41,320 nucleotides of DNA from an uncultured delta proteobacterium. Lineage in GTDB: Bacteria > Myxococcota_A > Polyangia > Polyangiales > JADJMO01. Both the position numbers and the translations under genes were made by a program. The notes beneath the pieces were generated by a model. That model made no database searches and was not told where the DNA came from. It saw only the letters and a list, made by a program, of their open reading frames with translations. This document shows positions 1-41,320 of this stretch, in pieces (the first letter of the stretch is position 1; every line of letters begins with the position of its first letter). The DNA lies in NCBI GenBank assembly GCA_903923175.1, contig CAIXWQ010000915.1:1-41320 (forward strand), given 5' to 3'.

Positions 1-1
1 C

Positions 2-829
2 TCAGGCCTTCTTCGGCTCGAGGAAGTTCTGCACGGCGCGTCGGACCTCGAGTCGCACGTCGTCGGGGACCGTCCCGAGCCCGCTCGCACAGCGCGCGAG
101 GGTGCGCCGGAGCGAGTCGCACGCCCCCTTGCAGCGCGGGCAGCCGGCGAGGTGCCTCTCCATCTCGGCGCACGTCGTCGGCTCGAGGTCGCCCTCCAGG
201 TGACGCGAGAAGAGCGGCACCAGATCGGGGCAGCCCGGCGACGGCGCGAGCCCGGGCTCGAGCAACGGCGCGAGGCGCTCTCGCAGCGTGACGCGCGCGC
301 GGTGCAGGCGGCTCTTCACCGCCTCGACGGTCAGCCCGAGCACCTCGCCGACCTCGCTGGCAGAGAGCCCTTCGACATCGCGGAGAACGAGCACGTCGCG
401 CTGCGCGGGCTCGAGCCCGTCGATGGCCGCCGTGATGGCGTGATCGAGCTGCTTCCCCTCCGCCGCGGCCTCGGGCGTACGAGCCGTGTCGACGAGGGCG
501 CGCGGGTCGAGCGAGTCGCCGTCGATCGCCTCGTAGCCCGCGGGCTCGCCCTTGCGCCGCCGGCGCTGCTTGCCGCAGAAGCTCCTCGTGATCGTGAAGA
601 GCCAGGTCGTGGGCGCCGAGTCCCCGCGGAAGCTCCCGAGGTTCTTGGCGGCCGCGATCAGCGACTCCTGGAGGACGTCCTTGGCCGCCTCCTCGTCGCG
701 GCACATCCGGAGCGCGAAGCGATAGATCGCGTCCTCGTGGCGCGCGAGCCAGGTGCCCATCGCTTTGCGGTCGCCTTGTTGCGCCGCCGCCAGGACCGGA
801 TCGCTCGTCGAACCTTTTTCGATGCTCAC
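2..829 (-). CDS. ECF-family RNA polymerase sigma factor with fused C-terminal zinc finger
   Basis: A 275-residue sigma-70 factor of the extracytoplasmic-function type. Region 2 spans about residues 27-93 and region 4 about 132-186, with the usual DVEGLSASEVGEVLGL helix-turn-helix. Past region 4 there is an extra domain with H210, C220 and an H-x3-C-x2-C motif (H226, C230, C233) plus C237, like the zinc-binding anti-sigma (zf-HC2/ZAS) finger that is normally a separate protein. Sigma factor and likely sensor are therefore on one chain. It is divergent from a thioredoxin gene, and a candidate ECF promoter for that gene overlaps this gene's start codon. By analogy with SigR/RsrA, thiol oxidation of the finger could control the factor (inference). 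The stop codon lies at the window edge, so the gene is complete. Confidence 0.93.
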   Translation of the reverse strand: MSIEKGSTSDPVLAAAQQGDRKAMGTWLARHEDAIYRFALRMCRDEEAAKDVLQESLIAAAKNLGSFRGDSAPTTWLFTITRSFCGKQRRRRKGEPAGYEAIDGDSLDPRALVDTARTPEAAAEGKQLDHAITAAIDGLEPAQRDVLVLRDVEGLSASEVGEVLGLTVEAVKSRLHRARVTLRERLAPLLEPGLAPSPGCPDLVPLFSRHLEGDLEPTTCAEMERHLAGCPRCKGACDSLRRTLARCASGLGTVPDDVRLEVRRAVQNFLEPKKA

Positions 830-837
830 GTCTCTAA
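810..837 (+). promoter_or_regulatory. Weak candidate ECF promoter for the first thioredoxin gene
   Basis: CGAACC (-35; from 809) is followed after exactly 15 bases by GTCTCTAA. This matches the -35 and spacer length of the five stronger sites in this window, but only 5 of 8 bases of their -10 element GGCTCCYA. It points at the thioredoxin gene whose ribosome site begins at 851. It overlaps the ECF gene's start codon. Confidence 0.4.
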
Positions 838-863
838 CTCCTCAGGAAACAGGAGGCGGCAAC

Positions 864-1256
864 ATGCCCACGATCGAGCTGACTGGAAAGAACTTCGACG
901 CAGTCGCCGCAAAGCCCGGGATCGTGCTCGTGGACTTCTGGGCCAGCTGGTGCGCCCCCTGCCGAGCGTTCGCGCCGGTCTTCGAGAAGGCCTCGAACAA
1001 GCACCCCGACCTCACCTTCGGGAAGGTCGACACCGAGGCCTCGCAGGATCTCGCCGGGGCGTTCCAGATCCGCTCCATCCCCACGCTCATGGTCGTCAAG
1101 GACGGCATCGTCGTCTACGCGCAGGCGGGCGCGCTCCCCGCGATGGCGCTCGAAGATCTGATCGCACAGGCGCAGCAGCTCGACATGGACGAGGTCCGAA
1201 GGAAGATCGCCGCTGCCGAGTCCGGCGCGAAGACCGCGAAGAGTGCCGTTGCGTAG
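864..1256 (+). CDS. Thioredoxin
   Basis: A 130-residue cytoplasmic thioredoxin with the active site WASWCAPCRAF at about residues 27-37 and the cis-proline motif IRSIPTLMV. It reduces protein disulfides. The start at 864 is set by AGGAGG at 851-856, 7 bases upstream; an in-frame ATG at 753 lies inside the sigma gene and is not used. A charged, alanine-rich tail follows the thioredoxin fold. It is divergent from the ECF sigma factor, and it is a close paralogue of the thioredoxin at 5053-5439 (shared AAFQIRSIPTLMVVKDG-type core). The pairing of ECF factor and thioredoxin suggests a feedback loop in which thioredoxin re-reduces the sigma factor's zinc finger (inference from SigR/RsrA). Confidence 0.95.
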   Translation: MPTIELTGKNFDAVAAKPGIVLVDFWASWCAPCRAFAPVFEKASNKHPDLTFGKVDTEASQDLAGAFQIRSIPTLMVVKDGIVVYAQAGALPAMALEDLIAQAQQLDMDEVRRKIAAAESGAKTAKSAVA

Positions 1257-1384
1257 GCTCGCCACGCGCCCTTCGATGCGCGGGCGTCGCGAGACGGTAA
1301 CGGGAGAGCGCGAGTCGGCGTTTCCATCGCGCGGGCCACGACCTCGGCGGCACGGCATTCTCGCCCACGGCGCCATTTCGCCGC

Positions 1385-1880
1385 CGCGTCGGCGCCGCGG
1401 ATGTCGACGACCGTCGGTGGGCGAAGAGCGTCACCGGAGATGATCAGCTTGCTGTTGGGGGACTTCGCGACGTCCTTCCACGCTTCGATCTCGCGCAGCC
1501 GGATCAGCGCTGGCGACAGCGACTTCTTGACCGTCTCGTCGTCGTCGGCCGTCGCTTTGCCGTCCGAGCGCTTCGCGTCCCCCGCGGCCTCGGCCTCGAT
1601 GCGAACCGCGTCGGCGCGCGCCTGGGAGTCGATCTTGCGCCGCTCGGCTTCGCCCTTCTCGTTGATCAGCTGCTTCTGGTTCTCGGCCTCCGACTCGGCG
1701 ATGACGTACTTCATCTTCAGCGCCTTCTGCGCCGCCTCCAGCTTCTCGGTGATCGCCGATTGAATCGCGACGGGGAGCCTGACGTTGCGGATCTGGACCG
1801 CCTCGTGCACGACGTGCCGCGTCGAAGACCGCGCCGAGGCGCGACGGCTCGCGAGCATGCTCGCGTCACGCTGACGAGAT
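1385..1880 (-). pseudogene. Remnant of an SPFH/prohibitin-type membrane protein
   Basis: The minus-strand frame reads VRLPVAIQSAITEKLEAAQK, then a coiled coil rich in A, E, K and R, and ends with IEAWKDVAKSPNSKLIISG. This is the C-terminal half of an SPFH/band-7 (prohibitin, HflC-like) protein. The N-terminal membrane anchor and most of the SPFH domain are missing. In another frame just upstream (about 1825-1880) RAVAPRRGL resembles the preceding prohibitin segment, which suggests a frameshift as well as truncation. No start codon or ribosome site is visible, and the open frame runs on into the thioredoxin gene, so this is read as a decayed gene. The exact ends are approximate. Confidence 0.6.
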
Positions 1881-1934
1881 CGAGCGACGTGCACGCCAAC
1901 GACCCGACCGAGACCATCGCTGGCTCGGAACCGT

Positions 1935-2858
1935 TCAGCCTGCGATCACCGGCGGGTTGCGCTGCGCGAAGTCGTGGAACGCGCGCGCCGCGCCGGTGAG
2001 CGCGCCGGTGGCCGTCGCCCACCGGAAGGTCCGCCGGATGACGAGATCGAGCCCGGGGATGAGCGTGAGCTTCCCCGCCGCGAGATGCGCCTGGATGGCC
2101 CAGCGCGACGCGAAGGCGACGCCGAGGCCCGCGCTCGCGCCGCCGAGGATCGCGGCGGTGCCGCCGATCTCGAGGTCGATCGGGAGCGGCCCGCGCCGAA
2201 TGCCGGCGCGCCGCAGCGCCCGCTCCACCACCGCGCGCGTGCCGGAGCCGGGCTCGCGCCAGAGGATGGGGACGCGGGCGAGGTCGCCGGGCCGGCGCAC
2301 CCGGAACGTGGCGCCGCCGGCAGAGAGCCCCGAGACGGCCACGATCTCGTCGTCCACGTAGGGCTCCAGGTGGATGCCGGACGCGCGCGCATGCCCCTCG
2401 ACGAGCCCGACCGCGACGCCGCCGCGCTTCACGTCCCCGATCACCTCCTCGGTGTTGCCGACCACGACGCGGAGGCCGATCGCCGGGTGCGAGATGCGAA
2501 ACCGCGCCAGCACGGACGGCAGCACGTACGCGGCGATCGTCGTGCTGGCCGCGAGGGCGAGCTCGCCCGCCGGCTCCTCGGCCCCCGCGACCGCGAGCGC
2601 CGCCTCGCCGAGCAGGCGCTGCATCGTGCGCGCGTACCCCGCCAGCGTCGTCCCCGCGGCCGTCGGAGAGACGCCCGCCGCCGAGCGCAGGAAGAGCGGC
2701 GCGCCGAGCTCGTCTTCGAGCTTGCGGATCTGCGCCGTGACGGCGGGCTGCGAGAGGTGCAGCGCCTTGGCCGCGGCCGACACTCGTCCGTGCTCGAGGA
2801 CGGCGAGGAACGTCGGCAGGAGGCGCGGATCCAGGCGCTGCGCGGGGGTCAAGGCCAT
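1935..2858 (-). CDS. LysR-type transcriptional regulator (CysB/YeiE-like)
   Basis: A LysR-family regulator: an N-terminal winged helix-turn-helix (LPTFLAVLEHGRVSAAAKAL then LSQPAVTAQIRKLEDELG) followed by a periplasmic-binding-protein-like effector domain. It is divergent from a YeiH-family membrane protein, the same pairing as E. coli yeiE-yeiH, so it probably controls that gene in response to a sulfur oxyanion or related metabolite (inference). I chose the ATG at 2858, which puts the helix-turn-helix at the usual distance from the N-terminus; an upstream in-frame ATG at 2888 would add 10 residues and leave almost no promoter space. A 7-3-7 inverted repeat overlaps this start. Confidence 0.88.
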   Translation of the reverse strand: MALTPAQRLDPRLLPTFLAVLEHGRVSAAAKALHLSQPAVTAQIRKLEDELGAPLFLRSAAGVSPTAAGTTLAGYARTMQRLLGEAALAVAGAEEPAGELALAASTTIAAYVLPSVLARFRISHPAIGLRVVVGNTEEVIGDVKRGGVAVGLVEGHARASGIHLEPYVDDEIVAVSGLSAGGATFRVRRPGDLARVPILWREPGSGTRAVVERALRRAGIRRGPLPIDLEIGGTAAILGGASAGLGVAFASRWAIQAHLAAGKLTLIPGLDLVIRRTFRWATATGALTGAARAFHDFAQRNPPVIAG

Positions 2859-2872
2859 CAGGATACCTGATG
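2856..2872. promoter_or_regulatory. Inverted repeat at the LysR/YeiH divergent promoter
   Basis: CATCAGG-ATA-CCTGATG, two 7-base arms around a 3-base centre, lies at the start codon of the LysR gene and about 55 bases upstream of the YeiH start. Its position between regulator and divergent target fits an autoregulatory LysR operator, but no binding has been shown and the spacing differs from the classic T-N11-A. Confidence 0.35.
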
Positions 2873-2926
2873 GGGCATCCGGCATCATGACTTCCGAGCG
2901 TGATGGGAACGCACCAAGCTCGCCTC

Positions 2927-3907
2927 ATGTCGAACGCGACGCTCGCCGAGGACGCTCCGCATCGGCCCGCCGCGTCGCGCTTCCTCGTGATCGCCGGCGC
3001 GGCCGGCGCGCTGCTGCTCCCGGTCTCGGCGGGGGCCGCGCTGCTGGCAGGCGTCGCGTTGGGGCTCACCGTCGGCAACCCGTGGTCGCGGCGCACGCCG
3101 CGGATCGCGCAGCGCCTCCTGGCGGCGTCGGTCGTCGCCCTCGGCGCCGGTATGGATCTCCGCGTGGTCGCGCGCGTCGGCGTGAACGGCCTGGGCTACA
3201 CGGCCGCCGGCATCACGCTCGCGCTCGTCCTCGGGAGCTGGCTCGGCGGTCGACTCGGCGTCGCGCGCGACACCTCCTTGCTGCTCTCCGTCGGGACGGC
3301 GATCTGCGGCGGTAGCGCCATCGCGGCGGTCGCGCCGGTCATCGGCGCCAAGGCGCGAGACGTGTCGGCGGCGATCATCGTCGTGTTCGTGCTCAACGCC
3401 CTCGCGCTGTTCCTGTTTCCGGCGATCGGCCACGCGCTCCAGCTCAGTCAGCGCGCGTTCGGGCTCTGGGCGGCGCTGGCGATCCACGACACGAGCTCCG
3501 TCGTCGGCGCGGCCGCCGCATACGGCCGCGAGGCGCTCGACGTCGCCACCGCCGCCAAGCTGGCGCGAGCGCTGTGGATCGTGCCGGTCGCGCTCGGCGT
3601 GGCGGCGCTCCGTGCGCGCGCGGCGGGGGCGAGGCCCCAGACGCGGCCGAATCGGCCCTGGTTCATCGCCGGATTCCTTCTCGCGGCCGCCCTGGTGACG
3701 TACGTGCCCGCGCTCCGCCCAGCAGGTCACCTCGTCGCGAGCGGGGCGCACCGCCTGCTCGCCCTGACGCTGTTCCTCATCGGCCTCGGGCTCTCTCGCG
3801 CGGGGCTGCGCGAGCTCGGGATTCGCCCGCTCGTGCTCGCGGTCGCGCTCTGGGTCGTGCTCGCGAGCGCGAGCCTCGGCGCGATCCGAATCGGGCTCAT
3901 CGGCTGA
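2927..3907 (+). CDS. YeiH/UPF0324 family putative sulfate or sulfite exporter
   Basis: A hydrophobic protein of about 326 residues with roughly ten predicted membrane helices. It has the family hallmarks: VALGAGMDLRVV, the SVGTAICGGSAIAAVAPVI loop, and HDTSSVVGAAAAYG. The family (YeiH, UPF0324) has been proposed to export sulfate or related anions, but transport has rarely been shown directly. It pairs with the divergent LysR regulator. The start is uncertain: GTG at 2900, ATG at 2903 and ATG at 2927 are all in frame and none has a strong ribosome site; 2927 leaves room for a promoter. Confidence 0.85.
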   Translation: MSNATLAEDAPHRPAASRFLVIAGAAGALLLPVSAGAALLAGVALGLTVGNPWSRRTPRIAQRLLAASVVALGAGMDLRVVARVGVNGLGYTAAGITLALVLGSWLGGRLGVARDTSLLLSVGTAICGGSAIAAVAPVIGAKARDVSAAIIVVFVLNALALFLFPAIGHALQLSQRAFGLWAALAIHDTSSVVGAAAAYGREALDVATAAKLARALWIVPVALGVAALRARAAGARPQTRPNRPWFIAGFLLAAALVTYVPALRPAGHLVASGAHRLLALTLFLIGLGLSRAGLRELGIRPLVLAVALWVVLASASLGAIRIGLIG

Positions 3908-3946
3908 GCACCCTCGCGGCCAGCGCGTCGCAGCGCCGACGTTCTC

Positions 3947-4069
3947 CTACCGATACGCGTCGAGCTCGCACGCGAGCTCGACGCACTGCTGCGCGGTCAG
4001 GAACGGCATCGTCGCCCGGAGCACGAGCCCGTCGTGGGGCGAGAGCAGCGTCGCGCGCGCGACGGCCAC
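3947..4069 (-). pseudogene. Short coding remnant of unknown family
   Basis: A 40-codon minus-strand frame starting at a GTG reads like real protein (strong G/C third positions; VAVARATLLSPHDGLVLRA is a typical beta-strand pattern) and ends at TAG 3947. There is an in-frame stop just upstream and no ribosome site, so it looks like the tail of a broken gene. It may belong with the ORF at 4156-4320, the frame of which runs into it through stop codons. I do not recognise the family. Confidence 0.3.
3957..3984. repeat. Perfect 13-bp inverted repeat with 2-base loop
   Basis: The arms GCGTCGAGCTCGC and GCGAGCTCGACGC are exact reverse complements separated by AC, 50 bases downstream of the YeiH stop codon. 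It could act as a terminator-like hairpin, though no T-run follows. It also lies inside a short minus-strand coding remnant. Confidence 0.6.
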
Positions 4070-4155
4070 GCCGTGTGACTAGGCAGTACCGCTCGCGACG
4101 GTGTGCAGGACGCGTGCGGTGCGCCTCCTCGGAGCGCCGATCGGCGCGCCGTCGA

Positions 4156-4320
4156 TCAGCGCTCCTCCCAGCTCACCGTGAGCTGCTCGTCTGGCAGCTT
4201 CTCGCCGACGAACCTCGCCAGCATCTCGATATCGTCCTTGCGGCAGTCGATCCGCTTCGCCGAACCGATGCGCGTCATGCGCTCGGTGGCGAGCTCCTCG
4301 ACCGCGACATCCTTCGGCAT
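4156..4320 (-). CDS. Small hypothetical protein (54 aa)
   Basis: A 54-residue charged protein beginning MPKDVAVEELATERM. The ATG at 4320 is preceded by GGAGG 7 bases upstream, and third codon positions are strongly G/C, both consistent with translation. No domain recognised. It may instead be the 5' part of a gene broken by a frameshift, because a neighbouring frame continues plausibly to 4079 and another coding fragment follows at 3947-4069. Confidence 0.4.
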   Translation of the reverse strand: MPKDVAVEELATERMTRIGSAKRIDCRKDDIEMLARFVGEKLPDEQLTVSWEER

Positions 4321-4474
4321 CACGAGCCTCCGTCGACGTGAGCCGATCGTCATCGACCACGTGCGCTCGGGCGCGATCGCGGCGACGTGGAGAGCCTACG
4401 CCCGCGCACCGAGGTTCGCGCCGGACGCGGAGGCGCCGAGGAACGGACGTGCGATCGTCGCGCACGCGAGGGCG

Positions 4475-4876
4475 TCACTTCCCGAACCCGCGCACCTTCG
4501 CGACCAGCGCCGCGACGACCCTCGGCTTGGATTCGAGGTCCGGGTTCGGCGGCATGTAGTCGCTCTTCCCCGTCGACTTGCCGCCGCGAAGGATCACCAC
4601 GCGGAGGTCCTCGTCGCTCACGCGGGCCTGCCATTCGCGGTTCGTGTAGTCGCGCGGCGTGACGCCGAGCGCGCTCGCGACGGTGCCGTTCCCCTTGCCG
4701 GCGGTGCCGTGGCACGCGACGCAGCGCTGATTGAAGACCGCCTCGGCCTCCGCGCCTGCAACGGCGTCCGGTGAAGGAGGGGGCCCCTCGGCCTCGGCCC
4801 GGTTGCAGGCGAGGGGCCCGAGCACGACGAGCGGGGTGAGCAGAGGCAGGACGCGGATGGAGGCCCCGAGGCGCAT
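4475..4876 (-). CDS. Class I cytochrome c lipoprotein
   Basis: A 133-residue exported monoheme cytochrome c. The N-terminus is a lipoprotein signal ending in a lipobox (GPLACN), then a linker, then one heme-attachment site CVACH near residue 52 and a distal methionine candidate in DYMPPNPDL. It would carry electrons at the periplasmic face of a membrane, for example for the sulfur-compound redox enzymes encoded nearby (inference). The start ATG at 4876 follows a GAGGGG ribosome site. The gene is the last before the small unknown ORF region and is transcribed away from the thioredoxin. Confidence 0.9.
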   Translation of the reverse strand: MRLGASIRVLPLLTPLVVLGPLACNRAEAEGPPPSPDAVAGAEAEAVFNQRCVACHGTAGKGNGTVASALGVTPRDYTNREWQARVSDEDLRVVILRGGKSTGKSDYMPPNPDLESKPRVVAALVAKVRGFGK

Positions 4877-5052
4877 GTGGCACACCCCTCGCGCCCGATC
4901 ACGAGCGCTCGCGTGTTGGCATGGAAGAGCTGGCTTCGGCGAAGATCGCGAGCGCGCGCGTCGACCCTCGAACGGGAGCAAGAGGCCCGACGCGCGTGCT
5001 CGCTCGGAACTACGAGCCGGCCCCGAGCGCCGAAGGTTCGCGGCGCCGAAAG

Positions 5053-5439
5053 TTAGCGCCCGAGCGCCGTCCCCGGCCTGGGACGGGCGGGCATCTCGCC
5101 GGCACCGACCTTCGAGAGATCGAGCTCCGTCGCCCACTTCACGAGGCCTTCGAGCGGCCGGTCTTGCATCATGCCCGGCTCGGCGAAGATGACCTTGCCG
5201 TCCTTCACGACCATCAGCGTGGGGATTGACCGAATCTGGAAGGCTGCGGCGAGCAAAGGCTGCGACTCGGTGTCGATCTTTCCGAAGCGAACGTCCGGAT
5301 GGCGTGCCGCGACCTTCTCGTAGATCGGCGCGAACATCCTGCAGGGCGCGCACCAGGGGGCCCACCAGTCGATGAGCACGACGCCCGGCTGCTTCACGGT
5401 CTCGGGAAAGGTCGCTTCGGTGATCTCGAAGGTCGTCAT
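5053..5439 (-). CDS. Thioredoxin (second copy)
   Basis: A 128-residue thioredoxin with active site WWAPWCAPCRMF and IRSIPTLMVVKDGK. It is clearly paralogous to the gene at 864-1256. It lies directly downstream of a decayed ECF sigma factor gene, and its promoter (5465-5492), an exact copy of the CGAACC-N15-GGCTCCYA motif, sits in the 3' remains of that gene, 25 bases from the start codon. This is a strong sign that the thioredoxin itself is still under ECF control even though its neighbouring sigma gene is dead. Confidence 0.95.
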   Translation of the reverse strand: MTTFEITEATFPETVKQPGVVLIDWWAPWCAPCRMFAPIYEKVAARHPDVRFGKIDTESQPLLAAAFQIRSIPTLMVVKDGKVIFAEPGMMQDRPLEGLVKWATELDLSKVGAGEMPARPRPGTALGR

Positions 5440-5444
5440 TGGCT

Positions 5445-5960
5445 GCTCTGCGCTTCCTTGGCAGTGGGAGCCGGGCAGGCGCGGAAGGGTTCGCGCGCGG
5501 CTCGGCCGGCTCGCCTCGGCGAGCCGACAGCGGGCGTTCCGTCAGCACGTCGCGCAGCGCCATCCGTGGCGGCGGCGCCGGCTCTACGTGGCGAGCTCGG
5601 CCAACCGAGGATCTCCGCCACTTCGGCGCCAGGAAGCCCGAGGAAGTCGCGCAGGAGCAGGACCTCCCGGTGTTGCGGCTCGAGCGTGCACGAGGCGACC
5701 GAGATCGAGCGAGGGACCTCGTGCGCCCTGGCGATCCCGCCGGCCGCGTCGTCGCGCAGATCCGCGTGTAGAGCAGGTGGCGCGGGACGCCGTGGTTGCG
5801 GAGGTCGGCGAGCGAGCGCGCGGCCGCGAACACGGACGCCTGTACGACGTTCCTCGGCGGCAAACGTGTACCTGGAGCCCGACCGCCACGCCGCGCGCTG
5901 GATCACCCACCGGTGCGGGCGTTGCGGCCGACGCCGAGCGCGACGCCGACCGAGCCGCCG
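5445..5960 (-). pseudogene. Frameshifted ECF sigma factor gene
   Basis: Pieces of one ECF sigma factor appear in order on the minus strand but in different frames: VIQRAAWRSGSRYTFAAEE (about 5860-5920), then VVQASVFAAARSLADLRNHG and HLLYTRI (region 2), then LEPQHREVLLLRDFLGLPG with AEVAEILGWP (region 4 helix-turn-helix, about 5600-5700), then ALRDVLTERP. At least two frameshifts separate them and no intact start remains. Together with the downstream thioredoxin it mirrors the intact sigma-thioredoxin pair at 2-1256, so it looks like a duplicated module whose sigma half has decayed. Confidence 0.7.
5465..5492 (-). promoter_or_regulatory. ECF-type promoter of the second thioredoxin
   Basis: On the minus strand GAACC (5492-5488, preceded by C) is separated by exactly 15 bases from GGCTCCCA (5472-5465). 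It is one of five exact matches to CGAACC-N15-GGCTCCYA. The -10 element ends 25 bases before the thioredoxin ATG, a normal promoter distance. Confidence 0.75.
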
Positions 5961-6020
5961 CGCTGAACGCGGGCCTCGACGCGCGCTGGAAGGCGCCTCG
6001 ATCACGAGCGCCCGAAGGAG

Positions 6021-6206
6021 TCACTCCATCGCTTTGCCGACTTTCATGGCAAACGGAATCGTGACCAGCATGCTCACCGCGCAGGAAGCCAGGATCCAGG
6101 CTTTCAGCGCGGGCTGAGCGGACTCGACGTTCAGCAGCACGATGATGAAGATGCCGATGAGAACCGGCGCGGAGAGGAGCCAAATCCAGAACGCAGGCTT
6201 GTTCAT
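6021..6206 (-). CDS. Small two-helix membrane protein (61 aa)
   Basis: A 61-residue protein beginning MNKPAFWIWLLSAPVLIG, with two predicted membrane helices joined by a short loop (NVESAQPALK) and ending MKVGKAME. The ATG at 6206 is preceded by AGAGGG; an upstream in-frame ATG at 6254 would add a charged, unlikely leader. Third positions are G/C-rich. I do not recognise a family. It stands alone, upstream of nothing on its strand until the sigma pseudogene, and has an inverted repeat (6240-6257) about 35 bases upstream of its start that could be an operator. Confidence 0.65.
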   Translation of the reverse strand: MNKPAFWIWLLSAPVLIGIFIIVLLNVESAQPALKAWILASCAVSMLVTIPFAMKVGKAME

Positions 6207-6542
6207 GACGACCCTCTCGAAGTCACGGTGCGGGCGAGTGGCTTGGAGCTTCAAGCCAATCGCGAAGCGCCACGCGTCCTCGTGCTGGGAGCCTCGACCT
6301 GTTTGCCGTGAGTCGCAAATGGAAACGAAAGCGCATTGAAGATTCGGAGCTGGCTACTCCTCTGCGCGTGCAGTGCTTGCGTGACGCGCTCCGTGGCGCG
6401 TCAGGTTCACGACACGAACTCAGGCGTCGCGGCCCACGCGTGATCGCGACCACCATGTCGCGCTGCGACGAATCGTCTCGCGCGGTCGAGGCTCCACGCG
6501 CGGCGAATCGCGCAATCGACGCGGGCGCCCCGTGCCGTCGCC
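6207..6542. other. Intergenic region with an inverted repeat upstream of the small membrane protein
   Basis: No gene is visible in these 336 bases. GGCTTG-GAGCTT-CAAGCC at 6240-6257 is an inverted repeat just upstream of the 61-aa gene. A second weak repeat, TTTGC-N8-GCAAA at 6303-6320, sits in an A/T-richer stretch. They may mark the promoter or operator of the minus-strand gene; nothing more specific can be said. Confidence 0.4.
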
Positions 6543-7805
6543 TCAGACCTTCGCCAGGGCTTCCAGCAGCGTCCGCTGCAGGTCGGCGATGTCCTCGACG
6601 CCGACCGACAGGCGCACGAGCCCATCGCTGATCCCCGCCTTCTCGCGCTTCTCGCGGGGCACGCACGCGTGCGTCATCGACGCCGGGTGCTGGATGAGGG
6701 AGTCGACGCTCCCGAGCGAGACGGCGAGCGTCCACATGTGGATGGCGTCCATGAGCTTCCTGCCCGCCTCGAGCCCGCCCTTCAGCTCGAACGAGACGAC
6801 GCCGCCGAAGTCGGACATCTGTCGCTTCGCCAGCGCGTGCTGCGGGAAGCTCGGGAGTCCGGGGTAGAAGACGCGCGCGACCTTGGGGTGCTCCTCGAGC
6901 AGGCGAGCGATCGCCATCGCGTTCTCGCAGTGACGTGTCATGCGCAGGGGGAGCGTCTTCAGCCCGAGGTTCACCAGCCAGGCGTCGAAGGGGCTCGGCG
7001 AGGCCCCGACGTCTTTGACGACCATGTAGAGCGCGTCCTTGAAGCGGTCGTTCGGGCTGGTGACGATGCCGCCGACCACGACGCCGTGACCGCAGATGTA
7101 TTTCGTCGTGCTGTGGAGGACGACGTCCGCGCCGAGCTCCAGCGGGCGCTGGAGGAAGGGGGTCGCGAAGGTGTTGTCGACGACCACCAGCACCTCGGGG
7201 TTGATGCTCTTCGCGATGCGCGAGATCGCGCGGATGTCGGCGATCGAGAGCGTCGGATTCGTGGGGGTCTCGAGGAACACCACCTTTGCCTTCGGGTTGG
7301 CGCGCATGGCGGCCTCGAAGAGCTCGAGGTTCGACATGTCGACCTCGACGGTTCCGACGCCCATGCGACGCAACACGTTCGAGCAGAGGTGCTCGGTCGC
7401 GCCGTACACGACGTCGCCGAGCAGCACGGTGTCACCCGTCGAGCACGCGGCCATCAGCGTCGACGAGACGGCGGCCATCCCCGAGGAGAACGCGATCGAC
7501 GACAGGCGGCGTTCGGGGTGGGCGAGCTTGAAGGCCGCGCCTTCGAGCGCGTTCATCTTGGCTTCGAGCAGGCGCACCGTGGGATTGCCGAGGCGCGTGT
7601 AGACGTAGCCAGGCTGCTTGCCCGCGAAGATGTCGGCCCCTTCCTGGGCGTCGTGGAAGGTGAACGTCGAGGTCTGGAAGATGGCATTCGCGTGGGAGCG
7701 CGTGTCCGGCTGTCCGACGTGCTCGCCGGCGTGCAGCACGCGCGTGGCGAAGCCGCAGTCGAGGTAGAACTGCTCGATGAAGTCCGGGTTCTTGGAGTCT
7801 TCCAT
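6543..7805 (-). CDS. Cys/Met metabolism PLP enzyme, methionine gamma-lyase-like
   Basis: A 420-residue pyridoxal-phosphate enzyme of the cystathionine gamma-synthase family. The PLP lysine lies in HSTTKYICGHG, with the phosphate-binding FSSGMAAV and the DNTFATPFLQRP motif. The C-terminal SLGSVDSLIQHPASMTHA resembles methionine gamma-lyase, which splits methionine to methanethiol, ammonia and 2-oxobutyrate. However, the active-site cysteine of characterised lyases is not at its usual place (VYGATEH), so cystathionine gamma-lyase/synthase or a sulfhydrylase remain possible. GGAGA precedes the ATG at 7805. It supplies or recycles reduced sulfur compounds in a sulfur-rich neighbourhood (inference). 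Confidence 0.85.
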   Translation of the reverse strand: MEDSKNPDFIEQFYLDCGFATRVLHAGEHVGQPDTRSHANAIFQTSTFTFHDAQEGADIFAGKQPGYVYTRLGNPTVRLLEAKMNALEGAAFKLAHPERRLSSIAFSSGMAAVSSTLMAACSTGDTVLLGDVVYGATEHLCSNVLRRMGVGTVEVDMSNLELFEAAMRANPKAKVVFLETPTNPTLSIADIRAISRIAKSINPEVLVVVDNTFATPFLQRPLELGADVVLHSTTKYICGHGVVVGGIVTSPNDRFKDALYMVVKDVGASPSPFDAWLVNLGLKTLPLRMTRHCENAMAIARLLEEHPKVARVFYPGLPSFPQHALAKRQMSDFGGVVSFELKGGLEAGRKLMDAIHMWTLAVSLGSVDSLIQHPASMTHACVPREKREKAGISDGLVRLSVGVEDIADLQRTLLEALAKV

Positions 7806-7870
7806 GGGGTCTCCGTGGCTCGGGCGCGCCGCCACGCGGCCTGCGCCGATTGGATGAGAGCAGTCGAGGG

Positions 7871-8896
7871 TCACTCGTGGTCGTCGGCGTCGACCTTTCC
7901 CCGGTGCACGCGAAACAGGTTCGCGAAGTAGAGGGCGACCAGCACGAACCCGAGCGGAATCCACGTCAGCATGGCGTGGGCGCCGTAGGTGTGGACGTCC
8001 ACGTCGTAGGCCGTGACGTCTTTGGCACCGTCGACCGAGCGGAGCAGCACCGGAAACAGCGTCGCCGCGACGGCCGCGAGCGACCCCGCGAGAAAGACCC
8101 CCGAGGCGAGGAACGCCGCGCGCTCGCCCTGCGGGCTCGCTCGCCTGCGCAACGTACGGCTGGCGAGCAGCCCCACCAGCGCGAGCCCTACGAACGGAGC
8201 GGCGAGCGGCGAGGGGGAGAGGTGCACGAGTCCGGCGGTCGCGCCGAAGACCACGACGAGCAGGCCCGAGACGATCGCGAAGAGCCGGGAGGCCATCCGG
8301 GTCGCGCGCACGTTCACCTCGCCCGCGGTCTTCCAGGCCAGGAACAGCGCTCCGTGGTGCGAAAGGGCGGCGAGCGAGAAGAGCCCGACCAGCAACGTGT
8401 AAAGGTCGATCAGGCCGACCGGCGAGCGTGGCATCCAGCCGCTGAAGAGGGGCAGCGTGAACCAGGTCTCCCGCGTCGGAACGCCCCGCAGCACGTTGCC
8501 GAGCGCGACCCCGAAGAGCAGGGCGAGCGCCGCGCTCGAGCAGGCGAAGGTGACGTCCCAGAACGCACGCCACAGCGGCGACCCGAGGTGGCTGCGCACC
8601 TCGATCGCGATCCCGCGGAGGATCAGCGACCAGATCAGGAGGAACAGCGCGAGGTAGAACCCGCTGAAGGCGACCGCGAGGATGGCCGGGAACGCCGCGA
8701 AGAGGATGCCGCCGGAGGCGAGCAACCAGACCTCGTTGCCGTCCCAGTACGGACCGATCGCCCCGATGACCTCGCGCCGCTCGCGGTCGCTCTTGGCCAC
8801 GAGCAGGTGCAGCGCGCCGGCGCCCAGATCGAAGCCGTCCATGACCACGTAGGCGGTGAGACCGAGCGCGGCCAGCGCATACAGGAGGGGCGTCAT
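7871..8896 (-). CDS. cydB: Cytochrome bd-type quinol oxidase subunit II
   Basis: A 341-residue membrane protein with about nine helices, starting MTPLLYALAALGLTAYVVMDGFDLGAG, the canonical CydB N-terminus with the conserved GFDLG. PYWDGNEVWLL is also typical. It forms the heterodimer with CydA that reduces oxygen with quinol electrons without pumping protons. Its ATG overlaps the cydA stop codon (ATGA at 8893-8896), so the two are translationally coupled. No small CydX-type subunit was found. Confidence 0.95.
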   Translation of the reverse strand: MTPLLYALAALGLTAYVVMDGFDLGAGALHLLVAKSDRERREVIGAIGPYWDGNEVWLLASGGILFAAFPAILAVAFSGFYLALFLLIWSLILRGIAIEVRSHLGSPLWRAFWDVTFACSSAALALLFGVALGNVLRGVPTRETWFTLPLFSGWMPRSPVGLIDLYTLLVGLFSLAALSHHGALFLAWKTAGEVNVRATRMASRLFAIVSGLLVVVFGATAGLVHLSPSPLAAPFVGLALVGLLASRTLRRRASPQGERAAFLASGVFLAGSLAAVAATLFPVLLRSVDGAKDVTAYDVDVHTYGAHAMLTWIPLGFVLVALYFANLFRVHRGKVDADDHE

Positions 8897-10275
8897 GCGT
8901 GCACCTCGGCAGGCGCGGCGCCGTCGCTCGGCGGGTGCGGCAGGTGCGGCGGGACCGAGGACGTGGGACCGCGCACGATCTCGCGTCCGACGAGGAACAC
9001 GTACATCAGCCCGAGGACCAGGTAGAGCCCGCTGAAGCCGATGAGGGTGAAGAGGGCGTCGCCCGAGTGCACCGTCGGGCTCGCGCCGTCCGCCGTGCGC
9101 AAGAGCCCATAGACGAGCCAGGGCTGGCGACCGAGCTCGGTGGTGATCCAGCCCGCGGCGTTCGCGATGTAGGGGAACGGCGCGGCGAGCATCAAGATCC
9201 ACAGCAGCGCGCGCTGCCCTTCGAGGCGCTTTCGGTAGAGCGAGATGGCCGCGAGGCCCATCAGCAGGATCATCAGCGTCCCGAGCCCGACCATCACGTG
9301 GAAGGTGTAGTAGAGGAGCTCGATGTTGGTCGGCCACTCGCTCTCGGCATAGTCACCGAGCCCGCGGACCTCCGCGTCGAACTGGCCATACGCGACGAAG
9401 CTGAGCACGCCGGGGACCCGGATCGGGTTGTCGAGGCGCCGCTCCTTCACGTTCGGCTGGCCGATGAGGGTGATGTCGGCGCGAGGGCCGCTCTCGAAGC
9501 GCCCCTCCATCGCCGCCAGCGCGACCGGCTGGTGACGCGCGACGAGCTTGGCCTGCAGATCGCCGGTCGGAAACGCGACCATGAGCGAGGCGATCACGCC
9601 CAGCGTCACGCCGACGCGCAGGGTCGCCTGCGCCGCGCCGCGGTGCGCGCCGGAGAGCGTCCAGTACGCGGCGACCGCCGTCACGACGAAGGCGCCGGTG
9701 ACGACGGCCGCCGAGAGGGTGTGAGCGTATTGAAGGAGTCCCCACGGGTTGAGCAGGAACGCCCAGAAGCTCGTCAGCGTCAGCGAGCCGTCCGGCAGCT
9801 TCGCGAAGCCGGATGGATGCTGCATGAACGCGTTGGTGACGACGATGAAGTACCCCGACATCCAGCTCCCGACGAGCAACGCGACGGCGGAGCCGAAGTG
9901 CGCGCGGGGCGAGAGCTTCTTCTCGCCGTAGACGAGCAATCCCAGGAACGTGCTCTCGAGGAAGAACGCGAACGTCCCCTCCATCGCGAGCGACTGCCCG
10001 ATCACGCCGCCCGCGTCGTGACTGAATCGGGCCCAGTTGGTGCCGAACTGGAACTCCAAGGGGATCCCGGTGACCACGCCGACCGCGAAGTTGATCGCGA
10101 ATACACGGATCCAGAAGCGCGCGGCGTCGCCATAGCGGGCGTCGCCGCTCTTGAGGAACCACCCCTTGAGAATGACGATGACGAGCGCGAGGCCGATCGT
10201 CAGCTGCGGGAACAGGTAGTGAAAGACCGCGGTGAAGGCGAACTGCAGTCGGTGCCAGACGAGGGCGTCGCTCAC
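8893..10275 (-). CDS. cydA: Cytochrome bd-type quinol oxidase subunit I (short Q-loop, cyanide-insensitive-like)
   Basis: A 460-residue CydA. It has the N-terminal FAFTAVFHYLFPQLTIGLA, the heme ligand segment AMEGTFAFFLESTFLG, and GWITTELGRQPWLVYGLLRT after the Q-loop. The Q-loop is short, as in cyanide-insensitive oxidases (CioA), not the long E. coli type. Bd oxidases have high oxygen affinity and resist sulfide, which suits an organism respiring sulfur compounds (inference). Coupled to cydB by a 4-base overlap. No clear promoter could be recognised in the 260 bases upstream. Confidence 0.95.
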   Translation of the reverse strand: MSDALVWHRLQFAFTAVFHYLFPQLTIGLALVIVILKGWFLKSGDARYGDAARFWIRVFAINFAVGVVTGIPLEFQFGTNWARFSHDAGGVIGQSLAMEGTFAFFLESTFLGLLVYGEKKLSPRAHFGSAVALLVGSWMSGYFIVVTNAFMQHPSGFAKLPDGSLTLTSFWAFLLNPWGLLQYAHTLSAAVVTGAFVVTAVAAYWTLSGAHRGAAQATLRVGVTLGVIASLMVAFPTGDLQAKLVARHQPVALAAMEGRFESGPRADITLIGQPNVKERRLDNPIRVPGVLSFVAYGQFDAEVRGLGDYAESEWPTNIELLYYTFHVMVGLGTLMILLMGLAAISLYRKRLEGQRALLWILMLAAPFPYIANAAGWITTELGRQPWLVYGLLRTADGASPTVHSGDALFTLIGFSGLYLVLGLMYVFLVGREIVRGPTSSVPPHLPHPPSDGAAPAEVHA

Positions 10276-10536
10276 GGCGTCGCCCTGGCGGGACGAGTGG
10301 CGGACTCCTCGGAGCCGCAGGGAGGGACGCCGTCGTCGCGGCGGAGGCGCTCGCGCGCGGAACTCGAAGTCGTCACGGCGCCGATCCGCGCGTGCGCGAG
10401 ACTTGGGGCGCTCCCATCATCGTGTCTCATGTGCATCATCTCGATCTAGGGTCCGTAGACTGGCAATGACAGTGGTCGCCCTCGTCGACGTCGTGCGCGC
10501 GCGCGTCGCCGTGGTCCTCACGCGCTCGTCGCTCGT

Positions 10537-11853
10537 TCAGCCGCAGCCGCCCTTGACCACCGACTTCGTCTGCAGCTGGACGCGCTTCACGAAGGGGTGC
10601 TCGGGCCAGACGTTGCCGTGATGCTCGCCGGAGGCGCGGAGCGTCTCGTCCTCGTTCTCGCTTCCGCAGGGGAGGCGGAAGCCCCGCGAGATCGGCAGCT
10701 CCGGCGAGGCTGCCGGCAAGCTCTGCCCGGTGGCGAACTCGAAGCGATAGGCGAGCGCGTCGGCGTCTCGCTGCGCGATGGGTGCGGCGACGCACGTCGG
10801 CGCGGCGTAGAGCTCGAGCCAGCGATTGATCCCCCCCTCGACGACGTAGAGGTTCGGCACCCCCTGCGCGGTCAGCGACTCCCACGCTCGCAGCGCCTCG
10901 GTCTCGCCGTTGCTCACGAGGAACGTCACGGCCCAGGCCGGCTTGCCGAGCAGCCGGGCGACCAGCGCCGGCGCGCGCGTCTCCGCGTCGTCCGTGCGTC
11001 GGGCGCCGCCGACGTGGAAGAGGTTGAAGTCGTGCTCATCACGCAGATCGAGGATCGAGACCTCGAGCGACGTGTCCTTTCGTAGGCTCACGACCTCCGC
11101 GGGGCTGGCGAAGATGGCGCGCGTCTCCACGCGCTGCCGCGTCGCTGGCGCGGCGCGGGCCCACTGCTGCTCGGGCGTGGGCTGCCCGTGCACGACGAGG
11201 ACCGATGCCGCGGCGAGGAGCGCGATGGCCGCGGGCCACTTGCCCCTTCCGCCCGCCGTCGGCGACACGCCGCCGAAGCGCGCCTCCACGACCTCGGCGA
11301 GTCGGAACGCGCCGAGCGCGACCACGACGATCGCCAGCACGACGACCCCCATCGGAAGCCCGAGCCAGTCGGGAAGCGTGAATCGCCCGTAGTCCGACGA
11401 CAGCCAGAACGGCTCGAACGAGCCGACGGTCTCGCCGAACGCCCACACGCCGAGCAGCGCGCCGACGAGGAAGAGCATCCCGTCGATCTTCAGCGTCGCC
11501 GCCGCGACCAGCGAGGTCCCCGGGCAGAAGCCGCCGAGCACGAAGCCGACCCCCATGATCGCGCCGCCGGCGATCTCCGACCACAGGAACGTCGGATTGA
11601 CCCATACGCGGTGGAGATCGAGGAGCCCGAAGCTGGAGGCGAGTGCCAGCATCAGGCTCGCCACCACGATGCCGGTGAACATCACCTTCAGGACGGTCAT
11701 GTCCTTCAGGTAGAACTGCGCCGCGAGCTTGCGCGTGTCGCCGAAGCCGGCCATCTCGAGGATGAAGCCGAAGCCGAAGCCCACCGCGCCGAAGATCAGC
11801 GCGTAGCGGACCGTGCCCACCGCCGCCGAGAGATCCAGGGGTGCCAGGTTCAT
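10537..11853 (-). CDS. YeeE/TsuA-type sulfur transporter half fused to a cysteine-less rhodanese domain with a GGCG tail
   Basis: A 438-residue fusion. Residues 1-190 are one YeeE/YedE (thiosulfate transporter) half with the conserved loop GGFCPGTSLVAAATLK. An extra membrane helix (WPAAIALLAAASVLVVHG) follows, then a rhodanese-like domain (LDLRDEHDFNLFHVGGARR to VVEGGINRWLELY, about 250-360). Where a rhodanese has its catalytic cysteine the sequence is LVSNGETEAL, so the nucleophile is lost (Ser or Val in its place). The protein ends VVKGGCG, strikingly like the GGCGG swinging arm of SoxY. The topology suggests the domain is periplasmic. It lies 9 bases after its partner half-transporter and ends the octaheme operon. 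Compare the unfused version at 32742-34566. Confidence 0.85.
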   Translation of the reverse strand: MNLAPLDLSAAVGTVRYALIFGAVGFGFGFILEMAGFGDTRKLAAQFYLKDMTVLKVMFTGIVVASLMLALASSFGLLDLHRVWVNPTFLWSEIAGGAIMGVGFVLGGFCPGTSLVAAATLKIDGMLFLVGALLGVWAFGETVGSFEPFWLSSDYGRFTLPDWLGLPMGVVVLAIVVVALGAFRLAEVVEARFGGVSPTAGGRGKWPAAIALLAAASVLVVHGQPTPEQQWARAAPATRQRVETRAIFASPAEVVSLRKDTSLEVSILDLRDEHDFNLFHVGGARRTDDAETRAPALVARLLGKPAWAVTFLVSNGETEALRAWESLTAQGVPNLYVVEGGINRWLELYAAPTCVAAPIAQRDADALAYRFEFATGQSLPAASPELPISRGFRLPCGSENEDETLRASGEHHGNVWPEHPFVKRVQLQTKSVVKGGCG

Positions 11854-11862
11854 GATTGCGCC

Positions 11863-12396
11863 TCACGTCCACAGCTTGCGGAAGAGCCACGCGACGGCGT
11901 ACCCGCCGGCGAAGACCGAGAACATGAACGCCCAGCTCCCGACCGAGAGGACCGCGCCGCCCGAGAGCGCCTGGCCCGACGTGCACCCGCGCGCCATCCG
12001 CGCGCCGTAGCCCATGATCACGCCGCCGAGCAGCGCGAAGGCCCAGCGCGCCTTCACCGAGATCCGCGGCCCTTTGCGCGTCTCGAGCCGTGCGCGTCGG
12101 TTGTAGAGGCCGGAGGCGAGGGCGCCGAGGAGCGTACCGATCAGCATGTACACGCCCGTGGACTTCCACGGGTTCCGGGCGCCGCCGGCGATCTCGGCGA
12201 AATAGGCCACGCGGTCGACGTGCTTCGGCGCGACCCAATCGAGCGCGCCGGTCTGGACGTGGCTCAGCGCCCCCGACGCGCCGAGGCCGCCGCCGGTGAG
12301 GAAGAAGCTCAGGAAGAGCACCACGCCGAGCAGCGCGCCGGCGAGGTAGGGGTCCATGTACGGCTTGTCGCCCGCAGGCGCGGATTGGGTCGTCAC
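11863..12396 (-). CDS. YeeE/TsuA-type sulfur transporter half
   Basis: A 177-residue membrane protein, the second YeeE/YedE half, with the conserved cysteine loop MARGCTSGQALSGGA and GSWAFMFSVFAGGYAVAW. In E. coli a single YeeE chain imports thiosulfate through conserved cysteines; here the two halves are separate genes. The GTG start at 12396 overlaps the upstream stop codon (GTGA) and is preceded by GGAG; an internal ATG at 12357 is the alternative. It is expected to work with the product of 10537-11853 to move thiosulfate or a related sulfur anion. Confidence 0.88.
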   Translation of the reverse strand: MTTQSAPAGDKPYMDPYLAGALLGVVLFLSFFLTGGGLGASGALSHVQTGALDWVAPKHVDRVAYFAEIAGGARNPWKSTGVYMLIGTLLGALASGLYNRRARLETRKGPRISVKARWAFALLGGVIMGYGARMARGCTSGQALSGGAVLSVGSWAFMFSVFAGGYAVAWLFRKLWT

Positions 12397-14705
12397 GGGA
12401 GCTGCTCCTCGGACTCGACGGTCCGATATCCGGTGACCATCGATTGGAGATGATCGCCGACCGTTCGACCGGTGGTGACCAGGTAGGCGTGGAGGACGAA
12501 GAACGACAGGAAGAGCCAGGCGCCGAAGTTGTGCACCGGGGCCACGATCGAGAGGCCGCCGAGCGCGGCCGCGAACGAGGGCCAGCGGCCGATCACCCAG
12601 ATGAGCGTGCCGCTGACGATCTGCACCGGGAAGAGCACGTTCAGCAGCGCGAGGTAGGTGACCTGCTGGAGCGGGTTGAGCTTCTCGGTCGCGGCCTGCG
12701 GCGGGTGCGGCGCGCCGACGAAGATGCCGCGCGACTGGTAGCTCACGTGTTCGAGCACGCGCTTCATGAAGCCCACTGGCTCGGGGATGAAGCTCCGGAT
12801 GGCGACGGTCGCCAGGTGGTAGAAGAGCGAGAGGAACGCGTTCACGGTGAGCACCACCGCGGCGGCGTTGTGCACGAGGACGACCTTCGGGAGGGTGCCC
12901 ATCCAGCCGCTTCCGGCGTTGTGGATGCCGAGGCCGGTGACGATCAGCACGAGCCCGCTGCCGGCCATCGTCCAGTGCCAGAGGCGCTCGTAGCGGCCGA
13001 AGACGCGGACCTTCTCGGTCGCGCCGCCAGTGGCGTGAGGCGCGTGCGGCACATGGCCGGCGCGCTTGGTCATCAGATAGCGCACGGAGCCGTGTCCGGT
13101 GACGCCGAGCGCCACGGCGAGGAAGATGAGAAAGCCGAGCCGATTGCTCCACGCGTGCCGCGTGGCGCCGAGCACGTACATGCGCCCGGCCGCCGGCGCG
13201 GTCTCCCGCAGGAAGGTGAGCCCTCCCCCCGGCGTTCCGAGGATCTTCCCGGCCAAGGGCGGGCCCCCGCCGTCGGGCGGGAGCGGTGCGACGCCGCCGG
13301 GGAGGAACGGCACGACTGGAAAGGCAGCCGACAGTCGCGAGCCCGCGGCGTGGCACCCGTCGCAATCACGCAGCGCGTGGCTCCGCGGCGCGACGCCGTG
13401 GGCCAGCGGGTGGGTTTCGAGCGTCCCTTCGATGGTGGGCGCGGCCACGCCGGCGGCCGCGAGGCGTGCCGTGATGAGCGCGGTCTTGGCCGGGGTATCG
13501 AGCCGGAGCTCGGCGTCGTCGAGCAGCCCGTCGTGATTGCCGTCGAAGCCCTCGAGGACCGCCGGGGCGTAGCGCCCCTGCTCGAGGAACGCCGCGGCGA
13601 CGAGCGGCGCAGGCACGGCTTCGCGGGTGGAGCCCGAGATCCACCGATAGCGGCTCACGAGGTTGACGGGGGTGAGGCGCCGCACGCCGTCGGGCTCGAC
13701 GCGCTCGATCAGGAGCGGCTGGAACGGCCGGATGAGCGCGGCGTTGAGCGGCTCGCCGTTGCGCCGCTCGACGTTCCGATAGTGGACCGCCGCGCCGCCC
13801 GAGAGCGTCGAGACGGTCGCGTCGATCAGGTCCGCGACGGGCCCCATCGGCGCCGGGATGTGGCAAGTCTGACAGGCGAGGACCTCCAGATGGCGCTCGC
13901 GATAGGGGAGGAAATCGTGCGCCGAGAGGGCGTCGTGGCAGCTCCGACACCCGGGCTCGGCGAGCTGGTGATCGGGCCGCACGAGGAACTCGGCCGTGCT
14001 CTGCCGCCGCGGATCCGCGGTCACGTAGCGCAGCTCTTGCTGCTTGTCGTCGACCCGCGCGCGCGCCGGGTTGTTGCGCGCGTAGTGGCACGAGGTGCAC
14101 TCCACGAGCTTGGCGGCGTGCACGTCCCACGGAATGGCGAGCGCGCTCTTCCCCTGGAGATCCAGGAACGAGTCGGACATGCGTTGCGGCGAGACGATGG
14201 CGCCTTCGCCCAGCGTGAGCGACCAGGTCCTGCCTGCGGTCGAGCTCGCGCCCTCCAGCTCCGGCGGGAGGACGAGCACGCCTTGCGCCTCGCCGATCAG
14301 GCCGTGGCAGGAGGCGCAGTTGGCGGGGCGCGGCGTGCCGATCTTGATCGCTTCGCGCACGAGCTGCCCGGCCTTGTCGAGGTGGCGCGGGGAGACGTCG
14401 AGTCGCCCCTGGTCGGCGTGACACTGGATGCAGGTCGCGCCTCCGTGTCCGCCGTGCCCCTCGCGCCCTCCGCGCGCTTCGTGCGAGCCAGCGCCGAGCA
14501 TCGTGTGCGCGTCGATGTAGCGCGCGTCGTGGCAGACGCTGCAGGTCATGGTGGCGGAGATGTCTTCGGCGCGCGTGGCGGCGTTGCCGTGCGCGTCGAA
14601 GGGGGTGAACGCCGGGTGGATCGGATTGACGCTCTGCTGGGCGGCCGCGGAGACGGGGAGCGCGACGGCGGCGGCGACCAGGAGTGCGCGGAGAGGGGCG
14701 TTCAC
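12393..14705 (-). CDS. Heptaheme cytochrome c fused to a cytochrome b quinol-interacting domain
   Basis: A 770-residue exported and membrane-bound electron-transfer protein. A Sec signal (residues 1-23) is followed by a multiheme region with seven CxxCH sites (C55, C92, C130, C203, C253, C278, C448), an EF-hand-like DGNHDGLLDDAE loop (about 388-399), and a C-terminal four-helix cytochrome b domain (about 573-765) with paired histidines in LWHWTMAGSG, LVHNAAAVV and FFVLHAYL, as in PhsC/FdnI-type subunits. The natural role is to move electrons between quinones and the octaheme enzyme encoded just upstream (inference). The GTG start at 14705 overlaps that gene's stop and follows GGGAGG. The fusion of both modules in one chain is unusual. 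Confidence 0.85.
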   Translation of the reverse strand: MNAPLRALLVAAAVALPVSAAAQQSVNPIHPAFTPFDAHGNAATRAEDISATMTCSVCHDARYIDAHTMLGAGSHEARGGREGHGGHGGATCIQCHADQGRLDVSPRHLDKAGQLVREAIKIGTPRPANCASCHGLIGEAQGVLVLPPELEGASSTAGRTWSLTLGEGAIVSPQRMSDSFLDLQGKSALAIPWDVHAAKLVECTSCHYARNNPARARVDDKQQELRYVTADPRRQSTAEFLVRPDHQLAEPGCRSCHDALSAHDFLPYRERHLEVLACQTCHIPAPMGPVADLIDATVSTLSGGAAVHYRNVERRNGEPLNAALIRPFQPLLIERVEPDGVRRLTPVNLVSRYRWISGSTREAVPAPLVAAAFLEQGRYAPAVLEGFDGNHDGLLDDAELRLDTPAKTALITARLAAAGVAAPTIEGTLETHPLAHGVAPRSHALRDCDGCHAAGSRLSAAFPVVPFLPGGVAPLPPDGGGPPLAGKILGTPGGGLTFLRETAPAAGRMYVLGATRHAWSNRLGFLIFLAVALGVTGHGSVRYLMTKRAGHVPHAPHATGGATEKVRVFGRYERLWHWTMAGSGLVLIVTGLGIHNAGSGWMGTLPKVVLVHNAAAVVLTVNAFLSLFYHLATVAIRSFIPEPVGFMKRVLEHVSYQSRGIFVGAPHPPQAATEKLNPLQQVTYLALLNVLFPVQIVSGTLIWVIGRWPSFAAALGGLSIVAPVHNFGAWLFLSFFVLHAYLVTTGRTVGDHLQSMVTGYRTVESEEQLP

Positions 14706-16129
14706 CGGCGACCTCCCGTCTTCATCGGGTCGCCCGCGTAGCCGAGCGCCTGCCAGTCCATGCGGCGGCTGTCGCCGTGGCACTCGGTGCATCCGAGGGC
14801 CTTCTCCTTCGGCGTCACCATGTGTGTGATGGGCCAGTACATCTCGGTCTCCGCGAAGGCGTACTTCCCGCTGTAGGCCAGGCCGGAGAACGCAGCCCCC
14901 TTGCGGAACGCGTCGTCCCAGTCGAACCGCGTCCAGTAGCCGTCCTTGCCGCCGGTGAGCGGGGCGAGCAGGTAGAGATTCTCGGCGTCGTACGGCTGCC
15001 TCGCGCGGTGGACCTTGAAGGGCCAGATTCGGGACTTCTTGTCGCCGATTCCGCCGCGGGGCGGGTTGATGGAGGTGACCTTGGTGGGGTCGATGCGATC
15101 GCCGGCGAGGTAGCGGTCGACCGTCTCGTCGAACCAGCGGTACTCGGGCACGGTGTCCTGCTCGTATTGGAACTCGCCCTTGATCTTCAGGTAGTGGTGC
15201 GGGTCGTCCTTGCGCGACGAGTCGCCGGCCTTGCTCCAGTCCCAATACGCTTTGGTCGGCAGCTTCTTCGCGAAGCTCGGGATGTGGCACGACTGGCACG
15301 CGAGCGTCGCGAGGTGCGTGTCGATGCGCGCGTCTTGGTGCTTCGGCGTCGCGTGGCAGTCGCTGCAGGCGATGCCGTGCGAGCCACCGACGCTCACCGA
15401 GAAGGCGCGCCCGCGAATCTTGTGATCTTCGGTGGTGTGGCAGTCGACGCAGAGGAAGCCGAGGCGGCTCATGTGCACGTCGTCCTCGTCCGTCGGATGG
15501 TTGAGCGAGGAGTCGAGGTCGCCGTGCTTCACCGCCTGGCCGCCGCCGCCGTAGGCGTGGCAGCCGAGGCAGTTGTCGCGGGACGGCGTGCCCACCGAGC
15601 GCGCGGCCGCGGTCAAATCCACGCCCTTCGCCGGCATTCCGGCCTGACCCTTCACGTAGGTGCCCGCGTGCTCGTGGCAGACGAGGCAGTCGACGTTCTC
15701 CGCGTTGCCGAAATCGAACTTCTGGTCCGCCCAGCCGTAGCCGGCGTGGCACTTCATGCACGAGACCTCGTTGCCAGCGGTCGCGATGCAGAAGTTGTTG
15801 ATGAGGTTCTTCTTCCCGATGCGCGTCGGCGCGTGATTGCCGATCCGGACCTCCTCGCCCAGCCACGTGAAGTGCGAGGTGTGCATCACCTCCGCGGACT
15901 TCGGGTGGCATGAGAGGCAGTTGCGCGTCACCGCCTGCGGCGACTCGAACTTCTCGGTGATCACTGCGGCGTGATCGAAATGGGCGCGGATCCGCTTCTC
16001 GAACGGCGCGCGCGCGTGCGCCTTGGTGCGGGCGCGCAGCGCGGCGGTCCCTCCGGCGAGCAGCAACACGCCGGTCAGGATGCCGAGGGTCCAGCGAGTC
16101 TTCGCGTGCTTCGCGAGCGATTGCGACAT
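14702..16129 (-). CDS. Octaheme c-type cytochrome, tetrathionate reductase family
   Basis: A 475-residue protein with an N-terminal membrane anchor or signal (about residues 11-31) and eight CxxCH heme sites (first cysteines near 71, 124, 148, 187, 227, 255, 278 and 447). The order and the segments WLGEEVRIGNHAPTRIGKKN and the C-terminal CTECHGD match the octaheme tetrathionate reductase (OTR) family. Family members reduce tetrathionate, and some reduce nitrite or hydroxylamine in vitro, so the true substrate is unproven; the sulfur neighbours favour tetrathionate or thiosulfate chemistry. First gene of a four-gene coupled operon, with a sigma-54-like promoter at 16185-16200. Confidence 0.88.
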   Translation of the reverse strand: MSQSLAKHAKTRWTLGILTGVLLLAGGTAALRARTKAHARAPFEKRIRAHFDHAAVITEKFESPQAVTRNCLSCHPKSAEVMHTSHFTWLGEEVRIGNHAPTRIGKKNLINNFCIATAGNEVSCMKCHAGYGWADQKFDFGNAENVDCLVCHEHAGTYVKGQAGMPAKGVDLTAAARSVGTPSRDNCLGCHAYGGGGQAVKHGDLDSSLNHPTDEDDVHMSRLGFLCVDCHTTEDHKIRGRAFSVSVGGSHGIACSDCHATPKHQDARIDTHLATLACQSCHIPSFAKKLPTKAYWDWSKAGDSSRKDDPHHYLKIKGEFQYEQDTVPEYRWFDETVDRYLAGDRIDPTKVTSINPPRGGIGDKKSRIWPFKVHRARQPYDAENLYLLAPLTGGKDGYWTRFDWDDAFRKGAAFSGLAYSGKYAFAETEMYWPITHMVTPKEKALGCTECHGDSRRMDWQALGYAGDPMKTGGRR

Positions 16130-16184
16130 GAGGATTCTGCCGTTGGAGGTGCTGGCCGCGGGGTCGCGACCCGACCGACCCCTG

Positions 16185-16200
16185 TGCAAGCGGTGGCCCA
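16185..16200 (-). promoter_or_regulatory. Sigma-54-like promoter of the octaheme operon
   Basis: Minus strand TGGGCCACCGCTTGCA: GG and GC are exactly 10 bases apart and 9 of 12 consensus positions match TGGCACGNNNNTTGCW. The predicted start of transcription, about 16174, is 45 bases before the octaheme ATG. GG-N10-GC is common in GC-rich DNA, so position and orientation matter as much as the match. Confidence 0.5.
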
Positions 16201-16241
16201 CTGCGTCAGGAGCGACGTCGCTCGCTGCGGCGAGAGGTCGT

Positions 16242-16270
16242 GTTGCGCGAACGCGACCGACGTTGCGCGA
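16242..16270. promoter_or_regulatory. Direct repeats between the divergent sigma-54-like promoters
   Basis: GTTGCGCGA occurs at 16242-16250 and 16262-16270, spaced by 20 bases (two helical turns), midway between the two divergent -24/-12 elements. This arrangement fits an enhancer-binding protein site serving both promoters. Confidence 0.4.
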
Positions 16271-16340
16271 CACGCGTCGCATCGCTGCAACCAGAGGGCG
16301 ATCGCCGCGCGTTTTGGGCGAGCAGAACGTCGCGACGACC

Positions 16341-16356
16341 TGGCATCGCGATTGCG
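16341..16356 (+). promoter_or_regulatory. Sigma-54-like promoter of the truncated activator gene
   Basis: TGGCATCGCGATTGCG keeps TGGCA and TTGC with the 10-base spacing between GG and GC. The predicted start of transcription near 16367 leaves a very short leader to the GTG at 16375, or about 26 bases to the in-frame ATG at 16393. Confidence 0.5.
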
Positions 16357-16374
16357 GAGTGACTGGCCGAACCC

Positions 16375-17310
16375 GTGCCCAACGAGCGCCGAATGTCGTC
16401 GTCGACCCCGTCCCCATCTCCCGCGTCGCCGTCGCGTTCCGCGGCCGGTCCGTACCGGTTCGGCGCGATGGTCTCCGGCAGCTCGCACATGAAGGAGGTC
16501 TTCGACCTCGCCGCGGAGCTCGCGGCGTCGCGCATCGACCTCGTGCTCGAAGGAGAGCGAGGCACCGGCAAGCAGCTGCTTGCTCGCGAGATTCACCGTC
16601 GCAGCGCGTTCGCGTCCGGGCCCTTCGTGGTCGCGCGCGTCGAGGGGAGCGGTGAGTGCGGGTGGACCGAGGCGGTCGAGCGTCGGTACGTCGAGTCCGC
16701 GGAGGGGGGCACGCTGTACCTCGAGGAGCTCGCCCGGATCCCGCCCAGGCGCCTGGTGGAGTTGCTACGCGCGCTCGATCGCACCTCGGCGGGCGTCTGC
16801 GCCCCGGGCACGCGCTCGGTGGCCCCGCGACGGCCGGCCGTGCGGATCATGGCGGCGACGCGCGTCGATCTCGCCGGCCTCCGGGGAGAGGGGCGCTTTC
16901 GCGAGGACCTCAATCGCCGCTTCGCGTGGTTTCCGCTGCGGATCCCGTCGCTCGCAGCACGCCCCGAGGACATCGGACTGCTGGCCGACTACTACTTGGC
17001 GCGCCTCGCCTGGCGCGCGCGGAGCGTGCCGCTCCGACTCGGGGAGGGGGCGCGCGCGGTGCTGCGGGAGCGGGCGTTCCACGGCAACGTCCGGGAGCTC
17101 GAGCTCGCCTTGAGCCGCGCGGCGAGGGTCGCGCGCGATGGTGAGATCGCCGTCGAGGACCTGCCGGCCGAGCTGCCGGCGCGATCGTCCCCGCGCGGTG
17201 GCTCTCGTGCGCGCCGGCCGGATCCCCTGGCCGGCCCCGACGCGCCGCGCGCCGCGAACGACGTCGATGCCCCTGCGCCGCTCGCGCTCGACGCGCTCGA
17301 CCTCGACTGA
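16375..17310 (+). CDS. Degenerate sigma-54 activator: AAA+ domain without GAFTGA loop or DNA-binding domain
   Basis: A 311-residue AAA+ protein of the enhancer-binding-protein family. Walker A (GERGTGK, about 60-66), sensor and arginine-finger segments (MAATRVDLAGL, REDLNRRFAWFPLRIPSL) and FHGNVRELELALSRAA are clear. But between Walker A and Walker B about 25 residues are missing, including the GAFTGA loop that touches sigma-54. Walker B is GGTLYLEEL, with Glu for the usual Asp, and there is no C-terminal Fis-type helix-turn-helix: the protein ends in a disordered Pro/Ala/Asp-rich tail. There is no sensor domain either. It cannot be an ordinary activator; a regulatory partner or antagonist of the full-length activator encoded next to it is plausible (inference). 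Start could be the ATG at 16393. Confidence 0.8.
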   Translation: MPNERRMSSSTPSPSPASPSRSAAGPYRFGAMVSGSSHMKEVFDLAAELAASRIDLVLEGERGTGKQLLAREIHRRSAFASGPFVVARVEGSGECGWTEAVERRYVESAEGGTLYLEELARIPPRRLVELLRALDRTSAGVCAPGTRSVAPRRPAVRIMAATRVDLAGLRGEGRFREDLNRRFAWFPLRIPSLAARPEDIGLLADYYLARLAWRARSVPLRLGEGARAVLRERAFHGNVRELELALSRAARVARDGEIAVEDLPAELPARSSPRGGSRARRPDPLAGPDAPRAANDVDAPAPLALDALDLD

Positions 17311-17365
17311 GAAGTGACGCGGCGCGCTCCACCTGCCGGTGCCTCTTGCACGGGCGATGAGCTCG

Positions 17366-18721
<1,356 letters not shown>

Positions 18722-18779
18722 GCGCTGGCCCTCGGGATGACGAGCTGCCTCATAGCGAGCGGCCAAGCCGAATCGCAGT

Positions 18780-18795
18780 GGGCACGGGCGTTGCG
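18780..18795 (+). promoter_or_regulatory. Sigma-54-like promoter of the 56-aa membrane protein
   Basis: GGGCACGGGCGTTGCG matches 10 of 12 positions of TGGCACGNNNNTTGCW with correct GG-N10-GC spacing. It sits 37 bases upstream of the ATG at 18832, divergent from the activator gene. Confidence 0.55.
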
Positions 18796-18831
18796 ATGCT
18801 GCCGGGCGAACCCACCACGCGGGAGCTCACC

Positions 18832-19002
18832 ATGTCCCCTATTCTCGAAGCGTTCCTGTCTACGCTGGTCTTCGTTCTCTGGTCGGCCCCCGCGCTGCTG
18901 GCGGTCGCCTTGGTGCTCGAGTTCGCCATCCCGCGCGCCTTCCGGGGCTCGTTCGAGCCCTCGCTGGTGTCGCCGCGCGTCGCAGGCGCGCGACGTTCGT
19001 GA
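18832..19002 (+). CDS. Small single-helix membrane protein (56 aa)
   Basis: A 56-residue protein: MSPILEAFLSTLVFVLW begins one long hydrophobic helix (about residues 5-31), followed by a basic, Ser-rich tail ending AGARRS. The ATG at 18832 follows GGGAGC. No family recognised. What makes it credible is its context: it is divergent from the PAS-type activator and has one of the better sigma-54-like promoters in the window, so it may be a membrane-anchored accessory or regulatory peptide of the sulfur respiration regulon. An upstream in-frame start at 18778 would include the promoter and is rejected. Confidence 0.6.
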   Translation: MSPILEAFLSTLVFVLWSAPALLAVALVLEFAIPRAFRGSFEPSLVSPRVAGARRS

Positions 19003-19045
19003 TGCAACGGTCGCGAGAATGCGACGCGGGGGAGGCGCCTCGGAG

Positions 19046-19465
19046 TCAGCAGTTGCCGCACCCGCCGTGCCCGTGCCCTTCGTGGCCTTCAGGTCCGCCG
19101 GCGTGATGATCGTGGTGGCCGCAGCCGCCGCCCGGAGCGGTTGCCGGTAGCTCGCCGCGCGAGAAGGCCAGCACGGCGGCCGCCGGGTCGGTCTGATCCG
19201 TGACTGCGACCTGGGCCCCCCAGCTCTCCATCCGGCGCACGAAGCCCCCGCCGGCGCCGCCGGTGATGAGCGCCTTCATGCCTCGCAGCGGGTGCTCCGA
19301 GGTCCCGCCGCCGAACTCGTGGACGGTCAGCTCGGGCGGCAGCTCGATCCGCTCGACCTCGCGCGGCGCCTCGCCCTGAACGATCTCGTACACGAGAAAG
19401 CGTCGCGCCTTCCCTGCGTGCCCGGTGACGGTGCGGAAGTCCTGACTGGTGACGGCGATCCTCAT
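19046..19465 (-). CDS. NifX/NifB-type dinitrogenase iron-molybdenum cofactor-binding family protein with His/Cys tail
   Basis: A 139-residue protein. Residues 1-110 match the NifX/NifY/NifB C-terminal fold: MRIAVTSQDFRTVTGHAGKA, FGGGTSEHPLRGMKALITGGAG and the GGGFVRRMESWG helix. The tail is a metal-binding run of His, Gly and Cys (GGGCGHHDHHAGG... then GHGHGGCGNC). No nitrogenase genes are nearby, so the role is probably metal-cluster or metal-ion carrying, as in the many stand-alone members. RBS GAGGAGGA. An exact ECF-type promoter lies 180 bases upstream, putting this gene in the same regulon as the thioredoxins and the radical SAM block. Confidence 0.85.
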   Translation of the reverse strand: MRIAVTSQDFRTVTGHAGKARRFLVYEIVQGEAPREVERIELPPELTVHEFGGGTSEHPLRGMKALITGGAGGGFVRRMESWGAQVAVTDQTDPAAAVLAFSRGELPATAPGGGCGHHDHHAGGPEGHEGHGHGGCGNC

Positions 19466-19644
19466 CGACGAATCCTCCTCGGTGCCGCTGCGCGCCTCGG
19501 ATCACGGTCGACCCATCGGCCGTCGTGGAGGTGTTGCTGCGTCGGCACGGGTCGCGGCCCGTGCACGGCTCGATCCGCGCTGGCATCGCCTCTCGCGCCA
19601 CGGGCGCGTTCGAGCCGCGGCCCGACGTGCGAGCCGCTCGCATA

Positions 19645-19672
19645 TAGGAGCCAGATTTCCGAATCTCGGTTC
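19645..19672 (-). promoter_or_regulatory. ECF-type promoter upstream of the NifX-like gene
   Basis: CGAACC-N15-GGCTCCTA, an exact match on the minus strand. The leader to the ATG at 19465 would be about 170 bases, longer than at the other sites. An in-frame-plausible small ORF could lie in that leader but none is convincing. Confidence 0.7.
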
Positions 19673-19747
19673 GATCGGAGGCGTCACGGACGAGCCGAAC
19701 CGGGAAGCCGGGCCTGGCGCGCGATGGCTGAGGTCGGATGCCCGCCT

Positions 19748-21556
19748 TCACACCCCGAGCCCCGCGGCCCGCAGCAGCGCAATCGTGATCCCGGTGAGGC
19801 TCTCGCCCGCGATGAGCCCCGACGCGATCGGCGTGAGCGAGGCCGTCGCGAAGCCGGGCCGATGGCGCCGCAGCAGCGCCGCGATCGCCGCGCCCGAGAA
19901 CATCGCGATGGCGTTGGAGCCCGGCATGACCATCGCGATGCCGAGCCCGGCGGGGGAAGGCACGAAGCGAAGCGCGCGCTCGGGCACCACCTTCTCGAGC
20001 GTCGCCAGCATCGCGCCCACGACCGCGCCGACCGCGATTCCGACGCGCGCGGCGTGCGGCAGCCCCGCGATCCCTCCGGCGAGCGCCTTCGAGACGGAGG
20101 CCCACACGAGCACCGCCGGCGCGGGGAACTCGGGCGTGCCGAGCGCCGCCGCGGACGGGACGAGCAGCGCGAACGCCGGCACCACCACGGCGGCCCCGAT
20201 CGCGACGCCGAAGAGCTGCGCGCGCACCTGCTGTCGCGGATTGGCGCCGAGCAGATAGCCGCTCTTCAGATCGGTCAGCAGATCGGCCGCGTGCAGCCCG
20301 ACGCCGCCGGTGACGTTCGCGCTCATCACGTTGGCCGTCACGTTGGCCGGGAGCGCGAGGCCGTAGATCAGCTGCGTGACCGGCCCGAGCGCCTTGGTCG
20401 GCGTCACGTCGGTCTCGCCGGTCACGCGCGCGGCGATCACGCCCATCGCCAGCGCGAGCGGGATGGCCATCACCCCAGCCCACCACGGCACGCCGAAGAG
20501 CCGCGCCATGAGGAAGATGATGATCGGCGAGAGCACCGCGAACCCCGCGGGGAACCACCAGCGAGGGGCCTCGATGTCGGCGAGCGGATCGTCGTGCGTG
20601 GCCGGCCTGCGTCGCAGCACGTCGAGCAGCCCGGCGAGCGAGCGCGACGCGCTTCGCCACTGGAACGCGAACGAGAGCACGCCCGAGGCGACGAGCAGCG
20701 CGGCGCCGGGCCAGAGCGTGAAGGTGACGATGGTCTTGTAATCGACCGTCGCGATCACGCCTCGCGCCACCATCGCCGGCGCGACGAGCCCGTACGTGAC
20801 GAGCGCGCCGAGCAGCAGCGACCACGCGGTGCGCATCGACATGAGCGCGCCGCCACCGAGCAGCACCAGGCTCCCGTCGAGCGCGAGCGACCAGTCCGCG
20901 GCGGCGTGTCCGCCGAGCCGGAACGGCAAGCCGAAGCGCCCTGGCAGATGGAACGGGAGCGCGCGCAGATCGCGCAGGACCGTGACCAGGCCGGCCACCA
21001 GCGCGGCGACGAACAGCTTTCGCGCCGCGCCGCCGGCCTTCGCGTCGCCGTGCATCGCGCGGATGGTCTCGGCGGTCGCGACGGCCGAGGGGAACGGGAG
21101 CTGCTCGATGTTGATGATCTGCCGCTTGATCGGGATCGCCGCGAAGACGCCGAGCGCCGCGATGGTCGCGAACCAGAGGAACATCGCGACGCCGGCCGGG
21201 CGCGCGCCGGTGAGCAGCAGCAGCGCGGGGAGGGCGGCCATGTTGCCGCCGCCGGTCATGAACGCCGCCGCGGAGGCGACCGAGCCGATCGCGTTGTTCT
21301 CGAGGACGGAGAGGTCCTTGCGCACGAGCCCGATCGCGCCGAGCGCGCGAAAGAGCCCGAAGGCGATGATGCACGAGGTGAGCGTGACGCCGAGGCTCCA
21401 GCCGGTCTTCAGAGTCACGTACAGGTTCGACAGGCAGAGCACGCCGCCGATGGCCATGCCGGCCAGAACGGCGCGCGGCGTGAGCTGGGGGACGTCGCCC
21501 GCCCAGACCTCACGCCGCCAGCGGACCTCGGGGTCCTCAGTCACCGATGCCTTCAC
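19748..21556 (-). CDS. OPT family oligopeptide transporter
   Basis: A 602-residue polytopic membrane protein with about 15 helices. OPT hallmarks are VLCLSNLYVTLKTGWSLGVT, the SVLENNAIGSVASAAAFMTGGG segment and the IKRQIINIEQLPFPSAVATAETI motif, with PSPAGLGIAMVMPGSNAIAMF near the C-terminus. OPT proteins move peptides, glutathione-type thiols or metal chelates. The GTG start at 21556 overlaps the stop of the thioredoxin-thioredoxin reductase gene (GTGA), so it is co-translated with it and shares its ECF-type promoter. Linkage to a thiol reductase and, further upstream, to a Cys-rich peptide gene suggests a thiol peptide as substrate (inference). Confidence 0.9.
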   Translation of the reverse strand: MKASVTEDPEVRWRREVWAGDVPQLTPRAVLAGMAIGGVLCLSNLYVTLKTGWSLGVTLTSCIIAFGLFRALGAIGLVRKDLSVLENNAIGSVASAAAFMTGGGNMAALPALLLLTGARPAGVAMFLWFATIAALGVFAAIPIKRQIINIEQLPFPSAVATAETIRAMHGDAKAGGAARKLFVAALVAGLVTVLRDLRALPFHLPGRFGLPFRLGGHAAADWSLALDGSLVLLGGGALMSMRTAWSLLLGALVTYGLVAPAMVARGVIATVDYKTIVTFTLWPGAALLVASGVLSFAFQWRSASRSLAGLLDVLRRRPATHDDPLADIEAPRWWFPAGFAVLSPIIIFLMARLFGVPWWAGVMAIPLALAMGVIAARVTGETDVTPTKALGPVTQLIYGLALPANVTANVMSANVTGGVGLHAADLLTDLKSGYLLGANPRQQVRAQLFGVAIGAAVVVPAFALLVPSAAALGTPEFPAPAVLVWASVSKALAGGIAGLPHAARVGIAVGAVVGAMLATLEKVVPERALRFVPSPAGLGIAMVMPGSNAIAMFSGAAIAALLRRHRPGFATASLTPIASGLIAGESLTGITIALLRAAGLGV

Positions 21557-22917
21557 GCGTGGGCAGCTTGCTGCCGTCCTCGGGGGTCTGGGGGCAGAGG
21601 CGTAGCCGGAGCCCCCAACTCGGGAGCTGCGGCGATCTCTTTGGCGAGAACCATCGACGCGATCGTGCCGTCGTTCACGGCGGTGGTCATCTGCCGATAG
21701 CGCTTGCTGATGACGTCGCCCGCCGCATACACGCCCGGCACGCTGGTGTGCATCTCCTCGTCGGTCTTGATGTAGCCGAACTGGTCGAGCTCGAAGAGCC
21801 CGTCGAAGCCTTCGAGGTTCGGCTGCATGCCGGCGAAGACGAAGACGCCGTCGATAGGCAGCCTCTTCCACTCGCCCGTCTTCAGGTCCTCGACGACGAG
21901 CGCGTCGACGGTCTTGCCGTTCTCGGCCAGGAACTCGCGCGGCTCGTGCTCGAAGAGGAATTCGATCTTCGGGTTCGCGAAGGCCTGCTCCTGCGCGAGC
22001 TTGTTCGCCGACAGCTCGGCGAACTGGTGCACCACGGTGATCTTGGCCGCGAACTTGGTGATGAAGAGCGCCTCCTCGATCGCCGAGTTGCCGCCGCCGA
22101 TCACGATGACGTGCTTCCCCTCGTAGTACTTGGCGTCGCAGGTCGCGCAGTACGAGATGCCTTTGCCCTTGTACTCGCGCTCCCCTTTCACGTGGATCGG
22201 GCGCGGCGAGGAGCCGGTGGCGAAGACGACCTTCTTCGCGTGGATGGTCTCGAGGCCGTCGAGCACCACCACGTGCTCGCGCAGATCGGCTTGCGTGATC
22301 TCGGCGGCGAAGCGCGGCTCCACGCCCGCCTCCTTCGCGTGCGTGAGCATGTGGTCGGCGAGCTGCCAGCCGGGCTGCGGCTTGGGGAAGCCGGGAAAGT
22401 TCGAGACTTGGTGGGTGATCGAGAGGTTTCCGCCGCCGAGGCCGAGGTCGACCATGATGGTCTTCAGCTTCGCCTGCGCCGAGTAGATCCCCGCGGTGAT
22501 CCCCGCAGGGCCCGCGCCGAGGATCAGCACGTCGCACTCGGTCTGGGTCGGCTTCATCGCGGCGTGGATCGCCTGCGCGCGCGTCTCGGAGATGAGCGCG
22601 TCGAGCTGCGCGGTCAGCTCCGAGCGCTTGATGCCGCCCCCGAGCCTCGCGCCGACCTCTTTGCCCCCCTGGAAGAAGAGCACCGTCGGCGAGGAGCGCA
22701 CGCTCAGCGAGTCGGAGAGCGCGCGGCTCTGCTGGCGGAAGATCTTCACGAACTTCACGTCGGCGCGGTAGGCCTCCGCCGCCATCTCGTACTTCGGGGC
22801 GAGCGCCTCGCAGGGGGCGCATTCGCTCGAGTAGAAGTCGACGGCGACGGGGCCGTCGTGGGCCAGCACCTCGGACTCGAAGCTCGCTGCGTCGATCTCT
22901 TTCACGAAGTCGGACAT
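21553..22917 (-). CDS. Thioredoxin-thioredoxin reductase fusion protein
   Basis: A 454-residue fusion. Residues 1-110 are a thioredoxin domain (active site ECAPCEAL, C33 and C36). A short linker leads to an NADPH thioredoxin reductase: FAD site GAGPAG (135-140), redox pair CATC (C258, C261), NADPH site GGGNSAIEEAL, and the C-terminal GVYAAGDV. Thioredoxin normally stands at the C-terminal end in natural fusions of this kind (as in mycobacterial types), so an N-terminal thioredoxin is the less usual order. The ATG at 22917 follows GAGG. Promoter: exact ECF-type site 51 bases upstream. It would supply reducing power to the thioredoxins or to the peptide pathway encoded upstream. Confidence 0.92.
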   Translation of the reverse strand: MSDFVKEIDAASFESEVLAHDGPVAVDFYSSECAPCEALAPKYEMAAEAYRADVKFVKIFRQQSRALSDSLSVRSSPTVLFFQGGKEVGARLGGGIKRSELTAQLDALISETRAQAIHAAMKPTQTECDVLILGAGPAGITAGIYSAQAKLKTIMVDLGLGGGNLSITHQVSNFPGFPKPQPGWQLADHMLTHAKEAGVEPRFAAEITQADLREHVVVLDGLETIHAKKVVFATGSSPRPIHVKGEREYKGKGISYCATCDAKYYEGKHVIVIGGGNSAIEEALFITKFAAKITVVHQFAELSANKLAQEQAFANPKIEFLFEHEPREFLAENGKTVDALVVEDLKTGEWKRLPIDGVFVFAGMQPNLEGFDGLFELDQFGYIKTDEEMHTSVPGVYAAGDVISKRYRQMTTAVNDGTIASMVLAKEIAAAPELGAPATPLPPDPRGRQQAAHA

Positions 22918-22967
22918 CGGAGACCTCACCGTTTCGGGGCGCTTCAGGTTGCCTGCCCGCGTACCGA

Positions 22968-22995
22968 TGGGAGCCGCCTCGATCCGAAACGGTTC
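22968..22995 (-). promoter_or_regulatory. ECF-type promoter of the trx-trxR/OPT operon
   Basis: CGAACC-N15-GGCTCCCA on the minus strand, exact spacing. It begins a new transcription unit between the glutamine amidotransferase gene and the thioredoxin reductase fusion. Confidence 0.75.
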
Positions 22996-23084
22996 GCTTG
23001 CGCGAAGTCGTGGCAATCGGTGGGGGAGCACGAGGGGGAGCGGCGATCGCTCTCACTCGTAGGGCTCGCGCAGCGAGCCCGTTG

Positions 23085-23873
23085 CTAGTCGATCGTGATC
23101 CAGTGTGGGGAGGGGAGCACGTCGAGGCGCAGGAGCGCCCCCTGCTCGATCGGCGTCCACGCTTCGTCGGTCAGCGGCTCGGACGCCACCACCACGCAGC
23201 GTCGGCGCTCGATCGGGACCTCGCCGGACGCCGCGGCCTCTTCGAGGTCGTCCTCGCTGGGCGCGCGTTCGAGCAGGTGGAGCGGGCGCCCGAATCGGCT
23301 CACGTAGAGGGAGCTGCCGTTCGAGAGCAGGAAGTTCAGCGAGCCGAAGTCGTCGCGGCCCGTCGCCGCGAGGACGGCGCGCCGCACGACGTCGTCGGTC
23401 TGCCGCGAGGCTAGCTTCTGGGTCGCCCCGGCCTCGTCGAGCTTGGTGAGCAGGTACGCGAAGAAGAGCTCGCTGTCGGTCGCGCCGCCCCGCTCCGCGA
23501 GCCGCTCGGGCGAGGCGTGCTTCTCCACCCACGCGATGTCTTTCACCGTCCCGTTGTGCGCGAAGACCCAGTCGCCGTGCTGGAACGGGTGCGTGTTCGC
23601 GATCGCGAGCGGGCCGACGGTCTTCTGCCGCACGTGCGCGAGCAGCACGCGGCCGCGGGCGCGGCGCGCGTGCTCGGCGAAGCCCGGATCCTCGTCCGCG
23701 GTCTGCACGCTGCGCTGCAAGGCCCACGCGTAGCCGGGGGTGCCGGCGTGGGTCGCGAGCCCCCAGCCGTCGCGGTGCTCGCGCGAGAGCATCGCCATGC
23801 TCCGCGGCGCCTCGCGCAGCACGAGGCCGAATTCGTACGGTGAAGCAGTGACGATCCCGAGCAGGCGGCACAT
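23085..23873 (-). CDS. Class II glutamine amidotransferase (N-terminal nucleophile, EgtC-like)
   Basis: A 262-residue protein with the N-terminal MCRLLGIV: after Met removal Cys2 is the catalytic nucleophile of class II (Ntn) amidotransferases. RQKTVGPLAIANTHPFQHG and FAHNGTV are conserved substrate-pocket elements. Members hydrolyse glutamine or gamma-glutamyl groups, for example EgtC in ergothioneine synthesis; no ergothioneine partner genes are here. It begins 4 bases after the radical SAM stop, so it is part of that operon and probably acts on the same product (inference), e.g. by removing or transferring a gamma-glutamyl or amide group. Confidence 0.88.
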   Translation of the reverse strand: MCRLLGIVTASPYEFGLVLREAPRSMAMLSREHRDGWGLATHAGTPGYAWALQRSVQTADEDPGFAEHARRARGRVLLAHVRQKTVGPLAIANTHPFQHGDWVFAHNGTVKDIAWVEKHASPERLAERGGATDSELFFAYLLTKLDEAGATQKLASRQTDDVVRRAVLAATGRDDFGSLNFLLSNGSSLYVSRFGRPLHLLERAPSEDDLEEAAASGEVPIERRRCVVVASEPLTDEAWTPIEQGALLRLDVLPSPHWITID

Positions 23874-23877
23874 GTTC

Positions 23878-25251
23878 CTACTCCGCCGGCGCCGGTGAAG
23901 GCGCGAGGGCGTCCTTGCCGTAGACCGAGCAGCCGAGCGAGAGGAGCTCCTTCACGGGCCGGCAGTCCGGCGCGTCGACCGTGCCGTCTCGGTTCTTCGC
24001 GACCGCGCCGCAGCCCCCGCCGCAGGCGAGCTGCACCGAGCATCCCTGGCACGACTTCATGCCGAGGACGTCGCGCTCTTCCCACGGCTCGACGAGCGAC
24101 GCGTCGAGCTTCACCTCGGGCCAGAACGTGCCCACCGCCTCGCCGGACTTGCCGACGTTCGCCGTGCACGGGTAGATGCGGCCGGTGTAGTCGAAGGCCC
24201 ATTCGGTCTTGCAGGCCGGGCAGGCGTCGAAGAGCGGATCGGGGAGCTGGCCGCGCTCGAAGAGGAACTTCGCGATCGAGAACGCCGGCTTGTGGAACTC
24301 GAGGATCGCCGGATCGCGCTCGACCAAGCGGTGCAGATCTTCGTAGAGCGACACGCGCGTGTAGAGGCGCGAGCGCTCGGACTGGCAATGATGCAGCTCG
24401 TAGTTGCGGCCGATCTGCGACTTGAAGCCGGGGTGCTTGGTCCACCCTCGCTCGATGGCGAAGTGGGCGAGCTCGCCGAAGCTCTCGACGTTGTCGCGGT
24501 CGAGGACGGCGCGGAGGTTCACCGCGAGCCCCGCGGCGAGGGCCGCGTCGACCCCTTCGACCACGCGCTGGAACGTCTCGCCGCCGCCCTTCAGGTAGCG
24601 ACGCGCGTCGTGGACCTTCTCGGTGCCGTCGAGCGTCACCTGCACCTCGCGGATCCGGCCCTTCTGCAGCGCCGGCACGTACGACGCGAGGTTGTAGCCG
24701 TTGGTCACCACCGCGAGATCGAGCCCGCGCTCGGTCGTGCCGGCGACGATGGCGTCGACCATCCGGCGAGCGCTCGGGCTCGAGAGGAGCGGCTCGCCGC
24801 CGAAGAGGGTCACGTACTTCTTGCGGTCACGGAACGTCGCGTCGACGTACGCGAAGAACGCGGCGAGCGCGGCCTCGGCGTGACCACCGGGCTCGGCGTT
24901 CTCGGCCGGAGGCGGCGGCGCGTACTCGTCCTGGAAGCAGTACGAGCAGCCGAAATTGCAGGCGTAGGTCGGTGCGTAGAAGAGCTGAACTTCGTCGGTC
25001 GTGCGGGTCTCGAGGAAGTCGAGGTAGGCCTTGCGGTAGCGGCGCTGCTCCTCGTCGGGATCGACGAGGTAGCCCTTGGCCGAGAGCTCCGTCACCTGCG
25101 CGTCGTCCTCGATCGCGGAGATCTCGCCCCGCGAGAGGCGCTCGCCGAACGCGGCCTCGCGCACGTCGGCCTCGCCGCTCAGCAGGTTCGCGAGCAGCCA
25201 GCGCTCGTCGCCGTGGATCTTCGTGAGGATGTTGTGCTTCGACGGTTGCAT
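23878..25251 (-). CDS. Radical SAM/SPASM domain protein, candidate peptide maturase
   Basis: A 457-residue radical SAM enzyme. The cluster motif is C98-x3-C102-x2-C105 (CNFGCSYC), followed by the FGGEPLL SAM-binding element. The C-terminal SPASM region is cysteine-rich (CPAC, CTAN, CQGC, CGGGCG, then CRP and GCS), able to hold two auxiliary iron-sulfur clusters, as in enzymes that modify ribosomally made peptides. Residues 1-75 (KHNILTKIHGDERWLLANLL to AKGYLVDPDEE) look like a small winged-helix leader-recognition region. RBS GAGGAG before the ATG at 25251. It follows a 41-aa Cys-pair peptide gene by 127 bases and precedes the amidotransferase, the arrangement expected of a peptide-modifying cluster. 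Confidence 0.9.
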   Translation of the reverse strand: MQPSKHNILTKIHGDERWLLANLLSGEADVREAAFGERLSRGEISAIEDDAQVTELSAKGYLVDPDEEQRRYRKAYLDFLETRTTDEVQLFYAPTYACNFGCSYCFQDEYAPPPPAENAEPGGHAEAALAAFFAYVDATFRDRKKYVTLFGGEPLLSSPSARRMVDAIVAGTTERGLDLAVVTNGYNLASYVPALQKGRIREVQVTLDGTEKVHDARRYLKGGGETFQRVVEGVDAALAAGLAVNLRAVLDRDNVESFGELAHFAIERGWTKHPGFKSQIGRNYELHHCQSERSRLYTRVSLYEDLHRLVERDPAILEFHKPAFSIAKFLFERGQLPDPLFDACPACKTEWAFDYTGRIYPCTANVGKSGEAVGTFWPEVKLDASLVEPWEERDVLGMKSCQGCSVQLACGGGCGAVAKNRDGTVDAPDCRPVKELLSLGCSVYGKDALAPSPAPAE

Positions 25252-25293
25252 GAGCTCCTCGAATCGGCGCGCCTTCGCTCGATGACACGATGG

Positions 25294-25354
25294 CACGCGG
25301 GCCCGCGTGGTCTCTCTTCACGCGAGCCCGAGTGCCCTCGTCACGGTCACTCGG
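25294..25354. repeat. Two inverted repeats between the peptide and radical SAM genes
   Basis: A perfect 16-base palindrome, CACGCGGGCCCGCGTG (25294-25309), and a 7-bp stem CCGAGTG-N13-CACTCGG (25328-25354) lie between the small peptide gene and the maturase. Such hairpins between precursor and enzyme genes often lower read-through, giving more precursor than enzyme. Confidence 0.45.
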
Positions 25355-25378
25355 CCGCTCGACCGAGCAATGGATCAA

Positions 25379-25504
25379 TCAGTCGTGGCAGCCGGCGACG
25401 GTCTTCGAGACCTTCGCGCAGCACTGCGCGACCTTCGGATCGGCGGCGGGCGCGCAGCACTGCGGCTGAACGTCCCGCTTGGCCTTCTTGATCAGCGATT
25501 TCAT
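25379..25504 (-). CDS. 41-residue Cys-pair peptide, candidate radical SAM substrate
   Basis: A very small gene with a strong ribosome site (GAGGAGATC, 6 bases before ATG 25504). The peptide begins MKSLIKKAKRDVQ, a basic leader-like segment, and continues with PQCCAPAADPK, VAQCCAKVSK and ends TVAGCHD. The QCCA unit occurs twice (Cys16-17 and Cys28-29), with a fifth Cys at 39. All cysteines are in the second part, as expected of a core region. It lies between an ArsM-like methyltransferase and a radical SAM/SPASM enzyme on the same strand, and an ECF-type promoter drives the whole set. I infer a ribosomally synthesised, post-translationally modified peptide precursor; a small metal- or thiol-binding protein is the alternative. 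I know of no named family that it clearly matches. Confidence 0.75.
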   Translation of the reverse strand: MKSLIKKAKRDVQPQCCAPAADPKVAQCCAKVSKTVAGCHD

Positions 25505-25570
25505 CGGATCTCCTCGGTTCTCTGGGTCCGCTTCGCGCGCACCATGCCCGCGAGCACGTCTCTACGAGTC

Positions 25571-26275
<705 letters not shown>

Positions 26276-26295
26276 GGTCCATGGCCTCCGGTGCG

Positions 26296-26323
26296 TAGGA
26301 GCCGGGCGCTTCGTCTTGGGTTC
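26296..26323 (-). promoter_or_regulatory. ECF-type promoter of the methyltransferase/peptide/radical SAM operon
   Basis: CGAACC-N15-GGCTCCTA on the minus strand, exact. The -10 element ends 21 bases before the methyltransferase ATG at 26275, so the leader is short. Confidence 0.78.
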
Positions 26324-26365
26324 GGCGCGTTCCGCCGAATCCGTCTGAATCCTCGGAGCGGCGTC

Positions 26366-26782
26366 GTGGCTCGCACGGGCAGCATGGGAACCTTCGGAAT
26401 CGTCGTCGCCGCCGTCGCCATCGGGTTCTTCGCCCTGATGATGGGCATGCAGCTCGTCATCCGCTCGCGCGCCGAGGCCCTGAAGGGGACGGCGGTCCCC
26501 GAGCTCCCCGGGGGGATCGGCAAGCGCATCGCGGCGTCGAAGCACGCGCTCGTCTACTTCTTCAGCCTGCAGTGTGGTGCCTGCCGCACGATCACGCCGC
26601 GCGTCCGCGAGCTCGGGAAGTCCAATCCGGGTGTCTTCGCGATCGACATCATGCAGGACATGGGCGTCGCGAAGGCGCTGCGCGTGATGGCGACCCCCAG
26701 CACGATCGAGATCGAGGCCGGCAAGGTCGTCGGCTACCACATCGGGCTGATTCCCGATGAGGTCATGGCGCGCTTCCGGTGA
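26366..26782 (+). CDS. Membrane-anchored thioredoxin-like protein
   Basis: A thioredoxin-fold protein of about 138 residues with one N-terminal membrane helix (GTFGIVVAAVAIGFFALMMGM) and the active site LQCGACRTITP (CGAC). ATPSTIEIEAGKV is the cis-proline region. Orientation of the soluble domain is uncertain; the basic RSRA after the helix suggests a cytoplasmic side. I chose GTG 26366 because GGAG lies 8 bases upstream; the ATG at 26384 has no ribosome site. Divergent from the ECF-controlled methyltransferase operon. An ECF-type promoter 130 bases beyond its end points back into it. Confidence 0.82.
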   Translation: MARTGSMGTFGIVVAAVAIGFFALMMGMQLVIRSRAEALKGTAVPELPGGIGKRIAASKHALVYFFSLQCGACRTITPRVRELGKSNPGVFAIDIMQDMGVAKALRVMATPSTIEIEAGKVVGYHIGLIPDEVMARFR

Positions 26783-26909
26783 GCGAGGGCGATGGCGCCG
26801 CGTTGCCACGACGGGCCTCAGCTGGTCGCGGGGCAGAGTGCGAGCGGGCGCATCGGGGGGAGTGACCGACGTTTCTCGACGACGCGGCTCGACGCGCCCG
26901 CTCGGTCAG

Positions 26910-26937
26910 TAGGAGCCACATCCGCGGCGAACGGTTC
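26910..26937 (-). promoter_or_regulatory. Orphan ECF-type promoter directed antisense to the membrane thioredoxin
   Basis: CGAACC-N15-GGCTCCTA, exact, on the minus strand. No credible gene lies in front of it between 26909 and 26783; transcription would run into the 3' end of the membrane thioredoxin gene as antisense. It may make a small RNA or be left over from a lost gene. Confidence 0.55.
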
Positions 26938-27049
26938 GCAGCGGCCGCACTCGAGCGCCGGGACGGCCACGACGAACCCTCGCGTGCCGCCTTCGGCTGC
27001 GTACCGGTTCGCAGTTCGTCGGCGCAATGACGAGATCCGCGATCACGAA

Positions 27050-28606
27050 TCACTTCGAGAGAGGGCGCGCCGAGGCGGACGAAGGCGCCTCGTGCTCCAG
27101 GGACTTCTTCAGCTCGAGGAGGTTCACCACGCGCTTGGCGCCGCCGCGCAGCGCATCGTCGGACGCGGCTCGGACCTCGCTCCACGAATCGAGGCTCCCG
27201 GTGAGCGTCGCGACTCCGTCTTGGGCTACCGCGACCTTCACGCGGTCTCGCTGTACCCGCGGATCCCAGTACAGCCGATCGGTGATGCGCTCCCATATCT
27301 CCGTCGGCGTCCAGTCGACGGCCAGTCGGTCATCGACCTCGACGACGCCGGGGATGCTCGCCGCGTCGTCGATGGCGTCGAAGCGCTCGAAGGGCACCGC
27401 AATGGTTCCTCGGAGCACGACCTTGCCATTGGCGCTCGAGACCTCGATCGACCTGCCGTCCGGCAGGGCGAGATCCTCGGCGAGCGCCCGCTTCGCCGCG
27501 GCCTCGATCTCCGCGTCCGTGGGCGGGCGGCTTTGCACCGCGATCACCTCGTCGCGGACCTTCCAGACGCCGACCGTGTCCATCGCGTCCGCTGCCGCGG
27601 CCTTTCTGGCGAGCGCGCCGTCGACGTTGCCGCTCAGCGTGACGACGCCGTCTTTCACGGCGACCTTCGGAACCAGCAGCTTCAGGCGCGGGTCGAAGCG
27701 AAATGCGTCGCGAACTGCCGCGTCGATGTCGGCGTCGGACTTGATGGTGAGACTGCTCACGCTTCGCTGATCGTTCCACGTCGACCAATCGACGGTGACT
27801 TGCCCGTCGTCGACCGATTCGACCCCGGATACCCACGCGTCGGCGCGGAGCCGCGACTGCTGCGCCGCGCTCCCCACGACGCCGCTGAGGTGCACGGTGC
27901 GACCGGTCACCGCCAGGTCGACGACGTCGCCATCGAGCCACACGTCGCTCGCGATTCGCCGGCGAACGTCGGCCAGTATCTCTGCCTCGGGCTTGGTGAC
28001 CGGGCCGTGAACCCGAATTGCGTTGTCCAGCCCTCGCACGCCTTTGACGGACTTCGCCACGTCACCGAACAGCCCCCTCGTTTGCCAGGCGTCGGTTGTG
28101 CCGGAAAGCGTCACCGTTCCGTCCTTCACCGTGACACCGATCGTGTACGGGCGCGTCGCCCGATCCGCCTCGAGCGCGCGCTCGACGTCGCTCTTCACCA
28201 GCTCGTCGCCGCGGAACGCGGGCGTGACCCGCACCTCGTCCACGACGCTGCGAACGCCTCTGATCGTCTCGGCGAGGCTCACGGCCCGCTCCTTCGCGAG
28301 TAGCGTTCGCACCGAACCGGAGAGATCGGCGACGCCGCGGGCTACGGTCACCGTGATCGTCTCCGACCGGAGCGCTCCGTCCTCCTGCAGGTGCCGCTCG
28401 ATGGCGCGCGCGATGTCCGCATCTGCGAGCGCCGGGGCGTTCTTCGCCGGGGCGAGCGCGGCCGACGAGGCGGCCGGCGCGCCGGCGCTTGGCGTATTCC
28501 TCGAGGGCGACCCGCGTTGGCACCCCGCCAGCGCCGGGGCGAGTGACGCCACGCCCAGTAGCAGGCAATCACGGTACAGAGCTCGGAAGAGCATGCGCGC
28601 GGTCAT
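27050..28606 (-). CDS. Lipoprotein with six BON domains
   Basis: A 518-residue exported protein. The N-terminus is a lipoprotein signal (LAPALAGCQRG), then a Ser/Ala/Pro linker, then six BON (OsmY/nodulation) domains in tandem starting near residues 60, 131, 205, 292, 364 and 436. Each shows the helix followed by VTVxxGxVTLSG strands. BON domains bind phospholipid or peptidoglycan-associated surfaces and are common in envelope stress proteins; six in one lipoprotein is many. ATG 28606 follows GAGGAG. A sigma-54-like promoter lies 90 bases upstream. Confidence 0.88.
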   Translation of the reverse strand: MTARMLFRALYRDCLLLGVASLAPALAGCQRGSPSRNTPSAGAPAASSAALAPAKNAPALADADIARAIERHLQEDGALRSETITVTVARGVADLSGSVRTLLAKERAVSLAETIRGVRSVVDEVRVTPAFRGDELVKSDVERALEADRATRPYTIGVTVKDGTVTLSGTTDAWQTRGLFGDVAKSVKGVRGLDNAIRVHGPVTKPEAEILADVRRRIASDVWLDGDVVDLAVTGRTVHLSGVVGSAAQQSRLRADAWVSGVESVDDGQVTVDWSTWNDQRSVSSLTIKSDADIDAAVRDAFRFDPRLKLLVPKVAVKDGVVTLSGNVDGALARKAAAADAMDTVGVWKVRDEVIAVQSRPPTDAEIEAAAKRALAEDLALPDGRSIEVSSANGKVVLRGTIAVPFERFDAIDDAASIPGVVEVDDRLAVDWTPTEIWERITDRLYWDPRVQRDRVKVAVAQDGVATLTGSLDSWSEVRAASDDALRGGAKRVVNLLELKKSLEHEAPSSASARPLSK

Positions 28607-28694
28607 GACTTGGCTCCTCGCGACGTCACCGTCGCGGTCGACGTCGCTCCGTCCCGCCTGTCGATGCGACAGTTCGCCGTCTCCAGGTCGTACG

Positions 28695-28710
28695 AGCAGC
28701 CGACGTGCCG
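28695..28710 (-). promoter_or_regulatory. Sigma-54-like promoter of the BON lipoprotein gene
   Basis: Minus strand CGGCACGTCGGCTGCT: GGCACG and TGC(T) with GG-N10-GC spacing, 10 of 12 consensus positions. Predicted transcription start near 28684 gives a leader of about 78 bases. Confidence 0.42.
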
Positions 28711-28899
28711 ATTGGGTGACTCACGCAAGCCATCGCGGTGGCGAGACGCCGCAGTGGCCGCGCGAAGTCACCGCGGTTCGACCGTCGAGGACCGGGGGGC
28801 GAGGGCGTCCAGCGCCTCGTGCAGGGCGGCGACGCTCAGCCGGTCCGACCGCGGCTCGTCGTTCTGCGTACCGGCCGAAGATCGACCGGTGCGAGGCGC

Positions 28900-29090
28900 C
28901 GTCACGCCTGAGCTCGCTCGCGTCGATCGCGAACGCCGCGTCGTGGCCACTCTGCCTCTCCGCCCACCGGAGCGTGCCCGCGGTGCGCCTGTCGGGCGCG
29001 CGCGGCTACGTCGCCGTGCAGCTGGCGGGCGGGATGCTCGCTTGGTGGGCGGCGAAGCTCCCCGTCGAGAAGAGGCCGCAACAACCCGTA
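28900..29090 (+). pseudogene. Fragment of a rhodanese gene
   Basis: One plus-strand frame reads CLSAHRSVPAVRLSGARGY followed by VAVQLAGGMLAWW and KLPVE, the C-terminal half of a rhodanese with its active-site loop (Cys codon at 28953, C-x4-R). Just upstream the matching PELARVDRERRVVATL segment is in a different frame, and the N-terminal half is not found. No start or ribosome site remains. It is read as a truncated, frameshifted rhodanese gene. Confidence 0.5.
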
Positions 29091-29302
29091 GGCCGCACGC
29101 GTGGTCGAGCCGAGTGACGCGACGGAGGCTGCGTCACGTTGTCGCAGCGGACGAATGCTCGTTGCCGGTGGGCACGCGCACCAGTACTCCCGCTCGCGAC
29201 GCAGTCGCCGAGAAGGTTCGGCACTCCGCGCCGCCGCGCTCGTCGACGATCGTCAAGATCCTCCACGATCGTGTCCTCTGCGAGCTCAGGAGGAGTCATC
29301 AC

Positions 29303-30856
29303 GTGTCGACACCCATCGATCTGAAGCCGAGTTTCGGCGCCAAGCAGAGCCTTCTCGCTGCGCGTGAGCCCCGCTCGTGGCTCTCCTCGCTCGACAGCCG
29401 GCGCATCGCGTTGACGTACCTCGGCACGCTCACGCTCACGCTCGCGATCGGGCTCGCGTTCGCGGTGCGGCTCGGCCTCGAGCGACTCGATCCGAGCTCG
29501 CTGCTGCTGAAGGGCGGCGCGTACGGCCGCGCGCTCGCGGCGCACGGCGTGGTCATGGTCTTCCTCGTCGTGATGCCGGCCATCCCGACGATCCTCGGCA
29601 GCTTCGTGCTGCCGCGGATGCTCGGAGCACGGAATCTCGCGTTCCCTCGCCTGAACCGGGGTGGGCTCTGGCTGTTCTGGGCGGGCGCTGCGTTGGTGCT
29701 CCTCGGCGTCAGCGCCTCGGGGCTTCGCTCGGCCTGGACCTTCACGGAGGCGTACGACGGCGCCGCGACCGGGAGCGGCGTGCTCCTGGTGATGACCGGC
29801 GCGCTGCTCGTCGCCGCGTCGGGGCTGCTCGGTGGGCTCAACGTCATCGTGACCATCCACAAGCTGCGCGCGCCGGGGCTCACCTGGAGCCGACTGCCGG
29901 TGCTCGCGTGGGCCGCCTACGGTGCGAGCGTGATCGCCGTGCTCGCGCCGGCGTCGCTCGCCCTCGCGCTGATGCTCGCGGCGGCGGAGCGGACGCTGCA
30001 CATCGGCATCTTCGATCCGGCGCTGGGCGGTGATCCGATCTTCTTCCAGCACCTGTTCTGGGGCTACGCGCACCCGATGCTCTTCGGCACCGTGCTCTGG
30101 GCGCTGGGGATCGCGAGCGAGCTGCTCGGCGCGCACGCGCGTCGACCGGTGTTCGGGCACGCGCTCCTCGGCCCGCTGATGCTCGTGCTCGCGCTGCTGT
30201 CGTTCACGCAGTGGGGGATCCATCTGGTCGGCGCGGGCGTGAGCGGCACGGCGGCTTCGGTCTTCTCGCTGGCCTCGCTGCTCTCGTCCGGCCTGATGGT
30301 GGTCGTGATCGGCAACTGGCTGGCGACGCTGCGCGGCGGCTCGATCGCCTTGACCGCGCCGATGCTGTTCGCGCTGTCGCTGATGCTGAACCTCACCGTC
30401 TGGCTCGCCTCTTCGGCCGCGCTCGCGGTGCTGGGCCTCGGCGCGTACCTCCGCGGTACGCAGTTCGAGGTCGCGCACGTCCACTACGGGCTCGTCGGCG
30501 TCACGCTCACGGCGTTCCTCGGCGGGCTGTTCCACTGGTGGCCGAAGCTCACCGGGCGCACGTACGACGAGCGCGCGGCGAAGGTCGTGGCGGTCGGGCT
30601 CGTCGTCGGGCTCGACGTCACGTTCTTCGGGCAGTTCGTCGCCGGCCTCGCCGGGACGGCGCACCGGCACGCGAACCTCGGGAGCCTGCAGCCACTCGAC
30701 CTGCTCAACGCCGTCGGCTCGGTCATCCTCGCGGGCGCGCTGCTGCTTTCAGCCCGCACGCTCATCGTCAGCCTGCTCTCTGGCCCCGTCGCCGCGCCGA
30801 ATCCCTGGGGCGCCACGAGCCTCGAGTGGCAGAGCGACTCACCGCCTCCTGCGTAG
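29303..30856 (+). CDS. Divergent heme-copper oxidase subunit I-like protein
   Basis: A 517-residue membrane protein of about 12 helices in the heme-copper oxidase superfamily. Heme ligand positions are kept: H81 (LAAHGVVMVF), and H392/H394 (VAHVHYG). GARNLAFPRLN and FDPALGGDPIFFQHLFW are typical. But the active-site motif GHPEVY reads AHPMLF (H257 kept; Tyr replaced by F261, Glu by M259), and the HH pair of helix VII reads I306-H307 by my alignment, so one copper ligand and the cross-linked tyrosine are lost. No subunit II or III is nearby. Oxygen reduction of the usual kind is doubtful; a nitric-oxide-reductase-like or electron-transfer role is possible. GTG start with AGGAGG 9 bases upstream. 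Confidence 0.8.
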   Translation: MSTPIDLKPSFGAKQSLLAAREPRSWLSSLDSRRIALTYLGTLTLTLAIGLAFAVRLGLERLDPSSLLLKGGAYGRALAAHGVVMVFLVVMPAIPTILGSFVLPRMLGARNLAFPRLNRGGLWLFWAGAALVLLGVSASGLRSAWTFTEAYDGAATGSGVLLVMTGALLVAASGLLGGLNVIVTIHKLRAPGLTWSRLPVLAWAAYGASVIAVLAPASLALALMLAAAERTLHIGIFDPALGGDPIFFQHLFWGYAHPMLFGTVLWALGIASELLGAHARRPVFGHALLGPLMLVLALLSFTQWGIHLVGAGVSGTAASVFSLASLLSSGLMVVVIGNWLATLRGGSIALTAPMLFALSLMLNLTVWLASSAALAVLGLGAYLRGTQFEVAHVHYGLVGVTLTAFLGGLFHWWPKLTGRTYDERAAKVVAVGLVVGLDVTFFGQFVAGLAGTAHRHANLGSLQPLDLLNAVGSVILAGALLLSARTLIVSLLSGPVAAPNPWGATSLEWQSDSPPPA

Positions 30857-30869
30857 AGCCTCGAGGCCT

Positions 30870-30915
30870 GATTCGTGATCCGCGAGGCGTCACCCCGCGG
30901 ATCACTCGTCGAATC
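30870..30915. terminator. Bidirectional hairpin terminator between convergent genes
   Basis: TGATCCGCG (30876-30884) pairs perfectly with CGCGGATCA (30896-30904) around an 11-base loop. An outer GATTCG/CGAATC pair extends it. It lies exactly between the oxidase-like gene and the convergent porin gene, reaching into the latter's stop codon. Confidence 0.7.
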
Positions 30916-32272
30916 AGAAGCGGTAGCTCGCGCCGACGTGCGCGGTCACCTGCGCCATCGAGACGTCGACCGAGTACCCGTTCGGGGTCGTCGTCCCCGG
31001 CTGGTGCGCGAGCTGGTTGTTCGCGTCCGTGGAGACCTTGTTCGCCGGCGAGATCTCCATCGCGACGTCGAACGAGAGCTTCTTGGGGATCGGTCGGACG
31101 CCGACGCCGAAGGCGAAGTGATGCTCGCTGACCGCGGGGAAGAGCGGGTTGACGCCGTCGCTCCGGACGGGCGACTTGCCGTAGTTGTAGCCGGCCCGCA
31201 CCGCGAAGGAGGGGATGATCTCGTACTCACCTCCGACGGCGAACGCGAGCTGATCGCGCCAGTGCATCTGGAACGGCGCCGTGAGCGTGCCGTACCCCGC
31301 AGGCGCCGGGCCCGTCGCCGTGCCGCTCAGCGTCACGGTGTCGATGGCGGCCGACCAACCGATCCAGTGCAGGTCGGCCCCGAGCAGGAGCCCGGGGATC
31401 GGCCGGACCGCGACGCCGCCCGCGATCTCCTGCGGCCAGCCGAAGTCCATGTTGCCGTCGTAGGAGAGTTGCCCGTCGACGGTGGCGGTCCCCTTGTATT
31501 TGAGGCTCGCCTTCGACTGGTAGCTGAGGCCGACGCTGAGCTTCTTCTCGAACATCTCCGCGAGCACGCCGAGGCGCACCGCGACGCCGGTCGCCCAGTC
31601 GGACTTGAACGCGAGCGAGTGCTGCGCGTAGAGGCCGCTCGTGTTGCCAGCCTCCGGGAACTGCATCCCGGAGTGCCGGAACTCCATGTTCGACATCCCT
31701 AGGTTCAGCGCGGCGCCGAACGAGAGATCGAAGCCCTTCGCGAGCCCCTCGAAGCGATAGGCCAGCGTCGGCGTGAGCTTCATGTACGAGACCTGGCTGA
31801 AGGTGTCGTACGTGCTCGGCGTCGGCACGCCGGGTTTGGTCGGATCGGCGACGAACGTGTGCAGTCCGCGGAACTCCGCGCCCATGCCCCCCTGCGTGGC
31901 GAAGCCGAGGCCGCCGTAGAGTCCATTCCAGAGGTGCGCGGTGAAGCCGGCATTGATGAGCGGGAAGACCTTGGACTGGCTCTTCACGCCGTCGTCGAGC
32001 GTCATGGTCCCAGAGGGCATCGCGGCGCTATCGGTCAGCGTCAGCGACGGCTGGAGCAAGCTCAGCGTCGCGTCGATCCGCATCGGCGACTGCGTGATGC
32101 CGGCCGGGTTGGTGTTCATCGCCGTCGTCTCGGTGGCGATGGCCTGATCCACGCCGCCGCGGCCCGCGGCTTCGACGCCGGAGGCTACTGGGTTCATCCC
32201 GTTGGTCGCGGCGGCGCCGGTGGTGAGCGTGCCGAGGAAGAGGACGACGAGCGTGCCGATGGTGCGTTTCAT
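30914..32272 (-). CDS. FadL/TodX (OMPP1) family outer-membrane transport protein
   Basis: A 452-residue outer-membrane beta-barrel. A Sec signal (MKRTIGTLVVLFLGTLTTG) is followed by the FadL hallmark near the mature N-terminus: NGMNPVASGVEAAGRGG and the NPAG motif (MNTNPAGIT), then many amphipathic strands ending in the aromatic C-terminus ASYRF. FadL proteins let hydrophobic substrates cross the outer membrane by lateral diffusion. Substrate unknown; placement beside sulfur genes does not define it. ATG 32272 after GAGG. Confidence 0.92.
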   Translation of the reverse strand: MKRTIGTLVVLFLGTLTTGAAATNGMNPVASGVEAAGRGGVDQAIATETTAMNTNPAGITQSPMRIDATLSLLQPSLTLTDSAAMPSGTMTLDDGVKSQSKVFPLINAGFTAHLWNGLYGGLGFATQGGMGAEFRGLHTFVADPTKPGVPTPSTYDTFSQVSYMKLTPTLAYRFEGLAKGFDLSFGAALNLGMSNMEFRHSGMQFPEAGNTSGLYAQHSLAFKSDWATGVAVRLGVLAEMFEKKLSVGLSYQSKASLKYKGTATVDGQLSYDGNMDFGWPQEIAGGVAVRPIPGLLLGADLHWIGWSAAIDTVTLSGTATGPAPAGYGTLTAPFQMHWRDQLAFAVGGEYEIIPSFAVRAGYNYGKSPVRSDGVNPLFPAVSEHHFAFGVGVRPIPKKLSFDVAMEISPANKVSTDANNQLAHQPGTTTPNGYSVDVSMAQVTAHVGASYRF

Positions 32273-32741
32273 GTTCGATCCTCGCGGGCCGTCGGCAGCT
32301 CCATGAGCGCGCGGCCGATGCTCGACGCGCGCCGTCGCCGGAGGGGCGAGGGCGATTGCGTCGGACGCCGTGCCGCGAGGCACGCGGCATGCCGCGCGAG
32401 AGGTGGATTCACTCGACGCGAATCGCCGAGAATTCCAGTCTGCCGGCGAGTGGTCGCGAACGAGCTGTTTCAAGCGCCGTGAACGGATCGTTGCGGCGCA
32501 CGGTCTTCTGCCGGAATCCTCGTGTCCCGTGCGATCGGCGCGCGACGTCCTGTTTCACGAACTCGGCCGTACGCGCGCCGAGGCTCGTTGCGCGCAGCCG
32601 CCGTCCGCGGCGCTCTGCATCGAGTCGCTCGAGCGGAGCGAGGCGACGGTGCTCGTCATCGCGAGAGCGGCACGGGCGCAGTCTACCGCTCGCGCGACGC
32701 CTGCTCTTTCGCACCTCGGCGCGCGAAGGGGGGCGGTGCGC
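32273..32741. other. Intergenic region upstream of the FadL-type gene
   Basis: No credible gene in these 469 bases. It contains a 7-bp hairpin (TGCCGCG-AGGCA-CGCGGCA, 32371-32389) and two copies of CTGTTTCA (minus-strand TGAAACAG) at 32465-32472 and 32550-32557. The same octamer occurs in front of psrA (38415-38422), so these may be binding sites for a shared regulator. Confidence 0.4.
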
Positions 32742-33356
32742 TCAGCACCCCTCGCGCTTCTTCGGCGCGCCGCCCCCCGCGGGGGCTGCAGCCGGCGCGA
32801 GCGGAGCGAGGACGGGCGCGGCCGGCGCGAGCGACGCGTCGCCGAACGCGTGCCGGAGCGCGACCTGCGTCCGGAAGGTCTGCCAGGTCGCCGCGTTGGC
32901 GTTGGGCCAGGGCGTGGCGGGATCCGCGTCCATCACGCGGTCCCACGCGTCGAGGCCGCCGAGGAGCACGCGCGTCTCCACGCCCTTGGCGAGCAGCCGT
33001 CGCGCGAGGCGGTCGGCGCGCACCTGATCGAACGCCGCGAGCACCACGCGTCGGGCCTTCGGCGGCGCGGCGAGCAGCGCTTCGTCGGAGGCTGCCAATG
33101 CCGACATGGGCATCGCGCCGCGCAGGGGATGTCGCGCCTCGTCGAGCCCGATGACCAGCAGATCGGGTGGACCCTCGGAGAGGAGCTTGGCGAGCGCGAA
33201 CGGCTCGATCGCGACCGGCGCCCACGTGACCGCGGCGTCGGCCGGCGGCGTCTTGCTCTTCGGCGCACGGCCCGCGAGCGCGGCGCTCCCGAGGGCGAGG
33301 GCGAGCGCGCTGCCGGCGAGGACCAGCTTGGGGGAGATCGGCATGGTCGTTCCCAT
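32742..33356 (-). CDS. Exported cysteine-less rhodanese-like protein with C-terminal cysteine
   Basis: A 204-residue protein with a signal peptide (KLVLAGSALALALGSAALAG), then a rhodanese-like domain (PDLLVIGLDEARHPLRGAM to VLLGGLDAWDRVM). At the catalytic-cysteine position the sequence is VLAAFDQVRADRLARRL, so no persulfide-forming Cys is present. After a Pro/Ala-rich linker the chain ends PKKREGC, its only cysteine. The same architecture is fused to the transporter at 10537-11853. Its start overlaps the upstream transporter stop (TGATG at 33354-33358), so the two are coupled. Probable role: a periplasmic sulfur acceptor or carrier for the transporter (inference). Confidence 0.75.
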   Translation of the reverse strand: MGTTMPISPKLVLAGSALALALGSAALAGRAPKSKTPPADAAVTWAPVAIEPFALAKLLSEGPPDLLVIGLDEARHPLRGAMPMSALAASDEALLAAPPKARRVVLAAFDQVRADRLARRLLAKGVETRVLLGGLDAWDRVMDADPATPWPNANAATWQTFRTQVALRHAFGDASLAPAAPVLAPLAPAAAPAGGGAPKKREGC

Positions 33357-34006
33357 CACTCCGCGGGGCTCACGCCGTCGGCGTGCGCGTCGTGCACGTT
33401 CGTGTCGCCCTTGTCGGTAGCCTTGGGCGTTGCCCCGGGGCCACGCATCTTGCGCTCGATCCACTCGGCGCCGACGAACATGCCGAGCGCGAGGAGCGTG
33501 ACCAGCACGGCCACGGTGCCGAACGACAGGTGCAGCCAGTCGGTGAGCAGGATGCGTTGGTTGGCGCCCGACTTCGCGAAGTGCTCGAGCTTCCCGTACG
33601 CGCCGGCGAAGCCGAGGATGCCGAACGCGGCGCCGCCGAGGAACGCGACCGCGTCGAGCTTGCCGGTCACCGCGGCGACGATCGCGGTGCCCGGGCAGTA
33701 GCCGCCGACGGCGAAGCCGACGCCGAAGACGAGGCCGCCCACGACCTGCGGTGGGAGGGCCGTCGGGTTCACGTACAGCGCGTCGAAGTCGAGCACGCCG
33801 GCGGTGCGCAGCACGACGAGGCCGAGCATCGCGGTGACGATCGCGGTGAACATGACCTTCAGCACGGTCATGTCGCGCAGGTAGAACTGCGCGGCGAGCT
33901 TGCGCGAGCTGCCGAAGCCGGCGCGCTCGAGCACGAAGCCGAAGCCGAAGCCGGCGAGGATCGCGAAGGTGTAGGCGACCCAGGTCTGCGGGTGGATCGG
34001 CATCAT
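33356..34006 (-). CDS. YeeE/TsuA-type sulfur transporter half (second module)
   Basis: A 216-residue membrane protein matching the first part of 10537-11853: FGFGFVLERAGFGSSRKLAAQF and LRDMTVLKVMFTAIV, with the conserved GGYCPGTAIVAAVTGK loop carrying the transport cysteine. The hydrophilic tail is acidic and His-containing. ATG 34006 overlaps the upstream stop (ATGA) and has AGGAGG 8 bases upstream. It forms a two-gene transporter with 34003-34566, downstream of psrABC, so thiosulfate, tetrathionate or polysulfide import for or from that enzyme is likely (inference). Confidence 0.88.
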   Translation of the reverse strand: MMPIHPQTWVAYTFAILAGFGFGFVLERAGFGSSRKLAAQFYLRDMTVLKVMFTAIVTAMLGLVVLRTAGVLDFDALYVNPTALPPQVVGGLVFGVGFAVGGYCPGTAIVAAVTGKLDAVAFLGGAAFGILGFAGAYGKLEHFAKSGANQRILLTDWLHLSFGTVAVLVTLLALGMFVGAEWIERKMRGPGATPKATDKGDTNVHDAHADGVSPAE

Positions 34007-34566
34007 GTCCACAACCTCCTCACGAAGTACGCGGCCCCGTAGCCGCCGGCGAAGACCGAGAACATGAACGCCCAGCTGCCGAGGGCGAGCGTCGCGCCAC
34101 CGGTCAGCGCCTGCCCGCTGGTGCAGCCGCCGGCCAGGCGCGCGCCGACGCCGACGATGGCGCCGCCGACGAAGGCGAAGAGCAGCCGCGACCTCGCGGA
34201 GACGCGCGGGCCCCGCTCGATCACGGCGCCGAAGCGACCGCTGGTGAGCCCTGCCGCGAGTCCGCCGATCAGCACGCCGACGAGCTCGAAGACGAGCCAG
34301 TCGTCCCACCAGTGCGCGCCCGGCGCGAAGTAGGCGCCGATGGCACCATTGGCATGAACCCAGCTCGGCGCGACGAATTCGGTGATCTTCGCGGTGATGC
34401 GGGTGAGCGCCCCCGAGGCGCCGAGGCCGCGGCCGACGACCAGGAAGGTGCCGAGGAGCACCAGGCCGAGGAAGACGCCTGCGACGTACGGGTCCCAGAG
34501 CGGCTTGGCGCGGAAGTGACCGCTGCCGACGTGGGGTGAGTCGTCGTGTGTGGATGCGTTCGCCAT
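34003..34566 (-). CDS. YeeE/TsuA-type sulfur transporter half (second module)
   Basis: A 187-residue membrane protein, paralogue of 11863-12396. It has GLGASGALTRITAKI, the cysteine loop LAGGCTSGQALTGGATL and GSWAFMFSVFAGGYGAAYF. It supplies the second half of the split transporter. It begins 19 bases after the NrfD-type subunit gene ends and overlaps the next transporter gene by 4 bases. Confidence 0.88.
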   Translation of the reverse strand: MANASTHDDSPHVGSGHFRAKPLWDPYVAGVFLGLVLLGTFLVVGRGLGASGALTRITAKITEFVAPSWVHANGAIGAYFAPGAHWWDDWLVFELVGVLIGGLAAGLTSGRFGAVIERGPRVSARSRLLFAFVGGAIVGVGARLAGGCTSGQALTGGATLALGSWAFMFSVFAGGYGAAYFVRRLWT

Positions 34567-34585
34567 GTTGTTGCCTCAGCGCGTC

Positions 34586-35530
34586 TCAGCCCGTGACGAA
34601 GCTGCCGTCTTGGCCGGCGTAGACGATCACGAAGCGCAGCAAGAGCCCGCCCGCGAGCACGAGGGCCGGGGTCCAGCGCGAGTGGAGGGCGCGTCCGCGC
34701 AGCGACAGCGTCTCGAGCGCGGCCGGCACGAGCAGCCCGCCGAAGACGACCATGCCGACGAACGCGGGCGCGTACGCGCCGGTGAGCACCAGCGTGGCGG
34801 CCTGACGATAGAGCGGCCCTTGGGTCATCAGCCCGACCAGCCAGAGCCCGATGACCGAGACCTCGATCGCGATCAGCGCGAGATCGGCCTTGGCGAAGAG
34901 CGCGTTCATCGCCTCGTCGCGCTCGGCGATCATGAGGGCAGCGACGCCGGTCGACGCGCCCGAGGCGAGGAACAGGAACCCGAGCGCTCCGCTCGACCAC
35001 AGCGGCCGTGCGACGGTCGCGGAGAGGAGCACGCCCGTGTAGATGCCCAGCGCGGCGCCGAGGCCGAGGCCGAGGCCGGCGAGCGCCTTCACGTTCCGCT
35101 CGCACCACGCGCGGCTCGCGCTCAGGAATGCGAAGCGATCGAGCTGCTTGCCGACGAGCTCGTGCGGGAGCGCGAGGATGAGCCCGATCTGCACCGGATA
35201 CACGAGCAAGAGCACCCAGGAGCCGAGCGACATCGGCGCCGTCGGCACCAGCGTCGTGTAGAAGCGGAAGACGTGCAGCTTGTAGGTGAGGTCGAGGAAC
35301 AGCGCCCCCATGCCGAGCGAAAGGAGCACCGGCGCACCCACGAGCCCGAGCCGCATGGCCTTGGTGACGCGCTCGCGGCCGAGCACGAGGATCGACGCGG
35401 AGACGGCGAGCATGAGCCCCGCGACCAGCCCGCCGAGGAAGAGGTAGATCGGCACCTCCCACCCCCAGACGCGCTCGGCCATCGCGCGGGCGACGGCGCG
35501 GGTCGACTCGATCTCGATGTGCGGATTCAT
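34586..35530 (-). CDS. NrfD/PsrC-type membrane quinol-interacting subunit
   Basis: A 314-residue protein with eight or nine membrane helices, matching the NrfD/PsrC family: WGWEVPIYLFLGGLVAGLML at the start and TLVPTAPMSLGSWVLLL in the middle. In polysulfide and thiosulfate reductases this subunit passes electrons between the quinone pool and the iron-sulfur subunit. It lies 14 bases after the ferredoxin-like subunit gene in a psrABC order. Confidence 0.92.
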   Translation of the reverse strand: MNPHIEIESTRAVARAMAERVWGWEVPIYLFLGGLVAGLMLAVSASILVLGRERVTKAMRLGLVGAPVLLSLGMGALFLDLTYKLHVFRFYTTLVPTAPMSLGSWVLLLVYPVQIGLILALPHELVGKQLDRFAFLSASRAWCERNVKALAGLGLGLGAALGIYTGVLLSATVARPLWSSGALGFLFLASGASTGVAALMIAERDEAMNALFAKADLALIAIEVSVIGLWLVGLMTQGPLYRQAATLVLTGAYAPAFVGMVVFGGLLVPAALETLSLRGRALHSRWTPALVLAGGLLLRFVIVYAGQDGSFVTG

Positions 35531-35544
35531 CTGCGAAGCTCCTG

Positions 35545-36078
35545 TCAGCGCACGTAGTAGACGTTGGGCTTGGTGCCGGCTTCGGCGGCGATCACCGAGG
35601 CGTTGCCGCGCTTGAGGCGCAGCGACACGAGCGAGGTCGGATCGTCGAGATCGCCGGTCACGATCGCGCCCGTGGGGCAGACCTCCTGGCACGCGGTCGG
35701 CAGCCCCTTGTCGGCGCGGTGGACACAGAGCGTGCACTTGTCGACGAACCCCTCCGGGTTCACGTAGCGCGCGTCGTAGGGGCACGACTCGATGCAGGCG
35801 CGGCAGCCGGTGCAGAGGTCTCGGTCGACCTGCACGGTGCCGTCGCCGCGGTAGAAGCTCGCGCCGGCGGGGCAGTTGGTGACGCACGGCGCGTTGCTGC
35901 AGTGGTTGCAGCGCTGCGAGCGAATCAGCAGCTCGAGGTTCGGGAACTCGCCGCGCGACTCCTGGGTGACCCAGTCGCGATATGACCCTTCCGGGACGCG
36001 GTTCTCCGTCTTGCACGCGACCACGCAGGCCTCGCAGCCGACGCAGCGTCGCGTGTCGATGACCATTGCCCGGCGCAT
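35545..36078 (-). CDS. 4Fe-4S electron-transfer subunit (PsrB/PhsB-type)
   Basis: A 177-residue ferredoxin-like protein with four cysteine clusters: CVGCEACVVACK, CNHCSNAPCVTNCP, CTGCRACIESCP and CTLC...CQEVCP. These hold four 4Fe-4S centres, as in PsrB, PhsB and DmsB. No export signal of its own; such subunits ride with the Tat-exported catalytic partner. It begins 2 bases after the molybdoenzyme stop codon. Confidence 0.93.
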   Translation of the reverse strand: MRRAMVIDTRRCVGCEACVVACKTENRVPEGSYRDWVTQESRGEFPNLELLIRSQRCNHCSNAPCVTNCPAGASFYRGDGTVQVDRDLCTGCRACIESCPYDARYVNPEGFVDKCTLCVHRADKGLPTACQEVCPTGAIVTGDLDDPTSLVSLRLKRGNASVIAAEAGTKPNVYYVR

Positions 36079-36080
36079 GT

Positions 36081-38291
36081 CTAGGCCTCCAACTTCCGGA
36101 TCGCGACGAAGTTCACGCGCATCCCGGTCCCGCCCATCACCGGATCGGTGCCGACCCGCGAGACGAGGCCGGAGTCGTCCGCGCCCTTGCCGCTGGCGTA
36201 CTTGAGACCCTTGGCGGTGTGCCCCCAGCCGTGGACCATGAAGACACAGTCGCCGCGGATGCGTTCGGTGGCCTTCAGCTCGATCGGTGCGCTCTCGATG
36301 CCGTCCTGGTTCACGAGCTTCACGCGCGCGCCGTCGGTGAGGCCCAGGTCGGCGGCTACCTTGGCGTTGAGCCACAGCTTGTCGTTGTGCGACAGCTCGC
36401 CGAGGAGGCGATTGTTGGTCGTGCGCCCGAAGGTCTGCGCCGGCGCGCGGCCGTACAGCAAGCGGAAGTAGCCAGGGGGCGGTCCGACGGGGCGCTTGAA
36501 GACGGGCAGGGGATCGAAGCCGGCCTTCGCAAGCTTCTCCGAGTAGATCTCGATCTTCTTGCTCTCGGTCGCGAAGGTGAGCGCGAGGCCATCCTCGACC
36601 ACCGTCGGCTTGTCGGGCGCCGGCAGGAAGCCTTCGCGCGCGAGTGCCTCGAAGTCGATGCCGGAGAGGCGGCAGCGCTCCTTCAGGTACGATTCGATGT
36701 CGGTCCACGGGAAGTAGGCGCCGAGCCCGAGCTTGGTCGCGAGCTCCTTCGCGATCCACCAGCCGGGCTTCGCGTCGCCTGGCGGCGCGATCATCGGCTG
36801 GCGCAACGCGACGCCGCTCTGGTGCCAGGAGACGCCGAGCAGATCGTCGTAGCGCTCCAGATAGGACGCCTCGGGGAGGACCACGTCGGCGTAGCCCGCG
36901 ATCTCTGCGGGGATCAGATCGCAGACCACCAGCAGATCGAGCGCCTCGATCGCCTTGAGCGTCTCCGCCCGCTGCGGGAGCGACTGGATCAGGTTCGTGC
37001 CGTACACGAACCACGCCTTGATGGGGTACGGCTTACCGTCGAGCGTCGCGCGGCGGAGCCCTTGCGCCAGCGGCTCGAGCGCGAACGGCGCCTCGCCTTC
37101 GACGCGATCGGCCGGCGGCTTGGCCTTCGGATACGCCGGCGTCGGGAACTTCGCGAGCTTCATGCCGCTCGGGCGGAAGAAGCCGCCCCGGTGGCCCCAG
37201 CTGCCGAGCACGGCATTCAAGATCGCGATCGCGCGCTCGCGATGCGTGTCGTCGGCGCCGTACCAGGAGGCGTGTCGCCCGGGGTGCACGAGGACGGCGG
37301 GCTGCGCGCCGGCGATGCGGCGGGCGGTGTTGCGGATGACCTCCGCGTCGAGGCCGGTCTCGGCGGCGGCCCACTCCGGCGTGTAGGCCTTCACCGCCTC
37401 CTCGAGCTTGTCGAAGCCGGTGGTGTAGGCCTCGACGTAGGCGCGGTTGTGACGCCCTTCGCCGACGATCACGTGCAGCCAGGCGAGCAGCAGCGCCGTG
37501 TCGGTGCCGGGGCGGATCGGCATCCAGGTGCGCGCCTTCGAGGCCGCGGTCGAGAAGCGCGGATCGACCACGATGAGATCGCCGTCGCGCGCGACGAACT
37601 CGGCGAAGTCCTGCACCTGCGTGTTGTGCATGTTCTCGCCGAGGTGCGAGCCGATCAGCACCAGACAATCGGACTTCGAGATGTCGAGCACCTCGGGCGA
37701 GCCCGGCTCGGCCCCGAAGGTGATGTCGAAGGCTACGTCCCGCGGGCCGCGGCACTGCGCGAACGACGGCGCGCCGAAGTTCGCCGTTCCGTACGCTTGC
37801 AGCAGGTGCTTGAACCAAGAGGCGCCGGCGCCGTGGTTGAAGAGCGCGACGGCCTCGGGCCCGTGCTTTTTCTTGATGTCGTCGAGCTTCGCGGCGATGA
37901 AGCCGAGCGCCTCGTCCCACGAGACCGCCTTGAACTCCTCGCTGCCGCGGGGGCCGACGCGCAGCAGCGGCTTCACCAGACGATCGGGGTCGTACGACTG
38001 CCCTTGGCCGCCGGCGCCGCGTGGGCACAGCTTGCCGTTGGAGAGCGGGTGCACCGGGCTCCCCTGGATCTTCAAGAGTCTGTCGCCCTGCACGTGCCCC
38101 TGGATCCCGCACTTCCAGAAGCAGACCTCGCACACCGACCGGATGAGCTTGCCGTCGGTCGAGGGGTCGATGGTGCCGTGCGCCGCCTGTGCGGTCCGCG
38201 GGGCGAGGAGGAAGCGCGCTGCGCCGGCCGCCGCGAGGGTGCCGGCGGCGAGGCTGAGGAAGCGCCTGCGTGAGGGGGACGAGTCGCCCAT
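36081..38291 (-). CDS. Molybdopterin oxidoreductase catalytic subunit (thiosulfate/polysulfide/tetrathionate reductase type)
   Basis: A 736-residue catalytic subunit. The N-terminus is a Tat signal (SRRRFLSL). The 4Fe-4S ligands are C54, C57, C61 and C89 (CEVCFWKCG, then LCPRG). FAQCRGPRD (C180) is the likely molybdenum ligand region; Cys is the ligand in PsrA-type enzymes. The C-terminal dinucleotide-binding domain ends VGTDPVMGGTGMRVNFVAI. It would reduce or oxidise an inorganic sulfur compound at the periplasmic face with electrons from PsrB/PsrC-like partners. Substrate cannot be fixed from sequence alone; the thiosulfate-type transporter in the same operon is suggestive. A sigma-54-like element lies only a few bases upstream of the ATG I chose. 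Confidence 0.9.
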   Translation of the reverse strand: MGDSSPSRRRFLSLAAGTLAAAGAARFLLAPRTAQAAHGTIDPSTDGKLIRSVCEVCFWKCGIQGHVQGDRLLKIQGSPVHPLSNGKLCPRGAGGQGQSYDPDRLVKPLLRVGPRGSEEFKAVSWDEALGFIAAKLDDIKKKHGPEAVALFNHGAGASWFKHLLQAYGTANFGAPSFAQCRGPRDVAFDITFGAEPGSPEVLDISKSDCLVLIGSHLGENMHNTQVQDFAEFVARDGDLIVVDPRFSTAASKARTWMPIRPGTDTALLLAWLHVIVGEGRHNRAYVEAYTTGFDKLEEAVKAYTPEWAAAETGLDAEVIRNTARRIAGAQPAVLVHPGRHASWYGADDTHRERAIAILNAVLGSWGHRGGFFRPSGMKLAKFPTPAYPKAKPPADRVEGEAPFALEPLAQGLRRATLDGKPYPIKAWFVYGTNLIQSLPQRAETLKAIEALDLLVVCDLIPAEIAGYADVVLPEASYLERYDDLLGVSWHQSGVALRQPMIAPPGDAKPGWWIAKELATKLGLGAYFPWTDIESYLKERCRLSGIDFEALAREGFLPAPDKPTVVEDGLALTFATESKKIEIYSEKLAKAGFDPLPVFKRPVGPPPGYFRLLYGRAPAQTFGRTTNNRLLGELSHNDKLWLNAKVAADLGLTDGARVKLVNQDGIESAPIELKATERIRGDCVFMVHGWGHTAKGLKYASGKGADDSGLVSRVGTDPVMGGTGMRVNFVAIRKLEA

Positions 38292-38303
38292 CTCCGCCCG
38301 CAC

Positions 38304-38319
38304 AGCAACCGCGGTGCCA
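38304..38319 (-). promoter_or_regulatory. Sigma-54-like promoter in front of the psrA-type gene
   Basis: Minus strand TGGCACCGCGGTTGCT matches 11 of 12 positions of TGGCACGNNNNTTGCW, the best in the window. The predicted transcription start (about 38293) is almost on top of the ATG at 38291, leaving no leader; either the transcript is nearly leaderless or the match is fortuitous. Confidence 0.45.
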
Positions 38320-38383
38320 GCGGACGCCACGGTCGATTGTGCGGGCGAATCGCCTGTGCGCCGAAGGCCGGAGCGAACCCGAT

Positions 38384-38433
38384 CGTTTCAATTGAAACGG
38401 TCCGCGCGGGGCACCTGAAACAGTCCGTTTCGG
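38384..38433. promoter_or_regulatory. Palindromic operator with GTTTC/GAAAC half-sites
   Basis: CGTTTCAATTGAAACG (38384-38399) is a perfect 16-base palindrome. A second pair, GAAAC-AGTCC-GTTTC (38417-38431), follows 17 bases on. They lie between the divergent molybdoenzyme and DsrC-like genes, about 65 bases upstream of the sigma-54-like element, a usual place for an enhancer or operator. Confidence 0.6.
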
Positions 38434-38469
38434 CGTCGCCGGCCGCAACGCGCGTTCTGCTTCTCCGCA

Positions 38470-38499
38470 CGCCTGCCGACGCCTGCCGGCGCCTGCCGA
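38470..38499. repeat. 10-bp tandem repeat, three copies
   Basis: CGCCTGCCGA, CGCCTGCCGG and CGCCTGCCGA stand in tandem and end on the A of the proposed ATG of the DsrC-like gene. Confidence 0.8.
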
Positions 38500-38816
38500 T
38501 GACTGGTGCGGAGGTTGCTGAGTGCCGGGGCGTGGCTGCCCCCCATCGAGCTGCCGCGCCGCGCACGCGGCGCTCCATCTACCAGGAATGGACCGCAGAG
38601 CGTGCCGAGGTGACCGCGAGGGCGTTCGGCCTCCGGCTCGGCGCGGTGCACTGGCGCGTGATCGGCTGCGCGCGAGAGCTCTGGTCGGGCACGCGTCGCC
38701 CGATCGACCTCGACGCGCTCGCGGAGCGCGTCGGGATGCCCTTGGCGCCGATGGCGGCGCTGTTCCGAGAGCCGCTCGCCGAGCGGCTGCGCGCCATCGC
38801 GGGGATCGAGGAGTAG
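38499..38816 (+). CDS. DsrC/TusE-like protein without the C-terminal cysteines
   Basis: A protein of about 105 residues whose second part follows the DsrC/TusE fold: YQEWTAERAEVTARAFGL, then LRLGAVHWRVIGCARELW, the middle helices, and LFREPLAERLRAIAGIEE at the end. In DsrC and TusE the chain goes on to a flexible arm with a penultimate Cys; here it stops at the IAGI position, so it cannot act as a sulfur carrier in the usual way. Cys-lacking members of this family have been suggested to be regulators. It is divergent from the psrABC operon with a palindromic operator between, which fits such a role (inference). The start is uncertain: ATG 38499 lacks a good ribosome site; GTG 38532 is an alternative. 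Confidence 0.6.
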   Translation: MTGAEVAECRGVAAPHRAAAPRTRRSIYQEWTAERAEVTARAFGLRLGAVHWRVIGCARELWSGTRRPIDLDALAERVGMPLAPMAALFREPLAERLRAIAGIEE

Positions 38817-38856
38817 CTTCCGCGATCGGGCCTTCGACGGCGCCTGGAGCGAGCGG

Positions 38857-39990
38857 CTACGCGTCGAGCCTCGTCGCGGGATCGAGCGGCAGCAGCAGCA
38901 CGGCGCTCGCGCCGGTGCGACCGTCGCTGCGTGCGCTCATCTCGAAGCGGCCCCCGTGCTCGGTCATCACGCGGCGGATGTGATGCAGCCCGAGGCCGGT
39001 GCCATCCGGCTTGGTGGTGTAGAAGAGGCTCCCCGCGCGCCCGGTCACCTCCACGGCGGGCCCGGGGCCGTCGTCGATCACCTCGATGCCGATCGCGCCG
39101 GATCGCTCGACGAAGCGGACCTCGACCTCCGCGCCTGCGTCTCGCGTCTCGCACGCGTTGGCGATCACGTTCATCAGCGCCTGCGTCAGCCGCGTCGGGA
39201 AGAGCGAGGCGCGCTTGCCTTGACCGGAAGGGCGCCTCACCTTCGCCTTGCGCGCGACGAGGCGAGGTCGGAGCAGCAGCAGCGCGGTGTCGACGACGCC
39301 CCCGAGCGTGGTCTCGACGCGCAGCTCCTCCGTCGAGCGGGAGAACGTCCGGACCCGCCCCACGATCGACTGGATGACGTTGCCCGCGACGAGCATCTCG
39401 TCGGCGAGCTCGGCCACGGCCGTCGGCGTCAGCGGAGTGCCCCCGCGCTCCGCGAGGATACCGGCGTCCAGGTTGACGACCTGGAGCGGCCCGGCGATCT
39501 CGTGCGCCACCGTCGCGCACAGCACGCCGAGCGAGGCGATGCGATCGGCGTGACGGAGCCGGTTCTCCAGCTCGAGGCGCTCGCGGTGCTCGTCCATCGC
39601 GCGGTCCGCGGCGCGCAGGAGCCAGGCCACCCGCTTCGGCAGCGTGCCGACGTCGAACGGCTTCACGGCGAGGTCGCTCGCGCCCGCCGCGATGAACTGC
39701 GCGGTGTTCGCGGCGTGCCGCGGGGCGCAGATCACGAAGATCGGCAGCCACGGCTCGCGCGCGTGCATCTCGCCGAGCAGCTGGAGCCCGTCGCCGTCGG
39801 GCAGGTCCGGATCGAGCACGCAGAGGTTCGGGATCGCTGCGCGGAACTGCGCGCGGGCCTCCTCGAGCGTGCGGCAGTGCCGGACCGCGCGGCAGCGCTC
39901 GAGCGTCGGCCCGATCATCCGCGCAGCCTTCTCGTCGGCGTCGACGTAGAGGATGTCGAGGCGATCGGCGAACGAGTGCACCGCGCTCAT
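38857..39990 (-). CDS. Response-regulator receiver fused to a histidine kinase
   Basis: A 377-residue hybrid. An N-terminal receiver domain (phospho-acceptor in LCVLDPDLPDGDG, switch lysine in LAVKPFD) precedes a kinase core with H-box ATVAHEIAGPLQVV, N-box LMNVIANACE, and the ATP lid IDDGPGP...GTGLGLHHI. No membrane segment, so it is cytoplasmic and takes input through the receiver, as in many myxobacterial relays. It overlaps the upstream FHA gene by 4 bases (ATGA at 39987-39990), so signal reception and phospho-threonine recognition are co-expressed. No partner regulator in the window. Confidence 0.9.
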   Translation of the reverse strand: MSAVHSFADRLDILYVDADEKAARMIGPTLERCRAVRHCRTLEEARAQFRAAIPNLCVLDPDLPDGDGLQLLGEMHAREPWLPIFVICAPRHAANTAQFIAAGASDLAVKPFDVGTLPKRVAWLLRAADRAMDEHRERLELENRLRHADRIASLGVLCATVAHEIAGPLQVVNLDAGILAERGGTPLTPTAVAELADEMLVAGNVIQSIVGRVRTFSRSTEELRVETTLGGVVDTALLLLRPRLVARKAKVRRPSGQGKRASLFPTRLTQALMNVIANACETRDAGAEVEVRFVERSGAIGIEVIDDGPGPAVEVTGRAGSLFYTTKPDGTGLGLHHIRRVMTEHGGRFEMSARSDGRTGASAVLLLPLDPATRLDA

Positions 39991-40355
39991 GCTCGTCCCA
40001 CGGAGCGCTCGCTCAGCGTCTCGCCGTCGTCGACGCTGGCCGCTGCGTGCGCCGCCGTCTCCGGAGTGTGGCGCTCGGGCGCGCGCTCGAGCGCGACGCG
40101 CACGCTGCCGATCAGGATCCGGTCGCCGGGCCGCACGACCGTCGGGGCCTCGATGCGGACGTCGTTCACGAAGGTGCCGTTGCGGCTGCCCGAGTCCTCG
40201 ATCACGACGTCGTCGCCCTCCAGGCGCAGGCGCGCGTGCAGGCGCGAGATCGACGCGTCGTCCAGGATCACCGTGCAGTACGAGCTGCGGCCGACGACGA
40301 TGTCGTCGTCGCCGAGGAGGGCCGCGCGCGACTCGCTTCGTACCCAGTATCGCAT
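39987..40355 (-). CDS. FHA domain protein
   Basis: A 122-residue protein consisting of one forkhead-associated domain that binds phosphothreonine: IVVGRSSYCTVILDD, SISRLHARL and DSGSRNGTFVND are the conserved loops. The C-terminal third is acidic and probably disordered. ATG 40355 follows GGAG 9 bases upstream; an upstream in-frame ATG at 40394 is less likely. It lies divergent from a Ser/Thr kinase gene, a likely source of its phosphorylated partner, and is coupled to the receiver-kinase gene. Confidence 0.92.
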   Translation of the reverse strand: MRYWVRSESRAALLGDDDIVVGRSSYCTVILDDASISRLHARLRLEGDDVVIEDSGSRNGTFVNDVRIEAPTVVRPGDRILIGSVRVALERAPERHTPETAAHAAASVDDGETLSERSVGRA

Positions 40356-40468
40356 GGCGGCTGACTCCGGCTCGGGTCGTCCAGAGCGTACCATGCCGAG
40401 CCTGCGCCGCGCGCGCCGCCGCCCGTCGGCGTCGTCTTGCGCCTGCGCATGATAGAATTCGGAGCGCG

Positions 40469-41320
40469 ATGCAGGCTGGCGTGTTCGAGGGCACCGCGCG
40501 GTATCGCGTCGAGCGTCGCCTGGGCTCCGGCGGCTTCGGCGACGTCTACGCGGCGTTCGACCGGGAGCGCGGGGAGCGGATCGCGCTCAAGGCGCTGCGC
40601 CGCGTGGGGCCCCGGTCGCTCGCGCAGTTCAAGAACGAGTTCCGCTCCCTCGCGGACATCGTGCATCCCAACCTCGTGCTGCTCCACGAGCTGGAGTCCG
40701 ACGGGACGCTCTGGTTCCTGACGATGGAGCTCATCGAGGGGGGCACCATCCAGCAGGCGCTGGGGCGCGGCGGGGTCGGCTCCGAAGCGCCGACGCGCAC
40801 CGCGAGGCTCGACGCGCGCGGGCGGCTCGCGGCGGGGCCGAGCGAGTCGAGCGTCGAGCAGCTCCGACGACACGCGCCCGAGCCCCAGCGGCTCGCGAGC
40901 CTCCTCTCGCAGCTCGCGGAGGGGCTCTCTGCGCTGCACCGCGCGGGCAAGCTGCACCGCGACATCAAGCCCTCGAACGTGCTGGTCGAGCGCGGCGAGG
41001 GCGGCGAGCGCGTCGTGGTCGTCGACTTCGGGCTCGTGTCGGAGATCGCACGCAGCCCGGAAGGGCCGGTGACGGGCACCATCGGCTACATGCCGCCGGA
41101 GGCCGCCGACGGGCTGGCGCTCACCGAGGCCAGCGACTGGTACAGCTACGGGGTCCTGCTCTACGAGGCCCTGACCGGCCGGATGCCGTTCGGAGGGACG
41201 CCGGCGCAGACGCTCGAGGCCCAGCATCGCCACGCGGTCACGCCGCCCGAGCGGTTCGCCGTCGGGGTGGCGCCGGCGCTGAGCGACCTCTGCCTGCGCT
41301 TGCTCGACCCCGCGGCGCGC
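40469..41320 (+). CDS. Ser/Thr protein kinase (partial, continues past the window)
   Basis: The first 284 codons of a Hanks-type kinase. Glycine loop LGSGGFGDVYAA, ATP lysine in IALKALR, catalytic HRDIKPSNVLV, DFG as VVDFGLV, and the APE-like region GTIGYMPPEA. Residues 95-130 between the N- and C-lobes contain an Arg/Ala-rich insert. The reading frame is open to the last base of the window; a C-terminal region of unknown size is missing. ATG 40469 follows GGAG by 4 bases. It shares its short upstream region with the divergent FHA protein gene. Confidence 0.93.
   Translation, partial: MQAGVFEGTARYRVERRLGSGGFGDVYAAFDRERGERIALKALRRVGPRSLAQFKNEFRSLADIVHPNLVLLHELESDGTLWFLTMELIEGGTIQQALGRGGVGSEAPTRTARLDARGRLAAGPSESSVEQLRRHAPEPQRLASLLSQLAEGLSALHRAGKLHRDIKPSNVLVERGEGGERVVVVDFGLVSEIARSPEGPVTGTIGYMPPEAADGLALTEASDWYSYGVLLYEALTGRMPFGGTPAQTLEAQHRHAVTPPERFAVGVAPALSDLCLRLLDPAAR

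Follow-up and report, generated by a model that had tools for sequence, protein, structure and literature searches.

A conserved gene cassette sets an octaheme tetrathionate reductase-family cytochrome beside a heptaheme-cytochrome b fusion and a cysteine-tailed YeeE-type transporter

A crystal structure of the octaheme tetrathionate reductase (OTR) has been available since 2004, and we know of no natural substrate of the enzyme that is agreed on. OTR reduces tetrathionate in vitro (PMC6449678), and nitrite and hydroxylamine are both reduced by the Shewanella enzyme (PMC4484225). In Beggiatoaceae, OTR has already been noted to have a cytochrome b gene next to it (PMC6449678), and in lucinid symbionts that oxidise sulfur SoxY-S3 neighbours otr (PMC11237559). 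The octaheme family is also listed among selenocysteine (Sec) families (PMC13188914). Among sulfur transporters, the split YedE1E2 imports zero-valent sulfur and does not export it, with Cys required (PMC10812762).

The window, as we term the whole 41,320-nt stretch of Polyangiales (Myxococcota_A) DNA analysed here, carries four consecutive minus-strand genes at 10537-16129 (Table 1). OTR is followed by a heptaheme-cytochrome b fusion (HEP-CYB) whose GTG start lies inside the OTR stop (GTGA overlap), then by YEE1, whose start overlaps the HEP-CYB end (again GTGA), and, 9 bases further on, by YEE2-rhodanese. A first-pass annotation had described just this coupling, and its coordinates and overlaps were exact. 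It had also proposed a database search for the same domain order; all four genes, with order and fusion unchanged, recurred in ~50 independent contigs among those fetched, from about a dozen phyla. Because the same cassette is seen in so many contigs and phyla, an assembly artefact is ruled out, and the resolution of the fusion into two genes, named beforehand as a refuting case, is itself refuted for the Myxococcota_A lineage here. HEP and CYB are encoded separately in Planctomycetota, in Latescibacterota and in part of the Myxococcota (loci L049, L053, L054, L057, L138, L140 and L149). We found no description of the cassette, of such a heptaheme-cytochrome b or of a tailed YeeE in the open-access literature, nor any experimental work on a cassette protein.

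Table 1. Features of the cassette and of the parallel operon in the window
Feature	Coordinates	Strand	Basis or remark
-24/-12-like site TGGGCCACCGCTTGC, weak, 57 bases upstream of OTR start	16186..16200	-	
OTR, octaheme c-type cytochrome, tetrathionate reductase family	14702..16129	-	475 aa, 8 CXXCH, TIGR04315
HEP-CYB fusion, whole gene	12393..14705	-	770 aa, 7 CXXCH
HEP, heptaheme domain, degenerate OTR paralogue (fusion residues 1-505)	13191..14705	-	model fold and hhalign
EF-hand-like loop DGNHDGLLDDAE (fusion residues 388-399)	13509..13544	-	sequence reading
CYB, anchor helix and four-helix cytochrome b (fusion residues 513-770)	12393..13169	-	PF01292
YEE1, C-terminal half of YeeE/TsuA (PmpA/YedE1-like), GCTSG motif	11863..12396	-	PF04143
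YEE2-rhodanese, whole gene	10537..11853	-	
YEE2, N-terminal half of YeeE/TsuA (PmpB/YedE2-like)	11188..11853	-	PF04143
Pseudo-rhodanese domain without catalytic Cys (YEE2 residues 240-383)	10705..11136	-	PF00581 and fold
C-terminal GGCG tail and stop, Cys437, candidate sulfur-carrier arm	10537..10551	-	
PsrA/PhsA-like molybdoenzyme	36081..38330	-	PF00384; PhsA model 478 bits, below cut-off 694
PsrB/TtrB-like FeS subunit	35545..36093	-	
NrfD/PsrC-like membrane subunit	34586..35521	-	PF03916 E=4e-32
YEE1 homologue, parallel operon	34003..34566	-	PF04143
YEE2 homologue, parallel operon, short, no extension, start approximate	33356..34006	-	PF04143
Separate exported rhodanese-like protein, parallel operon, ends KKREGC	32742..33359	-	sequence reading

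Assignment of the first gene to the OTR family, as opposed to the hydroxylamine oxidoreductases, is upheld by its score against TIGR04315 (534 bits; cut-off 375) and by its match to the Shewanella OTR structure 1SP3 (E=1e-137). No HAO-type model among Pfam/NCBIfam matched it at E<=1, and all eight heme motifs are CXXCH with CXXCK absent, so identity as a hydroxylamine oxidoreductase or octaheme nitrite reductase was rejected. Its N-terminus is a signal/anchor. In alignment with 1SP3, Cys114 corresponds to Cys64 and Lys201 to Lys153, the distal ligand of heme 2 in 1SP3; both are invariant in 72/72 cassette OTRs, which form a single clade (SH-aLRT 97). Asp150 of 1SP3 is replaced by Gln, at a position that is not conserved among the 72 (N 39, D 11, Q 10, L 7).

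HEP, the heptaheme part of the fusion, is a worn-out OTR copy. Its AlphaFold model (residues 27-507, of medium confidence with mean pLDDT 73.9) aligned to 1SP3 at Z 9.7 over 270 residues (Foldseek E 4.6e-5), with OTR as its sole multiheme structural match, and profile alignment of HEP with OTR (hhalign) at 99.8%/99.7% likewise places it within the OTR fold. One N-terminal heme of OTR is missing from its seven, heme 2 according to global and heme 1 according to local alignments. Equivalents of Cys64 and Lys153 are not among the HEP invariant columns, so that HEP lacks the marks of an OTR enzyme; across 34 fusion proteins, conservation at positions 1 and 12 of its EF-hand-like loop (D388, E399) is at least 90%. 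Where the cytochrome b is separate, the OTR terminates in an anchor, YIPGRD...GV.GHG..R, that resembles the HEP-CYB linker, and HEP matches these anchored OTRs, through the anchor, better than it matches soluble OTRs (score 238 vs 167). Sequence and model together indicate that HEP is a degenerate OTR bearing the membrane anchor of OTRs that adjoin a separate cytochrome b, and it looks like an electron wire rather than a second enzyme. The ancestor of HEP-CYB would have been an OTR anchored in the membrane and joined to its own cytochrome b, from which the catalytic Cys64, Lys153 and one heme were lost while a heme chain was kept.

The cytochrome b part was matched by PF01292 at fusion residues 569-759 (E=3e-22, 79.6 bits vs a cut-off of 30.1), which bears out the first-pass reading of a 770-aa chain with seven c-hemes, an EF-hand-like loop and a membrane cytochrome b. 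Its invariant His are 538, 577, 595, 612, 667, 725 and 739, among them the helix His (577, 595, 612, 725 and 739) that go with the prokaryotic cytochrome b561, FdnI/HyaC type, and its structural relatives include FdnI (1kqf_C, Z 13.9) and HyaC (6g94_A, Z 11.3). The proposed covalent unit, suited to connecting quinone with OTR, is supported, with a direction that sequence does not fix. Direct OTR-cytochrome b fusions occur at loci L063 and L071, where SoxY/SoxZ-like genes adjoin them.

The thiosulfate-type transporter expected in the operon is present as a split YeeE/YedE pair: YEE1 and YEE2 match C- and N-terminal halves of PF04143 (positions 177-309, E=9e-21, and positions 7-149), each with a conserved Cys, and the YEE2 channel residue, Cys110 in CPGTS, is found in 51/51 aligned proteins. 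The C-terminal part of YEE2 has a rhodanese fold (Z 11-12 over ~100 residues; PF00581 E=2e-7), in which the catalytic Cys is absent from all 51 aligned proteins and no Cys is conserved. Outside the channel, the only conserved Cys among aligned YEE2 relatives is that of the tail, at pLDDT <50 in the predicted model. A Cys tail ends 76 of the 79 long relatives, against a background of 97/5898 ORFs; of the other three, two are cut by contig ends and one has a UGA. The tail has the form of the SoxY-type GGCG(G) C-terminal arm. The SoxY domain PF13501 itself had no match in the YEE2-rhodanese protein, nor in a search of its own genome, where the control likewise went without a match. At loci L140 and L078 the rhodanese is a gene of its own, with GGCG or GGC.

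The UGA just mentioned, at locus L029, is in frame at the tail Cys position of the YEE2-rhodanese relative, an apparent replacement of Cys by Sec, in a genome with SelB and tRNA-Sec over cut-off. At locus L076 a UGA falls exactly at the Cys64 codon of OTR, in a genome with SelB and a tRNA-Sec slightly below gathering score. Rfam gave no match at the tail of L029, and the stretches after both UGA codons fold no better than shuffles, which leaves position and SelB/tRNA-Sec as the basis of the Sec reading. Thiol/disulfide chemistry is suggested by a Sec codon at Cys64. If the Cys tail bound a metal or a regulator, or had a structural role (e.g. in assembly), instead of carrying sulfur, this would fit its shortness and variability (GGCG, GGGC, EGC, GLCS). 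We consider such a role improbable, as every complete long member apart from that with UGA has the Cys, which is the sole conserved one outside the channel, the L029 exception is itself an apparent Cys-to-Sec replacement, and position and context match the SoxY carrier arm, with a SoxY-like gene standing in beside other OTRs.

The 113 OTR sequences that we fetched are a biased set, since HEP-CYB served as query in finding most of the loci. HEP is encoded in the locus of 72 of them, and another 24 have a cytochrome b that is either adjacent or fused, so within this set the initial impression that an OTR with a membrane partner is exceptional is not supported. OTR with adjacent cytochrome b is the arrangement in most of loci L062-L081, plus L120 and L121. 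In Myxococcota loci L126 and L129-L131, OTR, YEE1 and tailed YEE2 are kept and HEP-CYB is missing, which indicates that the wire is not indispensable. It would be too strong to say that every OTR has a Cys-tailed partner, since none is nearby in OTR+CYB loci L120, L121, L125 and L153 or for solo OTRs. Many loci have OTR without YeeE, as would be expected if OTR were a nitrite/hydroxylamine or generalist reductase on quinol, the YeeE pair served sulfur assimilation or detoxification, and the operon reflected regulation with no arm-OTR reaction; the action of Shewanella OTR on both nitrogen compounds (PMC4484225) agrees with this. We nonetheless give that account little credence, because OTR and the tailed YeeE pair remain together across many phyla, even without HEP-CYB, and because of the Sec codon at Cys64.

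A second operon in the window, for a Psr/Phs-like molybdoenzyme, likewise includes the YeeE pair and the Cys tail (Table 1), the tail being on a separate protein that has a weak profile match (66.6%) to the rhodanese part of YEE2. Since the Cys tail also occurs in Psr-like operons, to call it OTR-specific is too strong; it is a general feature of the YEE2-rhodanese family. The first-pass annotation mentions neither this parallel operon nor the degenerate-OTR character of HEP, the Cys-less rhodanese or the GGCG tail. Regulation was also considered. The -24/-12-like site upstream of OTR is well spaced, but window counts of such sites are not above chance (5 vs 2.5 expected; not significant alone), and a sigma-54 promoter was not accepted. 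ArsR-family genes lie upstream of many cassettes; a BigR/SqrR-like sulfane-sulfur-sensing regulator was rejected on BigR scores of 43-55 bits (cut-off 155) with no conserved Cys pair.

We put at about even the chance that the cassette is a quinone-linked periplasmic sulfur oxidoreductase with sulfur on a Cys arm, working preferably in the reductive direction. We infer a complex in which electrons would pass between the quinone pool and soluble OTR through HEP-CYB, and OTR would perform chemistry at its Lys-ligated heme with redox Cys64. The rhodanese-like domain, without catalytic Cys, would lie on the periplasmic side of YEE1/YEE2 and display the flexible C-terminal Cys (GGCG) in the fashion of SoxY. 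The OTR substrate would most likely be sulfur on this arm, as persulfide or S-thiosulfonate, which tetrathionate would mimic as a small molecule. From the arm, YEE1/YEE2, a predicted split YeeE-type sulfur channel, would receive the sulfane sulfur.

SoxXA loads sulfur on SoxY, and in an oxidative version of the cassette OTR would load or oxidise thiosulfate, sulfide or polysulfide on the Cys tail, HEP-CYB would reduce quinone, and the channel would import sulfane sulfur to be oxidised or assimilated in the cytoplasm. Cytochromes b of the FdnI/HyaC type, the best structural relatives of CYB, usually reduce quinone, which would favour this direction. The SoxY-like tail on YEE2, the import-only action of YedE1E2 on zero-valent sulfur (PMC10812762) and the adjacency of SoxY-S3 to otr in the sulfur-oxidising symbionts of lucinids (PMC11237559) suit it as well. 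The OTR activities reported in PMC6449678 and PMC4484225 are, however, reductive, and the PhsA/PsrA-like enzyme of the parallel operon is of a type known as reductase. We judge the oxidative version rather unlikely, and the reductive direction, from quinol to OTR, somewhat more likely.

More tentatively, the natural substrate of the OTR family may be sulfur on a C-terminal Cys/Sec arm, of importer GGCG or SoxY, and not free tetrathionate, within a respiratory complex where a dead OTR-cytochrome b wires a live OTR to quinone and the importer removes the sulfur; for this combined claim we see the balance as tilted towards doubt. The cassette would give OTR a dedicated quinone connection and a specific candidate substrate, sulfur on an importer-attached Cys arm, across many uncultured phyla, whose OTRs at present carry just the annotation 'tetrathionate reductase'. 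HEP would exemplify the turning of a multiheme enzyme into a wire by loss of its active site. Since a molybdoenzyme in the window is served by this arm module too, the module may be a general route by which periplasmic sulfur reaches respiratory enzymes and then the cytoplasm.

The closest enzyme, Shewanella oneidensis Otr (1SP3), shares with the cassette OTR the TIGR04315 family, eight CXXCH, Cys64, Lys153 and a soluble C-terminal ending, but is supplied from CymA by way of soluble STC (PMC4484225), whereas here a fused heptaheme-cytochrome b is found. The Beggiatoaceae OTR adjoining a 'thiosulfate reductase cytochrome b', BOGUAY_2386 (PMC6449678), likewise lies beside a PF01292 cytochrome b. 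In systems of that kind the OTR anchor helix is homologous to the HEP-CYB linker, and the anchored OTR is the enzyme, with eight hemes kept; in the cassette, by contrast, it is a degenerate, fused copy that has the anchor, and there is a second OTR, which is soluble. In PmpA/PmpB, YedE1E2 and SoxT/TsuA of the YeeE/YedE family, as here, the protein is split and a single Cys is conserved in each half (PMC11582611, PMC10812762), yet we know of no description of a Cys-less rhodanese-like domain or GGCG tail for PmpB/YedE2, and the cassette YEE2 has both. A flexible C-terminal Gly-Gly-Cys-Gly arm is common to SoxY of SoxYZ and the cassette YEE2, which has no SoxY domain and tethers the arm to the importer. 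PsrABC/PhsABC are quinone-linked periplasmic sulfur oxidoreductases, as proposed for the cassette, but are molybdenum enzymes whose catalytic chemistry is unrelated to that of OTR.

The four genes lie in a 10.7-Mb assembly of 1422 contigs, of which the window (C915) is one. Their sequence coordinates give junctions of GTGA, GTGA and a 9-base gap, in exact agreement with the first-pass annotation, and the single chain it described, joining a heptaheme part, an EF-hand-like loop and a cytochrome b, was likewise found (HEP-CYB; see table). Its assignment of the octaheme protein (OTR) to the tetrathionate-reductase type also held: OTR scored 534 bits against TIGR04315 (cut-off 375) and E=1e-137 against the Shewanella structure 1SP3, while a Pfam/NCBIfam model search matched no hydroxylamine oxidoreductase model to it.

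Features of the window, with the matches or motifs that identify them
Feature	Position	Strand	Remarks
Cytochrome bd oxidase subunits I and II	7871-10275	minus	immediately downstream of the cassette
YEE2-rhodanese	10537-11853	minus	N-terminal half of YeeE + rhodanese fold
YEE1	11863-12396	minus	C-terminal half of YeeE
HEP-CYB	12393-14705	minus	seven CXXCH, one EF-hand-like loop, PF01292 cytochrome b
OTR	14702-16129	minus	TIGR04315 and 1SP3 matches
Sigma-54 activator-like gene	16375-17310	plus	divergent from OTR; GAFTGA stretch seemingly absent
PAS-sigma-54 activator-Fis gene	17366-18766	minus	complete; beyond the preceding gene
518-aa protein	27050-28606	minus	six BON-domain stretches
Psr/Phs-like molybdoenzyme operon	32742-38330	minus	own YEE1, YEE2 and exported rhodanese-like protein ending KKREGC
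TGGCACCGCGGTTGC site	38305-38319		near start of Psr/Phs-like operon

A genome-collection scan with the fusion as query, followed by ORF analysis of the contigs, found the identical four-gene order (the cassette) in about 50 contigs, from Myxococcota, Chloroflexota, Gammaproteobacteria, Thiobacillus and another Betaproteobacterium, Bdellovibrionota, Spirochaetota, Gemmatimonadota, Neomarinimicrobiota, Eisenbacteria and others. In Planctomycetota, Latescibacterota and a few Myxococcota, two genes encode HEP and CYB individually. Two loci carry OTR and the HEP part in a single reading frame, with 12 hemes plus cytochrome b (L050, 4669-7968) or 15 hemes (L123, 689-3604). Within the phylum of the window, 26 of 379 genomes had TIGR04315 above cut-off.

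In a tree of 114 OTRs, made by a quick method with SH-aLRT as its sole support measure, one clade took 71 of the 72 cassette OTRs (SH-aLRT 97), the closest cassette relatives of the window being Myxococcales assemblies. OTRs accompanied only by cytochrome b formed a distinct group (SH-aLRT 99), and most solo OTRs of the window's phylum fell outside both. Nested in the cassette clade were loci that retain the YeeE pair without HEP-CYB; four of these (L126, L129, L130, L131) have OTR, YEE1 and YEE2-rhodanese with tail GLCS or GLCG, an apparent secondary loss of the electron relay. At position 150 (1SP3 numbering) cassette OTRs mostly have Asn, Gln or Leu (Gln in the window), and Asp is found in most solo OTRs and many of the cytochrome-b-only group.

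By profile and predicted structure, HEP is a degenerate OTR. Profile comparison paired the two at 99.8% and 99.7%. An AlphaFold model of HEP-CYB was built on a 27-sequence alignment (mean pLDDT 73.9), and among the matches listed for its residues 27-507, OTR was the sole multiheme protein (Z 9.7; Foldseek E 4.6e-5). HEP hemes 2-7 correspond to OTR hemes 3-8. The heme absent from HEP is the Lys-ligated heme 2 by global alignment and heme 1 by local alignments; the structural alignment, which sets model residue 27 on OTR chain residue 1, and a His after HEP heme 1 lead us to favour heme 2 provisionally. Cys64 and Lys153 (1SP3 numbering) are invariant in 72/72 cassette OTRs, and no counterparts occur among the invariant residues of HEP. 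OTRs whose neighbour is a separate cytochrome b have a terminal helix, 'YIPGRD...D..GW...LLGV.GHG..R', that resembles the HEP-CYB linker, and HEP aligns with these OTRs through the anchor at a score of 238, versus 167 with soluble OTRs. The simplest reading is that an anchored OTR fused with its cytochrome b and lost its active site, becoming a wire for a soluble OTR. Two OTRs fused directly to cytochrome b with all eight hemes retained (L063, L071) could picture the stage before heme loss.

YEE2 runs on into a rhodanese fold (Z 11-12, high pLDDT). The rhodanese catalytic Cys is missing from all 51 aligned YEE2-rhodanese proteins, whose only two conserved Cys are Cys110 of the channel and Cys437 of the C-terminal tail. 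Arg/Lys in the loop ahead of the last helix suggest that the domain is periplasmic; where a gene of its own encodes it, the protein begins with a signal or lipoprotein-like sequence. The tail, disordered in the predicted model, ends 76 of 79 distinct long relatives (background, 97/5898 ORFs); of the other three, two are cut at contig ends and one is L029.

Replacement of Cys by Sec is expected of redox residues. In L029 (9816-9824) the tail Cys codon is UGA, the gene ending GGG-UGA-GGC-UGA, or GG-Sec-G if read through, and SelB and tRNA-Sec are above cut-off in that genome. Another locus, L076, has an in-frame UGA exactly at the OTR Cys64 codon (4710-4712), followed by a hairpin read in the sequence (CUGGUGC-AGGU-GCACCAG), with an overall fold not below shuffles; its genome has SelB and a tRNA-Sec slightly below gathering score. 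This is likely a selenocysteine OTR. Because of these two codons and a 2026 review in which the octaheme family is listed among the Sec families (PMC13188914), we infer that Sec can replace the active-site Cys and probably also the tail Cys.

Cys-ended partners recur in other OTR contexts. In Bacteroidota, a rhodanese-like lipoprotein with a GGC end follows OTR-CYB (L065, L069, L072), or YEE1, YEE2 and rhodanese-GGC precede it (L078). SoxY-like (GAGGCG) and SoxZ-like genes, named by resemblance, adjoin the L063 and L071 fusions, in agreement with PMC11237559. Near certain other OTRs, no Cys-tailed partner was seen in the loci examined. YEE1-YEE2-tail modules without OTR occur in Psr/Phs-like operons, including that of the window; the module is therefore common to two unrelated quinone-linked sulfur oxidoreductases. 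As to regulators, sigma-54 activator-like genes also adjoin OTR at four solo loci (L142, L145, L148, L150), and ArsR-family genes stand immediately ahead of many cassettes in other phyla.

Most likely, quinol would pass electrons to CYB, HEP would relay them to OTR, and OTR would reduce a sulfur-sulfur bond; Cys437 would probably present sulfur to OTR, and YEE1/YEE2 would most likely carry sulfane sulfur into the cell. What is directly established extends only to the list of parts, their homologies and their conservation. CYB, the C-terminal part of the model, matches FdnI (Z 13.9) and HyaC (Z 11.3), which reduce quinone, and SoxXA loads a sulfur-carrier arm. The main rival to the reductive reading draws on these analogies: the system would run oxidatively, the arm loaded as by SoxXA and quinone reduced as by FdnI/HyaC.

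In the open-access literature we found no prior description of this cassette or of a tailed YeeE, nor any that takes HEP to be a degenerate OTR. Each of the component families (OTR, cytochrome b, split YeeE) was known before, and an OTR next to a cytochrome b had already been pointed out (PMC6449678). By domain match YEE1 is the C-terminal half of a YeeE and YEE2 the N-terminal half, a split also seen in PmpA/PmpB (PMC11582611) and in YedE1E2, which has been shown to import zero-valent sulfur and to need one Cys in either half (PMC10812762).

Follow-up and report, generated by a model that had tools for sequence, protein, structure and literature searches.

What becomes of a heme-copper oxidase subunit I when its heme ligands stay and the rest of its catalytic core is replaced? 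Across the superfamily, the copper site, the Tyr-His cross-link and the proton channels are regarded as an invariable core. Naturally evolved proteins without this core, but with the heme ligands in place, would show reuse of the fold, would provide natural controls for the role of each residue, and would warn that the genome label "cytochrome c oxidase subunit I" does not necessarily imply aerobic respiration. According to PMC3578206, every member of the family binds the copper through three His. The question is raised here by one gene in a window of 41,320 bases, which is a whole contig of a genome of 10.7 Mb (1,422 contigs, 95.6% complete) and for which a preliminary description had proposed a heme-copper oxidase subunit I with an altered active site.

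Fold and active site of the focal protein

The gene, its ribosome-binding sequence and the aligned positions of its metal-site and channel residues are as follows.

29303..30856, plus strand: oxidase-like gene, A2-type CtaD-like subunit I, orphan, catalytically altered, 517 aa
29288..29293, plus strand: Shine-Dalgarno-like AGGAGG, 9 bases 5' of the GTG start, from sequence reading
29543..29545, plus strand: His81, low-spin heme ligand of helix II, retained
29633..29635, plus strand: Asn111, where the D-channel Asp is expected
30071..30073, plus strand: His257, CuB ligand of helix VI, retained
30083..30085, plus strand: Phe261, where the cross-linked Tyr is expected
30218..30220, plus strand: Ile306, where the first CuB His of helix VII is expected
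30221..30223, plus strand: His307, second CuB His of helix VII, retained
30305..30307, plus strand: Val335, where the K-channel Lys is expected
30452..30457, plus strand: Arg384-Gly385, where the Mg-site His-Asp is expected
30476..30484, plus strand: His392 (high-spin heme) and His394 (low-spin heme), retained

The plus-strand frame at 29303-30856 consists of 517 open codons and starts with GTG. The Pfam model COX1 spans the protein end to end (282 bits), and the top NCBIfam model is CtaD_CoxA, whose score of 390 bits is under the model's cut-off of 671 bits. The AlphaFold model, for which 35 aligned sequences were the input, has a pLDDT of 84.6 and a pTM of 0.87 and adopts the fold of oxidase subunit I; the 50 matches listed by Foldseek all belong to subunit I of cytochrome c or quinol oxidases, with TM-scores (query) of 0.84 to 0.91, and PDB titles among the matches name K362M and D132A mutants. 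The family assignment of the preliminary description was thus confirmed. The codon-position GC of the gene (0.70/0.51/0.93) is like that of most adjacent genes measured and, together with the AlphaFold scores and the oxidase matches of Foldseek, indicates that the gene is neither chance nor a misreading. A frameshift, a wrong frame and a wrong start were dropped on the basis of the AGGAGG with GTG, the open frame, the codon GC and the fold.

The three heme-ligand His (H81, H392 and H394) are present, as had been claimed. Helix VI of the protein reads GYAHPMLF and helix VII reads QWGIHLVG, so that H257 and H307 remain at the copper site with I306 at the third position, and F261 takes the place of the cross-linked Tyr. 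The earlier claims that HH of helix VII had become IH and that the Tyr and one copper ligand were lost therefore hold, and alignment with homologues, which had been named as the test against them, restored neither the three His nor the Tyr. The active-site alteration in fact exceeds what was claimed, since D111, K335 and H384/D385 are also lost, with N111 and V335 at the D- and K-channel positions. The substitutions comprise D111N, Y261F, H306I, K335V, H384R, D385G and R454H, and R455 is retained. In R. sphaeroides numbering, we take the retained residues H81, H257, H307, H392, H394 and R455 to be 102, 284, 334, 419, 421 and 482, and the changed sites D111, Y261, H306, K335, H384/D385 and R454 to be 132, 288, 333, 362, 411/412 and 481; the residue roles are presumed likewise. 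In the loop between the last helices (window 30656-30670), the focal protein has TAHRH where relatives have MPRRY, which puts two new His near the heme propionates, a possible new metal or proton site.

Origin in A2-type CtaD and recurrence of the altered site

The close relatives, found in Myxococcota, Planctomycetota and proteobacterial plasmids, carry YSHPAVY in helix VI, a form that we take to be the A2 type. The Glu of GHPEVY was therefore already absent and was not lost in the focal lineage. GHPEVY was dropped as the ancestral motif; of the earlier proposal that GHPEVY had become AHPMLF, the AHPMLF end is correct and the GHPEVY baseline is not. The focal protein is a derivative of A2-type CtaD. 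Its best matches, at approximately 45% identity, are a CtaD of the same genus, a protein from one genome of another family in the same class, and one from a Cupriavidus plasmid. The A2 CtaD proteins of ACIII-linked caa3 systems on plasmids of Paraburkholderia sabiae, Martelella mediterranea and Mesorhizobium terrae are homologous over the full length at 42-45% identity. The operons of three of the annotated plasmid relatives contain NrfD, DUF3341, cytochrome c, SCO, coxB, cox3 and cox4, and we take them to be Alternative-Complex-III (ACIII)-caa3 clusters. Burkholderiales A2 CtaD and the focal protein have in common AHG in helix II and GAR-x-x-AFPRLN; the Burkholderiales GARD(L/M)AFPRLN is matched except for the Asp. 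In contrast to ACIII-linked A2 CtaD, the copper His, Tyr, Lys, Asp and Mg-site residues of the focal protein are replaced, and its gene has no adjoining coxB, ctaE, SCO or ACIII genes. The best PDB sequence match is subunit I/III of Thermus thermophilus caa3 (2yev; 250 bits, Foldseek TM 0.91), from which the focal protein differs in lacking the fused subunit III part and in replacement of the same catalytic residues. The earlier statement that no subunit II gene is adjacent also proved right: a profile search found no PF00116 on the focal contig, and the three matches of the genome are all on other contigs.

The focal gene is an orphan paralogue in its genome, which has in addition a canonical ctaD (C875), a second canonical ctaD cut by the contig end (C789), a CcoN-like gene (C1368) and two bd oxidase subunits I. 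Searches of 144, 377, 183 and 317 genomes (overlapping sets) gave no ortholog above 45% identity; they scored at most 10, 3, 8 and 4 candidates per genome among the matches listed, and fast-evolving altered copies can therefore escape them. A contig scan of close relatives with six short peptide patterns yielded 59 loci and no useful ortholog (43% for the best full-length match, 46% for a short end fragment), and 904 plasmid records gave no match above 60%, the best of five read being 45.4%. Several candidates were rejected: a second same-genus candidate (L172) is an ordinary NorB, the set at 43-45% in one same-class genus (L099-L103) is canonical, and the copy in G007 (L106) is canonical A1. 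In the same-genus genome G001, the FadL neighbour is 78% identical, another sequence lies beside it in place of the oxidase-like gene, and no homologue of the BON protein was found at the cut-off used; conserved synteny around the focal gene was not found.

The focal protein was aligned with 112 homologues and eight positions were scored (H81, D111, H257, Y261, H306, H307, H392 and H394). The full set occurs in 110 of the 112. K335 is also present in 101 of those 110, and the nine canonical rows without it are all A1-like, so loss of the K-channel Lys alone is not diagnostic. The only exceptions are L111 (G046, contig C590) and L108 (G137, contig C205), from two other genomes of the order. HH and the Tyr were found in all 17 further, weaker relatives of the order (picked from a list), two of which are without the D-channel Asp and in which the K position is variable. 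From this survey, the altered group is recognised by the change of HH to xH; a missing Lys or Asp is not sufficient by itself. Full-text literature searching brought up no report that we recognised of such orphan subunit I proteins.

L111 (505 aa) has LHPALA and GWGQH, L108 (511 aa) has VHGVTY, with the Tyr retained, and AWGSH; both are without the K-channel Lys and D-channel Asp, and both retain the same five metal His as the focal protein. Each shares 35-37% identity with the focal protein, and the two share 31%. A conservation of 97% or more in 100 canonical A2 proteins defines 162 positions, of which 94 are retained in the focal protein, 74 in L111 and 80 in L108. All three keep 44 of these positions in common, compared to approximately 21 expected under independence, and 41 are lost in all three, compared to approximately 19. 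The shared losses include H306, D111, K335, D385 and Y387. Five of the six metal His are among the 44 positions kept, and if independence is assumed, five or more of the six would survive in all three proteins with a chance of approximately 2e-4. Among 214 positions with a conservation of at least 90%, only 5 show an identical substitution in the three proteins. In joint trees the three orphans group with a support of 95 or 72, all on very long branches (the focal end branch is 2.47; median, 0.16), and when placed singly they take different, unsupported positions; trees with end branches at the bound of 10.00 were used only to show this unstable placement. The three orphans need not form one clade, since long branches attract. 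The similar copies in two related genomes suggest that a respiratory enzyme was reused for another job.

Both of these genomes also carry altered copies of the ordinary oxidase operon.

G046, contig C593, 7824-9327, minus strand: L162, ctaD with a frame break in an ACIII-coxB-ctaD-ctaE operon read from translations by eye
G137, contig C205, 15857-25100: ACIII operon (L108/L109), coxB without CuA ligands, no ctaD after coxB

The L162 protein carries H306S, K335T, D111G, D385G and H392Q, the last of which removes one heme ligand; its two frames are 57-61% identical to the canonical CtaD of the focal genome, and it is far less diverged than the orphans. It has lost 5 of 13 preset functional positions compared to 18 of 165 others (Fisher p 0.015), 3 of these 18 adjoining the frame break. 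The corresponding losses in the focal protein are 7 of 13 and 68 of 165 (p 0.27), and L111 (p 0.66) and L108 (p 0.97) show no concentration of functional losses either; in these three proteins none appears because so much else has changed. A targeted loss of functional positions in the focal protein alone is not shown. The coxB protein of G046 is without the late CuA His and the Met, and that of G137 is without the first CuA His and the Met; all of these ligands are present in the canonical coxB of the focal genome; the CuA ligand positions are those that we presume. In G137 (93% complete), no PF00115 match besides L108 and no bd oxidase subunit I were found. In G046, PF00115 matches one intact protein that is not of A type (C423, 381 bits) and is like CcoN-type hits, and no bd oxidase was found there. 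A PsrA-like gene of G046 is also frame-broken, and sequencing error in that genome is therefore possible.

Sulfur-redox neighbourhood

The nearest genes on both sides of the focal gene lie on the opposite strand.

27050..28606, minus strand: multi-BON-domain protein, on the other flank of the oxidase-like gene
30914..32473, minus strand: FadL/OMPP1-family protein, convergent with the oxidase-like gene
33356..34566, minus strand: two YeeE/YedE sulfur-transport half proteins (Pfam)
34586..36016, minus strand: NrfD/PsrC membrane anchor, open frame, domain in residues 182-469
36081..38330, minus strand: PsrA/PhsA-like molybdoenzyme subunit, best PDB match Thermus 2vpw, 676 bits

The Psr-type cluster of the window also includes an iron-sulfur protein. 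Elsewhere in the window are an octaheme cytochrome of the tetrathionate reductase family (533 bits, above the cut-off of 375), a cytochrome bd subunit I, sulfur-transport and rhodanese genes, and an enzyme of Cys/Met metabolism. From its gene content, the window reads as a putative sulfur-redox and respiration island. Near the G046 orphan are a DUF302 gene and, 1.6 kb away, a PsrA-like fragment (46% over 117 residues). No Psr enzyme was found in G137, where 2.1 kb separate the orphan from the end of its contig, and the focal gene is not co-directional with the Psr genes of its window. A link between the oxidase-like protein and the Psr-type sulfur-redox genes is thus weakly indicated and suggestive only, because it rests on two of the three orphan-bearing genomes.

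As side observations, the bd subunit I, sulfur-transport/rhodanese genes and octaheme cytochrome lie in one stretch (window 8893-16417), the Psr/Phs-type molybdoenzyme cluster with its split YeeE/YedE occupies 32742-38330, and the protein at 32742-33464, which has no Pfam or NCBIfam match, is rhodanese-like by eye only.

Retained heme protein or relic

We observed the replaced residues, a predicted oxidase fold and recurrence in other genomes, and on these grounds the focal protein is a genuine, recurrent, non-catalytic-looking variant of oxidase subunit I. Whether the gene is an A2-type CtaD paralogue that has given up O2 reduction and proton pumping and been kept as a heme protein is, in our judgement, evenly balanced. 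Its product most probably no longer pumps protons and, as a membrane protein with two hemes, has taken on a new role in electron transfer (or gas binding), a function that we infer, as we do heme loading and a partner. The low-spin heme (H81/H394) would receive the electrons and hand them on, across or along the membrane, to the high-spin heme (H392), the distal side of which would be without a full copper site. Going by mutants of the D and K inputs, a protein with both gone and with no proper copper site would neither pump protons nor be an efficient oxidase. Alternatively, a five-coordinate heme might bind a diatomic gas, and the protein could work without CuA; it possibly serves the adjacent sulfur-redox genes. 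The earlier reading as a protein that only moves electrons fits best, with the passage of electrons itself still conjectural.

The main rival, which we consider rather unlikely, is a paralogue in slow decay after duplication or transfer, with no present function and with its frame kept since the loss is recent or slow. The very long branch and orphan location would suit such decay, as would the absence at ortholog-level identity from same-genus and family genomes and the loss of functional positions at the same rate as other conserved ones; G046 and G137 also look like lineages losing their A-type oxidase, one by an altered, frame-broken ctaD and the other by a damaged coxB with no ctaD. However, the gene has 517 open codons and a GC3 of 0.93 at 45% identity, whereas neutral point-mutation walks from the canonical paralogue to that identity acquired 6.4 stops on average and only 3 of 1000 walks had none (indels not counted), and the same five metal His are kept in three very diverged proteins. 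The open frame and retained His speak, not decisively, for a retained and probably heme-binding protein. A quite doubtful reading is a heme-based gas sensor, scavenger or regulatory/assembly protein, whose five-coordinate heme would bind O2, NO, CO or sulfide without turnover. The high-spin heme His is retained without a full CuB site, the gene stands alone, and the sulfur-rich context would suit a sulfide- or gas-responsive protein; on the other hand, no fused or adjacent output domain was found, and the protein has kept its membrane helices and its two low-spin heme ligands, which goes beyond the needs of a sensor.

Two enzymatic readings are less probable still. One, which we judge improbable, is that the protein still reduces O2 or another small molecule at a site where two His bind copper or a different metal, and takes up protons by a changed path. 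This reading draws on G137 (93% complete), where the altered L108 keeps the Tyr and is the sole PF00115 match, where no bd subunit I was found and where ACIII and coxB are still present; but that coxB is also without CuA ligands, the losses at the K and D channels and the Mg site accompany that of the copper ligand, and canonical A2, cbb3-type and bd oxidases are all encoded in the focal genome as well. The NO-reductase-like enzyme that the preliminary description had offered is very improbable. Oxidase-derived NO reductases with a changed Tyr position do exist (excerpts of PMC8756737), and eNOR, sNOR and gNOR there share with the focal protein an oxidase fold and a replaced Tyr. The Tyr equivalent in the types listed in the excerpts (PMC8756737 Table A4, PMC10256718) is Glu in c/qNOR, Gln in eNOR, Asn in sNOR/CuANor and Asp in gNOR, and three His bind the non-heme metal in the NO reductases whose structures are known (PMC8756737, PMC10256718). 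Phe261 fits none of these types, and unlike eNOR, sNOR and gNOR the focal protein is also missing a copper-site His. No fused or partner electron-input domain was found in the 517 residues or in the adjacent frames scanned, and no NorC, quinol-oxidase domain or cupredoxin lies beside the gene. The proposal was dropped against the published residue table, the profile models ranking CtaD first.

A wider and unlikely extension would be that copper-less "pseudo-oxidases" have arisen more than once in this group with the same catalytic and channel losses, in some genomes along with a CuA-damaged subunit II, and that their two hemes now conduct electrons through the membrane, linking ACIII or quinol-linked sulfur enzymes to another acceptor. 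A departure near the copper site has likewise been reported for the cbb3-type oxidase of Nitrospina gracilis, where, in the excerpted text (PMC3578206), the change is in a neighbouring Trp, unlike the loss of a copper His in the focal protein.
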